Shown here one piece after another: positions 1 to 64,000 of a DNA stretch of 64,000 bases. The notes beneath the pieces were generated by a model, which saw only the letters and a program-made list of their open reading frames with translations, did no database searches and was not told where the DNA came from. Made by a program: the position numbers and the translations under genes. Numbering within the stretch: position 1 is the stretch's first letter; each line of letters starts with the position of its first letter. Source of the stretch: Pseudomonadales bacterium (GTDB lineage Bacteria; Pseudomonadota; Gammaproteobacteria; Pseudomonadales; Azotimanducaceae); assembly GCA_011525295.1 (NCBI GenBank), contig WTGV01000026.1, forward strand, positions 62,001-126,000. The letters run 5' to 3'.

Positions 1-384
1 TTCTCCGCTGACGTAGATACACCCCCTATCGCGGGCTATCTCGCTCGCCATCTGTATTAGTAAGGTTGACTTCCCAGCACCGGGCTCGCCACCTATCAAT
101 ACCACTGAGCCTGGTACTAAACCACCACCCAGAACACGGTCGAATTCCCCAATGCGAGTGAGAATTCGCGGACTTGATTCAAGTTTGACTTCCGCTAATC
201 GAGTGATCTCAGTCGCACTGCCGGAAAAGCCTATTCCTGAAGCTCCGCCAGACTTCTTTTGTTTTTGCGAAACCTTGACTTCTTCCAAGCAGTTCCACTC
301 GCCACACGTAGCACACTGTCCTTGCCATTTAGGATAAGAAGCACCGCATTCGCGACAGGCAAAAAGGACTTTTGTCTTTACCAT
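1..384 (-). CDS. radA: DNA repair protein RadA, N-terminal part (cut by window edge)
   Basis: RadA is a RecA-like ATPase that helps process recombination intermediates and drives branch migration. The first 128 residues are visible and the rest lies beyond base 1. A C4 zinc ribbon is seen at Cys10, Cys13, Cys24 and Cys27, followed by a Walker A motif, GGEPGAGKS, at about residues 98-106. The frame is open to the window edge. The ATG at 382-384 is preceded by no other in-frame start that makes sense for the family. Its place beyond dnaB agrees with the dnaB-radA neighbourhood of many gammaproteobacteria. Confidence 0.95.
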   Translation of the reverse strand, partial: MVKTKVLFACRECGASYPKWQGQCATCGEWNCLEEVKVSQKQKKSGGASGIGFSGSATEITRLAEVKLESSPRILTRIGEFDRVLGGGLVPGSVVLIGGEPGAGKSTLLIQMASEIARDRGCIYVSGE

Positions 385-550
385 TCTAGCATCTCTTCCT
401 ACCCTTTCGCCATTGGTCTTGAAAGAGTTCGTGGAATCTCAATTACCTCTACTGGCTTGTTAGAAGTACAACTCCTTACACATTAGGTTCAGACGCGGTA
501 ATAAACGAAAATATTCTCCCCGTTACAACACATCCAACATTAACCAGTGC

Positions 551-3133
551 TCACCAGCGTAGCGTGCCCCGAAGCTCAATGCTATGATGAGGTGATTGAT
601 GAATACTCTCTTGTCTTCCGATCTGCAGTCCAGCGTTGAAACCTTGAGACGATCGGAACTGTAAACCCACTCGCATTACGCGGAATTCGTTATCGTGATC
701 GGTACCTCGGTAGGAAGTCCACAAGCCAAGCCCGTCTGGTTTACTAAAGTCGTAACGAACTGCGGCATGTATCCATGGATACGTTGACATAAAGCTCTCG
801 CGCTGATTCGGTAGCCGTTCAGCACTAAATGACCTCAACGATTCGCTTTTGAGATCTCGATTCGCCATACCCCACGAAGAGCCAAGAGACATAGAGAGTC
901 CGTGGCCACCGCTACTCGGTTGGAGCGCGATCATGCCTCTAAAGCTCCAATCTTCAAAATCATCAACATCCGAGTGCGTGAGCAAGGTTTGGGAGTTGAG
1001 CTTAAGTACCATCCGACCCGCCGAATATCCCAATCCTGCACCAATCTCAAGTCCGTTTCCTGTAGTTCCGTCTCCACCGTCAATCCTCCAACCAGCTTCG
1101 ATCGAAGGGGTAATCACTGCGTCCGATTTGAGAGTTCGTGCATGCAAACCCTTAAACGAAACCCGATGTCGGGACGCGTCTAAACTTGTTTGTTCAAGAC
1201 TGACACCTTCATCAACTTCTGCGCTTGTGAAAGCTGACTGACTGTTCAACTTGATGGTGGTAGTGCCTCCTTTAATCAGGTTCTCACTAGACATCAAGGA
1301 CAGATCAATACCCGCGGCGATCATAGTCTGGGACAGATCGCTGGCCTGCGAGTTCGTAGATTCTGTGAACTCAACCTCGCCCCAACCAAAACCGGCTGCA
1401 GCCCACAACCGAGCATTATCTGCCATCTGCCATCCGAGATAGGGATTGATGCTCGACATCGAAGTTGAGAGTTCCCCCATAGCTGACTCTGGATCTTCAT
1501 AGTCCACGGTCCCACTCGCCCAGGTCATCGACACTCCGCCAACTAAGTTGTCGCCTACTTTACGATCAATACCAATGTTAGCACTAGTCACATTGCCGTC
1601 GTAGCCCATGACTTCCATGTTCTCATCAGAGAGCTTTCGGTAGTCGGCGTTCGCCCAGAGCGTGAGGTGGCTTAGGAAACCGTTGCCCCCATGAGACGCA
1701 TTCAGAGGCAGCACGAAGTACGATTCCTCGGACAGCCAATTGGATACAAACGAACTGTCCCGCCTTCCGAACAAGGCATTCGCTAATGTAGACGTCCCAC
1801 CCAATCTGAATACTGTAGAGGGAGATGTACTCGAGTCTGAAGTGACTTGCTCAATTCGGTCAGAAATGGCATCAACGGTACTTGCGGTCATAGTTCGCAG
1901 GACTTGGGGAAGAACCGTTTGGACGACTGCGTTTTGGCGTATCGCGACAACTGCCGGATCAGTTAGATAAAAGCCAGATCCAACGATGTAGTTCGATGGG
2001 ATGACGCTTCCGTCTTGTCGTTGAACCGTCCCGGTAAACTCTCGAGCATACCCGACCTTCGGGGTATCCGCACTATCCGTGTCGATAGTAGGATCGTCAA
2101 AGTAATACCGTACGAATCCGCCTTCGGGACTACTCTTCGCAGCATCGATGACTTGGGGCAAAATCAACTCGCCGGTCACCGCGTCTCGAACGGTTGCAAT
2201 CAAAGGTCGAAATTCAAACCGGTTCGGATTCGCGCCGTGGAAGAAGATGATGTTGCTTCTAAGATCCAGAATGTAAATGTACACTGAACCGTGACGCCAA
2301 GGTCCGTTCGGATCTCGCATCGCGACTTTCGCGACCGAACCTAGAATACCATCGCGACTATCACTCTGTGCTTCGATGAAGTAATTTCCGGCGTCGATAA
2401 CAAATTGCTTCAACGTGTCTCGGTCAACCACATCACTAGCAGTAACACTCGGGTTGCCGTAATCAACGACTTCGTCAGCTACATGTGATGAGTTTAAGTC
2501 AAATCCACCGAGTACTATTAATGGAATTTGAAACGCACGTCCTACGTAGACTGCCACGTGGCCTTTAGCCCCTGGAATACCTGGACGAACACCCGGGATA
2601 GGTGTGGTAGCGTCGAAAGCTGCATCCTGCTCTCTCGCCAAAGTAACGAGAATTGATCGACGAGCTTTTGCAACGGTATCAGGATCAGAAGATCTCAGAT
2701 CTGCTATATCTTGGCGGGAGACGCCCAGTGCACTATAAATCGTCGCGAGTATAGCAGGATTAAGTAATCGACCTGAAAGAGTCATGTCCTTGGTGTGAAA
2801 TACCAACCTGCCAAACGGAGTCATCAGAATGGGATAGACTGAATCGGTTCGCCAAGGTCCCTCGTCCTCCCTAAGGACACATCCGAAATACGCAATTTGT
2901 GTGATACTGGTAACCGTCAAAGAGTAGTTTTTAAACCGATCCCGCGTTAGTCGCGTGAAGTCTCCCAATTTAGATTCGTCGGCGACGACTTGTTGCGCGG
3001 TCACCTCTGGATCTTCAACTGGCTCGGTGCCCTCTGGGACAGGACACTCATTTTCTGTTTGAGCTACAGCCGAGTGGCTAACACACAACACCCCTACCAA
3101 TAGAAGCCAAGCAACAATGAGTGTCTTTGACAT
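551..3133 (-). CDS. Cache-domain protein fused to an autotransporter beta-barrel
   Basis: An 860-residue protein is predicted from the ATG at 3131-3133. That start opens directly on a signal peptide (MSKTLIVAWLLLVGVL to SAVAQ), whereas the longer frame from 3277 adds 48 residues with no export signal. Residues about 50-215 and 235-392 look like two copies of a Cache-type sensor domain. Both carry GPWR-x-x-SVY (about 92 and 278), and the second ends in the typical GSGFY (about 385-389). A linker rich in MTAST leads into repeated amphipathic strands from about residue 480 to the end, with a terminal Trp, as expected for an outer-membrane autotransporter barrel. Cache domains usually sit in the periplasmic part of inner-membrane receptors, so display on a barrel is unusual. 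Ligand and role are unknown. The domain calls rest on motif recognition. Confidence 0.72.
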   Translation of the reverse strand: MSKTLIVAWLLLVGVLCVSHSAVAQTENECPVPEGTEPVEDPEVTAQQVVADESKLGDFTRLTRDRFKNYSLTVTSITQIAYFGCVLREDEGPWRTDSVYPILMTPFGRLVFHTKDMTLSGRLLNPAILATIYSALGVSRQDIADLRSSDPDTVAKARRSILVTLAREQDAAFDATTPIPGVRPGIPGAKGHVAVYVGRAFQIPLIVLGGFDLNSSHVADEVVDYGNPSVTASDVVDRDTLKQFVIDAGNYFIEAQSDSRDGILGSVAKVAMRDPNGPWRHGSVYIYILDLRSNIIFFHGANPNRFEFRPLIATVRDAVTGELILPQVIDAAKSSPEGGFVRYYFDDPTIDTDSADTPKVGYAREFTGTVQRQDGSVIPSNYIVGSGFYLTDPAVVAIRQNAVVQTVLPQVLRTMTASTVDAISDRIEQVTSDSSTSPSTVFRLGGTSTLANALFGRRDSSFVSNWLSEESYFVLPLNASHGGNGFLSHLTLWANADYRKLSDENMEVMGYDGNVTSANIGIDRKVGDNLVGGVSMTWASGTVDYEDPESAMGELSTSMSSINPYLGWQMADNARLWAAAGFGWGEVEFTESTNSQASDLSQTMIAAGIDLSLMSSENLIKGGTTTIKLNSQSAFTSAEVDEGVSLEQTSLDASRHRVSFKGLHARTLKSDAVITPSIEAGWRIDGGDGTTGNGLEIGAGLGYSAGRMVLKLNSQTLLTHSDVDDFEDWSFRGMIALQPSSGGHGLSMSLGSSWGMANRDLKSESLRSFSAERLPNQRESFMSTYPWIHAAVRYDFSKPDGLGLWTSYRGTDHDNEFRVMRVGLQFRSSQGFNAGLQIGRQESIHQSPHHSIELRGTLRW

Positions 3134-3616
3134 ACCTACCAATTTCCATGTTGACGACTGATTGGACGAAATGCAATGCTTTCTGTCGAGCAAACAACGT
3201 CTAAGCGATGACGCGCCAACAAGGGTTTGGTTGTTAATTAAATGCCGTGAGATTTCAGGTTGAAGATTCCAGGTCATAAGTTCTATCCCTACAAACTGAT
3301 TAGTTACTATCTACGTACGCTTCTACATATCGCGTACGGAGCGGATTGATGAGAAAAATCTCATTCTAGTCAAACTGCCTAACAGGACCGAAGAAATTCA
3401 ACCCAACGTACTGCGTCAATACACTCCTCTAAGCAGTTTTATGCTTACAGTTTCATTGGATATTGTTGGACTTCTACAACGTCAGCACGGACCTCGAATC
3501 CCTGAAGACTCGTAATTGAAAGTCAGATGTCTCTACCAGCAAGTTGCTGTTGATGAAAGTAGAATTCCGAGTTTGTCTTGTACGAACCGAGTAGTAGTCC
3601 TCAGATCGCTCGGAAT
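3134..3616. other. Non-coding stretch upstream of the autotransporter gene
   Basis: These 483 bases lie between the end of dnaB and the chosen start of the autotransporter gene. The only in-frame coding potential is the short upstream extension of the autotransporter frame (to 3277), which lacks protein-like features. I see no tRNA, no clear hairpin with a T-run and no recognised operator. It presumably carries the autotransporter promoter and 5' leader. Confidence 0.5.
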
Positions 3617-5158
3617 CTAGAGAGGAGGCTCATCATCATCCAACTCTTCGTCGTCGATGAGTTCCTCGTCCTCTTCATATGACGTCTTATTGAGTCCATC
3701 ATTTTTGTCGTACCGAACGGATGCACGAAAAGCTGTTTCACCTTCGTTCGAAAACTTCATGAGATGATCTTGAAAGTCAAGTGTTAGATCTCCTCTAGGA
3801 CCATTACGGTGTTTTCCGATAATGATTTCCGCTTTTCCTTTCTGTGCCGAATACTCGTCATAGACCTCGTCTCGGTAAATAAAGAGGATCAAGTCGGCGT
3901 CTTGTTCAATTTCACCGCTATCGCGAAGATCTGCCATTCGCGGTCGCTTGTTTTCCCGGTTTTCGACGTTTCTATTGAGTTGTGCAACACTAACGACTGG
4001 AATCTTGAATTCTTTCGCGAGTGCTTTCAATCCACGTGAGATTTCACCAAGTTCGATCACTCGACTCGGGCGATCGCGCGAAGGTTTGACCAACTGCATG
4101 TAGTCCACCACTACCATGGCTAACTTATTGTTTGAATCTTTACTCTCGTCACGAAGTTCGCGATTAATTCGACGAATCTGAGACATCATGTCTTCCAATG
4201 TAATATTTGGGCGATCAACGATGAAAAACTGAACCTTGGACAGACTAAGACGAGCACTCTCCAGCTGCTGCCAATCTTGTGTTTTCAGATCCTTCCCGCG
4301 ATCAAGTTTTCCATGTGACACTCCTGCGACGGCCGAGAGCATTCGCCGAATTAGTTGCTCGCGATCTTGTTCCAACGAGAAAAACAGAATCGGTTTCTGT
4401 GAACTCAACAGGATGTTCGTACAAATATTGAGTGCCAGTGCGGTTTTTCCCATACTCGGTCGTGCCGCGATGATGATTAAATCATTGTCCCGGAAGCCGG
4501 CCGTAAGTTTGTCTAATCGCTCAAAGCCCGTCTCTAGACCCGGAATGTAGCCATCGTGTTCAGCCAGCGTCTTGATGTAACCCACGGCATCGTCAATTCT
4601 CTCATTCAATCTAACGACTATTTCTTCGTCGTCGCGTTGTTCACCCACCTTCAAGACCTTAGTTTCGGACTCTGTCAGCAGCTCGTCAACAGTTCGATCT
4701 TGCGGGTGCGTCGCGATTAACCGAATCTGCTGTGAAACATGCACGAGCTCGCGTCGGATTGCAGTCGCGCGAACGAGCTCTTTGTAATCGAGTAGCCGGT
4801 TCTTGTCGAAGAGCGTCTCCTCGATCTCCATCAGGTAGTTCTGACCCCCAACTTTCCCGAAGAGATCGGAGTCCCTTAACGCGCCACTAACGCTTATGGG
4901 ATCTAATGACTTGTTTTGTTCGGCAAGCAATCGCATCGTCGCGAAAATACGTCGATGTTTGTGATCGGAAAAGTCAGCTTCGTGGATAAGACCGGTGAGT
5001 CGATCCCAAGCACTGTCTTCTTTCATCAAACAAGCCAAGATGGCCCGTTCAGCGTCTTGATTAGTTAGTGAGTCGTGTAGCCTTACAGGTTGCGAGTCAT
5101 CCACATCATCGTATTCAGCTCGCGAACCATAAATTTCGTCGTCGGAGTCAGATTGCAT
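3617..5158 (-). CDS. dnaB: Replicative DNA helicase DnaB
   Basis: DnaB is the hexameric 5'-3' helicase at the replication fork. The protein has 513 residues, longer than the usual 450-475. After a polar acidic N-terminus (about 1-25) come the DnaB N-terminal domain (about 28-130), a linker and the RecA-like domain. Walker A, ARPSMGKT, is at about 232-239, and the Walker B region VVVDYMQL and SVAQLNR are clear. The C-terminus carries an extra tail rich in Asp and Glu that ends in DDDEPPL. It lies downstream of rplI on the same strand, as in the S6-S18-L9-DnaB order of gammaproteobacteria. A palindrome lies just before the start codon. Confidence 0.97.
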   Translation of the reverse strand: MQSDSDDEIYGSRAEYDDVDDSQPVRLHDSLTNQDAERAILACLMKEDSAWDRLTGLIHEADFSDHKHRRIFATMRLLAEQNKSLDPISVSGALRDSDLFGKVGGQNYLMEIEETLFDKNRLLDYKELVRATAIRRELVHVSQQIRLIATHPQDRTVDELLTESETKVLKVGEQRDDEEIVVRLNERIDDAVGYIKTLAEHDGYIPGLETGFERLDKLTAGFRDNDLIIIAARPSMGKTALALNICTNILLSSQKPILFFSLEQDREQLIRRMLSAVAGVSHGKLDRGKDLKTQDWQQLESARLSLSKVQFFIVDRPNITLEDMMSQIRRINRELRDESKDSNNKLAMVVVDYMQLVKPSRDRPSRVIELGEISRGLKALAKEFKIPVVSVAQLNRNVENRENKRPRMADLRDSGEIEQDADLILFIYRDEVYDEYSAQKGKAEIIIGKHRNGPRGDLTLDFQDHLMKFSNEGETAFRASVRYDKNDGLNKTSYEEDEELIDDEELDDDEPPL

Positions 5159-5164
5159 TTATGT

Positions 5165-5178
5165 CATTACCGGTAATG
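5165..5178. promoter_or_regulatory. 14-bp palindrome just upstream of dnaB
   Basis: CATTACCGGTAATG is a perfect inverted repeat 7-20 bases before the dnaB start codon, in the region where a ribosome-binding site should be. No other clear Shine-Dalgarno sequence is visible there. It could be an operator or a small RNA hairpin affecting translation. The function is inferred from position only. Confidence 0.35.
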
Positions 5179-5329
5179 TTTTTACAGATTCAGAATGATA
5201 TTAAACAGCAAAAAATGGTCCAGCGCTAGCTGAACCACCGATATTCAAGCAAAATTCACCGATCGAACGGAGAACGGTTCCGTTTCGACGGATAACTGAG
5301 TGGAAAAGTCTTAGTTAGAAACTGGAAAA

Positions 5330-5776
5330 CTACGTTGGAGAGACAATCACATGGATGGTACGTGAAACATCCGCGTGAACCTGAATATCTACATCAAACT
5401 CGCCGATTTCTCGGATCGGCCCAAGTGGCATCTTGATTTCACTCTTGTTGACTTCAATACCGAGGTTTTCTAAGGCGCGAGAGATTTCTACCGGACCTAC
5501 AGAACCATATAGCCGACCTTCCCCTAATGCCCGTTGTAGGATCGTGACTTCGAGATCTTCTAACTGCGCTGCGCGTTTTTCTGCGCCTTCTAATTTCTCG
5601 ATCGCTTGCGCACGCAATTCTTCCTCTCGGTCCGCAAAGATCTTACGATTTTCAGGGGTTGCCTTCAGTGTCAATCCCTGAGGAATTAAGTAGTTTCGAG
5701 CGAAGCCGTTCTTCACCTTTACTTCGTCGCCAATATCGCCAAGGTTAGTCACTCTATCTAGTAATAGAACATTCAT
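5330..5776 (-). CDS. rplI: 50S ribosomal protein L9
   Basis: The protein has 148 residues, the usual L9 length, beginning MNVLLLDRV and containing the N-domain motif KNGFARNYLIPQG, then the long connecting helix and the C-domain. L9 binds 23S rRNA near the L1 stalk and supports frame maintenance. The ATG at 5774-5776 is chosen because homologues start there; the frame continues upstream to 5872 only by running through the end of rpsR. It is the third gene of the rpsF-rpsR-rplI operon. Confidence 0.97.
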   Translation of the reverse strand: MNVLLLDRVTNLGDIGDEVKVKNGFARNYLIPQGLTLKATPENRKIFADREEELRAQAIEKLEGAEKRAAQLEDLEVTILQRALGEGRLYGSVGPVEISRALENLGIEVNKSEIKMPLGPIREIGEFDVDIQVHADVSRTIHVIVSPT

Positions 5777-5789
5777 GATGGTCTCTCTT

Positions 5790-6014
5790 TTAGTGCTGGT
5801 CTGTGTAGGGTAATAGCGCAAGGTACCGAGCGCGTTTAATTGCCCTTGCCAATTGGCGTTGGTAGCGGGCACTTGTACCCATCATGCGGGCCGGTGTAAT
5901 TTTCCCAGTTTCTCCAATATACTGCTTGAGCGTCTCAAGATCTTTGTAGTCAATTTCTTTCACGCCGTCAGCAGTGAATCGGCAGGTACGGCGTCGTCTA
6001 ACATTTCTGATCAT
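5790..6014 (-). CDS. rpsR: 30S ribosomal protein S18
   Basis: This 74-residue basic protein has the S18 signature ([15 protein letters not shown], then [33 protein letters not shown]). S18 forms a heterodimer with S6 on the 30S platform. Its ATG overlaps the rpsF stop codon in an ATGA arrangement at 6011-6014, which indicates translational coupling with its binding partner. Confidence 0.97.
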
Positions 6015-6676
6015 TCCGATTTCTCCTCTTTTTCCTCTTTCTCCTCGTTCTCGTCTGTTGTCTCTTGCTCAGTTCCTTCTTCTACTTCCTCTTCCACAAC
6101 ATCATCCTGAGTCTGGTCATCGGTACCAGTATCCTCTTCAGCTACTGATTGGTCAACTTCATCTTCTGGAGGGGGTTGTTCCGTGTCGTCGGCTTCCGGT
6201 TCCGGTGTTGAGGGTTCACTTTCGTGTTCGTCTTCAACTTCTGTCGACGCGTCCACTTCGGCTTCATCAGCTCCATCTTCGTCGCGGGCTCGCTGTCGCG
6301 CAGCCATGTCTTCTTCGCGCTGTCTCTCGCGCTCACGTTCACGCTCTTGTTCTCTCAGCTCGGCCGCGTACAGTTTCGACATCTCGGTGACAGCTTCTTT
6401 TCTCGACAAAATCAAGTTTCGTAGCACTGCGTCGTTGAAGCGAAAAGAACTTTCAAGTTCTGCGAGCGTATTCGCGGGCACTTCAATATTCAAGAGGACG
6501 TAGTGCCCTTTGTGAATTTTTGCGATCGGATAGGCTAACTGTCGACGACCCCAGTCTTCACACCGATGGATCGCGCCACCATCCCGTTCGATCATGGCTT
6601 TGTATCGTTCGATCATTCCGGGCACCTGCTCAGATTGGTCAGGGTGAACGATGAACACAATTTCGTAATGTCGCAT
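6011..6676 (-). CDS. rpsF: 30S ribosomal protein S6 with a long acidic C-terminal extension
   Basis: Residues 1 to about 100 are a normal S6 domain ([41 protein letters not shown]). The protein then continues to 221 residues, against about 95-135 for typical S6. Residues about 105-132 are an Arg/Glu-rich probable helix. Residues about 133-221 are dominated by Glu, Asp, Ser, Thr and Pro, ending in repeated EEK. In Escherichia coli, RimK adds Glu residues after translation to the S6 C-terminus; here a far longer acidic tail is encoded in the gene. An upstream GGGAG is well placed for the ATG at 6674-6676. The gene starts the S6-S18-L9 operon. Confidence 0.95.
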
Positions 6677-7002
6677 GGATTGCTCCCTTTGGCAAAAGTC
6701 TCCGACCTCAAAGTAAGTCGTGAAACAAGGAGTGAGAAAGTACAGTTAGCTCACTGCAGAGTGCGGGATTTTACACAACCTTCTACAACCGACGCTAGTA
6801 CGAACGAGTCGTAAACGAGCATATTCCAAAGCTCTTCTTCAACGGAATCTACACTACTGACATGGTTTTCAGTGGCCTAGCCGGTTCACACCAATCAAGA
6901 ACTGTTCGGTGCCGAATTTTCCAGCCACCAATTAAGCTTGTTTGTTCGCTGAACGCCACTTGCCTAATAGGGTGTTCCTTCAATGGAACTGCGCGCCACT
7001 AC
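6677..7002. other. Leader and promoter region of the rpsF operon
   Basis: These 326 bases have no credible gene. On the minus strand they hold the rpsF ribosome-binding site (GGGAG a few bases before the ATG) and presumably its promoter. I looked for the S6:S18 autoregulatory leader fold and could not establish it by eye. Confidence 0.45.
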
Positions 7003-7509
7003 TTAGCTATTGCCATCTTCTTTAAACAACGCCTTCCCGAAAAAAAGAAAGACGCTAGCAACGATTGTCATTGTCGTACACATTCCGACACCAAATCCCC
7101 CAATGAATAGAAGCAATGGTGAATAATAGCTCTGGGTTTGGAAAGGAAATATATTGAAACAACAGACAAAAATACCAAATAGACTCCAAACCAGAATCAT
7201 CGACGCGGTGTTTGTTTTCTGTTGATTCTTGCTAGATCGCCACTGAACACTTGCAAGGTGGGATGTTCCGCGGAGCACACCTAGGATGATCAAGATTACG
7301 TTGCATCCACCTAAGATGTACGTCCAAAAAGGACGGACGGCCCCATAGTGAAAAGAGAAAACGAATAGTTCAACCAGCACCAAAGCAATCGTCGTGAAAA
7401 CGCAAAAACAATACACAACGACGACCTCAAGTGCGAATCTTGACTCTTCTGTGGAATTACCAGAACCAGATGAATCCAATTCTTTTTGTATGACCGAGGG
7501 CGAGTCCAT
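7003..7509 (-). CDS. Hypothetical four-helix membrane protein
   Basis: I do not recognise this 168-residue protein. A polar N-terminus of about 25 residues is followed by four hydrophobic segments at about 28-52, 62-80, 102-122 and 130-158, with a polar loop (about 85-101) rich in Ser, Lys and Gln between the two pairs. The ATG at 7507-7509 is preferred; a TTG at 7539 would add ten residues but has no better ribosome site. It lies between rlmB and rpsF on the same strand. Its layout resembles the protein at 25391-25912, though sequence identity by eye is low. Confidence 0.6.
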   Translation of the reverse strand: MDSPSVIQKELDSSGSGNSTEESRFALEVVVVYCFCVFTTIALVLVELFVFSFHYGAVRPFWTYILGGCNVILIILGVLRGTSHLASVQWRSSKNQQKTNTASMILVWSLFGIFVCCFNIFPFQTQSYYSPLLLFIGGFGVGMCTTMTIVASVFLFFGKALFKEDGNS

Positions 7510-7565
7510 TCTGAAATTGTCGACCTTATGACGCGTCAATTTTTATCGTCGAAACATTTTATGGT

Positions 7566-8306
7566 CTAAGTTCGCTGCCGCCTCACCTCGTAAAGTAATA
7601 CTCCAGTCGCCACCGCAACATTTAGACTGGGCACCGACCCGTACATTGGAATAGACACAACCTGATCGCACATCTCTGCTGTTAAGCGACGTAGTCCTTT
7701 AGCTTCTCCCCCAACAACCAAAACCGTCGGGTCCCGGTAGTTGACTTCAGTGTAATGAGTATCTGCGTGGTCAGAGGCACCCACGATCCAACAACCTTGC
7801 TCCTTCAAATTTGAAATACAACGAACTAGGTTAGAAACCTCTACCAAGAAAATTGAATCCAACGCACCGGCCGATGTCTTATGAACAACGCCAGTCAAGG
7901 GAGCACAACGATTCTTACCCACGATAACAGCGTCCACCCCAGCTCCTTCAGCAGAACGCAGGCAAGCTCCTAAATTACGAGGATCCTGAATCGAATCGAC
8001 GGCTAAGATCAACGGACATTCCCAATGTTCCAGCTTGTCTTCTAAGTCGGTTTCGGAGTGCGCACGAAAAGCTTGCACTTCTAAAACTACACCTTGATGT
8101 GCAACTTTAGCGGCGAGTCGATCGAGATAGGAACGTGGTACGGACTTTGTTTGAATGTGGTGTTGCTTGGCGATTGTCACAATCTCGTGCAGCTTTGCAC
8201 CATGGTAGTTCTCAGCTATGAGTACCCTACGAACCTTCTCGGGTTGAGTGCTCAAAAACGACTTCGCACTATGTACCCCACATACTGTGTTCGACTCTAT
8301 TGACAC
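7566..8306 (-). CDS. rlmB: 23S rRNA (guanosine-2'-O)-methyltransferase RlmB
   Basis: RlmB is a SPOUT-family enzyme that methylates the ribose of G2251 (E. coli numbering) in the 23S peptidyl-transferase region. The 246-residue protein has an N-terminal substrate-binding domain. The SPOUT core shows LDxIQDPRNLGA-like residues (ILAVDSIQDPRNLGACLRSAE), VVGGEAKGLR and IPMYGSVPSLNVAVATG, the cofactor knot. It starts with GTG, 19 bases after the rnr stop, matching the usual rnr-rlmB pair. Confidence 0.95.
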   Translation of the reverse strand: MSIESNTVCGVHSAKSFLSTQPEKVRRVLIAENYHGAKLHEIVTIAKQHHIQTKSVPRSYLDRLAAKVAHQGVVLEVQAFRAHSETDLEDKLEHWECPLILAVDSIQDPRNLGACLRSAEGAGVDAVIVGKNRCAPLTGVVHKTSAGALDSIFLVEVSNLVRCISNLKEQGCWIVGASDHADTHYTEVNYRDPTVLVVGGEAKGLRRLTAEMCDQVVSIPMYGSVPSLNVAVATGVLLYEVRRQRT

Positions 8307-8325
8307 TGTCGTTCGTACCTTCAGA

Positions 8326-10269
8326 CTAGCGATGAAACTTTAGTTTACCACGGCGAAATTCGTGTCGTTTTTGCCGAGGTTTCGATTCGATCAAGTCGAC
8401 GCGACACAACTCAACATCCACAGAAACAACTACTACTTGTAGACGTTCGCCTAAACGATATTCGACCCCGCTGCGCGTTCCTTGCATCACCGGTCCCTGA
8501 GCAACATAGTAGTCGTCTCCGAGGTCAGTCACGTGAATTAACCCAGAAACACAGTAATGATCGAGCTCTACGAATATCCCAAACTCCTCCACTCCAGAAA
8601 TAACACCACCAAATGTCTTACCACTCATCTTCTTCAGCAATCGACACTTTAACCAAAGGTCGACTTTGCGGGAAACACTTGTGGCGCGACGTTCACACTC
8701 AGATAAGTCTTCGCCCAAGTAGGCAAGTTCTGGGTCTCTCTTTAATTTCTCTCTCGAAGACTTCAATGTAGTCTTGATTAATCTGTGGAGATGGAGATCG
8801 GCATATCGACGTATCGGAGAGGTGAAGTGTGCATATTCAGTTAATGCAAGACCAAAGTGTTGGTTTTTAAGAAACGAATATCTTGCTTGATGCATTGCTC
8901 GTAGTACTTGTAGCTCCCATATCCATGAATCTTTGCTCAACCGGCGGAGTTCATTTAGCAAATACTGAATCTTCTGAGAATTGCACTCCCCGAGATCAAA
9001 TTTGCATCTGTGGGACTGGTGTAGCGTAGATTGCAACTCTTTGAGTGCTTCTGGACGAGGACTCGTGTGCACTCTATAGAGGGGATTGAGATTGTTCTTT
9101 TGTAGATGTTGCGCGGCGCAAACGTTCGCTAAGATCATGGCTTCTTCGATCATCTGATGGGCTTCGTTTTGTCGCACCGCAACGACTTCAATCGGCTCGC
9201 CGTTCTGCACTTTTACTGTTGTCTCTCGAGACGTAAAGTCTAGTGCACCACGCTGTTCGCGCTTTTGGCGCACTACACGGAACGCTTGGTAGAAAGCCTT
9301 TAGCGATGCATTTATCGCAGGCGCGCGATCGCGCAACTCTTCACCGCGGCATACAGAAACTGTCTCCGAGTAAGTCAGACGCCCAGCACTCCGAATCACC
9401 GCTTCGTAAAACTTAAACTCTTCGGTGTTACCTGCTGTGGTTAGTTGCATTTCGCACACCAAGACCAATCGATCTAGATCGGGTTTGAGCGAACAAATGC
9501 CGTTGGATAAGTCCTCCGGCAACATAGGTACGACTCGATCCGGTAGATACACTGAATTTCCACGTCGTCTTGCTTCTCTGTCTAGCTCGTCATTGGGATA
9601 GACGTAGTGTGCGACATCAGCAATAGCTACCAACATGCGCCAACCGCCAGCAGTCTGAGGCTCAACATACACTGCGTCGTCGAAGTCTTTCGCTGATTCT
9701 CCGTCGATGGTTACGAACGGGAATTTGCGCAAATCAACGCGATCCTGCACGGACTGTTCACTTATGAACTCCGAGAATTTTTTGCGCTTTGGATTCCAAG
9801 GATCACCGTGTGGTACTTCATACGCTGTGAGAAGCGCTAATGCCGCACGGCTCGCTTCATCTTCTGCTGGAATCTTGGCAACAACCTTACCGTAATAGTG
9901 GTCTATATCGACTTCATCGATTGTTATAGTTAAGATTTCGCCGTCAGTTAGGCCTTTGCTGCCTCGTATCAGAATGTTGGGAGGAGAATATGGCGTTAGC
10001 GATCGAAAATGCCAATGACCCCTAGCGTATTCAGCTACGCCGGTGTACTGACGATCGAAGAAAGAAGGTAACTGTTCTAACCGTTGAGTTCGGCGCGACA
10101 ATTGGTATTTACCACGTTGATCGCAAACGACCGTTTCGGTGTTCTCAAGGGACTGTAATACGTCCGCAAGATTCTGCGGTGCCGTAAAATTTTCTGCTAG
10201 TTGGGCATAACTCAGTGAACTCGATTTCTTCAGTAAACTAAGAACGCGGCTAGGAGTAGCACGTTTCAA
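8326..10269 (-). CDS. rnr: Ribonuclease R
   Basis: RNase R is a processive 3'-5' exoribonuclease of the RNB family that degrades structured RNA. The order is an N-terminal winged-helix segment (about 1-60), a cold-shock-like segment, the RNB catalytic domain with the acidic cluster DGESAKDFDDAVYV (about 190-205), and a C-terminal S1 domain (GGVISGVEEFGIFVEL). At 647 residues it is shorter than the roughly 800-residue E. coli enzyme and lacks most of the long basic C-terminal tail. The frame opens with TTG at 10267-10269; no good ribosome site is visible, so the start is uncertain. Gene order rnr-rlmB is conserved. Confidence 0.93.
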   Translation of the reverse strand: MKRATPSRVLSLLKKSSSLSYAQLAENFTAPQNLADVLQSLENTETVVCDQRGKYQLSRRTQRLEQLPSFFDRQYTGVAEYARGHWHFRSLTPYSPPNILIRGSKGLTDGEILTITIDEVDIDHYYGKVVAKIPAEDEASRAALALLTAYEVPHGDPWNPKRKKFSEFISEQSVQDRVDLRKFPFVTIDGESAKDFDDAVYVEPQTAGGWRMLVAIADVAHYVYPNDELDREARRRGNSVYLPDRVVPMLPEDLSNGICSLKPDLDRLVLVCEMQLTTAGNTEEFKFYEAVIRSAGRLTYSETVSVCRGEELRDRAPAINASLKAFYQAFRVVRQKREQRGALDFTSRETTVKVQNGEPIEVVAVRQNEAHQMIEEAMILANVCAAQHLQKNNLNPLYRVHTSPRPEALKELQSTLHQSHRCKFDLGECNSQKIQYLLNELRRLSKDSWIWELQVLRAMHQARYSFLKNQHFGLALTEYAHFTSPIRRYADLHLHRLIKTTLKSSREKLKRDPELAYLGEDLSECERRATSVSRKVDLWLKCRLLKKMSGKTFGGVISGVEEFGIFVELDHYCVSGLIHVTDLGDDYYVAQGPVMQGTRSGVEYRLGERLQVVVVSVDVELCRVDLIESKPRQKRHEFRRGKLKFHR

Positions 10270-10464
10270 ATTGTTTGATTCTTATAACAAATTAGTCGAG
10301 AAATGTAGAAGTATTTTTATAGTTTTCATAAGTGGCTAGTGTGTGATCACTAGCCTAGATGTCGGCAAAACGCACCGAAAGCGCGAGAGTCGGCTCGGGA
10401 TTATGACCACAAATTACCGAAAATGTTCAAGAGTCTCATGCACTGAATTAACCTGTGCAATCAT

Positions 10465-10551
10465 GCCGAGGTGGTGAAATTGGTAGACACGCCAGCTTCA
10501 GGTGCTGGTGGGGGTAACCCCGTGGAGGTTCAAGTCCTCTCCTCGGCACCA
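10465..10551 (+). tRNA. tRNA-Leu (anticodon CAG)
   Basis: This is an 87-base class II tRNA. The acceptor stem GCCGAGG pairs with CCTCGGC, followed by the discriminator A and an encoded CCA at 10549-10551. The anticodon stem CCAGC/GCTGG encloses a seven-base loop with CAG in the middle. A variable arm (GGTGGGGGTAACCCCGT region) and a GGTTCAAGTCC T-arm are clear. It reads toward folE2, whose stop lies six bases further on. Confidence 0.97.
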
Positions 10552-10557
10552 ACCCAT

Positions 10558-11517
10558 TCATGTCGAGTTCGGATTTGCTTGCAGTCCACCGGGAACTCCT
10601 TTGGCGACCCAGCTAGCGACATTGTGTGCGTGCAAACTCTCAAAGTGTTCGACTCGAACGAGAAAGTCCAACAGACCTGCCGTCTCCTCTAAAGATTGCT
10701 TTAACCGACGACTCGCATCTTCGCAAAACATAGGATTTTGCCCATTGAGTAAGGCAAATTCCTGTTCATCTTCTCGTTTGACAGCTGTTTGTACCGGTGT
10801 CGCTAATGAATTCTCCACTCGATCGATTAACTCGGTGAGTGGAAAGTTTTCTGAGTGCTCCGATAGTCGGACTGTTATGTCCGCTCTGCTGCGCTGGCCA
10901 TGCGGTGTCGCAACGATTCCTTGAGTAGATCCTAGCCACCGCTTGACGTGTTTTGGTTCAACCGTGTTTGATTGCTCGAAGTCCTGCTCAAACTGCTCTT
11001 GAATGGATTGTCGTGCCAATGCAGCAGAAGCAGGGCACGTGCTCGAGTACTTGACGGTAAAACACATTTCCACAATTCTGTCTGTGGTGCTTCTAATACC
11101 GCGAATCGTACCTGGGTAACTCCCCCAACCGGCGTGGTCAGTTACCAGTGACGAGCGCCGCAACGGTCGTTCGAACGACATCTCCAAATACGCACGTGAA
11201 GAGACTTCTGAGTGAGAGTCGAGCATTTCCTGCAAGAATTGTTGTAGTGAAGCGGGAGAAAATGTCCGCGAGCGAGTTGCTTCATCCAACAACACGTACA
11301 AGCGCGACATGTGAATTCCTTTTGCTTTGGGATCAAGCAGATCAACGTACATCTGTACCGATCCGACGACTTCGCAAATCTCAGCGCCGTCTTGTACTCT
11401 TACTGGCAAACGAATTTCTCTCATTCCGACCCAGTCCAATGTCCCATGATCATGCTCTAACGAACGCATTGCAATGTCAGGCATCGGATGCTCGATATTT
11501 GAACTTTCAGCTTTCAT
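10558..11517 (-). CDS. folE2: GTP cyclohydrolase FolE2 (type IB)
   Basis: FolE2 converts GTP to 7,8-dihydroneopterin triphosphate, the first step of folate synthesis. It is unrelated in sequence to FolE and often serves when zinc is scarce. The 319-residue protein carries family motifs: VDL then KGIHMSRLYVLLDE (about 73-92), SRAYLEMSFERPLRRSSLVTDHAGWG (about 122-147) and the metal-binding Cys in SSTCPAS. The ATG at 11515-11517 is used. It is convergent with tRNA-Leu and lies just downstream of the YcaR-like gene. Confidence 0.92.
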   Translation of the reverse strand: MKAESSNIEHPMPDIAMRSLEHDHGTLDWVGMREIRLPVRVQDGAEICEVVGSVQMYVDLLDPKAKGIHMSRLYVLLDEATRSRTFSPASLQQFLQEMLDSHSEVSSRAYLEMSFERPLRRSSLVTDHAGWGSYPGTIRGIRSTTDRIVEMCFTVKYSSTCPASAALARQSIQEQFEQDFEQSNTVEPKHVKRWLGSTQGIVATPHGQRSRADITVRLSEHSENFPLTELIDRVENSLATPVQTAVKREDEQEFALLNGQNPMFCEDASRRLKQSLEETAGLLDFLVRVEHFESLHAHNVASWVAKGVPGGLQANPNST

Positions 11518-11547
11518 GAAGAATTTCGAAAATAAGAAATTAAAAGA

Positions 11548-11739
11548 TTATGACTTGGTTTTGAGTTCTTCCGCAGTCAATGTTCTTGCCTTATCGACGA
11601 TCATCACAGGGATACCGTCTTTAATTGGATATGCGAGTTTTGCTTCCCTTGACCATAGTTCACCTGTCGATTTGTGGTACTCCAGCTCGCCCTTTGTCAA
11701 GGGACAAACGAGTATCTCGAGTAGTTTTTCGTCAATCAT
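11548..11739 (-). CDS. ycaR: YcaR/Trm112-like small protein
   Basis: This 63-residue protein of the UPF0434/Trm112 family begins [21 protein letters not shown] and contains [13 protein letters not shown]. Trm112 in eukaryotes and archaea activates methyltransferases; the bacterial role is poorly defined. Only one Cys of the usual zinc-ribbon set is visible (Cys12), so metal binding may be lost. It sits between purA and folE2 on the same strand. Confidence 0.85.
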
Positions 11740-11769
11740 ATTACAAAATTCTAAGTGCTAAAGACGTCT

Positions 11770-13077
<1,308 letters not shown>

Positions 13078-13360
13078 TCACGTAATTCAACGAATTCGGC
13101 CACTTGGGTAAATGATTGACATCGAGTACTAGAGCTGGCCACTCTAGGAAATAATCTGTTCTTTTCTAACCATAGAGTCGAACTCGACATTCACTCAATC
13201 TCAATCAAGCAAGCAAGTTTAACTGCTTGATCGCGTTCTCGAAAACAGCTAGCAGATTCAAGACTCTTATGTCCCTCAACTGCCAGCAACCTTCAAATGC
13301 TCAGCACTTACTCTATGTCGCTAGCAGAACGGGCGCGCGTAGCTACCCGCTACGAGGCTA

Positions 13361-14242
13361 CTATGGACTAATCCCCGAACCGGCATTCAAATACTTGAAA
13401 AACTCACTTGATGGGTCTAAGACCAATAGAGAACTCCCGTCTCCGAAAACGTTTACGTACGCATTGATGCTCCGATAAAACTCATAGAACTCTGTATCTT
13501 GACCGTAAGCTTCCGCGTAAATCCGAGTCGATTCGCCGTCTCCCTCACCGCGAATTTGCTCTGCTTCTTTTTCTGCGGTTGCAAGGATTGTCACTTTTTG
13601 CTTGTCGGCATCTGATTCAACGACCAATTTCTCTCGGCGTCCCTCAGCGCGGAAAGTTTCTGCTTCAATGTTCCGTTCAGATCTCATGCGCTCATAGACT
13701 TGCGTTGCAACTTCTCTTGGTAGATCAATCTTCTTGACCCTAATATCAATTACTTCGATACCGAATTCTGCTTTCATGGTCCGATCAAGTGTATTGGTGA
13801 GTTCTGCCATCAATTCTTCACGTTCGCCCGAAATGACATCAATCATGTCTCGTGTACCGATCTGATTCCGTAAACCTTCGTCGACTCGTCTCGCTAAGCG
13901 CGAGCTAGCATTTGCTTCAATACCTTGAGTTGCTTCATAGTACTGCGTGGTGTTAAAAATACGCCATTTGACGAAAGAATCCACTTCTAGAGGTTTTTGT
14001 TCACGAGTTAAATAGCGTTCCGGGTCTGAATTCAAGATCAAGACCCGACCATCAAACTTTTCTACCTGATCGACAAACGGAATCTTGAAATTCAAGCCTT
14101 CCAATTCTTTTTCGTGTTCGACTACTTCTCCAAAGCGCTTTACAATCGCTCGCTCTCGAGCATCCACAATGAAAAACGAATCAAGTGCTAGGATACCAAG
14201 GAGAATGGCGACTACAACGATAACAATTGTCTTTACGTTCAT
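13361..14242 (-). CDS. hflC: HflC, SPFH-domain regulator of FtsH protease
   Basis: HflC and HflK form a membrane complex around the FtsH protease and modulate degradation of membrane proteins. The 293-residue protein has one N-terminal membrane segment (about 5-25, IVIVVVAILLGILALDSFFIV), then the SPFH/band-7 domain with ERAIVKRFGEVV and a coiled-coil stretch rich in Arg, Glu and Ala (RSERNIEAETFRAEGRREK). It starts 12 bases after the hflK stop. Confidence 0.95.
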   Translation of the reverse strand: MNVKTIVIVVVAILLGILALDSFFIVDARERAIVKRFGEVVEHEKELEGLNFKIPFVDQVEKFDGRVLILNSDPERYLTREQKPLEVDSFVKWRIFNTTQYYEATQGIEANASSRLARRVDEGLRNQIGTRDMIDVISGEREELMAELTNTLDRTMKAEFGIEVIDIRVKKIDLPREVATQVYERMRSERNIEAETFRAEGRREKLVVESDADKQKVTILATAEKEAEQIRGEGDGESTRIYAEAYGQDTEFYEFYRSINAYVNVFGDGSSLLVLDPSSEFFKYLNAGSGISP

Positions 14243-14254
14243 TTAAGGGCCTCC

Positions 14255-15403
14255 TTAGTTTGACGTCTGTGAAGTGGTTCCACTCAACACACTTGGCAGC
14301 CCAGCTTGTTCTGCTTGACTTCGAAGTTGTTGAAGCTGATCTAATAAATCCTGTCGATCCGCAGAGTTGCGCATCAACTCGTAAAGAGGCAGTAACAAAA
14401 GATTGTTGCCACCATCGACATCAACGAGGACTTTCGCGACGTTTCGCAGAACAGTTTCCATTGCTGTGATGTACAAGCGATCTCGAGTTATCTCCTTCGC
14501 AACTTGGTACTCGGCGAGGATAGCAAGAAAACGATCTGCTTCCCCTTGGGCAAGTGCGACTACTTGTGCTCGGTAACCCTCGGCTTGGGCAATGATCTTA
14601 TCAGCTTCACCTCTTGCTTCCTGGACAACTTTTGCCCGATATGCTTCTCCTTCATTCGTAAAGCGACTTTTATCTTCTTTGGCCCGCTGTACGTCATCAA
14701 AGGAATCCTGTACTTGTGACGGTGGTCCTGCATTGTTGATGATGACCTTGTCAACTTCAATTCCAGATTGGTATCGTTCGATATAACTCTGTAATCGACG
14801 TTGTACATTTATTGCTAATACCGCACGACCTTGGGTAATAATGTTGTCTAACTCTAATCCGCCTACAACATGTCGCAACGCACTCTCTGCAGCATGTTGT
14901 AAACTCTCTACCGGTTCCCGGATCTGCACGACATAAGATTTTGGATCACCAACGTGGAATTGCACTTCTAAGTCAATCTCCACCAAATTTTCCTCTATGG
15001 TCAGCATCTGGGATTGCTGGGAAATTCGATTTACCTGCGTGACATTGATGAGCTCTACCTGATCAACAAAGCGTGGTCGCCACTGCAAGCCAGGTTGTCG
15101 AAGTTCCTCTAGTAGCTTGCCAAGACGGAGTACGACACCGCGCTCTTGTTGATCAACCGTATAAAAGCCGGATGCAAACCAAACCAAGACTGCCGCACCA
15201 AGTATCGCTGCGATTATCCAAGGAGAGAACTTAAAGCCCTTGCCACCCCCTTTCTCGCCGTCTTTTCCGCCCCCGCCAGAGAACATATTCTTAAACTGAT
15301 TTTGAATTTTTTTAAACGACTCGTCTAAGTCAGGTGGACCTTGCTGCCCGCCCTGATTCCCCCAAGGGTCTTGTTTCTTGCCGTCGTTGTCACTCCATGC
15401 CAT
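14255..15403 (-). CDS. hflK: HflK, SPFH-domain regulator of FtsH protease
   Basis: The 382-residue partner of HflC has a Gly/Lys/Gln-rich cytoplasmic N-terminus (about 1-62, including KDGEKGGGKG), one membrane segment at about 63-84, then the SPFH domain (FYTVDQQERGVVLRLGKLLEE). A long helical region (AKVVQEARGEADKIIAQAEGY) follows. HflK-HflC assemble as a periplasm-facing cage over FtsH. It lies between hflX and hflC on the same strand. Confidence 0.95.
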   Translation of the reverse strand: MAWSDNDGKKQDPWGNQGGQQGPPDLDESFKKIQNQFKNMFSGGGGKDGEKGGGKGFKFSPWIIAAILGAAVLVWFASGFYTVDQQERGVVLRLGKLLEELRQPGLQWRPRFVDQVELINVTQVNRISQQSQMLTIEENLVEIDLEVQFHVGDPKSYVVQIREPVESLQHAAESALRHVVGGLELDNIITQGRAVLAINVQRRLQSYIERYQSGIEVDKVIINNAGPPSQVQDSFDDVQRAKEDKSRFTNEGEAYRAKVVQEARGEADKIIAQAEGYRAQVVALAQGEADRFLAILAEYQVAKEITRDRLYITAMETVLRNVAKVLVDVDGGNNLLLLPLYELMRNSADRQDLLDQLQQLRSQAEQAGLPSVLSGTTSQTSN

Positions 15404-15446
15404 ATTGACTCCTGTTAAATTGATGCAACAATTTTAGATATGTACC

Positions 15447-16706
15447 CTATCCGTGCAAACGAAGTTTATAGGTCTCTACCAAGTGATCTGCTTGGTCAGC
15501 TTTGAGGTTTAAAGTAAACCGGGAACTTCCATCGCCACGAATTTCTTCATGTTCAACTACGTGCATATCGTACAAGAGAGACCGAATTTTGCCTTCATTC
15601 GGTTTCAGTTCTGTCAAGTAACGATGGTGATGGCCATAAAGGTTGTTCAAGATTTGATCCCGCAGAGCTTCGATGCCAATCCTGTTCTGGGCACTCACGC
15701 ATTTCGCATCGGTTCGTCTCGCTGCAATGTCCGGTGCGAGATCGATCTTGTTAAATACTGTGATAGTAGGCAGCTGTGCAGCTCCGATTTGTTCAAGAGT
15801 TGATTTCACCGCCTGACAAATTTCATCCAGTTTGGGTTCCGTTGCATCAAGTACGTGTAAGAGTAGGTCCGCCCTTGTAACTTCTTCCAATGTAGACCGA
15901 AAAGCAGCTACTAACTCCACGGGTAAATCTCGTATAAAGCCTACTGTGTCCACTAACAAGATTTCTTGTTCGGTCGAGGTCTCAAGCCTGCGGACAGTAG
16001 GATCCAATGTCGCGAACAGCCGATCATCTGCGTACACGTTCGCACGGGTAAGCGCATTGAAAAGTGTAGACTTGCCTGCATTCGTATAGCCTACTAGCGC
16101 GACAGTGGGGACTCGTTTCCGAGTTCGTTGTTGTCGTTGTCTATTCCGTTGCTGTTGCACTTTCTTGAGTCGCGTTTGAGTGACTTGCACGCGTTTCTGA
16201 AGCATGCGTTTATCGAGCGAAATCTGCGTTTCACCAACTCCTCGCAAGCCAATCCCGCCCCGTTGCCGATCCAAGTGTGTCCATCCGCGAACTAACCTCG
16301 ACTGAGCATGAGACAGCATCGCTAGCTCTACTTGAAGCTTACCCTCGTGGGTTTGAGCCCGGTCTTCGAAGACATGAAGAATCAATTCAGTACGCGTCAT
16401 GACTCTCACTTTGAGTTCGAGTTCCAACTTTCGTTGTTGCGACGCCGTGAGCTCATGATCAAGCACAAGCAAGTCCAGTTTTTCCAAACGAATCGCGTCT
16501 TGAAGTTCTGATACTTTCCCCGGTCCGATACAAGTTGCTGGATGTGGAGACTCGCGACGAACAGACTGTGTCTTGATGACATCTAAACCTGCTGAATCTG
16601 CTAGTTGGGAAAACTCAACTAGATCGTGGTCAGTTGCTGAATGTTTGTCAAAACGAACCGACAACAATAGCGTGCGCTCTCCTTTACTGGGACGATCAAA
16701 AAACAT
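15447..16706 (-). CDS. hflX: GTPase HflX
   Basis: HflX is a ribosome-associated GTPase that rescues and splits stalled ribosomes, especially after heat stress. The 419-residue protein shows the HflX domain with GPGKVSEL (about 61-68) and RQRGGIGLRGVGETQ (about 148-161), a coiled coil, and the G domain. In the G domain, the P-loop GYTNAGKST is at about 206-214, DTVGFI is G3 and NKIDL is G4. It begins 12 bases after miaA, leaving no room for hfq, which normally separates the two. Confidence 0.96.
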   Translation of the reverse strand: MFFDRPSKGERTLLLSVRFDKHSATDHDLVEFSQLADSAGLDVIKTQSVRRESPHPATCIGPGKVSELQDAIRLEKLDLLVLDHELTASQQRKLELELKVRVMTRTELILHVFEDRAQTHEGKLQVELAMLSHAQSRLVRGWTHLDRQRGGIGLRGVGETQISLDKRMLQKRVQVTQTRLKKVQQQRNRQRQQRTRKRVPTVALVGYTNAGKSTLFNALTRANVYADDRLFATLDPTVRRLETSTEQEILLVDTVGFIRDLPVELVAAFRSTLEEVTRADLLLHVLDATEPKLDEICQAVKSTLEQIGAAQLPTITVFNKIDLAPDIAARRTDAKCVSAQNRIGIEALRDQILNNLYGHHHRYLTELKPNEGKIRSLLYDMHVVEHEEIRGDGSSRFTLNLKADQADHLVETYKLRLHG

Positions 16707-16718
16707 ATTTCGAGTTTC

Positions 16719-17693
16719 TCAACTTACAGCTGACCGGACACCTAAGGATTCGATTTGCGCATACATTGTGTTTAGCGTTGAAGATGAGTGAAGTTCATTG
16801 TAGTTTGGTAACGTCGACCAGTTTCGAAGCCACGTCATTTGTCGGCGGATCAAACCCCGGTTCGCGACCAATATTCGTTCTTTAAGTGCTTCGGTGATTG
16901 CGCTATCTGGACACACGTCAAAGTGCTCCCAGAGCTGCCGATATCCCACGGTACGCATTGAACTGGTCGAGGCTGACAATCCAGGTCGTTGGCGAAGTCG
17001 TTTTACTTCATCCGCGAAACCTGCTGTCAACATATCTTCCAGTCGATCTTTAACGCGTTCGTGCAGTTCCTCACGACGATGATAAGTGATCGCAAACTCG
17101 ACGTAGTCGCAACCGAGCCGGCTTGTTGCCGGGAAACCGGCATTTTCTCTTAAGAACTGTGTCATCGGTACGCCAGTCTGTGAAAATATCTCCAGCGCGC
17201 GCTCAATTCTTGGATAGTTGTTTGGATGTATCTTGTCGCAGGCTTTTGGATCTATTGATTGTAATTCCTTATGAAGGGCTGGTACTCCGGATACCTCTGC
17301 GCGGTCGCGTAGCTGCTTACGAAACTCTGGGTCTCGAGGAGGTAATGGAGCTATCCCTTCTCGGAACGCCTTGAAGTACATCATGGTGCCGCCCACTAAA
17401 AGCGGAGTTTTATTCTCAGCAAAACTCTCATGCACGGCTGCTTCCGCTTCTCGGATAAACTCACTGACAGTAAAACTCGTTTCTGGTTCCACAATATCGA
17501 CCAATGCGTGAGGATATTTCCGAAGTATCGATGGAGTTGGTTTCGCCGTACCGATGTTCATGCCACGGTAAACCATCGCCGAGTCCACGCTGATGAGTGC
17601 AAGGTCATAGCGATCTGCTAACTCGACAGCTAGCTCGGTTTTGCCGCTTGCAGTAGGTCCTAAAAGACCGAGTACGCAGCGTTTTACGGTCAC
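16719..17693 (-). CDS. miaA: tRNA dimethylallyltransferase MiaA
   Basis: MiaA transfers dimethylallyl to N6 of A37 in tRNAs that read codons starting with U. The 324-residue protein has the P-loop GPTASGKTE (about 12-20), the Asp-containing SVDSAMVYRGMNIGTAKP (about 35-52) and LVGGTMMYFKA. It uses a GTG start at 17691-17693, 28 bases downstream of mutL on the same strand. Confidence 0.96.
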   Translation of the reverse strand: MTVKRCVLGLLGPTASGKTELAVELADRYDLALISVDSAMVYRGMNIGTAKPTPSILRKYPHALVDIVEPETSFTVSEFIREAEAAVHESFAENKTPLLVGGTMMYFKAFREGIAPLPPRDPEFRKQLRDRAEVSGVPALHKELQSIDPKACDKIHPNNYPRIERALEIFSQTGVPMTQFLRENAGFPATSRLGCDYVEFAITYHRREELHERVKDRLEDMLTAGFADEVKRLRQRPGLSASTSSMRTVGYRQLWEHFDVCPDSAITEALKERILVANRGLIRRQMTWLRNWSTLPNYNELHSSSTLNTMYAQIESLGVRSAVS

Positions 17694-17721
17694 AATCTAC
17701 TCAGATCAAGCGTGTTGCTTG

Positions 17722-19497
17722 TTATCGACCTCGAAGAAATTCGTTGTCCAAGAACTTCATTGATTGCACCCGAAACGTTGGTCTTCCATGATTACACTGG
17801 CCCGCGTTTTCAGTTTGTTCCATATCACGGAGGAGCGCGTTCATCTCCGGAATCGACAATTTCCTGTTGAATCTGATCGCGTCGTGGCATGCGATGGTGG
17901 CCATGATTTCATTTTCTCGTGCCTTTATCGAATCGCTAGTACCTTGTTCATGAACTTCATCTAAGAGGTCCATCACCAGTTTTTTGATATCCAGATTCTG
18001 AAGCATGAAAGGCACTTCTCGCACACTTATCCCATTACTGTCAGATACTTCCAAAATCAATCCAAGATCAGCAAACATAGATTGATGTTTTCGCGCGACT
18101 TCAGCATCTTGACCACTCACTGAAAATTCCACCGGGATGAGAAGTCGTTGCGAAATTCGTTCGCGCGCATCTCGGGCTTTTTTCATCTTTTCATAAACGA
18201 CACGTTCGTGTGCGGCGTGCATATCAACAATTACGAGACCCTCAGCATTCTCGGCGAGTACGTACGCACCGTGTAACTGAGCTAACGCATACCCCATGGG
18301 CGGAATCTCACTTGACTCGGTTGGCGTCGTAGTGCTTTCGCCGTCATTTCGCCGGGCTCGCGAGATTGGTTTGGTAGGAGTGGGAGTTGGACCGTGTTCA
18401 AACTTTAAGGTGGTTTGTTGATGGGTTTCGAGTTCCTGGCCGAAGGGACTTCTGACTTGTGTCTGCGTCGGATCAAATTCCAAATGTGTGGGAGCGTCCG
18501 TGCCAACACTCTTTAAACGATGGTGCATACCAGACATTAAGAAATCGTGCACTCGACGAGCTTCGCGAAAACGCACTTCTCGCTTGGTTGGGTGTACATT
18601 CACGTCGACAGATTCCGGATCGAGCGTAAGATTGAGTACAAACACTGGGTGTCGACCGTGAAACATCACATCGTGATATCCTTTGCGAATCGCATGCGCC
18701 ATTAAGCGATCATTGACTGGCCGACCGTTGACGAAGAAATATTGCCGCGTTGCAGTACTACGTGTGTGGGTAGGTAATCCCACCCATCCTGTTAGACACA
18801 TGTCATCTCGCCGCAAATCAATTTGAATTGACTCATCCATGAAAGAGAGTCCAAGAACCTTGGCGATCCGATCATTCGGTACGTCCACTGCGGGCAATTT
18901 TTCAATGTCGCGACCGTCATTGGTCAGTCGAAAGGAACACTGAGGATGCATGATCGAAAGGACTCGAACAACACTTGCCACATGTCCAATTTCCGTGCGA
19001 GGTTGTTTAAGAAATCGTCTGCGTACGGGGGTGTTAAAAAAGAGATCAGTCACATCCACCGTCGTACCTGCATTCCTCGTGGAGGGACTGAAGTCGACCT
19101 CTACGCTACCATCTACTGCAAGCTGCCACGCCGATTTTGCTTCTAACGTACGAGACACTATTGTCATCTTTGAAACCGCGGCTATGCTAGCTAGTGCTTC
19201 GCCTCGAAATCCCAACGTGTTAACGGAAGTCAAATCATCCGCCGTTTGAATCTTGCTCGTTGCGTGCCTTTGCACCGCTAATCGAAGATCGTCGGATTCA
19301 ATTCCTGACCCATTATCGGATACTTTTATTCGGCGGATACCACCTTTCTCAACTTCGACATGGATGTCGGTCGCGTCGGCATCAAGGCTGTTTTCAATGA
19401 GTTCCTTAACAATCGATGAAGGGCGTTCAACGACCTCGCCTGCCGCAATTTGGTTCGCAACGTGTTGGTCCAGCAAGTGGATTCGAGTTTGGACCAT
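17722..19497 (-). CDS. mutL: DNA mismatch repair protein MutL (endonuclease type)
   Basis: MutL couples MutS mismatch recognition to strand removal. The 591-residue protein opens with the GHKL ATPase (NQIAAGEVVERPSSIVKELIENSLDA, DNGSGI, TLGFRGEALASI). The C-terminal domain contains DMHAAHERVVYE, which fits the metal-binding motif DxHA(X)2E(X)4E of nicking MutL proteins, plus CNHGRPT near the end. This differs from E. coli MutL, which lacks that motif and relies on MutH. The ATG at 19495-19497 overlaps the amiB stop by one base. Confidence 0.96.
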   Translation of the reverse strand: MVQTRIHLLDQHVANQIAAGEVVERPSSIVKELIENSLDADATDIHVEVEKGGIRRIKVSDNGSGIESDDLRLAVQRHATSKIQTADDLTSVNTLGFRGEALASIAAVSKMTIVSRTLEAKSAWQLAVDGSVEVDFSPSTRNAGTTVDVTDLFFNTPVRRRFLKQPRTEIGHVASVVRVLSIMHPQCSFRLTNDGRDIEKLPAVDVPNDRIAKVLGLSFMDESIQIDLRRDDMCLTGWVGLPTHTRSTATRQYFFVNGRPVNDRLMAHAIRKGYHDVMFHGRHPVFVLNLTLDPESVDVNVHPTKREVRFREARRVHDFLMSGMHHRLKSVGTDAPTHLEFDPTQTQVRSPFGQELETHQQTTLKFEHGPTPTPTKPISRARRNDGESTTTPTESSEIPPMGYALAQLHGAYVLAENAEGLVIVDMHAAHERVVYEKMKKARDARERISQRLLIPVEFSVSGQDAEVARKHQSMFADLGLILEVSDSNGISVREVPFMLQNLDIKKLVMDLLDEVHEQGTSDSIKARENEIMATIACHDAIRFNRKLSIPEMNALLRDMEQTENAGQCNHGRPTFRVQSMKFLDNEFLRGR

Positions 19498-20873
19498 CAA
19501 TTATTGCTAGCGTGACTTGGAATGTTGAGAATCTGATCTTCGAAAATGTTTACTGAACTGCCTAGATTGTTTAATTGCTGAATGGAGGACACTGTTACTT
19601 TGTAGGTCTGGGCGATCTCAGATAGGGTGTCGCCTTTGCGCACTCGATATCGAGTAATGCTTTCCTCCAATTCGCACTCATAGGTACCGTCGTCTAAATG
19701 AGTATGGTATGGTGGGTTCGTGCAGAAGTGCGATAGGATACCGTAAGCTATGGCTCGCCCGACCAACTTTCGGTGTCCGGGTTGACTCAACATCTCCGCG
19801 TCTTTCGCGTTGGAGAGAAATCCGGTTTCTACCAAAATTGCAGGCACCTGCGTATTCTTCAGCACGACATATTTCGCATCGGTAACGCGAAAGTTGTCCT
19901 GTTCTCTAGCAAGCGATCGTGGATGCAATGGTGTTACTTGCGACATGAAGTACAAGACGCTTTTGCCTAGCTCCACTGAGCTCTCAATCACCGCATCAGC
20001 AGCTAGGTTATTGAGAAAGCGGTATTCTTCAGGGTCATCAAAGCATTCTGAGTTCACCCAAGTCGCGACACCACCAATCCAGTCGGAACGGTTTGCGTTT
20101 TGTTCAGACCACTTGGATAACTCCGATTCCGCATTACCCGATCCCAAAATGAAGACACTACCCCCTCGTGGTTGCGAGTTCTTGAACGAGTCAGCATGTA
20201 TCGACACAAACAGATGCGCGCGCTCACGAAGTGCAATATTTCGTCGTGTCTCGAGAGTCACTTCATAGTCGGCATTTCGGGTAAGTACAACTTTAAACCC
20301 GTCTTGTTGTTCAATATAGTTTTTTGCATGTCGAGTGATCGCCAGATTGACGTCCTTTTCCAATAGTTTGTTGATCGCAACCGCGCCTGGGTCTTCCCCT
20401 CCGTGCCCCGCGTCCAACACGATTACGACGTCTTTGTGTGGTTCGGTATCGGTGGAACAGTCTTCTTCATCAAAACCGATACCGCTCGGTATATCGATCA
20501 CCAAGCGATGACCATAAGGAGTGTAGGGGTCTAAGCGAAACACCGACGGTTCAACCAGTTCATTGAGGTCAAGAACGACGCGATGGCTGTTCCCTTCTCG
20601 CGGTGAATGTCGGATCCGTTGCAAAATCCTACTATCGACCTCGCGCACACTAATCTTGCGCGCAAGCTTCGTGTTCTTTAAGTCAATGTAAATTCGAGGT
20701 GGATCGTCTAATTTACCAAACGTATAGTCTGCAGTTTCGCTGAGATCCAACACTATACGAGTGTTGTTTGGACCTTCGTTCCAACGAATCCCCATCAATT
20801 CGTTCGCGGCAACGGGTAGGGCTAAGGTAGTAAGCAACGCACCAATCAACAATCCATGTAAGCGGGTGTTCAT
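19497..20873 (-). CDS. amiB: N-acetylmuramoyl-L-alanine amidase with AMIN and LysM domains
   Basis: This periplasmic zinc amidase splits septal peptidoglycan during cell separation. The 458-residue form from 20873 begins with a signal peptide (MNTRLHGLLIGALLTTLALPVAAN). An AMIN domain (about 25-130), an Amidase_3 domain with VIVLDAGHGGEDPGA (about 153-167), SIHADSF and LVETGFLSN, and a C-terminal LysM (YRVRKGDTLSEIAQTYKV) follow. That start lies directly after the tsaE stop, so the longer frame to 20900 is less likely. Amidases of this class are activated by LytM proteins; an nlpD-like gene lies at 58444. Confidence 0.93.
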   Translation of the reverse strand: MNTRLHGLLIGALLTTLALPVAANELMGIRWNEGPNNTRIVLDLSETADYTFGKLDDPPRIYIDLKNTKLARKISVREVDSRILQRIRHSPREGNSHRVVLDLNELVEPSVFRLDPYTPYGHRLVIDIPSGIGFDEEDCSTDTEPHKDVVIVLDAGHGGEDPGAVAINKLLEKDVNLAITRHAKNYIEQQDGFKVVLTRNADYEVTLETRRNIALRERAHLFVSIHADSFKNSQPRGGSVFILGSGNAESELSKWSEQNANRSDWIGGVATWVNSECFDDPEEYRFLNNLAADAVIESSVELGKSVLYFMSQVTPLHPRSLAREQDNFRVTDAKYVVLKNTQVPAILVETGFLSNAKDAEMLSQPGHRKLVGRAIAYGILSHFCTNPPYHTHLDDGTYECELEESITRYRVRKGDTLSEIAQTYKVTVSSIQQLNNLGSSVNIFEDQILNIPSHASNN

Positions 20874-20874
20874 A

Positions 20875-21324
20875 CTATTTTTTGTCCACAATTTCGACAC
20901 TTATCGTAGCCTGCCGGCTCGAACCGTCGTACTCCAATTGGATGTCAAGATCTGGATCTGGGAGGAGATTGTCTCCCCGTTCCGGCCATTCCACAAACTG
21001 AAGTTGGCTCGTCTCTAAGTGTTCCAACATACCAATATATTCAATTTCACTCGGTTTTGCAATACGAAACAGATCAAAATGCAGTATTTGTACCGAATCA
21101 ATTTCGTAGGGTTCAACCAAAGTGAAGGTCGGACTTTTGACTGGCCCGTCATAGCCAAGCGCACGCAACCAACCACGCACCAGTGTAGTTTTTCCTGCAC
21201 CTAACGGACCACGGAGGAACACGAGACCTTGAGGCAATTGAGTCGCCAGGCTTGCGCCAAGCGCTTCTGTGTCGTCAAGGTTCCTCAGTGGTATAACTCG
21301 CTTTTTCTCAAAAGTTACTGTCAT
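20875..21324 (-). CDS. tsaE: tRNA threonylcarbamoyladenosine biosynthesis ATPase TsaE
   Basis: TsaE is the ATPase that, with TsaB and TsaD, makes t6A37 in ANN-decoding tRNAs. The 149-residue protein has the P-loop GPLGAGKTTLVRGWL (about 39-53), SPTFTLVEPY, the Walker B-like ILHFDLFR and VEWPERGDNLLP. Its ATG overlaps the nnr stop in an ATGA arrangement, as in many gammaproteobacteria. Confidence 0.95.
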   Translation of the reverse strand: MTVTFEKKRVIPLRNLDDTEALGASLATQLPQGLVFLRGPLGAGKTTLVRGWLRALGYDGPVKSPTFTLVEPYEIDSVQILHFDLFRIAKPSEIEYIGMLEHLETSQLQFVEWPERGDNLLPDPDLDIQLEYDGSSRQATISVEIVDKK

Positions 21325-22781
21325 ATACGTAGCGCGTCTATTAAATCGCTCGCGATCAGAGATCGACCTGGGTTTTCGCGTATAGCCCGTGCCCCAGCTG
21401 CTCCATGGAGAGAGACCGCGACTTCTGCAGCTTCAACAGGATTCCCGCAACGCGCATACGCGGCCGCCGCGATTCCCGTGAGCACGTCGCCACTACCCGC
21501 TGTTGCTAAGGCACCATCAACAAATTGCGAGACCGAACACAACAGACCTTGAGAAGCAATCAAAGTACCAGGTCCTTTAAGTACTACGGTACACCCGTAC
21601 TCACCTGATAGAGTTTCCACGCAACCTGGTCTATTCGACTGCACTTCCGATGTAGATGTTCCAGATAAGAATGCGGCTTCTCCAGGGTGTGGTGTGAAAA
21701 TACTGCCTTCAGGTACCTTCCATTCCTGAGATTTCAAAATTCGTAAGGCATCTGCATCAAGAATAAGACGAACAGGTTGGTGCGCCAATGCTGTTTTCAG
21801 CAAAGTTTGACCCCAAGAATCCTGACCTAATCCGGGACCGATCGCAAGCACATCAGCACGTGCTAGAAGCGAGCTTACATCCGTCGACTCATCGACTCCA
21901 ACTGCCATGACTTCTGGTCGGCGAGCCAAGATCGACGGTACGTTTTCTGGCCGTGTGAGAACTGTTACCAAGCCTGCTCCTGTACGCAAAGCTGCTTCCG
22001 TAGCTAAGATGACTGCACCACCCATACCGTAGTCGCCACCAAGAATGAGTACATGCCCAAACTGATACTTATGTGCGAACGGATCACGCGGCGGGAGTGC
22101 CGGACGTTTGATCGTCGTCTCGAGGAGAGGGATGCCGAATGAATCTTGATAAACCTCAGGAGGTACTCCAAGGTCAGTAAAAACAAGATCTCCCCGGTAT
22201 CGCAAGCCCTGTCCGGTGAAGAGTCCTAGTTTTGCTCCGATGAACATACATGTGAGGTCAGCGGTTACTGGATTTTCAGTCAAGAGACCGCCACTACTTG
22301 CATCAACACCACTAGGTACATCGATCGCGACGACTGGACCTTTGAAGTCATTGATGAGTGCTATCGCGTTTTCATACTCCGGAGATAGAGCTCCGCGTGC
22401 ACCGGTACCCAATATGGCATCGACAACGACATCTGCCTCATCCAACTCTTCTACCACGGGGACTTCGTGCTCATTAAGCTGTTGCCAAGCAAGCAGCGCA
22501 TCTCCGCGGATACGGTTCGTTGCTCCTATTTGGTACACTTCGGTCGCAATTCCAGCTTGATGTGCGAGCAACGCCACCACATATCCATCACCAGCATTAT
22601 TTCCCGAGCCAGCTACCACCCGCAACGATCGAATATCGGACCAGCGGTCCTGAATTGTGGTAAAAACGAAAGCACCCGCGCGCTGCATAAGTGTAAAACC
22701 CGGTATATCATGTTTCTCAATAGCGAGACGATCGAGTTCCCGACACTCATCGGCGGTGTACACTTTTGAAATGAGACTCAT
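21321..22781 (-). CDS. nnr: Bifunctional NAD(P)H-hydrate epimerase/dehydratase
   Basis: This enzyme repairs damaged NAD(P)H hydrates. The 486-residue protein joins an N-terminal YjeF-N epimerase domain (AGSGNNAGDGYVVA at about 58-71, AIDVPSGVDASSG) to a C-terminal ADP-dependent dehydratase of the ribokinase-like fold (ILGGDYGMGGA, IGPGLGQ, ATAGSGDVLTG). The ATG at 22779-22781 (MSLISKVYTADE) is preferred over the TTG at 22787. The gene is divergent from queG with a gap of only 16 bases. Confidence 0.95.
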   Translation of the reverse strand: MSLISKVYTADECRELDRLAIEKHDIPGFTLMQRAGAFVFTTIQDRWSDIRSLRVVAGSGNNAGDGYVVALLAHQAGIATEVYQIGATNRIRGDALLAWQQLNEHEVPVVEELDEADVVVDAILGTGARGALSPEYENAIALINDFKGPVVAIDVPSGVDASSGGLLTENPVTADLTCMFIGAKLGLFTGQGLRYRGDLVFTDLGVPPEVYQDSFGIPLLETTIKRPALPPRDPFAHKYQFGHVLILGGDYGMGGAVILATEAALRTGAGLVTVLTRPENVPSILARRPEVMAVGVDESTDVSSLLARADVLAIGPGLGQDSWGQTLLKTALAHQPVRLILDADALRILKSQEWKVPEGSIFTPHPGEAAFLSGTSTSEVQSNRPGCVETLSGEYGCTVVLKGPGTLIASQGLLCSVSQFVDGALATAGSGDVLTGIAAAAYARCGNPVEAAEVAVSLHGAAGARAIRENPGRSLIASDLIDALRI

Positions 22782-22797
22782 ACACAAATTCTAGGTC

Positions 22798-23862
22798 ATG
22801 GACATAGCACTATTAACAGAACAAGTTCGTGAGTGGGCTCGAGAATTAGGTTTTGCTGACGTAGGGTTTAGTGATACGGATCTCAGTGCTGCGTCGAAAG
22901 AGTTCCGTGAATGGTTACGAAGAGGGTTTCACGGAGAGATGTCGTATCTTAGCAGGAATCTTGAGAAACGGTTTGACCCGCAACGACTGCTACCAGGTAC
23001 AGTGCGAATCATTAGCGCGCGGATGGATTACTCATCCGAGGCTTTTCCCGATGCACTCAAAGATCCTTCCATAGCCTACGTCTCACGATATGCGCTAGGT
23101 CGAGATTACCACAAAGTTGTGCGGAAGAGACTAGCGAAAATTGCACGGAAACTGGTTGCTGCAACCGGCGGGACACACCGTGCGTTCGTTGATTCAGCAC
23201 CTGTTCTCGAACGACCTATCGCCGAGAAAGCTGGTCTTGGATGGGTTGGAAAAAACACCTTGATCTTGAACCGCGACGCTGGTTCGTTCTTCTTTCTAGG
23301 GGAGATATTCACTGACATCCCTTTTGCGGTGTCAGCGCCAAACGGCAAAGATCATTGCGGTTCTTGCTCATCCTGTATTTCTTTGTGTCCCACAGGTGCG
23401 ATTGTCGGTCCGCGTGAACTAGACGCAAGGCGCTGTATTTCTTACCTAACTATTGAGTACAAGGGAACAATTCCTTTGGAACTCCGTCCCTCGGTGGGAA
23501 ATCGAATCTTCGGTTGTGATGATTGTCAGTTAGTGTGTCCATGGAACCGGTTTGCACCGCAGACAGAAGTTGCAGATTTCGCGCCACGCCACGAGTTAGA
23601 TCGGGCCAAAATTGTTGATTTACTTGGCTGGGATGAAGATACGTTTCGCAAAAAAACGTTGGGTATGGCAATTCGTCGGATCAACTACCAACAGTGGGTG
23701 CGAAACTTAGCTGTCGCGGCGGGAAACGCCCCCTATTCGGAAGAATTGGTGAACGCTTTGCAATTAAAACAAGTGGAAATGACTACACGCGATGATAGGC
23801 TTTGTCAGGAACACATTGCCTGGGCGCTCAATCGGCTGACTGCCGAAACTGTTCCTCAATAA
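22798..23862 (+). CDS. queG: Epoxyqueuosine reductase QueG
   Basis: QueG reduces epoxyqueuosine to queuosine in tRNA with cobalamin and iron-sulfur clusters. The 354-residue protein contains two 4Fe-4S motifs: CGSCSSCISLCPTGAI (about 186-201) and CDDCQLVCPWN (about 241-251). The upstream catalytic domain includes YVSRYALGRDYHK. It converges on orn and overlaps its 3' end by 35 bases. Confidence 0.95.
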   Translation: MDIALLTEQVREWARELGFADVGFSDTDLSAASKEFREWLRRGFHGEMSYLSRNLEKRFDPQRLLPGTVRIISARMDYSSEAFPDALKDPSIAYVSRYALGRDYHKVVRKRLAKIARKLVAATGGTHRAFVDSAPVLERPIAEKAGLGWVGKNTLILNRDAGSFFFLGEIFTDIPFAVSAPNGKDHCGSCSSCISLCPTGAIVGPRELDARRCISYLTIEYKGTIPLELRPSVGNRIFGCDDCQLVCPWNRFAPQTEVADFAPRHELDRAKIVDLLGWDEDTFRKKTLGMAIRRINYQQWVRNLAVAAGNAPYSEELVNALQLKQVEMTTRDDRLCQEHIAWALNRLTAETVPQ

Positions 23863-24385
23863 AGTGTTCGCGGTAGTGAGCGAGTTCTCGAATAGACTCT
23901 TTGATATCGTCTAATGCTCGGTGCCTATTCGCTTTCGTGAACTGTCGCTTCACCTCAGGAGCCCATCGTTTTGCTAGCTCTTTTACCGTACTGACATCAA
24001 TGTTGCGATAATGAAAGTGCGCTTCGAGCGTCGGCATATAACGACGTAAAAAATTGCGGTCTTGCGAGATTGAGTTACCACAGAGTGGGGACTTGCGTGG
24101 TTGTGTGTATGTCGAAATGAAGTCATAGGTCACTGCTTCGGCCTCTTCAAGAGACACTTCCGACTCGCGAACTCGGTCGATCAGTCCTGATTCTGTGTGG
24201 TGCTTCACGTTCCAATCATCCATCACCGCGAGAGCCTCTTCGGGCTGATGAATTACCAAGGAGACTCCATCGCCTATGAATTTGAGACGGTCGTCGGTGA
24301 TAACTGCGGCAATTTCCAATATCACATCCGACTGCGGATTCAAACCGGTCATTTCGAGGTCGATCCAAATTAAAGGTGATTGCAT
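23828..24385 (-). CDS. orn: Oligoribonuclease
   Basis: Orn is a DEDDh 3'-5' exonuclease that clears dinucleotides such as pGpG from RNA decay and c-di-GMP turnover. The 185-residue protein shows WIDLEMTGLNP (Exo I), LCGNSISQDRNFLRRYMP (Exo II) and HRALDDIKESI with the final His-Asp pair (Exo III). Queue order next to queG is common in gammaproteobacteria. Confidence 0.96.
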   Translation of the reverse strand: MQSPLIWIDLEMTGLNPQSDVILEIAAVITDDRLKFIGDGVSLVIHQPEEALAVMDDWNVKHHTESGLIDRVRESEVSLEEAEAVTYDFISTYTQPRKSPLCGNSISQDRNFLRRYMPTLEAHFHYRNIDVSTVKELAKRWAPEVKRQFTKANRHRALDDIKESIRELAHYREHFIEEQFRQSAD

Positions 24386-24616
24386 GGTGTTGCTTGATGA
24401 ATTGGACAGGACTAAACGCCACCAAATGGAATTTCGTTTATGAACGTCCAGATTTGCTCGGCGACTGTTCCGCTAGATTGTAGAAGTTCTGTTACTGTCA
24501 TTCAATGCTAACACGGATTTAAGCTGTACTAGTCAAAACGGTACCACCGTAGATTTTCGAGACACTTAGAATTTTTAGCTTAAGAATGGACGAAGAAATC
24601 TTGAAGGAACAGTCCC

Positions 24617-25333
24617 TTGGCAGCAAATTCAAAGATTGAGTGGACGGACACTACATGGAATCCAGTAACGGGATGCTCAAAGGTCAGTCATGGTTGTAAG
24701 AACTGCTACGCGGAAAGAATGTCGGAACGCCTCAAGGCAATGCGAGCCGAAAAGTACTCGAACGGATTCGAAGTCACTACTCATTCATCTCTTGTAAAAG
24801 ACCCATTAAAGTGGAAGCAACCACGACGTATCTTCGTGAACTCTATGTCGGATCTGTTTCACGACGCAGTCCCGACTTCATTTATTCAGTCGGTCTTCCA
24901 TACGATGAATCTTGCCGAGCAACATGTATTTCAAGTATTGACAAAACGACCTGCTAGAGTCGTAGAAATTAACAATGAAGTCATGTGGACGCCAAACATT
25001 TGGCTCGGCACTAGTATCGAATCGAGGCGATGGATTGACCGACTAGATCTATTAAAAGACACTAGTGCCCAAGTTAAGTTTTTGTCGTTGGAGCCATTGC
25101 TTGGGCCGTTACCCTCGCTTCAATTGGATGAGATTGATTGGGTCATCGTGGGCGGAGAGTCTGGTCCTGGTGCGCGCCCGATGCGGAGCTCTTGGGTACG
25201 AGATATTCGTGATCAGTGTATTGAGAGTGATGTGCCCTTCTTTTTCAAACAATGGGGCGGCGTGTTTAAGAAACATAAAGGTCGAATCTTAGACGGTCGT
25301 ACGTGGGATCAAATGCCAGCACACGCAGCTTAG
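24617..25333 (+). CDS. DUF5131 (phage Gp37/Gp68 family) protein
   Basis: This 238-residue protein belongs to the Gp37/Gp68 group found in phages and accessory regions. Its N-terminus contains [19 protein letters not shown] followed by GCKNCYAER, with Cys20, Cys27 and Cys30 in a CX6CX2C pattern reminiscent of radical-SAM or metal sites. [15 protein letters not shown] and FFKQWGG are also family signatures. The TTG start at 24617 is backed by GAAGGA six bases upstream. The biochemical function is not established. It stands alone between orn and a membrane-protein gene, which suggests an acquired gene. Confidence 0.85.
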
Positions 25334-25390
25334 TGTAGAACGGTTCGTTACAGCACAAAAAGAATCGCTGAGTGCTTCCAGCAACTATTG

Positions 25391-25912
25391 CTATTGGTCT
25401 AGTGAACCACGTTGCTGATTCAAGATTGACAACAATGGTCCGACTACCAGGTAAATCGTACCCATAACCGCGTACGCCACCGAAAGTATGCCGGATCGCA
25501 GATCCTCCCAAATGAGACCTGCCAACACAATGAAACCTACACCCATCAAACAAAAAAAGACACCTACGGTAATTCGAGCTCCTAAGTCCTTTCGAGATGA
25601 GGGAAGATTTTCTAGCTTGAGTTTTTGTGTGCCGCTCAGAACGGTACTCTTCAAGTTTTTATATAGCGTAGTACAGAGCAACATAACGATTCCAAAATTT
25701 ATAAAAAGGAACGCCAAGAGGACACTTTCATTTAAGTCTAGCAACTGAAGGGCAAATATGCTCAAGCTTATGCCCATTGAACAGACCAATGCCCATGTGA
25801 TAACTGTGTTCTTTCTGTGGTCTTCTCGAGAGAGATTCTCTGGTGAATTTGGTATCTGCACTTCTATTCTTGACTGCGGAGGGTTGTTGAAAATTGGACT
25901 CTGAACTTCCAC
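25391..25912 (-). CDS. Hypothetical four-helix membrane protein
   Basis: I do not recognise this 173-residue protein. It has a Pro/Asn-rich polar N-terminus (about 1-35) and hydrophobic segments at about 36-58, 63-85, 112-134 and 140-164, with a polar loop of about 25 residues in the middle. It starts with GTG, without a visible Shine-Dalgarno sequence. The layout is the same as that of the protein at 7003-7509. It lies between the DUF5131 gene (convergent) and epmA. Confidence 0.55.
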   Translation of the reverse strand: MEVQSPIFNNPPQSRIEVQIPNSPENLSREDHRKNTVITWALVCSMGISLSIFALQLLDLNESVLLAFLFINFGIVMLLCTTLYKNLKSTVLSGTQKLKLENLPSSRKDLGARITVGVFFCLMGVGFIVLAGLIWEDLRSGILSVAYAVMGTIYLVVGPLLSILNQQRGSLDQ

Positions 25913-25987
25913 AATTTTATTCTGTTCACATCAAGTATCGTGTTCCGTGTTTTATCCAGTTTGTATGAGTCGGACTTGCCCTAAGTT

Positions 25988-26917
25988 CTAGATCTGATCG
26001 TGTGCAAACGAGAGAACTTGCTGGATTTTTTCTGCACCAATCGCAAGCGCGACGAGTCGATCCAATCCAACAGCAACACCTGAGCACTGAGGAAGCCCCC
26101 CTTCCACTGCCGCCAACAATCTGTTGTCTTTCTCGACACGCAATCGATCTAGCTGTTGTCGCAACTTCTGATCATTCTCCATTCGATTCTCAAGTTCAAT
26201 TGGATCCCGCAGTTCGTTATAGCCATTTGCGATCTCCAATCCTTCAACAATTAATTCAAAGCGATCCGCTACGCGATGCCCATCGTGTTCGAATACTTGA
26301 GCCAACGCGCTACTTTCAGCTGGGAAATCAAGTACAAAGTATCGGGAGTCACTACCTCTAGAAATAGCCAATGAATAGAGGAAATCTAGCACATCCGAAC
26401 GACCATCGTCAGCTTTATAGCCGTTTGTTTGAGCAACTTTGTGAAGTTCTTCGTCGGTTTGATCAAAACAATCCTGCTGAAATTCATCAAACAGGAAGTC
26501 GCGAAAGGTGTATTCACTTACATTACATGGACCCAATACTAACTCGACCAATTCCTTGACCTCTTGTCGCAACTCCGATGTGTTGAATCCAAGACGATAC
26601 CATTCGAGCATGGTGAACTCAGGATTGTGCCATCGACCCGCTTCGCCCTCTCGAAAGACAGGTCCAAGCTGGTAGCAGGAGGGCATTCCAGCGGCAAGTA
26701 ATCTCTTTAGGAAATATTCCGGCGATGTCTGCAAAAAATTGCCGTCGGCTAAATGCACCGACTCAATATTCAGATCTGTAACGGTGTTCGAACCGACTAC
26801 TGGAGTTTGTACTTCACAAATTCCTCGGTGCCGAAAAAACTCTCGGATTTTCCAAAGAATCTCAGAGCGTTGTCGTAGATTCTCAATCGGGGCTGAAGGC
26901 TGCCACCGAGGAGTCAT
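25988..26917 (-). CDS. epmA: EF-P lysine ligase EpmA
   Basis: EpmA (GenX/PoxA) is a class II lysyl-tRNA synthetase-like enzyme that attaches (R)-beta-lysine to elongation factor P. The 309-residue protein contains motif 2 ([24 protein letters not shown]) and the motif 3 region ([15 protein letters not shown]) and lacks an anticodon-binding domain. Its ATG overlaps the efp stop (ATGA at 26914-26917), directly linking enzyme and substrate. Confidence 0.95.
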
Positions 26918-27489
26918 GTATCCTTACTGCGGCCGACGTATTGTCCAGTCCGAGTATCTACCTTAAGTACATCACCCTCTTCGATGAAAAGCGGTACGCG
27001 AACAGTTGCGCCCGTAGTCAAGATCGCTGGTTTGCTACCACCCTGAGCCGTATCCCCCTTGACGCCTGCGTCGGTTTCTTTGACTGCTAAGTTCACAAAA
27101 TTTGGTGGTGATACCGAAATAGGTGCATTGTTCCACAAGGTCACTTGACACCGATCTTGTTCAGTGATCCACTGTTTTGCATCTCCGATTATTTTTTCAT
27201 CTGCCGCAAATTGTTCGAAGGACTCGTCCGTACGCATGAAGTGCCATTGAAATCCATCGTTATAGAGGTATTCCATCTCAAATTCCGAGACGTCTGCAGC
27301 TTCCATTGTCTCCCCACTTCGCAATGTGCGTTCCCAAACACGACCCGTGACTAAATTCTTAAATTTAGCTCGCGTAAACGCTTGTCCTTTTCCTGGTTTT
27401 ACGAACTCGGCTTCCAGCAATACACAGGGTTCACCCTCCAGCAATACCTTCAATCCTGGACGAAATTCGTTTGTAGAATAGGTTGCCAT
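26914..27489 (-). CDS. efp: Elongation factor P
   Basis: EF-P relieves ribosome stalling at polyproline stretches. The protein has 191 residues from the ATG at 27487-27489 ([15 protein letters not shown]); the frame upstream to 27564 is not needed and would run into the epmB leader. The modification loop reads VKPGKGQAF with Lys34 at the position beta-lysylated in E. coli. It forms a unit with epmA and is divergent from epmB, so the whole lysine-type EF-P pathway is present here. Confidence 0.96.
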
Positions 27490-27519
27490 GACTCTCCTTA
27501 CGCGACTTCTCGCCAAAGA

Positions 27520-28515
27520 ATGATACACGCACTCAACGTCGAAGCCGATGAAGCAGTATGGCAAGCAATACTCCGGTCCTCGGTTCGTTCGGTTGAAGAG
27601 TTACGGCACTTGCTCGAGCTACAAGATGAGCAAGTGGATTGGGTCGAAGATTCTGAATTTCCATTGCACATTCCGAGAACGTTCGTCGAACGAATGGAAA
27701 AGAGAAATCCGCGTGATCCCTTGTTGCTTCAAGTCGCACCGTCTCGAGAAGAATTGAATTCCTCAGAAGGGTACTCACCAGATCCGTTAAACGAAAATGA
27801 ATTTACATTGAATGGAGGCTTGCTAAAAAAATATGCTAACCGGGCACTGGTGATTACTACTCAAGCGTGTCCAGTGCACTGTCGATATTGTTTCCGACGG
27901 CACTTCGACTACAGTGCTAATCAGCTCACCGACTTTCAGAACACGTTAGACACGCTAGCGAATGATCCCTCGATTGTCGAGGTCATACTATCGGGAGGCG
28001 ATCCGCTGACTCTGTCGAACACGAAATTGGAAGTTTTGATCCAACAACTACAGGGTTTAAACCACGTTCAGATCTTGAGAATTCACACGCGGTTCCCCGT
28101 AATGATTCCACAAAGAATCACACCTGCACTGGTAGAGATTCTGTCCAAAACTAGATTCAACGTCGTAGTCGTGGTACATATCAATCACCCGAATGAAATC
28201 GACGATTCTGTCCAGCAGGCGATCGAACGACTTCGAAATGCACAAATCGAAGTGTTCAATCAAAGTGTGTTACTAAAAGGTGTAAACGATTCAGTACAAG
28301 TCCTCTCGAAACTGATGCATCGTGTCTTTGAGATTGGTGTTGTCCCCTACTACCTGCATCTATTCGATCCCGTTGCGGGTGCACATCACTTCGACTTATC
28401 AGAGACGATTGCAATCGCTCTCTGGAAAGAACTCCAATCCCAGCTTCCGGGGTATTTGGTTCCTCGTCTAGTGCGCGAGGTACCTCACCAACCGGCAAAA
28501 GTAATTCAGACTTAG
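27520..28515 (+). CDS. epmB: EF-P-associated lysine 2,3-aminomutase EpmB
   Basis: EpmB is a radical-SAM, PLP-dependent enzyme that makes (R)-beta-lysine for EpmA. The 331-residue protein has the SAM-cluster motif [13 protein letters not shown] (CX3CX2C, about 110-122) and [14 protein letters not shown]. The ATG at 27520-27522 (MIHALNVE) fits the family; an open frame from 27382 runs through the divergent efp gene. It overlaps the 3' end of parC by four bases. Confidence 0.94.
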
Positions 28516-30746
28516 ACTAATCTCACTAAGGAGACTTTCGTGTAGCCTCGAGGAAGCCGTTTGCCTAAGTTGCCACGCTTACCCACGTATTCCTCAATTT
28601 TCTTCGCCGTCAGAGTCATGGTACGTTGTCCAGAAGTGACGGTAACTTTCGCCTTCGGTGCTACGCTCACCGCGAATTCCAATGCGTCATCCTCGCTGAA
28701 CAAGTCTTTGCGTGAGATTCCAATCAGACGAACCCCCTTACCCCGTTGTCGGACTGGAATTTCATGACTCTGAAGTGCTAGTATTCGACCACCTTTCGTA
28801 ATCAGTACCGCGATGCTGTCTTCTTGACTTGGGTTGGCAGCAACCAATTCCCTATTCTCGTCAAGTACAACCATCGCTTTACCGCCTTTCACTTGAGACA
28901 ACGCCGCACTCACTGGTAATCGAAATCCCTCACCATACGAATTCGCCACGAACACTTCCAAAGTATCGCTACTCACTAGACCAACAAAGCGCGAACCAGC
29001 AGGTGAGGAGAAAATACTCGTAAGAGGCTCTCCCTGGCCTCTGGCTGAAGGTAGTGCTGTTATCGCAGAGGAATAAGCGCGTCCAGTGGAATCGAAGAAG
29101 ATGCATGAGTCGTTCATTCGAGCGAGACACGAGCTTAGATAGTCGTCGCCTTCACGGTAATTTAGAGTGATTGGGTCTACCGTACCGTGCCCGCGGGCAA
29201 CTCGCACCCAGCCTTTTTGCGATAACACGACAGTGACAGGTTCGTTCGAGACTAAGTCAGCGTCCGCATAAGATTCGGATAGACCAACGTTTGCAACGAT
29301 TGAAGTCCTTCGTGAATCTCCAAACTTATCGGATATTTCCTGCAACTCCTTACGAATTACGGTGTTCAGTCGCTGCGTCGAGTTTAAAACAAGCTGGTGC
29401 TTCGCAAGTTCGTCTGACAGTTCTTGTTTTTCGGCGTTTAACTTTTCTTCTTCTAAGCGACTCAATTGTCGAACGCGTAAGCCGAGTATCGCAGTTGCTT
29501 GTACGTCGGACAAAGAAAAGGTCTGCATGAGAACGGGTTTGGGTTGGTCTTCCTCTCGTACGATGCGAATGATCTCGTCTAGATTCAGATACGCAATCAG
29601 TAGTCCCGCAATAATCTCAAGACGACGTTGAATCTGTTCAACCCGATGCAAGATTCGTCGGCGAACCGTGATTTTCCGGAAGCGGAGCCAATCCCGAATC
29701 AGCCGATTCAGCGGGTAAACCCGCGGTTTACCATCGAGTCCAATTACGTTTAGATTTATCCGAAGGCTACGCTCTAAGTCGGTGGTTGCGAATAGGTGAC
29801 TCATCAGTCGGTCTACATCAACGCGATTCGACTTAGGAACGATCACGAGTCGAACCGGATTCTCATGATCCGATTCGTCCCTAAGGTCGACAACCATCGG
29901 TAGTCTCTTGGCTTGCATTTGTTGCGCGATCTGCTCCAAAATACGTGACGGCGAGCTTTGATAAGGGACTTCGGTGACAACAATATCCCCGTTTTCCCGT
30001 TCATAGCGTGCTCGACAGCGCACAGTGCCCTGACCACTTTCGTAGACTCTTTGGAGTTCTTCGGTACTGGACGTTATTAATCCACCGGTCGGAAGATCTG
30101 GACCAGGTAATTCCTTCATCAACTCGCTGAGCGGAAGTCGTTCGTTTCGCAACGTAGCAACGCAGGCGTTAACCACTTCACCAAGGTTGTGAGGTAGAAC
30201 GTCCGTCGCCATGCCGACCGCGATTCCAGTACTTCCATTCAACAACAAGAAAGGTAATTCCGCAGGCAAACAAACCGGTTCTTCAAGCGTGCCGTCAAAG
30301 TTTGGTATATATTCCACGGTCCCTTGATTCAGTTCTTCATAGAGCAAGCTAGCTTCTCGAGTTAAACGGGACTCCGTGTAGCGTTGTGCCGCGAAAGACT
30401 TCGGTTCGTCGGGTGCCCCCCAATTTCCCTGTCCGTCGACCAGAGGATAACGGAAAGAGAACGGTTGTGCCATCAAGACCATCGATTCATAACACGCGTT
30501 TTCTCCATGTGGATGAAACTTACCGATGACATCTCCAACGGTGCGAGCACTCTTCGAGTACTTTGCTTGATACGTCAGTCCAAGTTGTCGCATCGCATAG
30601 ACTATACGTCGTTGTACCGGCTTGAGTCCATCGCCCAGAAAAGGCAACGCACGGTCGTTGATCACATACATCGAATAATCGAGGTACGCCTTGGAGGTGT
30701 ACTCGTGTAAATCTATATCGTCTAAGTCGTGGTCAAAAATGCTCAA
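28512..30746 (-). CDS. parC: DNA topoisomerase IV subunit A
   Basis: ParC is the DNA-breaking subunit of topoisomerase IV, which separates daughter chromosomes. The 744-residue protein has the catalytic Tyr at about 123 in [10 protein letters not shown] and a beta-pinwheel C-terminal domain. The quinolone-determining region reads [12 protein letters not shown], with Asn83 where E. coli ParC has Ser80. The start is a TTG at 30744-30746 preceded by AGGATT. It follows parE on the same strand. Confidence 0.94.
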
Positions 30747-30770
30747 GATGGAATCCTGAACTAGTCAGTG

Positions 30771-32699
30771 TCACGGAGTAGCGACGACCGCGCCGTCGGA
30801 TATATAGCGTTGGATATCGGCTTCGTCGCCACAAGACTCAAGCCAGCTACGGCGATCTTTTGCGCGCTTCTTCGCAAGCATCATGTCCATTACATCGTGA
30901 GTCTTGGTGGGTTCATTCATCGTCAAGCGAACCAATTTGCGCGTATCTGGTGCCATGGTCGTTTCACGCAATTGCAACGCGTTCATTTCACCCAGACCTT
31001 TAAATCTCTGTACCACTGGTTGCGTTCGGGACTTTTCAGTCTTTAGACGGTCCAAGATTCCCTGCTTTTCAGACTCGTCGATTGCATAGAAGACTTCTTT
31101 CCCAACGTCAATTCGATAGAGGGGTGGCATTGCGATATAGATATGACCAGCCCGTACGAGCTCTGGAAAGTGGCGCAAAAACAGAGCACACAGTAGAGTA
31201 GCAATGTGTGCACCGTCTGAATCGGCGTCCGCGAGAATACACACTCGGTGATACCGCAACTTCGAGAGATCATCTGATCCAGGTTCAACGGCCAGTGCTT
31301 GCGTAATGTCGAGCACCGTCTGTGAGCCGAGAATCGTGGCAACATCGACTTCCCATGTATTCAGAATCTTGCCTCGGAGTGGTAGGACTGCTTGAAACTC
31401 TCTATCCCTTGCTTGCTTCGCCGAGCCTCCGGCGGAATCTCCCTCGACGAGAAACAATTCGCTACGTGGTGCATCCTGCGAGGTACAGTCTGCGAGCTTG
31501 CCTGGTAATGCCGGTCCCGACGTGTAAGTCTTGCGTTTGATTTTCTTGGCTGTTTGTATTCTTTTCTGAGCATTGGTAATACCGAACTCGGCTATTTGTT
31601 CCCCGTCTGAGGGGTGTTCGTGCAACCACAGGCTAAATGCATCTTTAAGCACACCACCGATGAAGGCCGTAGCCTCTCGAGAGGCAAGTCGTTCCTTCGT
31701 CTGCCCGCTGAATTGTGGTTCTTTGAGCATAGCCGACAGCACATAAGAACACTGACCCATGACGTCTTCAGCTGTCAGTTTGATTCCGCGCGGAAGTAAA
31801 TCCCTAAACCCGCAAAACTCGCGCATCGCATCGGTGATTCCAGTGCGTAAAGCGTTTACATGGGTACCGCCCAGCGGAGTTGGAATTAAGTTCACGTAGC
31901 TTTCTGCCAGCTGATCACTACGCTCTGTAGACCATCCCATCGCGACGTCAACAGACTCATGCTCGCCAGTCACTTTGTAAGCAAAGGGTTGTTGCGGAAT
32001 CAAGTTTCCATTGGTACTCTCTTGGATGTACCCTACTAAACCTTTTTCATAAAGCCAAATATCGGTGCACTCTTGATTACCCTCCCAGTGTTTGAGCGAC
32101 ACGGTGAGACCTTGGCACAAGATTGCTTTTGCGCGAAGTACATGGAGCACGCGCGACATTGACAAAGATGCACTATCAAAATAGCTAGCATTGGGTTTGA
32201 AAGTGACAACTGTACCGGTATCTCGTTTCGCGACATTGCCAATCACAGACAATGGGCTCTTCGTTTCGCCGTGTTCAAAACGTTGGTGATAGTGCAAACC
32301 ATTCTGTCGAACGTCAACTTCCATCCATTCTGACAACGCATTGACGACTGAGACCCCTACGCCGTGAAGACCTCCTGCGAAACGATATGCTTCATTGTCA
32401 AACTTAGCACCCGCGTGTAAGGTCGTCATGATTAGTTCAACCCCCGACATCTTGTGTACCGGATGTTCATCGACTGGCATACCCCGACCGTTATCACTGA
32501 CTTGAATTCTCCCGTCGGGTAACAGTTCGACTTCAACCCGAGTGGCGAACCCTGCCAGCACTTCGTCGACGCAGTTGTCGACCACTTCTTGGAGCAGATG
32601 ATTTGGGCGACTCGTGTCGGTATACATCGCTGGTCGTCGCCGTACGGGATCCAGTCCTTCAAGAACGGTTATTGATGCAGCCGAGTAATCTCTTTTCAT
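30771..32699 (-). CDS. parE: DNA topoisomerase IV subunit B
   Basis: ParE is the ATPase subunit of topoisomerase IV. The 642-residue protein has the GHKL ATPase (VDNCVDEVLAG, DNGRGMPVDEHP, GGLHGVGVSVVNALS) and the Toprim domain (LFLVEGDSAGGSAKQARDR, ILADADSDGAHI). It starts one base after the cpdA stop and is followed after 24 bases by parC. The length is close to the 630 residues of E. coli ParE, which favours ParE over the longer GyrB. Confidence 0.94.
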   Translation of the reverse strand: MKRDYSAASITVLEGLDPVRRRPAMYTDTSRPNHLLQEVVDNCVDEVLAGFATRVEVELLPDGRIQVSDNGRGMPVDEHPVHKMSGVELIMTTLHAGAKFDNEAYRFAGGLHGVGVSVVNALSEWMEVDVRQNGLHYHQRFEHGETKSPLSVIGNVAKRDTGTVVTFKPNASYFDSASLSMSRVLHVLRAKAILCQGLTVSLKHWEGNQECTDIWLYEKGLVGYIQESTNGNLIPQQPFAYKVTGEHESVDVAMGWSTERSDQLAESYVNLIPTPLGGTHVNALRTGITDAMREFCGFRDLLPRGIKLTAEDVMGQCSYVLSAMLKEPQFSGQTKERLASREATAFIGGVLKDAFSLWLHEHPSDGEQIAEFGITNAQKRIQTAKKIKRKTYTSGPALPGKLADCTSQDAPRSELFLVEGDSAGGSAKQARDREFQAVLPLRGKILNTWEVDVATILGSQTVLDITQALAVEPGSDDLSKLRYHRVCILADADSDGAHIATLLCALFLRHFPELVRAGHIYIAMPPLYRIDVGKEVFYAIDESEKQGILDRLKTEKSRTQPVVQRFKGLGEMNALQLRETTMAPDTRKLVRLTMNEPTKTHDVMDMMLAKKRAKDRRSWLESCGDEADIQRYISDGAVVATP

Positions 32700-32700
32700 G

Positions 32701-33462
32701 TCATGAAATTCCCGCTAATTGGCTCATTGAGAGTCGTTCGACCCGAGTGTCGATCATACCATCGAGGTGCAACTCGAGCCACCGCCAGCCAGGAGCGAGG
32801 GGAGAGAGCGCAAACGTATCGATGTCGCTCGCGAATTGCCAACAAGTTGACGGTGTTGTCCACAACTTGAGCCTATGGTGTTGTTTGTAGGACTCGAGAT
32901 GTACATGACCGCAAATATAAGCTTGAACGTTTTGGTGCATTTGCAATACGGAGAGGACGTCAGTAGCGTTCCGTACTTGATGTGCGTCTAGCCATGCGAC
33001 ACCAATATCAACAAGTGGGTGATGACCGACGACGATGACGTGTCCGTTAACGTGTTCCAAACACTGTTGCAACCACAGAATCGTCTCGTAGGAAACCTCG
33101 CCGGACACCTGACCTTCAACATGCGTATCGAGCGGTACGACGGTCCAACTACTGAACTCAACGGGTTGCAGTTCGAAAACAGGTTGCATTGAGTTCCAAA
33201 TGTCGTGATTTCCTGGTGTAACCATGAACGGTCCCTCGTGAAAGGACCGAATCATGTCATTGAACGCTCGGTAGGTTTCGGGTACTGGGTCATGTGCGAT
33301 GTCACCGGAGGCAACGACAACGTCCGGTGTTTTTGTGTCACAAGCGGCAGTCAGGACTGCGCGTAGAGATGCGAAAGGATTTACCCCGTTTTTGACGACG
33401 GTAGTGTCTTCGAATAAATGACAGTCCGTGATGTGAAGGACAGTACACTCAGAATCAATCAC
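32701..33462 (-). CDS. cpdA: 3',5'-cyclic AMP phosphodiesterase (CpdA-like metallophosphoesterase)
   Basis: The 253-residue calcineurin-like phosphoesterase has the metal-ligand motifs ITDCHLF (DxH), ASGDIAHD (GD), TPGNHDIW (GNHD), VVGHHPLVD and ICGHVHLE. Its place between a DUF1249 gene and parE matches the cpdA locus of E. coli and Pseudomonas, though yqiA is absent. cAMP specificity is inferred from synteny. A GTG start is used. Confidence 0.85.
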   Translation of the reverse strand: MIDSECTVLHITDCHLFEDTTVVKNGVNPFASLRAVLTAACDTKTPDVVVASGDIAHDPVPETYRAFNDMIRSFHEGPFMVTPGNHDIWNSMQPVFELQPVEFSSWTVVPLDTHVEGQVSGEVSYETILWLQQCLEHVNGHVIVVGHHPLVDIGVAWLDAHQVRNATDVLSVLQMHQNVQAYICGHVHLESYKQHHRLKLWTTPSTCWQFASDIDTFALSPLAPGWRWLELHLDGMIDTRVERLSMSQLAGIS

Positions 33463-33512
33463 GGTTGTTAAACTTCCTTGTTGCTAGTTGGCGTCCGTTC
33501 CAAATTCCCGTG

Positions 33513-33962
33513 TTAACAGGTCAGGGTCGAGGATCGCTCTGCGAGCTTGCGACCCTTAGATACACACAGTTTTAAGATTTCGCCCAAGAATCTCGTGTTC
33601 TGGGTCTTTTCATCTGGGGATCGCATGCGCCTGTTGGGGTAAGAATATCGCGCGTCATATTCACGCTCTCCCTGAAAGCTCAATAAATCAGTACATTGCA
33701 AGTCGTGAAACACACGAACAGTAAATGTAAGATCACCGACCCGTCTTGGCATTTTGCGAGTAATCTTAACAGTTGAAGTGTAGCGAGTATTCTCAATAAC
33801 TTCAAAAGTCGTTTCTTCGTTTACCGCACCATTGGACACCACGGTTGACCTAAACGCGGATGAGTCTCGACACAGCAGTTGAAACAAGTAGACGTAGTTC
33901 AAATCACACTGGTTGAGATACTCCAGCAAATCAAACCGATATCTTTGACCAAGAGGGCGCAT
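33513..33962 (-). CDS. DUF1249 (YqiB-like) protein
   Basis: This 149-residue soluble protein resembles YqiB of the DUF1249 family: YRFDLLEYLNQCDLNYVYLFQL near the N-terminus and DLTFTVRVFHDLQCTDLLSFQG followed by NRRM in the middle. No function is established. It lies immediately upstream of cpdA, the same neighbour as in E. coli. Confidence 0.8.
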   Translation of the reverse strand: MRPLGQRYRFDLLEYLNQCDLNYVYLFQLLCRDSSAFRSTVVSNGAVNEETTFEVIENTRYTSTVKITRKMPRRVGDLTFTVRVFHDLQCTDLLSFQGEREYDARYSYPNRRMRSPDEKTQNTRFLGEILKLCVSKGRKLAERSSTLTC

Positions 33963-34036
33963 GAAGTAAATGTTACTGCAATCGGTTGTGAGAGTAAAAA
34001 TTGAACTAAAAAATTACATCGTTGTTATCGTGTTAT

Positions 34037-34052
34037 TATATACATGTATATA
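34037..34052. repeat. 16-bp perfect AT-rich palindrome
   Basis: TATATACATGTATATA reads the same on both strands. It lies about 75 bases upstream of the DUF1249-cpdA-parE-parC gene series and downstream of the MATE gene. It may be an operator or part of a promoter, but AT-rich palindromes of this kind can arise by chance. Confidence 0.4.
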
Positions 34053-34089
34053 GTATCAATAAGTTCTTCAAACTATTAGATTGCGCCCG

Positions 34090-35511
34090 CTAGGAAAGGG
34101 ATTTGACAATTTCCAATGCGCCCTTCTGAATTCTAGTTGGAGTATCTGGCGGCGCATACTTCGCCGCATTTTTAGTAACCCAACGTAATCGAACAAACTG
34201 GAGAATTGCAGCTACGAACAGTCCAAAAACTAATCCGTACCAGAAGCCGATGGCACCGATGCCGTTCAAGTCTCCGAAACCAAACGCTAATACGTAGCCA
34301 ACCGGCATACCTAGAGCCCAGTAGGAAATCGTCGCCAAAATCATGGGGACGGTAGTGTCTTTAAAGCCGCGCAATGCTCCGACTGACACCACTTGACTAG
34401 CGTCAAAGACTTGAAAGAGAGCACACAGCAGTAACAGCTGTGCCGCTAGCGCGATTACCTCGGAATCCTCGCTGTACAGACTGACGATTTGGTGGCGAAG
34501 AGAAAGCAATATCAAAGCTACCACCAGTGCAATCCCCAATCCGACAACAGATGCAACGCTGACTGTTCTTCGAACAACGTGAAAGCGAGCTGCACCGACA
34601 TTCGTCCCGACCCGAATCGTGGAAGCCATACCGAGCGCGAGAGGAATCATGAATCCCAGACCTCCAATACTCATAGCAATTTGATGTGAAGCGGTCGCTT
34701 GCGCACCTAACTTACCAATCATGAGCCCAGCGAAAGAGAAGAACGACACTTCAACAAATATCGTCAGTCCAATAGGAAAACCTAACTTCGTCAATTTGCC
34801 GATAACACTAAATTTTGGGGAGTCAAAGCGAGTAAATACACCCGAGTGTCTGATGCGCGTAATTGAAACCGCGATGACGATACAAAACAGTTGAAACCAC
34901 ATAATGCACGCAGTTGCGACTCCACAACCAACACCGCCATATCCCGAAAATTCTCCGATGCCAAACACCAACGCGTAGGTGAACGGGATTTTTATCGTTA
35001 ACGCAGAGATCAAAATAACCATACTGGGCACAGTCATGCCCATACCTTCGCAAAGATTTTTTAAGACAAAATAACCGAGTAATGCTGGTATCCCAAAACT
35101 CACTGCTTGGAGGTAACTGACCGAGATGGGAATCGCTTTTTCATCGACGCCGATAAATCGATAAAGTGGTTCCACGTTGTGCAGTACGATGATGATCACA
35201 ATAGCTAGAAACAGCGCGAGCCACAGTGCTTGCCGGACCACGAATCCTGTTTCCGCGACTCGGCGCGCGCCGTTTAATTGTGCTACGGTAGGAGTAACTG
35301 CCATCAAGGTGCCGGTTAACAACAGCATGATCGGCCAAAACAGACTCGTCGCTAGACCTACGCCTGCTTGATCCACGTAGCCGTATCGTCCAGTTATCAC
35401 TACGTCGACCACAGTCATCCCCATTTGTGATACTTGGGTCACGACAAGTGGTGCGGTGAGTGTCCCTAGTTGACGAAATTCCCGCATATAGCTGACTGGA
35501 ACGATACTCAT
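34090..35511 (-). CDS. MATE-family multidrug efflux transporter
   Basis: The 473-residue integral membrane protein has about twelve hydrophobic segments and MATE features: APLVVTQVSQMGMTVVDVVITGRYG at the N-terminus and ALGMASTIRVGTNVGAAR in the middle. Such proteins export cationic drugs by Na+ or H+ antiport, NorM being the best known. Substrate cannot be told from sequence. It stands alone, with a long non-coding gap before the divergent katG. Confidence 0.9.
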   Translation of the reverse strand: MSIVPVSYMREFRQLGTLTAPLVVTQVSQMGMTVVDVVITGRYGYVDQAGVGLATSLFWPIMLLLTGTLMAVTPTVAQLNGARRVAETGFVVRQALWLALFLAIVIIIVLHNVEPLYRFIGVDEKAIPISVSYLQAVSFGIPALLGYFVLKNLCEGMGMTVPSMVILISALTIKIPFTYALVFGIGEFSGYGGVGCGVATACIMWFQLFCIVIAVSITRIRHSGVFTRFDSPKFSVIGKLTKLGFPIGLTIFVEVSFFSFAGLMIGKLGAQATASHQIAMSIGGLGFMIPLALGMASTIRVGTNVGAARFHVVRRTVSVASVVGLGIALVVALILLSLRHQIVSLYSEDSEVIALAAQLLLLCALFQVFDASQVVSVGALRGFKDTTVPMILATISYWALGMPVGYVLAFGFGDLNGIGAIGFWYGLVFGLFVAAILQFVRLRWVTKNAAKYAPPDTPTRIQKGALEIVKSLS

Positions 35512-38373
<2,862 letters not shown>

Positions 38374-38609
38374 TTAGATGAATGTCAAGGGCGACCCAGC
38401 TCGCTCCGGTAAGCCTTTGATCCGGTACACCCACCTCGTTACACTATAGTTTAAAGTCGTAGTGCATCGACGATGACGAGAGGTTTCACAAACAGTGAGT
38501 ATTTTGGTGTTACCAAGTGTTGCTAGCCACAACCCGGTAATCTCTCGCCGAAGCAGCGCTCGCGCATCAATCGTGGTAGCAAACGCAAACTCGTTGGAAT
38601 CAATACACC

Positions 38610-39281
38610 ATGTTTGAAATCTTGTTCGCTGATTCAGAGTGTCTCGTAATCGATAAACCGAGCGGCGTGAGTGTTCTTCGAGATCGAAGTGGTCAAGAAA
38701 ATCTGTATGTACAAGTACGAGAACAATACCCCGATGCAAAACTAGTACACCGGCTTGACAAGGGTACTAGTGGCGCATTCCTACTAGCGAAAACTGACGA
38801 CTTTCGGAAGAGAGCTTCTAAACAATTTGAAAACAGAGAGATTGTCAAGTTCTACGTAGCGGTGGTTGGTGGAAAATTTCCTATGGGAAAGACCTACAGT
38901 ATCAATCTACCGTTGCGTCGCGGCCGAAAGAGTCGTTTCAGAATTGCGGGACTGAGGTCCGACATACAGGCATCAGAGCATGGTTGGACGATAGATTCTC
39001 AAGACGGACTAGAAAGCATTACCCGCGTGCGTGCGTTAGGGCACGGTCCGCGACGGAGCTTATTGTTGCTAAAACCGCAAACCGGTCGTACTCATCAATT
39101 ACGTGTACATCTTGCATGGATCGGTCATCCAATTGTCGGTGATTTGCTCTACGGTCCACCTAAATCTGCTTCGCAGTCTAACACTAGATTGATGTTGCAT
39201 AGTCACAGGTTAATCCTAGCTGCCGGATACAACTTTAGCAGCGTTCTACCTGCGGGCTTCACGGAAGCGCTACAGGACTAA
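38610..39281 (+). CDS. RluA-family pseudouridine synthase
   Basis: The 223-residue protein has the catalytic motif LVHRLDKGTSGAFLLAKT with the nucleophile Asp at about 50, plus GRTHQLRVHLAWIGHPIVGDLLYG. There is no S4 domain, so it is a short RluA/TruC-type enzyme acting on rRNA or tRNA. The exact target is unknown. Its 3' end overlaps the convergent LRAT-fold gene by 12 bases. Confidence 0.88.
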   Translation: MFEILFADSECLVIDKPSGVSVLRDRSGQENLYVQVREQYPDAKLVHRLDKGTSGAFLLAKTDDFRKRASKQFENREIVKFYVAVVGGKFPMGKTYSINLPLRRGRKSRFRIAGLRSDIQASEHGWTIDSQDGLESITRVRALGHGPRRSLLLLKPQTGRTHQLRVHLAWIGHPIVGDLLYGPPKSASQSNTRLMLHSHRLILAAGYNFSSVLPAGFTEALQD

Positions 39282-39719
39282 AGAGCTCTTTTTGAGATTC
39301 TGCTTGGTGAATTTGCGCGTGAGTGCGTAACCAGCACCGGCCAGAGTAATAGAACGGGTGAGCACTAGGGTTGCCACTGCTATCCCGCTACTTAGAAATA
39401 TCGAAGAAAGTTGTGGACTTCGTTGGTTTCCATTCGCAGCGCGCGACACTGTGTGTTCACAGTTGTTGGTTAGTGGGTTATACCTCTGTTTTGGATACAA
39501 CTTTGCGCCCCAGAGAGCTTCCTCGCGAGAGAACTCGTCACTGGGTTCAGCGTAGACATTGCGGTTTTTACTGAATGCCGAAAAAGAAGATATATGCTCC
39601 CCGCGACGCGGTGTGTTATGGTAAACCGATCCATCATCCAACAATATTCCCTTGTGCATGATGAGGCCTTTGCGCCGAGACAGGATGTCTCCCGGTTTGA
39701 GGTCTGAGTTTTTATCCAT
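39270..39719 (-). CDS. LRAT-fold (NlpC/P60-like) small protein with C-terminal membrane segment
   Basis: This 149-residue protein matches the lecithin:retinol acyltransferase (LRAT/HRASLS) fold. LKPGDIL comes near the N-terminus, then His22 in MHKGILLDDG and His34 in VYHNTP. The catalytic NCEH places Cys87 after the YNPLT segment. A hydrophobic segment at about 105-130 would anchor it to a membrane, as in animal HRASLS proteins. Animal members are phospholipid acyltransferases or phospholipases; the bacterial substrate here is unknown. It converges on the pseudouridine synthase gene and precedes nothing obviously related. Confidence 0.78.
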   Translation of the reverse strand: MDKNSDLKPGDILSRRKGLIMHKGILLDDGSVYHNTPRRGEHISSFSAFSKNRNVYAEPSDEFSREEALWGAKLYPKQRYNPLTNNCEHTVSRAANGNQRSPQLSSIFLSSGIAVATLVLTRSITLAGAGYALTRKFTKQNLKKSSLVL

Positions 39720-39798
39720 TATGAATCGCTGTTATACAGTTCATTGCAATATAGGTAGTTTTTAGCTTGCGTACTGAATTCATTTTACCATGCAAAAA

Positions 39799-40179
39799 CT
39801 ATTCCGTTTGCTCTTCAGTTTCCTCTTCCTCTAACGCCGCCAGCATGTAGTCCACTACATCTTCTAATTCTTCGTCCGTGCAATTAGTGCAACTTCCCAT
39901 TTTCGGCATTCCAGGCGGTATTCCAGTGCGAACATTCTCGATTAGTGCTTCTCGACCTTTTTCCAATCGGTCTTCCCAATGTTCTATCTTGCCAAAAACT
40001 GGCGAGCCGACTATACCTCCTTGGTGGCAACTAGAACAGTATTTCTTGTAGATCGCCTCCCCTGTGCGAGCCTCATCAACAACGGCGACGCCATCAGTTG
40101 ACGTTGGTGCTCGGCTACAAGAAGGTAATAGAAGTAGAACTATTACAACAATTAAGAAATTGTTAAAACAAATGCGTAT
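39799..40179 (-). CDS. Cytochrome c5-like lipoprotein with a non-standard start codon
   Basis: A 126-residue frame runs from a probable ATA start (40177-40179) to a TAG at 39799-39801. It begins with a lipoprotein signal, RICFNNFLIVVIVLLLLPSC, with a lipobox at LPSC. The heme motif CSSCH lies about 25 residues later, and GMPKMGSCTNC supplies the Met ligand and the extra Cys pair typical of cytochrome c5. An acidic tail (EEEETEEQTE) ends the protein. No ATG, GTG or TTG occurs in frame between the upstream stop (TAG at 40192-40194) and the heme domain; ATT at 40171 and ACG at 40185 are other options. AGAGAG lies eight bases upstream of the ATA. It is probably an electron carrier in the periplasm. 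Confidence 0.8.
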   Translation of the reverse strand: MRICFNNFLIVVIVLLLLPSCSRAPTSTDGVAVVDEARTGEAIYKKYCSSCHQGGIVGSPVFGKIEHWEDRLEKGREALIENVRTGIPPGMPKMGSCTNCTDEELEDVVDYMLAALEEEETEEQTE

Positions 40180-40348
40180 GGTCGTATCTCTCTAAGGATG
40201 AACTGTTTGTTGGAAACGGTGCATATTGTAGACGCATAAATATTTTTGATGTTCCTTAAAATCAGGGTAAATGTCGGAGCTTTCAACCTATCCTTCGCGG
40301 GTTAAGCCAAGACGACTTTTACATTTCGATTTTTCCTAAAGGAACAGA

Positions 40349-41710
40349 ATGCACGACTATCGAGTCGCCGACATTTCGTTAGCTGATTTCGGCAATCGCG
40401 AGATTGATCTCGCCGAACAAGAAATGCCTGCATTGCTCGCATTACGACACCGATACGCGGATCAGCAACCTCTGAAAGGTGCAAAAATAATTGGCTGTCT
40501 GCACATGACCGTACAGACGGCAGTGCTCATCAGGACACTACGTGCTCTCGGTGCCGAAGTTCGATGGTCGTCCTGTAATGTCTTCTCAACTCAAGACCAC
40601 GCCGCTGCGGCAATGGCGATCGATGGAGTCCCTGTCTTTGCGTGGAAGGGCGAGACGGAAGCGGAATATGAATGGTGCATAGATCAGACCATACTCGTCG
40701 ACGGTAAACCATGGGATGCAAATTTACTGCTTGATGATGGTGGGGACCTAACTCAGACCATTCACGAGAAATATCCTCAATTACTTTCGCACGTTCACGG
40801 TGTCAGCGAAGAGACAACTACTGGTATCCGGAGGCTTTACGAGTTACTGGAAAGACAGCAATTACAGATACCCGCGATTGATGTCAACGCCTCGGTAACA
40901 AAAGCGAAAAATGACAATCGCTACGGGTGTCGACACAGTTTGAGTGATGCTATTAAACGCGGTACCGACGTCCTGCTCAGTGGGAAGAAAGCTCTCTGTA
41001 TTGGCTATGGTGATGTAGGTAAGGGATCTGCAGCGAGCTTACGACAGGAAGGCATGATTGTTCGCGTCGCGGAAATCGACCCCATCTGTGGCATGCAAGC
41101 TTGTATGGACGGGTACGAGGTGGTTTCACCATATTTAAATGGAAACAACACTGGCGAAGTGGACGACGTTAATTCGACACTACTTGGCGAGACCGATGTT
41201 TTAGTAACCTGCACCGGCAACGTTAGAGTCTGTGACCAAGCCATGCTTCAACGTTTGAAAGCAGGTTGCATCGTGTGCAACATCGGACACTTTGACAACG
41301 AAATTGATACCGAATTTATGCGCAAAAATTGGAAATGGGTACGCGTAAAAGATCAGGTGCATCAGGTATTTCGAAGCGACGATCGTACGGACTATTTGAT
41401 TCTGTTGTCTGAAGGAAGGTTGGTCAATTTAGGTAACGCAATGGGTCATCCTTCACGAGTAATGGATGGATCGTTTGCAAATCAGGTGCTTGCACAAATG
41501 TACTTGTTTCAACAAGCGTGGGCTACTCAACCCAGACATGAACGAGAACCGGTATACATCCAAGCTTTACCCAAAAAACTCGATGAAGAAGTCGCCCGAC
41601 TCATGGTCGAAGGCTTCGGTGGCACGATTACACAACTGACCGCGGAACAATCAGAGTACATTCAAGTCGCTCAAGAAGGTCCCTTTAAAGATGAGTTGTA
41701 TCGATACTAG
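40349..41710 (+). CDS. ahcY: Adenosylhomocysteinase
   Basis: AhcY splits S-adenosylhomocysteine to adenosine and homocysteine, closing the methylation cycle. The 453-residue protein has [29 protein letters not shown], the catalytic region [12 protein letters not shown], the NAD-binding [17 protein letters not shown] and the C-terminal [20 protein letters not shown] precedes the ATG. I looked for a SAH riboswitch upstream and did not see its conserved core. It is followed by a formaldehyde dehydrogenase gene, which also produces one-carbon metabolites. Confidence 0.97.
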
Positions 41711-41776
41711 TGCGGTAAGACCGCAACTGTTGAACACCATACACCTTTTCATTCACCATTCTTCTAATACATCTAA

Positions 41777-42896
<1,120 letters not shown>

Positions 42897-42898
<2 letters not shown>

Positions 42899-42925
42899 GA
42901 GAGACGTCGTACACTGCCCTCTCTC
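42897..42925 (+). terminator. Possible terminator after frmA
   Basis: GAGAGAG (from 42897) can pair with CTCTCTC (42919-42925) around a 15-base loop, directly overlapping the stop codon. The following TTATA is a poor T-tract, so termination is uncertain. Confidence 0.4.
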
Positions 42926-43452
42926 TTATAGACTTTGCTCTAGGTCTAGGGGGTTCTGGACTAGTTAATTTCTGTGCACTCAAGATATCTTGACTCTAAA
43001 AATTATTTTGCGGTAGCCTGCCACGTATCGAATCACTAGGCGGAAGAACAAGCTATATCTCCTAAACAGGATGCTACGTCAATCAAATCGATCAGTAGCG
43101 ATTCCGTAGTAGTTGAACCAAGCACCAGACATCAATCTAACGCAGTATTTGTATGGATAGGAGCGTATTGGAGCTTGAACTCGACAGGTAATAGTGAGGA
43201 TTGACTCTCTAATTGGTACTCTCGCCGAGTAACTAATTAAAATCGTAGTGTGTAGACCTTAAACGTACACACACTGAATTTGCACAACTCCGTTGGGCTT
43301 AGTCTGGTGATTTGTGTGACTTTTTGCGACCACGTAAGAAGGGTAGGCTGAAGAGATACCGATCTTACTAGGATCACACGGTTCTTGGATGAGTCCCTTT
43401 TAATGTTGACTGACTACAGTCAGGAATCTTTAATTCAAGGAGAAGTGTTCTA
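42899..43452. other. Non-coding gap before the first EF-hand gene
   Basis: These 554 bases contain no credible gene on either strand. The 3' end holds the leader of the EF-hand gene at 43453, with AAGGAG about nine bases before its ATG. I see no tRNA, repeat array or clear riboswitch. Confidence 0.5.
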
Positions 43453-43986
43453 ATGAAGACCCAAAAATCAATTGCTATCGTACTTGTCTCACTGCTAACG
43501 GTCGTGGGAGGAGCACTCATAGCACAACAAGGAGGTATGGGAGGTATGCAAGGCTTCCAGATGCCATCTGAAGAAGAAATGAAAGAAATGATGAAGGCAG
43601 AAGCTGAAGCTGCAGCTAAACAGTCAATGGAGGAATATGACGAAGACGAGGATGATAGTCTGTCCCTTGACGAATTCACGAAGATGGTTGATGCGGGGGA
43701 AGCTGAAATGGGACAGGCGGCAGAGATGATGCCTGCTTTAAAAAAGCTGCTTGGCCCAGAAGAGGAGACTGACGAAGAAAAAGCAGAACGGATGAAAAAG
43801 ATGTTTGAGGGTGCCGATGGTGACGATGACGACTCAATGTCAATGGAAGAAATAGTGGATTTTCAGGTAGAAATAATGGATAAAACGATGAAACTAATGA
43901 TGGGCCAAGATATTGATGACGATGAAGATGAATCTGACGATGAAGAAAGCGACGAAGAAGAAGAAGACGAAGAGGAGGAAGGTTGA
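43453..43986 (+). CDS. Secreted acidic protein with two EF-hand loops and a poly-acidic tail
   Basis: This 177-residue protein starts with a signal peptide (MKTQKSIAIVLVSLLTVVGGALIAQQ). A Gly/Met/Gln patch (about 27-36) follows, then a helical Glu/Ala/Met region. EF-hand-like loops are at 63-74 (DEDEDDSLSLDE) and 122-133 (DGDDDDSMSMEE). Both have Asp instead of Gly at loop position 6. The last 25 residues are almost all Asp and Glu. An AAGGAG site precedes the ATG. It is probably a periplasmic or exported calcium-binding protein; no function is known. It pairs with the gene at 44112. Confidence 0.8.
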   Translation: MKTQKSIAIVLVSLLTVVGGALIAQQGGMGGMQGFQMPSEEEMKEMMKAEAEAAAKQSMEEYDEDEDDSLSLDEFTKMVDAGEAEMGQAAEMMPALKKLLGPEEETDEEKAERMKKMFEGADGDDDDSMSMEEIVDFQVEIMDKTMKLMMGQDIDDDEDESDDEESDEEEEDEEEEG

Positions 43987-44111
43987 TCCGTCGTTCTTCT
44001 AATCGGCGTACTTTCGCAAAACAATGAGAATCCTTTCTTAAAGGATTTTGCAAACCTCTTCGTAAAATAGTTTGAAAGCAAGTTTTTAACTAACTTTTTG
44101 GGAACAACATT

Positions 44112-44678
44112 ATGAAGAGCAAACTATTGGTTGCCGTTTCGGCTGTCTCTGTAGTCTTAGCGCTCCCGTTACTCGCCCAAGGTCAAGGTGGCGGGCAATG
44201 GGGAGGCGGCCAAGGCGGTAACTGGGACATGGACGCAATGAAGACACGCATGGTCGATGGTGCTATTGAAACGCTGGACACAGACGACGATGGAGAATTG
44301 TCAAAAGAAGAATTTGTGGAAATGGCCACAAACGAACGGTACAGTTCTTGGTTCGAAGCAACTGACGATGAAAACGAAGAAGAGTCTGACGACGAAGACG
44401 CTGAGGCTACTGAAGAAGAAGAGGCGACTGCGGACGAGTCAGAAGAAGGCGACGACGAGAGCGAGGAAGATGCTCTTAAGAAACTGTATGAAGCTAAGTT
44501 TGCCGAAGTCGATGCCGATGACGACGGAAGTGTCACATCTGAAGAACTAACGGAAGCCTTTGACGTTGACGCCTACATGGAGCGAGCTCGTGAGCGATGG
44601 CAACAAGGCGGCGGCAATCGCCAACGTGGTGGTCAAGGAGGAGGAAATTGGCAACGCCCAGGAGGCGGATCTCCGTAA
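44112..44678 (+). CDS. Secreted EF-hand protein with Gly/Gln-rich ends
   Basis: This 188-residue protein has a signal peptide (about 1-22, ending LLAQ) and a Gly/Gln/Trp-rich segment (24-37). A canonical EF-hand loop sits at 56-67 (DTDDDGELSKEE), followed by a strongly acidic spacer (about 84-120). A second loop is at 134-145 (DADDDGSVTSEE), and the C-terminal tail is rich in Gly, Gln, Arg and Trp (about 165-188). The oppositely charged tail and spacer suggest self-association or polymer binding. It lies 125 bases after the preceding EF-hand gene and ends before two hairpins. Confidence 0.8.
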   Translation: MKSKLLVAVSAVSVVLALPLLAQGQGGGQWGGGQGGNWDMDAMKTRMVDGAIETLDTDDDGELSKEEFVEMATNERYSSWFEATDDENEEESDDEDAEATEEEEATADESEEGDDESEEDALKKLYEAKFAEVDADDDGSVTSEELTEAFDVDAYMERARERWQQGGGNRQRGGQGGGNWQRPGGGSP

Positions 44679-44686
44679 TTTCTTCT

Positions 44687-44712
44687 GGCTAGTTAGTTGT
44701 GTTTAACTAGCC
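44687..44712 (+). other. Hairpin after the EF-hand gene
   Basis: GGCTAGTTA (44687-44695) pairs perfectly with TAACTAGCC (44704-44712) eight bases downstream of the stop codon. The T-tract is weak, so this may protect the mRNA end rather than terminate. A stronger terminator follows. Confidence 0.55.
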
Positions 44713-44754
44713 CTTATTCGATTATCGTTTCGCTGAAGGATCGTCTTCAGTTCT

Positions 44755-44787
44755 GAGAGGTGGAGCAATTGCTTCACCTCTCTTTTT
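44755..44787 (+). terminator. Intrinsic terminator of the first EF-hand cluster
   Basis: GAGAGGTGGAGC (44755-44766) pairs with GCTTCACCTCTC (44771-44782) around AATT, with one G-T wobble, and runs straight into five Ts. This is a good rho-independent terminator on the plus strand. It insulates the EF-hand genes from the convergent tRNA genes. Confidence 0.85.
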
Positions 44788-44850
44788 GTATTGCACGGAA
44801 GAGTTCAAGTTCGAATACAGTGCCTTGAACGATCAGACCGGCGCGAACAT

Positions 44851-44940
44851 TGGCGGAGAGGGAGGGATTCGAACCCTCGATGGGTTTCTGCCCATACTCC
44901 CTTAGCAGGGGAGCGCCTTCAACCACTCGGCCACCTCTCC
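44851..44940 (-). tRNA. tRNA-Ser (anticodon GCT)
   Basis: This is a 90-base class II tRNA with acceptor GGAGAGG pairing with CCTCTCC and an encoded CCA at the 3' end (44851-44853 on the minus strand). The anticodon stem CTCCC/GGGAG encloses CTGCTAA, giving GCT. A long variable arm and GGTTCGAATCC are present. Order csrA, tRNA-Ser(GCT), tRNA-Arg(ACG) equals that next to csrA in E. coli, though here Arg precedes Ser. Confidence 0.97.
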
Positions 44941-44959
44941 AGTGTCGTTGCGACCAATT

Positions 44960-45036
44960 TGGCGCGCCTGACAGGACTCGAACCTGTAGTCGCCAGTTTC
45001 GTAGACTGGTGCCTTATCCAGTTTGGCCACAGGCGC
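44960..45036 (-). tRNA. tRNA-Arg (anticodon ACG)
   Basis: This is a 77-base tRNA with acceptor GCGCCTG pairing with CAGGCGC and an encoded CCA at 44960-44962. The anticodon stem CCAGT/ACTGG encloses CTACGAA, giving ACG, whose first A is normally changed to inosine. The T-arm carries GGTTCGAGTCC. It is 19 bases upstream of tRNA-Ser and probably co-transcribed with it. Confidence 0.97.
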
Positions 45037-45107
45037 ATGGTTTACTTGTAAGAGATAAGGCGAGACTAAGCTACCTCACGACAAGCATAAAAACCTAATA
45101 CTAGCGA

Positions 45108-45278
45108 TCAGGCTTTCTGCTTTTGTTTCTTTTCTAAGATTTCTTTTCTGTGGACGATCACGTCACGAGGTGCGGCGATTCCTATTCGTACCTGATTCCC
45201 TCGTGTATCTAACACCGTTACTTCAATCTTTCCGTCTATTACTAATGTCTCATTGATGCGTCGCGTGAGGATAAGCAT
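45108..45278 (-). CDS. csrA: Carbon storage regulator CsrA
   Basis: CsrA is a small homodimeric RNA-binding protein that controls translation and stability of many mRNAs. The 56-residue product begins [23 protein letters not shown] and contains [21 protein letters not shown], both hallmarks of CsrA. A strong GGAGGAGG lies just before the ATG at 45276-45278. It follows lysC and alaS on the same strand, the standard synteny. A LexA-like box over a TATAAT lies 214 bases upstream. Confidence 0.97.
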
Positions 45279-45489
45279 CGCAACCTCCTCCGTGAATGGT
45301 ACTCCGCTTCGTCTAGTTGCCCTTACCTAACTAAACGCCTCGCGTACATAATTTCCTTTTATCAACAATAAATTTTACTCGGAATGAAAACACCAAATCT
45401 CTTTGTCCATTGAGCCCGTCAAGCACAGCAATCACAAGCGAACGACCGCAAAGAATTTGAGTACTCTCAAAATTCGAGAAAAATTCTTA

Positions 45490-45509
45490 TCCTGTTATAT
45501 TATACAGTA
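45490..45509. promoter_or_regulatory. LexA (SOS) box-like site upstream of csrA
   Basis: The core CTGT-N8-ACAG (45492-45507) matches the gammaproteobacterial LexA consensus with an AT-rich spacer. On the minus strand it overlaps a perfect TATAAT (45499-45504), facing csrA about 210 bases away. It lies ten bases beyond the lysC stop. Binding is inferred, not shown, and AT-rich terminator regions can mimic such sites. Confidence 0.5.
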
Positions 45510-45518
45510 TTTCAAAGT

Positions 45519-46763
45519 TTAATCTGATCCTAAATCAAATGCAGAGTGCAGCATTCGAACTGCTAACTCGCAAAAATCTTCGTGAATCACCACCGAAATC
45601 TTGATCTCAGATGTCGAGATCATCTGAATATTGATACCGTACTGAGCTAGCGTTTCAAACATTTTAGTAGCAATTCCCGCGTGGGAACGCACGCCTAGGC
45701 CGACGGCAGTTACCTTCGCGATCGCGTCATCTCCGATTACTTCCATTTCGCAAAGATTGGAATCTTCCGCCTCGCGTCGCAAATGAATGACTTGATCTCG
45801 CAAAATTTCGAGAGACTGTTCAAAATCATTTCGCGGTACTGTAAATGTTAAATCTGTTCGTTCATCTCTACTCACGTTTTGAACGATCATGTCGACAGAG
45901 ATGTTCGCATCGCCCACTGGACCTAATAATTGATAAGCGATGCCTGGGATGTCTGGAACGTTTGTAATTGTTACCTTGGCTTCGTTCTTGTCGAAAGTTA
46001 TGGCTGACACCTCTGGTTGTTCCATTGATTCTCCTTCTTCTACAATTAATGTACCGGGACCGTCGATAAAGCTAGAAAACACTTTTAGTGGTATCGAATA
46101 CCTACGAGCGTATTCGACCGACCGTAAATGTAACACTTTAGCTCCTAACGCAGCAAGTTCAAGCATTTCCTCAAAGGTCACACGATCCATGCGTCTCGCT
46201 TGTTCAACAATGCGAGGATCGGCGGTGTATACACCATCAACATCAGTGTAGATACGGCACTCCAAGGCTTCCATAGCAACAGCTATAGCCACTGCCGTAG
46301 TATCCGAACCTCCTCGACCGATCGTAGTAATCTCACCGGTGGGAGCGACTCCTTGAAATCCCGCGACGACCGGTATTGCACCCTGATTGATTGAACGCCG
46401 TAGTTCTTCGCACCCAACGTCAGTAATTCTCGCTCGTTGATGACAACCGTTGGTGTACACGGGAACTTGATTTCCTAAATAGGACATTGCTGGTTCTCCA
46501 AGATCTTGAATTGCCATCGCGATGAGCGCAACGGACACTTGCTCGCCAGATGCTAGCAATACGTCCATCTCGCGAGGGTCTGGACGATTTGAAATCGAAT
46601 ATCCAAGATCTTCGAGTTTATCAGTTTCACCCGCCATCGCGGAAACTACCACAATGACTTCGTGCCCTTCTTGGCGGCAGGCTACGACTTTTCTTGCGGC
46701 CGCTTGAACTCGTTCAAGATCGCATAACGACGTGCCGCCAAACTTCGTTACGATCAAACTCAT
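45519..46763 (-). CDS. lysC: Aspartate kinase (monofunctional)
   Basis: This enzyme phosphorylates aspartate, the first step toward lysine, threonine and methionine. The 414-residue protein has the kinase motif VTKFGGTSL at the N-terminus, GRGGSDTTAVAIA in the middle and two C-terminal ACT regulatory domains (ITNVPDIPGIAYQLLG; VGLGVRSHAGIATKMFETL). It lies between alaS and csrA, as in Pseudomonas. Confidence 0.95.
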   Translation of the reverse strand: MSLIVTKFGGTSLCDLERVQAAARKVVACRQEGHEVIVVVSAMAGETDKLEDLGYSISNRPDPREMDVLLASGEQVSVALIAMAIQDLGEPAMSYLGNQVPVYTNGCHQRARITDVGCEELRRSINQGAIPVVAGFQGVAPTGEITTIGRGGSDTTAVAIAVAMEALECRIYTDVDGVYTADPRIVEQARRMDRVTFEEMLELAALGAKVLHLRSVEYARRYSIPLKVFSSFIDGPGTLIVEEGESMEQPEVSAITFDKNEAKVTITNVPDIPGIAYQLLGPVGDANISVDMIVQNVSRDERTDLTFTVPRNDFEQSLEILRDQVIHLRREAEDSNLCEMEVIGDDAIAKVTAVGLGVRSHAGIATKMFETLAQYGINIQMISTSEIKISVVIHEDFCELAVRMLHSAFDLGSD

Positions 46764-46769
46764 TGAGGC

Positions 46770-49388
46770 TTAGGTAGTGCGTTCCGCGACCCAATTCTCG
46801 ACAGATCGTAACGCGTCGGGAAGCATAATAGCATTCGTCCCTCCACCTGCACGAGCGAGTTCCGGGGTACCACCCCCTCGAGCACCCACTTGAGCACCTA
46901 CAAACTGCACTAATTCGTCCGCCCGTATATATGCTATTAGATCCTTTGATACGCCACAAACGAGCTGAACTTTCCCTCCTAACTCGATACTAAGAACTAT
47001 CACTCGAGACGGCAGCCTCGAAGCTATTTCATCATGTATGGACATCATTTCTTTCGCGTCGCCGTTGACCTGAGCGCTCACCACCGAGACTCCATTTATC
47101 TCGCGTGCAGAAGCTACTAATTCCTTCCCAACATCAGCGTGACTCTGTTGCGACAATGTTCTAATCTGTTGTTGTAATTCTGCTTTTTCTTCGATCAAGG
47201 ATTGGACGCGACCAGGAAGCTCGCTCGTTTGCGTCTGAAATATCTGAGCTAGTTCCTGCAAGGTACGTTCATTCTTTCGCGCTCGGGCTTGTGCTTCGCG
47301 ACCTGTAACTGCCTCAATGCGCCTAGTCCCGGCCGCGATGCTTGTCTCCGCGTAAATCTTGAGCGAGCCGATTTCACCAACAAAGGGCACATGCGTACCA
47401 CCACAAAGCTCCACAGAGAATCCATTACCCACACTTAGTACACGAACAAAATCATCGTACTTCTCGCCAAACATTGCAACTGCCCCACTCGAAATAGCAT
47501 CGTCATAAGGCATTACCTCTGTTTTGACTTCACTATTCAGCGCGATCTGAGCATTAACCATATCTTCTAATGCGTCAATTTCGTCCTGAGTTAATGCTTG
47601 TTCGTGTGAGAAGTCAAAGCGAAGTCGATCGGGTGCGACCAAAGAACCACGTTGTTGCACGTGAGGTCCCAATACTCTCTTAAGAGCTTCATGTAACAAA
47701 TGGGTCGCCGTATGGTTCCGAGCAATATCCTGACGTCGAATTGCATCCACTTGAGTAGCAACGTGTTCACCCTTAGTTAGTGCTCCACGAGTCACCTCCC
47801 CGTAATGCAGAAATTGGCGATCCATACGTTGCGTGTCGCGCACTTGAAAGGTAGCAGTTGGCGTCGATATTTCTCCCGTATCACCAATTTGTCCCCCTGC
47901 TTCCCCATAAAAGCCTGTTCGATCAAGCACTAAGATGCCAGGATCACCTTCGTTCAAGGTATCAACCGGGTTTGGAGTCCCGTTAGAAGTTTTGAATGTC
48001 TCCGTGATCACGGAGGCCACACTGAGGCTGTCGTAACCTTCAAATTCGACCTCCGAATCAAATCGCAGTTTGCGATCCTGCGCGGTTTCGAACTGACTTG
48101 CGGCACGAGCTCGATTTCGTTGAAGTTCCATGAGTTCGTCAAAGTTGTCGCTATCGACGGTCAATCCTTTCTCACGCGCGACATCTTCGGTGAGATCTAG
48201 CGGAAAGCCATACGTGTCGTACAACTTAAACGCAATTTCGCCGTCGATCACCGTCCCGGACAGGTTTTCGATTTCGGTCTCCAGCAACGTCATGCCGTAA
48301 CGTAGTGTTTTTGCAAACTTTTCTTCTTCAAGCCGTAACGAGGTGCTGATTCGCTCGAGATTGTCGCTGAGAGAGCTATATGTCTCTCCCATGCTTTCGG
48401 TAAGTGGTCGTACGAGAGTGTGAAAGAAGGTGTCTTGAATTCCTAACTTGTAACCGTGTCGTAGAGCTCGACGGATGATCCGACGCAAGACATAACCTCG
48501 TCCTTCATTTGACGGCAAGACTCCATCCGAAATGAGAAATGCACATGACCTGATGTGGTCAGCAATCACTCGTAAAGACGGTTCTTGTTGAAGTTCGTTT
48601 GGATCATGGATGTTCGCGATTCGGGCCGTCGTTTGGATTAAGTGCGAAAAGAGATCCGTCTCGTAATTACTGCTGACTCCTTGCATCAGGGCTGCGGTGC
48701 GTTCCAAACCCAAACCTGTATCAATCCCTGGGGCAACTAGCGGCACTAATTCCCCATCCGATTGTCGATCAAACTGAGGGAACACTAAGTTCCAAAACTC
48801 CAAAAATCGATCTCCGTCTTCGTTAGCAGAACCAGGTGGTCCTCCTTCTAGATTCGGTCCTTGATCAAGAAATATTTCGGTATTTGGACCACAAGGACCA
48901 GTTTCTCCCATTTCCCAGAAGTTGTCTGCATGATCTATTACTCGTTCTTTTTTAATTCCAATTTTTCGAGTCCAGAGTTCTCGGGCTACATCATCAGTCG
49001 GATGGACCGAAATCCAAATCTGGTCACGATCAAAGCCCAATACCTCCATTACGAAGTTCCAAGCCCAGTCAATTGCTTCTTCCTTGAAATAATCGCCAAA
49101 GCTAAAGTTCCCAAGCATTTCGAAGAGAGTATGGTGTCGAGCGGTGTAACCGACATTTTCCAAGTCGTTGTGTTTACCTCCCGCACGCAGGCACAACTGA
49201 CACGATGCAGCGCGCGGAACTGTTGGTGTCTCAACCCCGATAAGCTGGTCTTTGAACTGCACCATACCCGCTACGGTGAACAATATGGTTGGATCATTTT
49301 GAGGTACTAACGGAGCTGATGGAAATACCGTGTGGTCTAGTTCTCGAAAGTAATCGAGATATGCTCGTCTAATTTCTTCGGTGCGCAT
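46770..49388 (-). CDS. alaS: Alanyl-tRNA synthetase
   Basis: AlaRS charges tRNA-Ala. The 872-residue length is normal. The class II catalytic core is at the N-terminus (RRAYLDYFRELDHTVFPSAPLVP, YTARHHTLFEMLGNFSFGDYFKEEAI). The editing domain carries the zinc motif RNHTATHLLHEAL with CGGTHV, and a C-terminal DHHA1 domain has GARGGGTPELARAGG. It starts 77 bases after recX and precedes lysC by six bases. Confidence 0.97.
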   Translation of the reverse strand: MRTEEIRRAYLDYFRELDHTVFPSAPLVPQNDPTILFTVAGMVQFKDQLIGVETPTVPRAASCQLCLRAGGKHNDLENVGYTARHHTLFEMLGNFSFGDYFKEEAIDWAWNFVMEVLGFDRDQIWISVHPTDDVARELWTRKIGIKKERVIDHADNFWEMGETGPCGPNTEIFLDQGPNLEGGPPGSANEDGDRFLEFWNLVFPQFDRQSDGELVPLVAPGIDTGLGLERTAALMQGVSSNYETDLFSHLIQTTARIANIHDPNELQQEPSLRVIADHIRSCAFLISDGVLPSNEGRGYVLRRIIRRALRHGYKLGIQDTFFHTLVRPLTESMGETYSSLSDNLERISTSLRLEEEKFAKTLRYGMTLLETEIENLSGTVIDGEIAFKLYDTYGFPLDLTEDVAREKGLTVDSDNFDELMELQRNRARAASQFETAQDRKLRFDSEVEFEGYDSLSVASVITETFKTSNGTPNPVDTLNEGDPGILVLDRTGFYGEAGGQIGDTGEISTPTATFQVRDTQRMDRQFLHYGEVTRGALTKGEHVATQVDAIRRQDIARNHTATHLLHEALKRVLGPHVQQRGSLVAPDRLRFDFSHEQALTQDEIDALEDMVNAQIALNSEVKTEVMPYDDAISSGAVAMFGEKYDDFVRVLSVGNGFSVELCGGTHVPFVGEIGSLKIYAETSIAAGTRRIEAVTGREAQARARKNERTLQELAQIFQTQTSELPGRVQSLIEEKAELQQQIRTLSQQSHADVGKELVASAREINGVSVVSAQVNGDAKEMMSIHDEIASRLPSRVIVLSIELGGKVQLVCGVSKDLIAYIRADELVQFVGAQVGARGGGTPELARAGGGTNAIMLPDALRSVENWVAERTT

Positions 49389-49465
49389 TTTGGAGTTTCA
49401 AAAAAGTGTATCGTTTGGAACTTTAAGATGGTGTCTGATGACCCTCAAACAAGTGCTCGGCCTAC

Positions 49466-49948
49466 TTAATCGGGCTCAGACTCCAACACTTGTCGAATGA
49501 TATTCGCGGGATACCCTCGATTTTTCAACAATCGGCTTCGAATTGACCAGGCCTCGTGTGTGCGTGCTTCTTGTGGTGATATACTGCGTTTCATGCAATT
49601 CAACTGATCTAATTTCAACGCGCGTTCAAGCCAAAATTTTTGATCGCTTGGGAGATAGTGCTTAATTAGCGAATCTATGATACCACGTTGAGATAGATAG
49701 GCACGAATTTTTATTGGACCATCGTCAGTGCGTAAGCGCGCACGAACCGCTATTTCAGTAAATCGGGAGTCTGATAAGTATCCATCCGACGTGAGTTCGT
49801 CAAGTGTGGCTGACACCAGTTCGAAACTTCCACCGCGAGCCAGTAGTTTTGATCGTAGTTCGTAAGTTGAATGCTCGCGGCGCCCGAGTAGCCGTAGCGC
49901 AATTTCTTTGAGTTGCGACGCGTCTAGAACCGGTCTATTTTTGGACAC
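49466..49948 (-). CDS. recX: Regulatory protein RecX
   Basis: RecX binds RecA filaments and limits recombination and SOS induction. The 160-residue helical protein has ALRLLGRREHSTYELRSKLLARG, TLDELTSDGYLSDSRFTEIAVRAR and KNRGYPANIIRQVL, matching RecX repeats. It starts with GTG 21 bases after the recA stop, consistent with co-transcription. Confidence 0.92.
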   Translation of the reverse strand: MSKNRPVLDASQLKEIALRLLGRREHSTYELRSKLLARGGSFELVSATLDELTSDGYLSDSRFTEIAVRARLRTDDGPIKIRAYLSQRGIIDSLIKHYLPSDQKFWLERALKLDQLNCMKRSISPQEARTHEAWSIRSRLLKNRGYPANIIRQVLESEPD

Positions 49949-49969
49949 AGACTCAGTTTAACAAGGTCT

Positions 49970-50989
49970 TTAGTTCTCAGCTCCGTCTTCAGTAACCTCT
50001 TGCTTGAACACGTGGGCGCGAATTTTTGCTTCGATTTCGTTGGTAACTTCTGCATTGTTTTTAAGCCACAGTTCGGCGTTTCGTCGTCCTTGTCCAATTC
50101 GCTCGTCATTAAATGAATACCAAGTACCGGACTTCTCCAACAAACCTTGATCTACAGCCATATCCAAGACCTCACCGACGTAGTTAATTCCTTCGTTGTA
50201 CAGAATCTGAAACTCCGCCTGCCGGAACGGCGGTGCGACCTTATTCTTGAGCACTTTCACGCGGGTCTGATTACCTTGGACTTCATCGCCTTCCTTAATC
50301 TGTCCAATACGACGAATGTCCAAGCGCACTGAAGCGTAGAATTTCAGCGCATTCCCACCTGTGGTGGTTTCGGGTGAGCCGAACATGACTCCAATCTTAC
50401 TTCTAATTTGATTGATGAAAATCACCAAGGTGTTGGAATTCTTGATATTCGCGGTCATCTTGCGCAATGCTTGACTCATCAAGCGTGCTTGGAGACCTAC
50501 GTGGGAGTCCCCCATCTCGCCTTCAAGCTCCGCCTTGGGGGTGAGCGCAGCGACCGAGTCTATAACAATTACATCAATAGCTCCGGAACGCACCATCATG
50601 TCACAGATTTCTAAGGCTTGTTCGCCGGTGTCTGGTTGTGACACGAATAACTCTTCAGTGTTAACACCAAGCTTCTTGGCATAAATTGGGTCCATGGCGT
50701 GCTCTGCGTCAATGAACGCGCAGGTGCCACCTTGTTTTTGAGCCTCGGCGACTACATGTAAGGTCAATGTCGTTTTTCCAGAGGACTCCGGACCATAAAC
50801 TTCAACGACTCGACCGCGCGGTAGACCACCTACGCCGAGTGCAATGTCGAGCGCTAGAGAGCCGGTGGAAATCACTGGAATTTCCTCCTGTCGTTGCTCA
50901 CCTAAGCGCATCATTGAGCCCTTACCGAACTGTTTCTCTATTTGCGACAGTGCTACTTCAAGAGCTCTGTCTTTAGCAGAATTGCTCAT
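49970..50989 (-). CDS. recA: Recombinase RecA
   Basis: RecA drives homologous strand exchange and LexA autocleavage. The 339-residue protein has Walker A GPESSGKT at about 66-73, [50 protein letters not shown] and an acidic C-terminus. AAGGAGAT lies three bases before the ATG. A LexA-like box lies 21-40 bases upstream of the start codon. mutS is divergent across a 248-base gap. Confidence 0.98.
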
Positions 50990-51009
50990 AATATCTCCTT
51001 GTTATGGGT

Positions 51010-51029
51010 TACTGTATAGATTATCAGTC
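51010..51029. promoter_or_regulatory. LexA (SOS) box-like site upstream of recA
   Basis: TACTGTATAGATTATCAGTC resembles the LexA consensus. One half-site is perfect (TACTGT) and the other is TCAG rather than ACAG. Its position just upstream of the recA ribosome site fits known SOS control of recA. Confidence 0.65.
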
Positions 51030-51237
51030 AAAATTCAAGGGCTTTTTGAAGCTTTTTCCGAAGTTCGGGCAAATTCGGTCCCAATAAAAAACTCGAAACT
51101 CCTACACGAACGCTAGTTTATGAATTCTAGAGAAATGTCACTTATAGATGTCTCCAATACAACCACCCACTACTCATAATTTATTAGTTCGAACCCAACT
51201 CATCGATGTACCTTGAAACAGTCTCTAGACAGCTTGC

Positions 51238-53820
51238 ATGAATAAGCCCACCCATACGGCGATGATGCGACAGTACATGGAGCTAAAGTCGCAACATCCA
51301 AACGACTTACTTTTCTTTCGTATGGGCGACTTCTATGAACTGTTCTTTGACGATGCTATCGAAGCTGCGGAATTGTTGGAGATTACTCTCACCGCGCGAG
51401 ATAAACAAAGCTCAGACCCGATTCCGATGTGCGGAGTACCACATCATGCTGTCGAAAGTTATCTGACGAAACTAGTAGCACGTGGTAAAACCGTCGCGAT
51501 TTGTGAACAAATAGGCGACCCCGCTACGAGTAAAGGGCCGGTTGAACGGCAAATCGTTCGCGTGATCACTCCAGGTACGATCACTGACGAATCACTGATA
51601 CAAAGTGATCAAGAGAGTGTCTTGCTGACGATCAACAATGCAGGCAAGCGTTCCAGCCAATATGGTGTTGCGTGGATCAATTTATCTACTAACGCCTTCA
51701 ATGTTGCAACCGTGAAGACTCGAGCGGAACTTACAAGCCTGCTGGAGCAAATCAATCCAGCCGAGATCGTCATACCCGAATACGCCAATCTTGAGTTAGA
51801 CGGTCGGAATTTTCGCGAACTTGATCCGCTACGTTTTGATGACCAACTAGGTTTAGCTGCCCTCACTCGGCACTTTCAGACCCAAGACTTAACAGGTTTC
51901 GGTATTTCCAGCGACAGTAGCACGATTGGTGCAGCTGCTGCCGCTCTCTCTTACGCGCAAGATGCCTATCGGCAGTCGCTGGAGTTCATTCAATCGATCC
52001 AGCAATATCAAGACAGTCAAACTCTACAACTTGATGCGCAAACCCGTCGAAATTTGGAGATCGACGTAAAAATTGGATCGGAACAAGTCGCAGGGACTCT
52101 CTATGACACAATAAATTTCACCGCAACTCCCATGGGTTCCCGTCTCCTCCGACACTGGTTGCATGAACCTAGCACCGATACTACTGTAGTTATCGAACGT
52201 CTTAATGTCGTGGAAGCACTGATAAACCACCAGTTCCTAGACCTTATCTATCAACAACTACGACCTCTCGGAGATGTTCAACGCACAGTTACGCGGCTTG
52301 CCATGACATCTGCCACACCTCGAGATCTAGTACGCATTAGCACAGCTATCTACTGCTTTCAAGAACTGCAGCCAAGCATCAAAACACTTAAAGTAGCATC
52401 CGAGTGGGATGCTTTCGAATCTGTACCCGACCTGACGGATACGATGCAGCTCATTGACCGAGCAATCGTTGACAATCCGCCAGTCACTGCTCGAGACGGG
52501 GGAGTGTTTAAACTTGGATTCAACACTGATCTCGACAGCCTTCGCCAAATTCGTGACCACGAAACAGAATTTCTTGCTGAACTCGAAGACCGCGAGCGAG
52601 AACGCACCCAAATCCCCACTCTGCGCGTTGGATTTAATCGAGTACATGGTTATTACATCGAGCTATCTCGTGCACAAGCTAGCAAAGTCCCAGGAGAATA
52701 CGTTCGTCGACAGACACTGAAACACAGCGAAAGGTATATAACTCCCGAGCTAAGGGAATTTGAAGAGCGATTTCTCACTGCCGAGGCAGAAGCGTTGGCC
52801 CTAGAAAAAGAGTTGTACGCTGAACTTGTTCAGGAGATTGCAAAGGAGTCGCAAAAACTACGTCTACTCGCCGAAGTACTCTCAAGATTGGACGTCCTAA
52901 ATAGCTTTGCCAGAGCCAGTCACGAGTACAACTTCGTACGACCACAATTTACGACTGACAGCGTACTAACGATTGAAGATGGCAAACATCCTATTCTGGC
53001 TACTAGATCGGAGCACGAATTTGTCCCAAACTCCATTGAACTAAATCAATTTCGTCGCATGCTCATCGTAACAGGTCCGAATATGGGAGGCAAGTCCACC
53101 TATATGCGCCAAACCGCGTTGATTGTCATTCTTGCGTACATCGGATGCTTTGTACCTGCAAAGAGTGCTCTCGTCGGACCGATTGACCGCATCTTCACAC
53201 GCATTGGCGCTTCCGACGATTTGCTCGGTGGTCGCTCGACTTTCATGGTCGAAATGACTGAAACGGCGCAAATCTTGCACAACGCTACTGAATCGAGTTT
53301 GGTCTTGCTTGACGAAATTGGACGTGGTACCAGCACTTACGATGGTTTAGCGCTAGCGTTGGCCATCGCGGCGGCGATGGCGCAGCGCGTTCAAGCCTTC
53401 ACACTCTTCTCTACTCACTTTTTAGAGCTTACCTCTTTAGCGCAAGAATTAACCAGTGTTGAAAACGTCCATCTGAGCGTACTGGAACATAAAAGAAAAG
53501 TGGTGTTCCTACACACAGTCGAACCTGGCGCAGCTTCGCAAAGCTACGGTATTCAGGTCGCGAAACTCGCTGGAATACCTGGGAAAGTACTGCAACACGC
53601 ACGAAACCAATTGCATAGGTTAGAACAGGCAGCTAGTCAAGGTCAAGCGACAGACTTCACTGACCTATTCACCGACGATATTCCCGAGGACGAGTTTGAA
53701 CATCCAGCCGTTGAAAGACTAAAAGATTTGAGCGTAGACGACCTTTCTCCACGTGAAGCGCTTGAACTTCTGTATGAATTGAAAGTAGCGGTAGAACGTG
53801 AGGATAGATTAAAGAGTTAA
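51238..53820 (+). CDS. mutS: DNA mismatch repair protein MutS
   Basis: MutS recognises mispairs and small loops. The 860-residue protein has the mismatch-binding Phe-X-Glu in [13 protein letters not shown], the Walker [33 protein letters not shown] and the C-terminal helix-turn-helix region. It is divergent from recA. In many gammaproteobacteria fdxA and rpoS follow it; here four EF-hand genes intervene. Confidence 0.97.
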
Positions 53821-53909
53821 AATCGCTTGTCGGTGTAAACTTTTTAAGAAAGTGCGCATCTAATTTATTAACTGACTGCAATCTGCAGAGTTTAATCCTG
53901 GGAGTGACT

Positions 53910-54644
53910 ATGAAATTTTCGAGAATACTAACTGGACTAGTTATCTCATCATTGGGATGCTTGTCTTTTTGTGCCCTCGCAGACGACGAATATGATGCCA
54001 AACATCAGTACGTCTTGTCTGATCGGAACTGGTTTGGTTCGGGCGCAACGATACAAGATTTGCGCGACCGTTCAACCAACACGTTTGAACTTCTGGACCA
54101 AGATAACAGTAGCTCAATTACATTTGATGAAATCGACCTGAGTGAGATGGAAACTGAAGTATCAGACATGACCAATGAAGAACTTAGGGAATATAGTCGA
54201 CGCGTGAGTGCTATTCATAGCAAGTTCATGAACTGGACGACTGAATTCGACGAGTTTGAAGTTGTAGACACTGATGGCGATGGGGTATGGAACCGAGATG
54301 AATACGAAGATCGCGGCCAAAATCTGCAAAGTCATCGATTAAGACTTGGTTTAGAAGAATGGGACACTGACGAGAATGGTGCCGTTGAATTGCACGAATT
54401 CAATAGTCATTTGGACGAACTGGAACTTCTTGACGAGAACGCCGACGGTACTGTTTCACATCAAGAAGCATTCAAGAGTGAAGATGACAAGGTTATATCC
54501 GATGTCTTTAATAAACTGAAGTCAGATGAACTGTTGTGGGCTAGCCTTAAAACCGTAACCTCGGACATAGAAGCCGAAGCTGAAGCTACATTTACGAGGT
54601 ACATGTTCATCAAACAGAAGGAAGCCGATAAAGCCGACAAATAG
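53910..54644 (+). CDS. Secreted four-EF-hand protein (family copy 1)
   Basis: This 244-residue protein has a signal peptide (about 1-24, ending CALA). EF-hand loops are at 63-74 (DQDNSSSITFDE), 120-131 (DTDGDGVWNRDE), 152-163 (DTDENGAVELHE) and 175-186 (DENADGTVSHQE). The first has Ser in place of the usual Gly at position 6. A conserved WFGSGATIQDLRDRS precedes the first hand. The ATG at 53910 has GGGAG five bases upstream; a GTG at 53904 is less likely. Copies 2 and 3 follow. Calcium binding is inferred; the role is unknown. Confidence 0.83.
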   Translation: MKFSRILTGLVISSLGCLSFCALADDEYDAKHQYVLSDRNWFGSGATIQDLRDRSTNTFELLDQDNSSSITFDEIDLSEMETEVSDMTNEELREYSRRVSAIHSKFMNWTTEFDEFEVVDTDGDGVWNRDEYEDRGQNLQSHRLRLGLEEWDTDENGAVELHEFNSHLDELELLDENADGTVSHQEAFKSEDDKVISDVFNKLKSDELLWASLKTVTSDIEAEAEATFTRYMFIKQKEADKADK

Positions 54645-54709
54645 CTGTCTTCCCTCTAATCTACCCAAGCGTCGACAACGCAGTTCACTCACAATAGAAA
54701 AATTCGGAA

Positions 54710-54749
54710 AGTGGTAACCTTTTTTATTCAAGGTTCATCTATTACCACT
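54710..54749 (+). other. Two-part hairpin between EF-hand copies 1 and 2
   Basis: AGTGGTAA (54710-54717) pairs with TTACCACT (54742-54749), and inside it AACCTT pairs with AAGGTT. It lies about 65 bases after copy 1 and 40 bases before copy 2. It could be a weak terminator or a structured leader; the T-rich stretch lies in its loop, not after it. Confidence 0.45.
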
Positions 54750-54787
54750 ATCTACCTTTTCGCAATTTTCACTCACGGGAGAGAAGC

Positions 54788-55528
54788 ATGAAATTTAGTC
54801 GAAATCTTACCGTTTTCGCACTAGCTGTTCTGGCATTAGGCGGTATCAGCGCGTCAGCAGACGAAGCCTCGAAAGAGGGTCTTGATTTCCTGGATCAGCT
54901 GGGCTGGTTTAAATCAGGCGCGCAGATTCAGGAATTACGCGAAAGCTCAAACAAGGTGTTCGAGTTATTGGACGAGAACGACAGTGGGTCTATTACGCTT
55001 GATGAAATCGACCTCACTCAATTCGAAACTGATATGGAGAAGATGAACCCAGCCGAACTACAACAAAATCGACAGCGTATCAATGCAATTCGGAGCAAAT
55101 TCATGAGCTGGTCGGAAGAGATCGACGAATTTGAGGTTGTAGATACAAACAGTGACGGGTATTGGAGCGAGGAAGAGTATGAGGCTCGCAGGGAAAATCT
55201 CAATCTCCACCGCCTAGAACTAGGAATAAAACAATGGGATACGGATGAGAACGGAGCAGTAGAGTTGCACGAGTTTAACAGTCACTTGGACGAATTGGAA
55301 ATGCTTGACGAAGATGGAGATGGGATTGTATCTCGAGAGGAAGCGTTCAAGAGTAAAAACAGTCATGTTATAACCGACGTGTTAAAGCAACAGATTCATG
55401 CCGACGCTACTATTATGGTTGGCGGTCCCACGTTATTGAAAGCCCTTCCAGAAGGTGCAATTAGCGGCGGGGTACACATGGAAGTCATCCATACGAAAAC
55501 TGAAGTAGAAGACAGCAAAAAAGACTAA
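54788..55528 (+). CDS. Secreted four-EF-hand protein (family copy 2)
   Basis: This 246-residue paralogue has a signal peptide (about 1-24, ending ASA) and the conserved LGWFKSGAQIQELRESS. EF-hand loops are at 62-73 (DENDSGSITLDE), 119-130 (DTNSDGYWSEEE), 151-162 (DTDENGAVELHE) and 174-185 (DEDGDGIVSREE), all with Gly at position 6. GGGAGAG lies before the ATG. It is more diverged from copies 1 and 3 than those are from each other. The gene ends before a strong terminator. Confidence 0.83.
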   Translation: MKFSRNLTVFALAVLALGGISASADEASKEGLDFLDQLGWFKSGAQIQELRESSNKVFELLDENDSGSITLDEIDLTQFETDMEKMNPAELQQNRQRINAIRSKFMSWSEEIDEFEVVDTNSDGYWSEEEYEARRENLNLHRLELGIKQWDTDENGAVELHEFNSHLDELEMLDEDGDGIVSREEAFKSKNSHVITDVLKQQIHADATIMVGGPTLLKALPEGAISGGVHMEVIHTKTEVEDSKKD

Positions 55529-55592
55529 CCCACCCAAACTCTTTCAAGGTTTTGGAGTTCTACCAAAACTCTTTCAATCACACTAACTCTCG

Positions 55593-55620
55593 ACGACGGC
55601 ACCTGCAAAGGTGCCGTCGT
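55593..55620 (+). terminator. Strong intrinsic terminator after EF-hand copy 2
   Basis: ACGACGGCACCT (55593-55604) and AGGTGCCGTCGT (55609-55620) form a perfect 12-bp stem around GCAA, followed by TATTTA. The GC-rich stem with a tetraloop is a classic rho-independent terminator. It separates copy 2 from copy 3. Confidence 0.88.
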
Positions 55621-55808
55621 TATTTAGTAAAAATGCAATGACCTGTTGAGGGCTTGCTTATCTAGCACGAAAGAGAGCTCTTAGAAAATATTTTTCAGCT
55701 ATGTCATCGCGGTTAAAATCGACAAGAGATGTAACTAACATAGGTGGAAATACATCTAAAAAGGGTACTGTACCAGTTTTCGCAACGTTGATTTATGGGA
55801 GTTTTAGT

Positions 55809-56540
55809 ATGAGAATTGATCGAATCCTATCGAGTTGTGTATTCGCAACTCTGAGTTGTTTTTCTTTTAGCGCGTTCGCAAACGGGGGTGAAGAATCTGG
55901 GCTTCAGTCATTTGAAGTTGATTGGTTTTCTTCGGGCGCGGCAATCCAAGATCTACGCGACCGTTCAACCAAGACGTTTGAACTTCTGGATCAAGACAAC
56001 AGTAGCTCAATTACTTTTGACGAAATCGATTTGAGTGAAATGGAATCTGAGGTTTCCGACATGAACAATGAGGAACTTCGGGAATACAGTCGACGTGTCC
56101 AAGCTATTCAGAGCAGATTCATGAACTGGACTATTGAATTCGACGAGTTTGAAGTTGTCGACACCAATGGTGACGGCGTATGGAATAGAGATGAGTATGA
56201 AGAGCGGCGCCAAAACCTCCAGAGCCATCGCTTGCAGCTCGGATTAGAAGAGTACGACGCCGACGAGAATGGTGCTGTTGAATTGCACGAGTTCAATAGT
56301 CACTTAGACGAGCTTGAACTTCTTGACGAAGATGCCGACGGCATCGTCTCACACAAAGAAGCTTTCAAGAGCAAAGATGACAGAGTCATATCTGATGTAT
56401 TGATGAACAGATTGGCAGCAGATGAGATGGTCTGGGCTAGCTATAGTATGGCCGCTCCGGCCGCGTCAACAAGCAACGCGTTTGAAGTCAAAGTCATGCG
56501 GAACGTTGAGATTGAGGTAGACAAAAAAGCTAAAGATTAA
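55809..56540 (+). CDS. Secreted four-EF-hand protein (family copy 3)
   Basis: This 243-residue protein is close to copy 1, with long stretches nearly identical even at the DNA level, so the two arose by recent duplication. It has a signal peptide (about 1-25, ending AFA) and EF-hand loops at 61-72, 118-129, 150-161 and 173-184. The ATG at 55809 is chosen because GGGAG lies seven bases upstream and it opens on the signal peptide; the frame from 55701 adds 36 residues without features. The C-terminal 45 residues differ between copies. Confidence 0.83.
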   Translation: MRIDRILSSCVFATLSCFSFSAFANGGEESGLQSFEVDWFSSGAAIQDLRDRSTKTFELLDQDNSSSITFDEIDLSEMESEVSDMNNEELREYSRRVQAIQSRFMNWTIEFDEFEVVDTNGDGVWNRDEYEERRQNLQSHRLQLGLEEYDADENGAVELHEFNSHLDELELLDEDADGIVSHKEAFKSKDDRVISDVLMNRLAADEMVWASYSMAAPAASTSNAFEVKVMRNVEIEVDKKAKD

Positions 56541-56773
56541 AACTCTGGACGCTAACTAGTACTTGTTTAGCGATCTAGTGGTCGACACCCTGGTTCATAC
56601 TTGACCCAAAATTATTTGTAGCGATACCGAGTAATCGCTGCTTTTATAAACTGTTTGCATGACAGGGAAGTGCGCTGTAAACTGTACTGCGTGTAATTCA
56701 CTAAAATTTTTGTTTACTCCATTTAGGGGTAGCGTTATCTCTTGTCCAAGTTGAATTCCATACTATTGTTTCG

Positions 56774-57805
56774 ATGACTTCTCGTACGTTTGTGTGGACT
56801 TGTTGTTTTGTCGGCATGACGACATCCCCTTTGCTGGGACAAGAACCTGTTACAGACGAAGTCTCCGATCCCGACCGTCGGGACATACCCTCTCAAACTA
56901 ACTCGATCTCTGTCGGATATCAAGGGTTTGAAATAAACGAGCAGTTGGTGCAACCCACTGGTGGCGTTCGTTCTGGGACGCTACCGGACTACGACACCGT
57001 AGTCGAGCAGTTATGGGGGACTGGTTTTGACTTTGATGAAGGAGACCAAGACGCGGACGGCTCACTATCCGAACTAGAGTTGTTGAATCTGTTTTTGGAA
57101 CATTCGCTCGAAGAAGTGGAAGCAAACGCGTGGGCTACCTTACTATTCCAAAGCGGTGACATAAATAAAGATGAGCTGGTGTCGGATTCCGAACTGATGG
57201 TACTTCACTACGCGCCACTTCTGGAACACCAGATCAAAAAAGGCTACTTAAGTGATGGTAGTACTCATGTACAGATCACCTTCGAAGACGAGTCCTTGAC
57301 CGACTTTGTGAATACCTTCGCATATTACGTTGCGACATTACGAGTAGAGGGATATAAAACGCTTGAAACGAACATCTTGTCCTTAGAACGGAAAATCGAA
57401 ATTGACCCACTGTACTTTGACCAAAGATTTCTACCTAATCTTAGCAACAAAGCAGCGTTCGATTTAACCAGTCAGACCATCAAGTCAGACGGCAAACGTG
57501 TTGCGATGGGAATCAATCTCTGCTTATTCGAGCTAAATTGCATCGTACGATTAGGACGTTTTGACTCAGATGATGATCTCGCTCTTTCTGAACAGGAATG
57601 GGTGAATGCTCAAGACACGATCTTTCCAAGTGATGAAAATCTGTTGTCGATGACCAAGGACGAGGAAACGTTTGGTCTCTCGAATGATGATAGGACCCCT
57701 ACTTTTCAGATCTTAGACGAAAACAACGATGAACAGGTCACTATCGCTGAACTAGTGCACTTTGTTCGTGAATCAATGGCCGAATTCGGTGATGTAGAGC
57801 TCTGA
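56774..57805 (+). CDS. Exported protein with diverged EF-hand loops
   Basis: This 343-residue protein has a likely signal peptide (about 1-22, ending LLGQ). Loops resembling EF-hands are at 91-102 (DQDADGSLSELE, canonical), 129-140 (DINKDELVSDSE), 264-275 (DSDDDLALSEQE) and 315-326 (DENNDEQVTIAE). The last three lack Gly at position 6. The hands form two pairs separated by about 120 residues. No ribosome site is obvious before the ATG. It shares the locus and general design with copies 1-3 but not close sequence. Function unknown. Confidence 0.72.
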   Translation: MTSRTFVWTCCFVGMTTSPLLGQEPVTDEVSDPDRRDIPSQTNSISVGYQGFEINEQLVQPTGGVRSGTLPDYDTVVEQLWGTGFDFDEGDQDADGSLSELELLNLFLEHSLEEVEANAWATLLFQSGDINKDELVSDSELMVLHYAPLLEHQIKKGYLSDGSTHVQITFEDESLTDFVNTFAYYVATLRVEGYKTLETNILSLERKIEIDPLYFDQRFLPNLSNKAAFDLTSQTIKSDGKRVAMGINLCLFELNCIVRLGRFDSDDDLALSEQEWVNAQDTIFPSDENLLSMTKDEETFGLSNDDRTPTFQILDENNDEQVTIAELVHFVRESMAEFGDVEL

Positions 57806-58119
57806 GTCAATAACATCAATCCATCTCCTTTAATGGCTTATGGAATCGTTGTCTAGACACTCTGGAAATCCATAGCGATCAAGAATACGAAGCTATGGTA
57901 TAGATTTACAACTAAGCGACGGTCGTTTTATCAATCAAATGTGTCGCAATCAATTATCGTCCAAGTCGGTACAATATAGAATAGAGGAAATTGGATACAA
58001 GTTCCAATCCAAAATTATTTAGCTGGATCTGGATCGTACCCTCCACATGCCCGATGCGCAACCCCTGCGCTATTCATTCTTTGTATGTATATCAATCAGT
58101 TGAACAATACACAGCAACT
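57806..58119. other. Gap between the last EF-hand gene and fdxA
   Basis: These 314 bases contain no credible gene. An open frame from 57991 joins fdxA but shows no homology before the family start. The region probably carries the fdxA promoter; no clear terminator for the EF-hand gene is seen. Confidence 0.45.
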
Positions 58120-58443
58120 ATGACATTCGTAATCGGACAAGCATGCATCAAGTGCAAATTGACAGACTGTGTCGAAGTCTGTCCTGTCGACTGTTTCTAT
58201 GAAGGTCCGAACATGTTGGTGATCCATCCGGACGAGTGTATCGATTGTGCGTTGTGTGAGCCAGAATGTCCTGTCGACGCAATCTACCCGGAAGACGAAC
58301 TACCTGAGGATCAACAAGAATTCATGGCCATTAACGCGGAACTAGCTGAGGTATGGCCAAATATTGCTGAAGCTAAAGATCCACCTCCCGACGAAGCGGA
58401 GTGGCGCGACGTAAAAGACAAGCTCAAATATCTTGAGCGTTAA
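58120..58443 (+). CDS. fdxA: Seven-iron ferredoxin FdxA
   Basis: This 107-residue ferredoxin closely resembles Azotobacter ferredoxin [23 protein letters not shown] supplies the mixed 3Fe/4Fe ligands and [16 protein letters not shown] the second set, followed by the long C-terminal helix region ending LKYLER. The ATG at 58120 ([12 protein letters not shown]) matches the family. It ends directly against the nlpD stop with no spacer. Confidence 0.95.
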
Positions 58444-59595
58444 CTAAATTTCCTCGGCCTTCGGTTTCCCAATTAACTTATTTGGATCCTGAGGCACACC
58501 CTTTTTCCGAATCGCAAAGAACACCTTTCGGTACTCATCCGACCCTGTACTTTGTTGTCGTTTGCCATTGTTAACGATCTTGACGAGATCTTGACCTTTC
58601 GAAACTAAATCGTTTTCCTGAACGGAGAGATCGACGTTGAAATCATACTGTATTACGTAGTCATCAGGTGTCTTGATTAGCACCATATACTTGAAGTCGC
58701 CCAAAGCTACGCCTGCATAAGTAATGCGTCCCGAAGCAGCAGCCACTACTGTATTCCCTAGATTCAAGAAATAGTCCAATCCATCATCTTTCCCAAAAGA
58801 ATTCGTCGGACTCGCTGAAACGGGCCAGGTCCATCCTTTGGGTAATGAGTCAACACTCTGTTCCGACGAAGATTCAGGCAGAATGTTGTTCGGTTCTGTT
58901 CGGGCTACAAAGCTCGGACCTGCATCTTCGTTTGGCGCAGTTGAAGCGGTAGAAGAATCGTTGTTTTGCATTGAAGTTTCATTCGACGCTACTTCTTTGG
59001 GTGCCTGTTTAGAAGGTGGTGGAGACTCAGTTTGGGGTTCTGTTGTTGTGTTTGTCTGCTCGGCAGAAGACTCTGCCACAACTCCTTCACTGGGTGGTGC
59101 TGCAGGTGTGTTCCTAGTGTTTGATGTATTCGAAGACGAAACTTGTCTCGTAGTCGGGGGTCTCGGCATTTTCGTTACTGTGACGCCCGATCGCCCTGTC
59201 TTCGAGGTGTTAGCCTTGGGTGTTGAATCGTCTTTCTGAGAGGTCAATGAAACCGATTCATTCGGTTTGTTTCGAGCCTCATCGCCACTGCTAGTCGCTT
59301 CCTGAGAGATTAACTTGTAGTCCACAACAAGTCGTTGTCCCGGATGGATGACATACGGTGCCGCAATATCATTCATTTGCGCAATTTGATCAACCGATAG
59401 CCCGTGTAAGCGGGAAATAGCGTACAGCGTGTCTCCAGATCTCACGTGATAATGGTAGACCCGTCGTGAATCTCTATCAATTGGAACGATAACCCGCTCT
59501 ATGGTTGGTGCCGGGACAATAGGAGCGCACCCCGATAAAACGGCGAACACTAATGCTCCAAAGACTGAACTAAGAAGAATTTTTCGTATATACAT
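58444..59595 (-). CDS. nlpD: NlpD-like lipoprotein with LysM and degenerate LytM domain
   Basis: NlpD-type proteins activate cell-wall amidases at the septum. The 383-residue protein has a lipoprotein signal with lipobox LSGC (Cys23), a LysM domain (YHVRSGDTLYAISRLHGLSVDQIAQMN, about 48-75) and a long Ser/Thr/Pro/Asn-rich linker. A C-terminal M23/LytM fold (WPVSASPTNSFGKDDG to the end) follows. The His and Asp zinc ligands of active M23 peptidases are not in place, so it is a regulator rather than an enzyme. It overlaps the DUF368 gene by 26 bases. rpoS is not downstream. Confidence 0.88.
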   Translation of the reverse strand: MYIRKILLSSVFGALVFAVLSGCAPIVPAPTIERVIVPIDRDSRRVYHYHVRSGDTLYAISRLHGLSVDQIAQMNDIAAPYVIHPGQRLVVDYKLISQEATSSGDEARNKPNESVSLTSQKDDSTPKANTSKTGRSGVTVTKMPRPPTTRQVSSSNTSNTRNTPAAPPSEGVVAESSAEQTNTTTEPQTESPPPSKQAPKEVASNETSMQNNDSSTASTAPNEDAGPSFVARTEPNNILPESSSEQSVDSLPKGWTWPVSASPTNSFGKDDGLDYFLNLGNTVVAAASGRITYAGVALGDFKYMVLIKTPDDYVIQYDFNVDLSVQENDLVSKGQDLVKIVNNGKRQQSTGSDEYRKVFFAIRKKGVPQDPNKLIGKPKAEEI

Positions 59596-60472
59596 GAGAC
59601 AGAACCATTACCAGTCCAAAACCAGTGGCCATTAACAAAATGACCAAAAAAATCTCGGCGTTCCCTTCAAATTGATGGGGAAGCACCGGAAAATCGTCGT
59701 TTCGCCACGGCCACACCTTCCAAAGTGAACCTATGAGAAGACCACAAAACAGGGCCATAACCGACGTTCGATATCGCTCGAGAAGTACTTTTACAGGATG
59801 TGAGAACACCAGCCATCCTGTGAGTAAGCCGACTAGGAACATAAAGATTTTCAGCCACTCTAAGGTATCGAAGGCATCAATCATGACGTCCCATAATCCC
59901 AGGATTACTAGTACCAAGGAACCCGAGATGCCAGGCAGTATCCACGCGCCGAAAGCCAAGAGCCCACCAAAGTAAATCAGAATCCAACCTGCGGGTGAAC
60001 TGCTTTCAGGCAAGAAAACAATCGCCAAAGAGACAACTAAACCAAGGGGAAGGAACGCCAATAATCGGTTGCGCGCTGACACTCTAAACGTAAACACGAT
60101 AGCTCCGATTACTAAACCAAATATCGTTCCCAACACAAAAACACGGTGCGTATCCTTGATCTGTGCAATGGTGCTGATCGCAATGAACGCACCGATGAGC
60201 ATCCCACCGAGCAGAGGTATCAACACAGTTAGCGGTTCAGGTAGTTGGCGTAAACTCTTCCATTTCAGCTGCACTAAGTCTTTTAAGACCAGTACCAATT
60301 TGGACAACGCGTTCACCATGCGTTCATACACACCAAGAATTAACGCAACCGTTCCACCGGAGATGCCAGGAAGAACTTCCGCGACGCCCATCACGGAACC
60401 GCGTGCAATCAACCCAAGCAGTACTAGCGGGCGGATTGAACGAGTGCGTTCACCTGTGTCCGTGGTTGTCAA
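59570..60472 (-). CDS. popT: DUF368 family membrane protein (polyprenyl-phosphate transporter)
   Basis: The 300-residue polytopic protein has the duplicated family motif LPGISGGTVALILGVYERM (about 34-52) and ILPGISGSLVLVILGLWD (about 180-197), with about eight membrane segments. DUF368 proteins have been shown in other bacteria to return undecaprenyl phosphate across the membrane for reuse in wall synthesis. The TTG start at 60470-60472 overlaps the pcm stop; an internal ATG would cut into the first motif. Its overlap with nlpD ties it to envelope genes. Confidence 0.87.
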   Translation of the reverse strand: MTTTDTGERTRSIRPLVLLGLIARGSVMGVAEVLPGISGGTVALILGVYERMVNALSKLVLVLKDLVQLKWKSLRQLPEPLTVLIPLLGGMLIGAFIAISTIAQIKDTHRVFVLGTIFGLVIGAIVFTFRVSARNRLLAFLPLGLVVSLAIVFLPESSSPAGWILIYFGGLLAFGAWILPGISGSLVLVILGLWDVMIDAFDTLEWLKIFMFLVGLLTGWLVFSHPVKVLLERYRTSVMALFCGLLIGSLWKVWPWRNDDFPVLPHQFEGNAEIFLVILLMATGFGLVMVLSHVYTKNSS

Positions 60473-61134
60473 TATTCGGTACCCGTCAATACCGGAACAA
60501 AAACAACGGGCTGGACGACTTCTTCCTTCCAGCCCTTATCGGAACGCTGCATGAGTACGAGTTCTTGTCCCGCGCGTGAAACTCGAGGAACGATAATGCG
60601 ACCATGGTCGGTCAGTTGTTCCATTAAGGCAGTCGGAACCTGTCGCGTCGCCGCTGTGAACATGATCACATCAAAGGGCGCGTGCTCGTCCCAGCCTTCC
60701 TGTCCGTCGCCAAACTTCAGCTTCACATTGTTAATCCCTAATTGACGCATTTGCTTCCTCGCTTGCCAAGACAAGGAATGGATGCGTTCGACACTGTACA
60801 CTGAGGCAACAAGATGGGACAATATAGCGGCTTGGTAACCGCTGCCCGTACCAATTTCTAACACCGAACGAACCGATGGCATTTCGAGCACAGCTTGACT
60901 CATACGAGCTACCACAAACGGTTGTGAAATGGTTTGCCGCTTACCGATGGGCAACGACATGTCTTCATAAGCTAAGTGCTTTAATGATGAATCAACGAAT
61001 AAGTGTCGTGGTACTGCCTCCATCGCACGTAAGACTCGGTCGTCGGTAATTCCTCGTTCCACCAACCGGTCGATTAGACGCTGTAACGTACGTGGTGATG
61101 CCATCCCCGTACTGTGCATCTGGTTCAAGTTCAT
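60469..61134 (-). CDS. pcm: Protein-L-isoaspartate O-methyltransferase
   Basis: Pcm repairs isomerised Asp and Asn residues with S-adenosylmethionine. The 221-residue protein has VPRHLFV, MSLPIGKRQTISQPFVVARM and the cofactor loop VLEIGTGSGYQAAILSHL, then ITVGATR-like MFTAATRQVP. The ATG overlaps the truD stop (ATGA). surE, which usually separates truD and pcm, is absent. Confidence 0.95.
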   Translation of the reverse strand: MNLNQMHSTGMASPRTLQRLIDRLVERGITDDRVLRAMEAVPRHLFVDSSLKHLAYEDMSLPIGKRQTISQPFVVARMSQAVLEMPSVRSVLEIGTGSGYQAAILSHLVASVYSVERIHSLSWQARKQMRQLGINNVKLKFGDGQEGWDEHAPFDVIMFTAATRQVPTALMEQLTDHGRIIVPRVSRAGQELVLMQRSDKGWKEEVVQPVVFVPVLTGTEY

Positions 61135-62081
61135 GCTCGAGCCTCCTTAACGTCAAAATATTCGTTCAACGCAACTGTCGCGTAAGATCCTTTCGGTAGT
61201 GAAAACCGGAGCTCAATAGTGTCGTGTTCTCGCTGAATCGCTACATCTGAGGCGTGCATAACGAGAGCACGTCGTTCTTGTTTCAGACCCACCCACTCCA
61301 AAGTATCGCAGACTGCTTTGTGTTGTCGCTGTACACTTTGTTCAATGGTCAATGCCTCGCTTGATGTGGATAGCCGACCTCGACCCCAAAGAGGACCTGT
61401 AGGAGAGTGCTCTAACAATACGTCGCCCTTCAATGCTGTCCGCCAGATATCACCACTGATGCGACTAGCCAGGACTTCATTAAATATAAGAGACCTAAGG
61501 ACAGACATGTACAAAGCACGGACTCCGCGTTTTACGCGTGGTGTAGATCGCGATACCCAGTCCAATGCTCGCCGCAAATTATTGCCTTGATAACCGAATC
61601 TCTGCGGTCCAAAGTAGTTCGGGAGCGGCCCCTGTAACGCATCAGGCGCGAGATTACCGCTCTGGGAAACGTTGCGAATCCGAATGTGAAATCGATTTCC
61701 ATGATGATCGCCCGGGCGTAATTTTCGATCGTGCTTCGTCTCTTCGAGTATTGAAAAGTGTTTGTCTATGGGTCTCTGTGCCGTTTTCGGTAGTCGAATC
61801 GAGAACCATTGTTGAGCGATGGCTCGTTTGTCTTTGAGACCTGCATAAGAAACATCGACGAGCGAGACTCCATAATGGTGCGCTAACGAACTCTGAACAT
61901 CTTTCGTGTTCAAGTCTTGCTTTTGCACAAGAACGTATAGGTGTTCCCCGTGTCCAGAAAAGACTCGGTCAAACACTTCGAAGACTTGAAAGTCTGCTAA
62001 CTGGTCCCGTAAGGTTCCCATCACTCGACACCCCGAATATGCACGAGTCCAATCAGTATTGATCGGAGGCGTCGACAACAA
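61131..62081 (-). CDS. truD: tRNA pseudouridine(13) synthase TruD
   Basis: TruD makes pseudouridine at position 13 of tRNA-Glu and others. The 316-residue protein has the catalytic Asp in VSYAGLKDKRAIAQQWFS (about 83) and NYFGPQRFGYQGNN. The start is a TTG at 62079-62081 or 62076-62078, because the later ATG at 62021 would remove the conserved N-terminal strand. The 5' end overlaps ftsB by 29 bases. ispD and ispF, often found between these two genes, are missing. Confidence 0.92.
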   Translation of the reverse strand: MLSTPPINTDWTRAYSGCRVMGTLRDQLADFQVFEVFDRVFSGHGEHLYVLVQKQDLNTKDVQSSLAHHYGVSLVDVSYAGLKDKRAIAQQWFSIRLPKTAQRPIDKHFSILEETKHDRKLRPGDHHGNRFHIRIRNVSQSGNLAPDALQGPLPNYFGPQRFGYQGNNLRRALDWVSRSTPRVKRGVRALYMSVLRSLIFNEVLASRISGDIWRTALKGDVLLEHSPTGPLWGRGRLSTSSEALTIEQSVQRQHKAVCDTLEWVGLKQERRALVMHASDVAIQREHDTIELRFSLPKGSYATVALNEYFDVKEARA

Positions 62082-62337
62082 GATAAAACGTCTCGCCGGG
62101 TGCGATCATTCCTAAGTCTCGTCGAGCGATCTCCTCGATCAACGTATGACTGGAACGCAATTCGGCGATTTCCTCTCGTAATTCGAGATTACGCTGGAGA
62201 ATCGATAAATTTAGTTCTTGTTGCGCCTCAATTTCGTACGCTAGTTGCTGGAGCGCGAAGAAGCCGTTGGGGCCGAACCAAAAAGTGTATTGAAAAGCAC
62301 CAAGAATAAATAGTGCTATGCAGAAGAGTATCCGCAT
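62053..62337 (-). CDS. ftsB: Cell division protein FtsB
   Basis: FtsB bridges FtsL and FtsQ in the division complex. The 94-residue bitopic protein has one membrane segment (about 2-20), the FWFGPNGF motif and a coiled coil (about 32-65), ending in [16 protein letters not shown], all typical. It overlaps the eno 3' end by 22 bases, the usual neighbour. Confidence 0.94.
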
Positions 62338-63638
62338 TGGTGATCACGCTCCCTGTGAATTAGTATCTCTTTGAGGCCACCATATACCATGTGACCTACC
62401 TGCGCTTCCATGCGCAAGAGTTGATTGTACTTAGAAATACGTTCCGAACGGCACAAAGATCCAGTTTTTATTTGTCCAGCGCCCGTTCCAACGGCGAGGT
62501 CTGCGATGAAACTATCTTCGGTATCGCCTGACCTATGTGAGATTATTGTGTTATATCCGACCGACCAAGCTAAGCGCATGACGTTTAGCGTTTCAGTTAA
62601 TGTTCCAATCTGATTGAGCTTGATCAAAATCGAGTTAGCTACGCCTTTCTCAATGCCACGTTGCAAAAAATTTGTGTTCGTGACAAAGATGTCATCCCCC
62701 ACTAGCTGAATGTCTTTTCCTAGTCTTTCCGTGAGTAATCTCCAAGAGTTCCAGTCGCTCTCAGCCAATCCATCTTCAATAGACTTTATGGGAAAGTCAT
62801 TGACCAGTTCTTGCAAGTAAGAAACAAATTGTTCACCGGTAAGAGTTTGATTCTGTCCTTTCAGTACGTAGTTAGTCGAGTCAAAGAACTCGGTTGCGGC
62901 ACAATCCAAAGCTAAAACGACGTCAACTCCAGGTTGGTAGCCTGCCTTTTCTATTGCTTCGGTAAGAAAATCGAGCGCGGCGCGGTCGGAATCTAGATTG
63001 GGGGCGAAACCGCCTTCATCGCCAACGGCGGTGGAATGCCCTTCCTCGGCGAGCAGGCGTTTTAATATCTGAAATATTTCAGCACCGCATCTGATTGCCG
63101 AGGCAATATCCGACATGCCGACGGGTACAAGCATAAATTCTTGAATATCTATATTGTTGTTAGCGTGCGCGCCACCATTTAGTACATTCATCATGGGAAC
63201 CGGCATGCGAACATCATCGTTGTTGGACCAATTCGCAAGGTGTTCATAAAGCTGAAGTCCCTGCTCATTCGCTTGGGCGCGTGCAAACGCGCCAGAAACA
63301 CTGAGAATGGCATTGGCACCAAGACGAGTTTTTCTTTCAGTGCCGTCGAGGTCAATGAGTGTTTGATCGAGCGATTCTTGCTCAACCTCATTAAGGCTAG
63401 TAAGGACTGGCGAGATAGTCTGTTCAACATTGAGAACGACACCCTGTACGCCTTTACCCAAATACCGTTGGGACTCAGCGTCCCTGAGCTCGAGCGCTTC
63501 TTCCGCGCCGACTGAAGCACCGGAAGGAACTAGAAAGCTACCAACCGCTCCAGACTTCAACCGAACAGTTGTTTCTACAGTTGGATTGCCTCTCGAATCG
63601 AGTAGCTCGACTGCGTGAAGTGCCCTGATCGTGCTCAT
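62316..63638 (-). CDS. eno: Enolase
   Basis: Enolase converts 2-phosphoglycerate to phosphoenolpyruvate. The 440-residue protein has [17 protein letters not shown], the loop [15 protein letters not shown], the Mg-binding region SIEDGLAE and [13 protein letters not shown], and [18 protein letters not shown] near the C-terminus. It is about eight residues longer than E. coli enolase because its end reads into ftsB. The ATG overlaps the kdsA stop (ATGA). Confidence 0.97.
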
Positions 63639-64000
63639 GAGACCGACTGTTCGATATAGTCGTAAGACTTAACGATCGCGTCTAGTTCAATCAGTTCTTT
63701 GAGTAATGGTTCCATGAGGTGTAGTGGCCAGGCATTCGGCCCGTCGGATTTTGCCTCCTCAGGGTTGGGATGGGTTTCCATAAAGAGACCGTCAACTCCC
63801 ACTGCCGTCGCTGCACGTGCGAGTACAGGGATCATTTCTCGCTGTCCACCTGACCGACCACCTAAACCACCAGGCATTTGAACGGAGTGCGTAGCATCGA
63901 ACACGACAGGACATTCTGTCTGACGCATGATTACTAATGAACGCATATCCGATACTAGATTGTTGTATCCAAAGCTCACGCCACGTTCACATACCAATAT
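63635..64000 (-). CDS. kdsA: KDO-8-phosphate synthase KdsA, C-terminal part (cut by window edge)
   Basis: KdsA condenses phosphoenolpyruvate with arabinose 5-phosphate to make KDO-8-phosphate for lipopolysaccharide. The visible 121 residues include [33 protein letters not shown] and [23 protein letters not shown]. The frame is open at 64000, so the N-terminal half is outside. Its presence indicates an LPS-bearing outer membrane. Confidence 0.95.

Follow-up and report, generated by a model that had tools for sequence, protein, structure and literature searches.

Predicted exported EF-hand proteins at mutS-fdxA and csrA in a Pseudomonadales genome and a candidate ECF-sigma circuit that may reach one of them

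The stretch of DNA analyzed here (the window, 64,000 nucleotides) carries six genes, P1 to P6, for proteins with EF-hand loops, four of them between mutS and fdxA. A first-pass annotation had taken the six as a lineage-specific, exported, calcium-responsive set that may work together at this locus and that matched no described system. The locus raises the question of whether these genes form one set by descent, by regulation, or by neither.

Six EF-hand genes and their loops

All six open reading frames were present on the plus strand where the annotation had placed them (Table 1), with the starts of P3 and P5 assigned to ATG codons that lie within longer open reading frames. Each N-terminus is basic and continues into a hydrophobic stretch (mean Kyte-Doolittle value of 1.65 to 3.03) and small-residue, cleavage-like sites; from these signal-peptide-like starts, all six products are predicted to be exported, and the computed pI of the mature proteins is 4.05 to 4.36. 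Loops of 12 residues, located by pattern, occurred in the numbers given in Table 1. The annotation's picture of acidic, exported-looking proteins with two to four loops each, one gene with diverged loops, and two with poly-acidic or Gly/Gln-rich regions was therefore accurate. An Rfam search at E 1 yielded two tRNAs that passed the gathering score, plus five weaker hits that look like chance matches.

Table 1. Positions of the EF-hand genes, csrA, and the promoter-like element in the window
Feature	Position	Strand	Basis
P1: exported-looking acidic protein, two loops, poly-acidic tail	43453..43986	+	ORF list, sequence features
Promoter-like element of ECF type, AGGAT-N14-CGTA, before P2, 70 nt from ATG	44042..44064	+	pattern scans
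P2: two-loop EF-hand protein, exported-looking, Gly/Gln-rich ends	44112..44678	+	ORF, Pfam, orthologues
csrA	45108..45278	-	
P3: EF-hand protein, four loops, mutS-fdxA cluster	53910..54644	+	ORF, Pfam, tree
P4: EF-hand protein, four loops, mutS-fdxA cluster	54788..55528	+	ORF, Pfam, tree, model
P5: EF-hand protein, four loops, mutS-fdxA cluster	55809..56540	+	ORF, Pfam, tree
P6: 343 aa, four diverged loops	56774..57805	+	ORF, pattern, relatives' genomes

In profile searches, which the annotation had proposed as a check, P2, P3, P4, and P5 each matched one or more Pfam EF-hand models above cut-off, and P1 and P6 matched none; the loops of P1 have Asp in place of Gly6. In the four-loop family (P3 to P5 and their kin), Asp at loop position 1 and Glu at position 12 were found in 45/45 domains for each of the four loops (46 domains were collected, and a distant row, from genome G023, was left out). 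Furthermore, dN/dS values against one relative (G011) were 0.10 to 0.15 for P3 to P6, 0.30 for P2, and 0.35 for P1, which indicates that the genes are real and constrained. The best explanation is that P1 to P6 are members of a group of EF-hand proteins predicted to be periplasmic or exported and to bind Ca2+. Identity with XopAW was considered and rejected (NCBIfam NF041410, best score of 37.7 against 120 bits, under cut-off).

The structural model of P4 (mean pLDDT, 71.1) was confident for residues about 44 to 205. A Foldseek search with it returned nothing at an E value of 0.001 or better, the top match being calmodulin (1.8e-3), and chains of lanmodulin, KChIP, and calmodulin were near-tied in fold comparison, which may reflect only their common arrangement. 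For P6, no solved relative was found (best E value, 0.044). Lanmodulin carries Pro at position 2 of its EF loops. The four-loop proteins resemble it in being small and exported-looking, in their short EF3-EF4 spacing, and in the tied best fold match, and they might be lanthanide binders of that type; however, Pro occupies position 2 in 0/180 loops, the best lanmodulin score lies far under the cut-off (NCBIfam NF053806, 22.4 against 135 bits), and the best match to a PQQ alcohol dehydrogenase reached 220 against 480 bits, which makes such an identity very improbable.

History of the mutS-fdxA cluster

P3 to P6 occupy 4.3 kb between mutS and fdxA. In G003 and G006, the two genomes of the other clade with a readable mutS-fdxA site, this site is empty, with a gap of about 100 bp. 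P6 was present in 6/18 same-genus genomes and in 6/58 relatives including its own genome, all of the same genus, and among the 58 it was restricted to the six genomes that have the mutS-fdxA cluster. The survey of this site supported lineage specificity for P3 to P6; the P2-like genes at adh/lysC are older. Because the histories of P1 and P2 differ from those of P3 to P6, the six genes are not one set by descent.

P3 to P5, described in the annotation as three close paralogues, formed a single clade (96/95) and were duplicated locally; no tandem repeats were found at positions 42000 to 59000. Their kin occur at two further loci, on separate contigs (C18 and C55). Our best reading is that P3 to P6 represent a lineage-specific amplification of a four-loop module to which P6 was added, in a marine, possibly sponge-associated lineage.

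An ECF-sigma operon and a shared promoter-like element

Among the open reading frames of the 64-kb window, no sigma gene adjoined P1 to P6. At the C18 locus, outside the window, an EF-hand gene (c18, the oldest-looking copy of the four-loop family) is followed by genes for an ECF sigma factor (PF04542/PF08281), a membrane anti-sigma-like protein, and a Metal_resist (CnrX-type) protein, the last scoring above the PF13801 cut-off in both genomes tested (G000 and G010). An EF-hand open reading frame lay directly upstream of the sigma gene in 18/20 fetched loci; the remaining two, in G003 and G006, have the sigma operon without it. A membrane open reading frame occupied the anti-sigma position in 16/20 loci by a crude hydrophobicity cut. 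Anti-sigma profile models scored far under cut-off for the operon's membrane protein, a putative anti-sigma factor by its position and membrane stretch. The sigma factor matched NF004113 under cut-off, and this model scored above cut-off in one control genome, so the match does not identify it as SigV. With kin of P3 to P5 on two other contigs and the regulatory context outside the window, the idea of one system at this locus is unsupported, as is joint action of the six proteins.

In CnrYXH of Cupriavidus, an ECF sigma factor, a membrane anti-sigma-like protein, and a periplasmic protein of the Metal_resist family are encoded in one operon. The C18 operon combines the same three types of protein and differs in starting with an EF-hand gene and, in its own genome, in having no adjoining metal efflux genes. 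A circuit of this kind could sense and bind another divalent metal (zinc, nickel, or cobalt), as CnrYXH does, instead of calcium, which would fit the Metal_resist protein within the operon and the ZIP transporter gene that adjoins it in G010. We consider this improbable: each of the four loops is of the canonical Ca2+ type, we noticed no binding region rich in Cys or His, and the related CaBP-SigV circuit of Caulobacter vibrioides responds to Ca2+ depletion and acid, according to the accessible part of a 2026 paper (PMC13171946).

We also found an element, AGGAW-N14-CGTW, 60 to 70 nt upstream of the ATG of c18, P2, and two genes on contig C55 (c55a and c55b); this pattern was reached after several others and refined once the first sites were known. 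It is kept before P2 in all six close orthologues, before c18 in six genomes, and before c55a and c55b in some genomes, with c55a of G002 lacking it. The P2 site is also located within a 137-aa antisense open frame. At 17 other spacers, there was one match in total. In a wider control, the element occurred in 19/183 EF start windows (16 distinct genes) versus 2/897 non-EF windows, one of these two being a P2 orthologue, and the other spacers summed to 3 and 19 matches, respectively. Background fractions in an earlier pattern scan were about 0.01 for P2 and c55a and 0.12 for c55b; the window and weights of one earlier scan missed c55b, and its background of 171 may include P2-type genes.

The element was absent before P1, P3, P4, P6, and c55c, and P5 has a loose form that is not retained in its orthologues. 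A calcium response, proposed for all six genes, is suggested only indirectly, and only for P2, through the element that it shares with c18, c55a, and c55b. Alternatively, the proteins may be plain acidic calcium buffers or envelope or matrix proteins, tandem-duplicated and without common control, in which case the element would have arisen by chance or been left over from duplication. Their high acidity and the poly-acidic tail of P1 agree with this, as do at least five EF-hand genes of the same genome without the element and its genome-wide count, which shows no excess (69 matches versus 88 for the reversed pattern). However, P2 and c18 have the same element, kept in six genomes, without being close paralogues, and the element depends strongly on spacing; we therefore regard this alternative as possible but rather unlikely.

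As a common operator, TTAAAATCG was rejected. It precedes P1, P3, and P5 (3/3 window matches, with 0.81 expected), several orthologues of P3 no longer have its CG upstream, and the whole genome has 17 matches (two of which are one palindromic place) versus 13 for the reversed pattern. Our interpretation is that it represents a -10 box for sigma-70. It also precedes a Na+/Ca2+ exchanger gene.

A possible calcium circuit and its known counterparts

The explanation that we favor, with a confidence close to even, is a cabp-sigV-like circuit that reaches P2, plus a lineage-specific amplification of P3 to P6 without the element. In such a circuit, periplasmic proteins would monitor the free Ca2+ (or a different divalent ion) present at the envelope, and a change in the ion would cause the membrane protein to free the ECF sigma factor. 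This factor would then transcribe the operon that encodes it, as well as EF-hand genes at unlinked loci with GGAwn-N13-CGTA promoters (P2 in the window and the two genes on C55), whose products would bind the ion and damp its change. P3 to P6 would probably be expressed separately, as extra binding capacity. More broadly, and tentatively, we propose a multilocus regulon of periplasmic calcium homeostasis, in which an ECF sigma factor gated by a membrane anti-sigma factor and a CnrX-like sensor may control a dispersed exported EF-hand family, the membrane pair may be the missing link of Caulobacter CaBP-SigV, and amplification of the four-loop module at the mutS-fdxA site followed in one lineage, possibly sponge associated. 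The way in which exported EF-hand proteins let bacteria sense extracellular calcium is a largely unsettled question; the operon points to a small number of predicted target promoters, one of them in the window, and the lineage is one in which the binding module spread to new loci by multiplication.

In the accessible text on Pseudomonas aeruginosa EfhP (PMC11559002), this EF-hand protein is linked to calcium-dependent gene regulation; by that description it can be set beside the window genes, from which its gene context differs. A term search of the accessible text of PMC7406223 found no mention of EF-hands. The closest counterpart is CaBP-SigV, which, as far as the accessible part of PMC13171946 describes it, pairs a periplasmic EF-hand protein (cabp) with an ECF sigma factor (sigV), and the view that no described system resembles the window genes is thereby overtaken. 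According to the same text, the cabp promoter was mapped by 5'RACE (GGAAA, 13 nt, CGTTCA; elements without mutational proof), cabp expression depends also on SigT, cabp and sigV are separate transcripts, and the membrane protein expected to link CaBP to SigV is reported as unidentified. The likeness lies in the exported-looking EF-hand gene directly before the ECF sigma gene at the C18 locus and in the GGAnn-N13-CGT layout before c18, P2, c55a, and c55b. In contrast to the three loops in Caulobacter, the family of c18 and P3 to P5 has four; moreover, the element here also precedes unlinked EF-hand genes, the family is amplified at three loci, and the operon adds the membrane anti-sigma-like and Metal_resist proteins, two candidates for the component between CaBP and SigV.

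EF-hand genes of the window and their probable ligand

The first-pass annotation had described six exported EF-hand genes (P1 to P6) flanking a recA-mutS-csrA core. All six open reading frames were present at their positions (see the table), and the housekeeping block between the two clusters agreed with its description (csrA, lysC, alaS, recX, and recA on the minus strand; mutS on the plus strand). Signal peptides had been claimed for every gene, and each product had a signal-peptide-like N terminus, as judged by hydropathy; the mature parts were acidic (pI 4.05 to 4.36). Pfam EF-hand models and loop patterns gave the results listed in the table. The genes are real and were correctly spotted. 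Relative to their counterparts in the related genome G011, dN/dS was 0.10 to 0.15 for P3 to P6 and 0.30 to 0.35 for P2 and P1.

Features with coordinates (L numbers, fetched loci; G000, own genome; other G numbers, relatives)
Feature	Sequence	Position	Strand	Remark
P1	window	43453	plus	two 12-residue loops by pattern; Pfam EF-hand models under cut-off
P2	window	44112	plus	two loops; Pfam over cut-off
P3	window	53910	plus	four loops; Pfam over cut-off
P4	window	54788	plus	four loops; Pfam over cut-off
P5	window	55809	plus	four loops; Pfam over cut-off
P6	window	56774	plus	four diverged loops; Pfam under cut-off
csrA	window	45108-45278	minus	
Inverted repeat GTGTGTA..TACACAC	window	43242-43280		between adh and P1; partly conserved in orthologues; possible operator or hairpin
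tRNA gene pairs (Asp/Val and Ser/Arg)	L045; window	8878-9042; 44851-45036		adjoin two EF-hand clusters
Two extra divergent four-loop genes	L047 (G011)	13122-14573		between mutS and P3
Additional two-loop EF-hand gene	L104 (own contig C56)	3449-4033		exported-looking
ZIP-family transporter and outer-membrane beta-barrel genes	L050 (G010)	4474-5280; 5498-6139	minus; plus	adjoin EF-hand/ECF/Metal_resist locus
MMPL-type gene	L184 (G000:C26)	18857		AGGAW-N14-CGTW about 57 nt before GTG start
Na+/Ca2+ exchanger gene (PF01699)	L100 (G000:C48)	138349		TTAAAATCG just upstream

Across all four loops, position 1 was Asp and position 12 was Glu in 45 of 45 domains, and Pro at position 2 was absent from the 45. 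The P4 structure model was confident over the loops (blocks of about 77 to 92 pLDDT, residues 41 to 200), and its best fold matches were near-tied EF-hand chains. We infer that calcium is the likeliest ligand.

Distribution and history of the family

With P4 as the query, matches at an E value of 0.001 were obtained in 15 of 58 relatives (own genome included), the best E value being <1e-40 in seven genomes, all of the same genus. The own genome held eight matches in three places: the mutS-fdxA locus; contig C55, which carries c55c (a double gene of 416 aa) besides the single genes c55a and c55b; and contig C18, with one gene, c18. P6 was matched in 6/58 genomes, or 6/18 of the genus, with one genome also carrying a broken, weak fragment. 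P2 was matched in 11/58: close orthologues in the same six genomes as P6, distant matches in G003, G006, and G010 (E value of 1e-10 or better), and weaker ones in G014 and G036. The P2-like gene sits between adh and lysC in G003 and G006 and beside lysC in G010, where two P1-like genes lie beside adh on a different contig. A pattern-based contig scan returned 22 loci, of which 18 fell in six MAGs (the SB0661, SB0662, SB0666, SB0670, and SB0677 bins and OMG group Plut_88873) and four were weak and in other genomes (E values of 1e-10 to 2e-4). The SB bins with these loci are presumably sponge metagenomes. A published description of Nitrospira sp. SB0677 in sponges supports this origin (PMC12203066).

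A tree of 46 rows placed the 21 from mutS-fdxA in a single group (support, 96/95) and, weakly, the 12 from C55 in another (81/50); long branches (G014, G023, and some G010 rows) leave the root and deep joins of this tree unsure, and G010, G014, and G023 were represented by ECF-locus rows only. The mutS-to-fdxA distance is 4.3 kb in the window versus about 100 bp in G003 and G006, and neither fdxA nor P3 to P6 occurred within the 8 kb fetched after mutS in G010. An extra four-loop gene of G013 resembles those of G011. P3 to P6 are a lineage-specific amplification, and P1/P2 are an older pair. The six genes do not make up a closed system at this locus; kin of P3 to P5 lie on C55 and C18.

An ECF sigma operon and a promoter-like element

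The gene order on C18 is c18, ECF sigma (PF04542 and PF08281), a membrane protein, a Metal_resist protein (PF13801), and syd. The membrane protein is a candidate anti-sigma-like protein, called from its position and membrane stretch; anti-sigma models gave it 22.3 of 100 and 17.6 of 225 bits. A search with this sigma at an E value of 1e-20 yielded 24 matches, spread over 23 of 38 relatives, and 20 C18-type sigma loci were fetched. An EF-hand open reading frame stood directly upstream of sigma in 18 of the 20 and was absent from that place in two (L066 and L067, from G003 and G006). By a crude cut, open reading frames with a membrane stretch occupied the Metal_resist position in 20/20 loci and the anti-sigma position in 16/20; Metal_resist proteins were matched by protein search in 20/38 relatives.

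The upstream block of c18 is kept in six genomes, and two G010 genes are preceded by similar blocks. A first pattern, AAGGA-N15-CGTA, had 10 matches in the own genome versus 14 for the reversed pattern; among those listed, only the c18 and P2 sites precede a same-strand gene start at a fitting distance, and the other eight lie inside longer open frames. The P2 site also falls within a 137-aa antisense open frame, which we took for spurious. The wider pattern, AGGAW-N14-CGTW, had 69 matches versus 88 reversed and so is not enriched across the genome. Four of these 69 sites lie 60 to 70 nt before EF-hand genes (P2, c55a, c55b, and c18). Eight of the remaining 65 have an open reading frame of at least 90 aa starting 55 to 75 nt downstream; seven of these eight lie inside open frames of at least 400 bp, and the eighth precedes the MMPL-type gene, a possible further target. 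The element was absent upstream of P1, P3, P4, P6, c55c, and the c55a of G002, as well as from the 160 nt before the C56 gene, and P5 has a loose form only. When spacers of 6 to 23 were scanned before 10 EF-hand genes, a single further match appeared, at spacer 11. Of 183 EF-hand start windows from 44 long loci, 19 carried AGGAW-N14-CGTW, representing 16 distinct genes, versus 2 of 897 non-EF windows, one of the two being the P2 of G007. The 17 other spacers, summed, gave totals of 3 and 19, respectively. These counts carry no P value, because orthologues and alternative starts are among the windows and the pattern was adjusted en route.

Comparison with Caulobacter CaBP-SigV

In Caulobacter, CaBP is reported to be a periplasmic protein of 133 aa with three EF-hands, its gene adjoins the ECF sigma gene sigV, and acid and calcium limitation induce both (PMC13171946). 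The cabp promoter, located there from the 5'RACE start, reads GGAAA, 13 nt, CGTTCA (PMC13171946), compared with GGAAT, 13 nt, CGTAGA before c18. P2 is probably part of a dispersed ECF regulon of this cabp-sigV type. Three points in the same paper count against a simple transfer: cabp and sigV are transcribed separately, SigT also plays a part, and SigV binding and the cabp promoter elements are putative (PMC13171946). It is conceivable, although we lean against it, that a multilocus periplasmic calcium regulon exists in which an ECF sigma, gated by a membrane anti-sigma and a CnrX-like sensor, would control the dispersed exported EF-hand family, with one lineage having amplified the module at mutS-fdxA and the membrane pair being the link missing in Caulobacter. 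The Caulobacter authors leave the membrane link open (PMC13171946), and the C18-type operon offers candidates for it.
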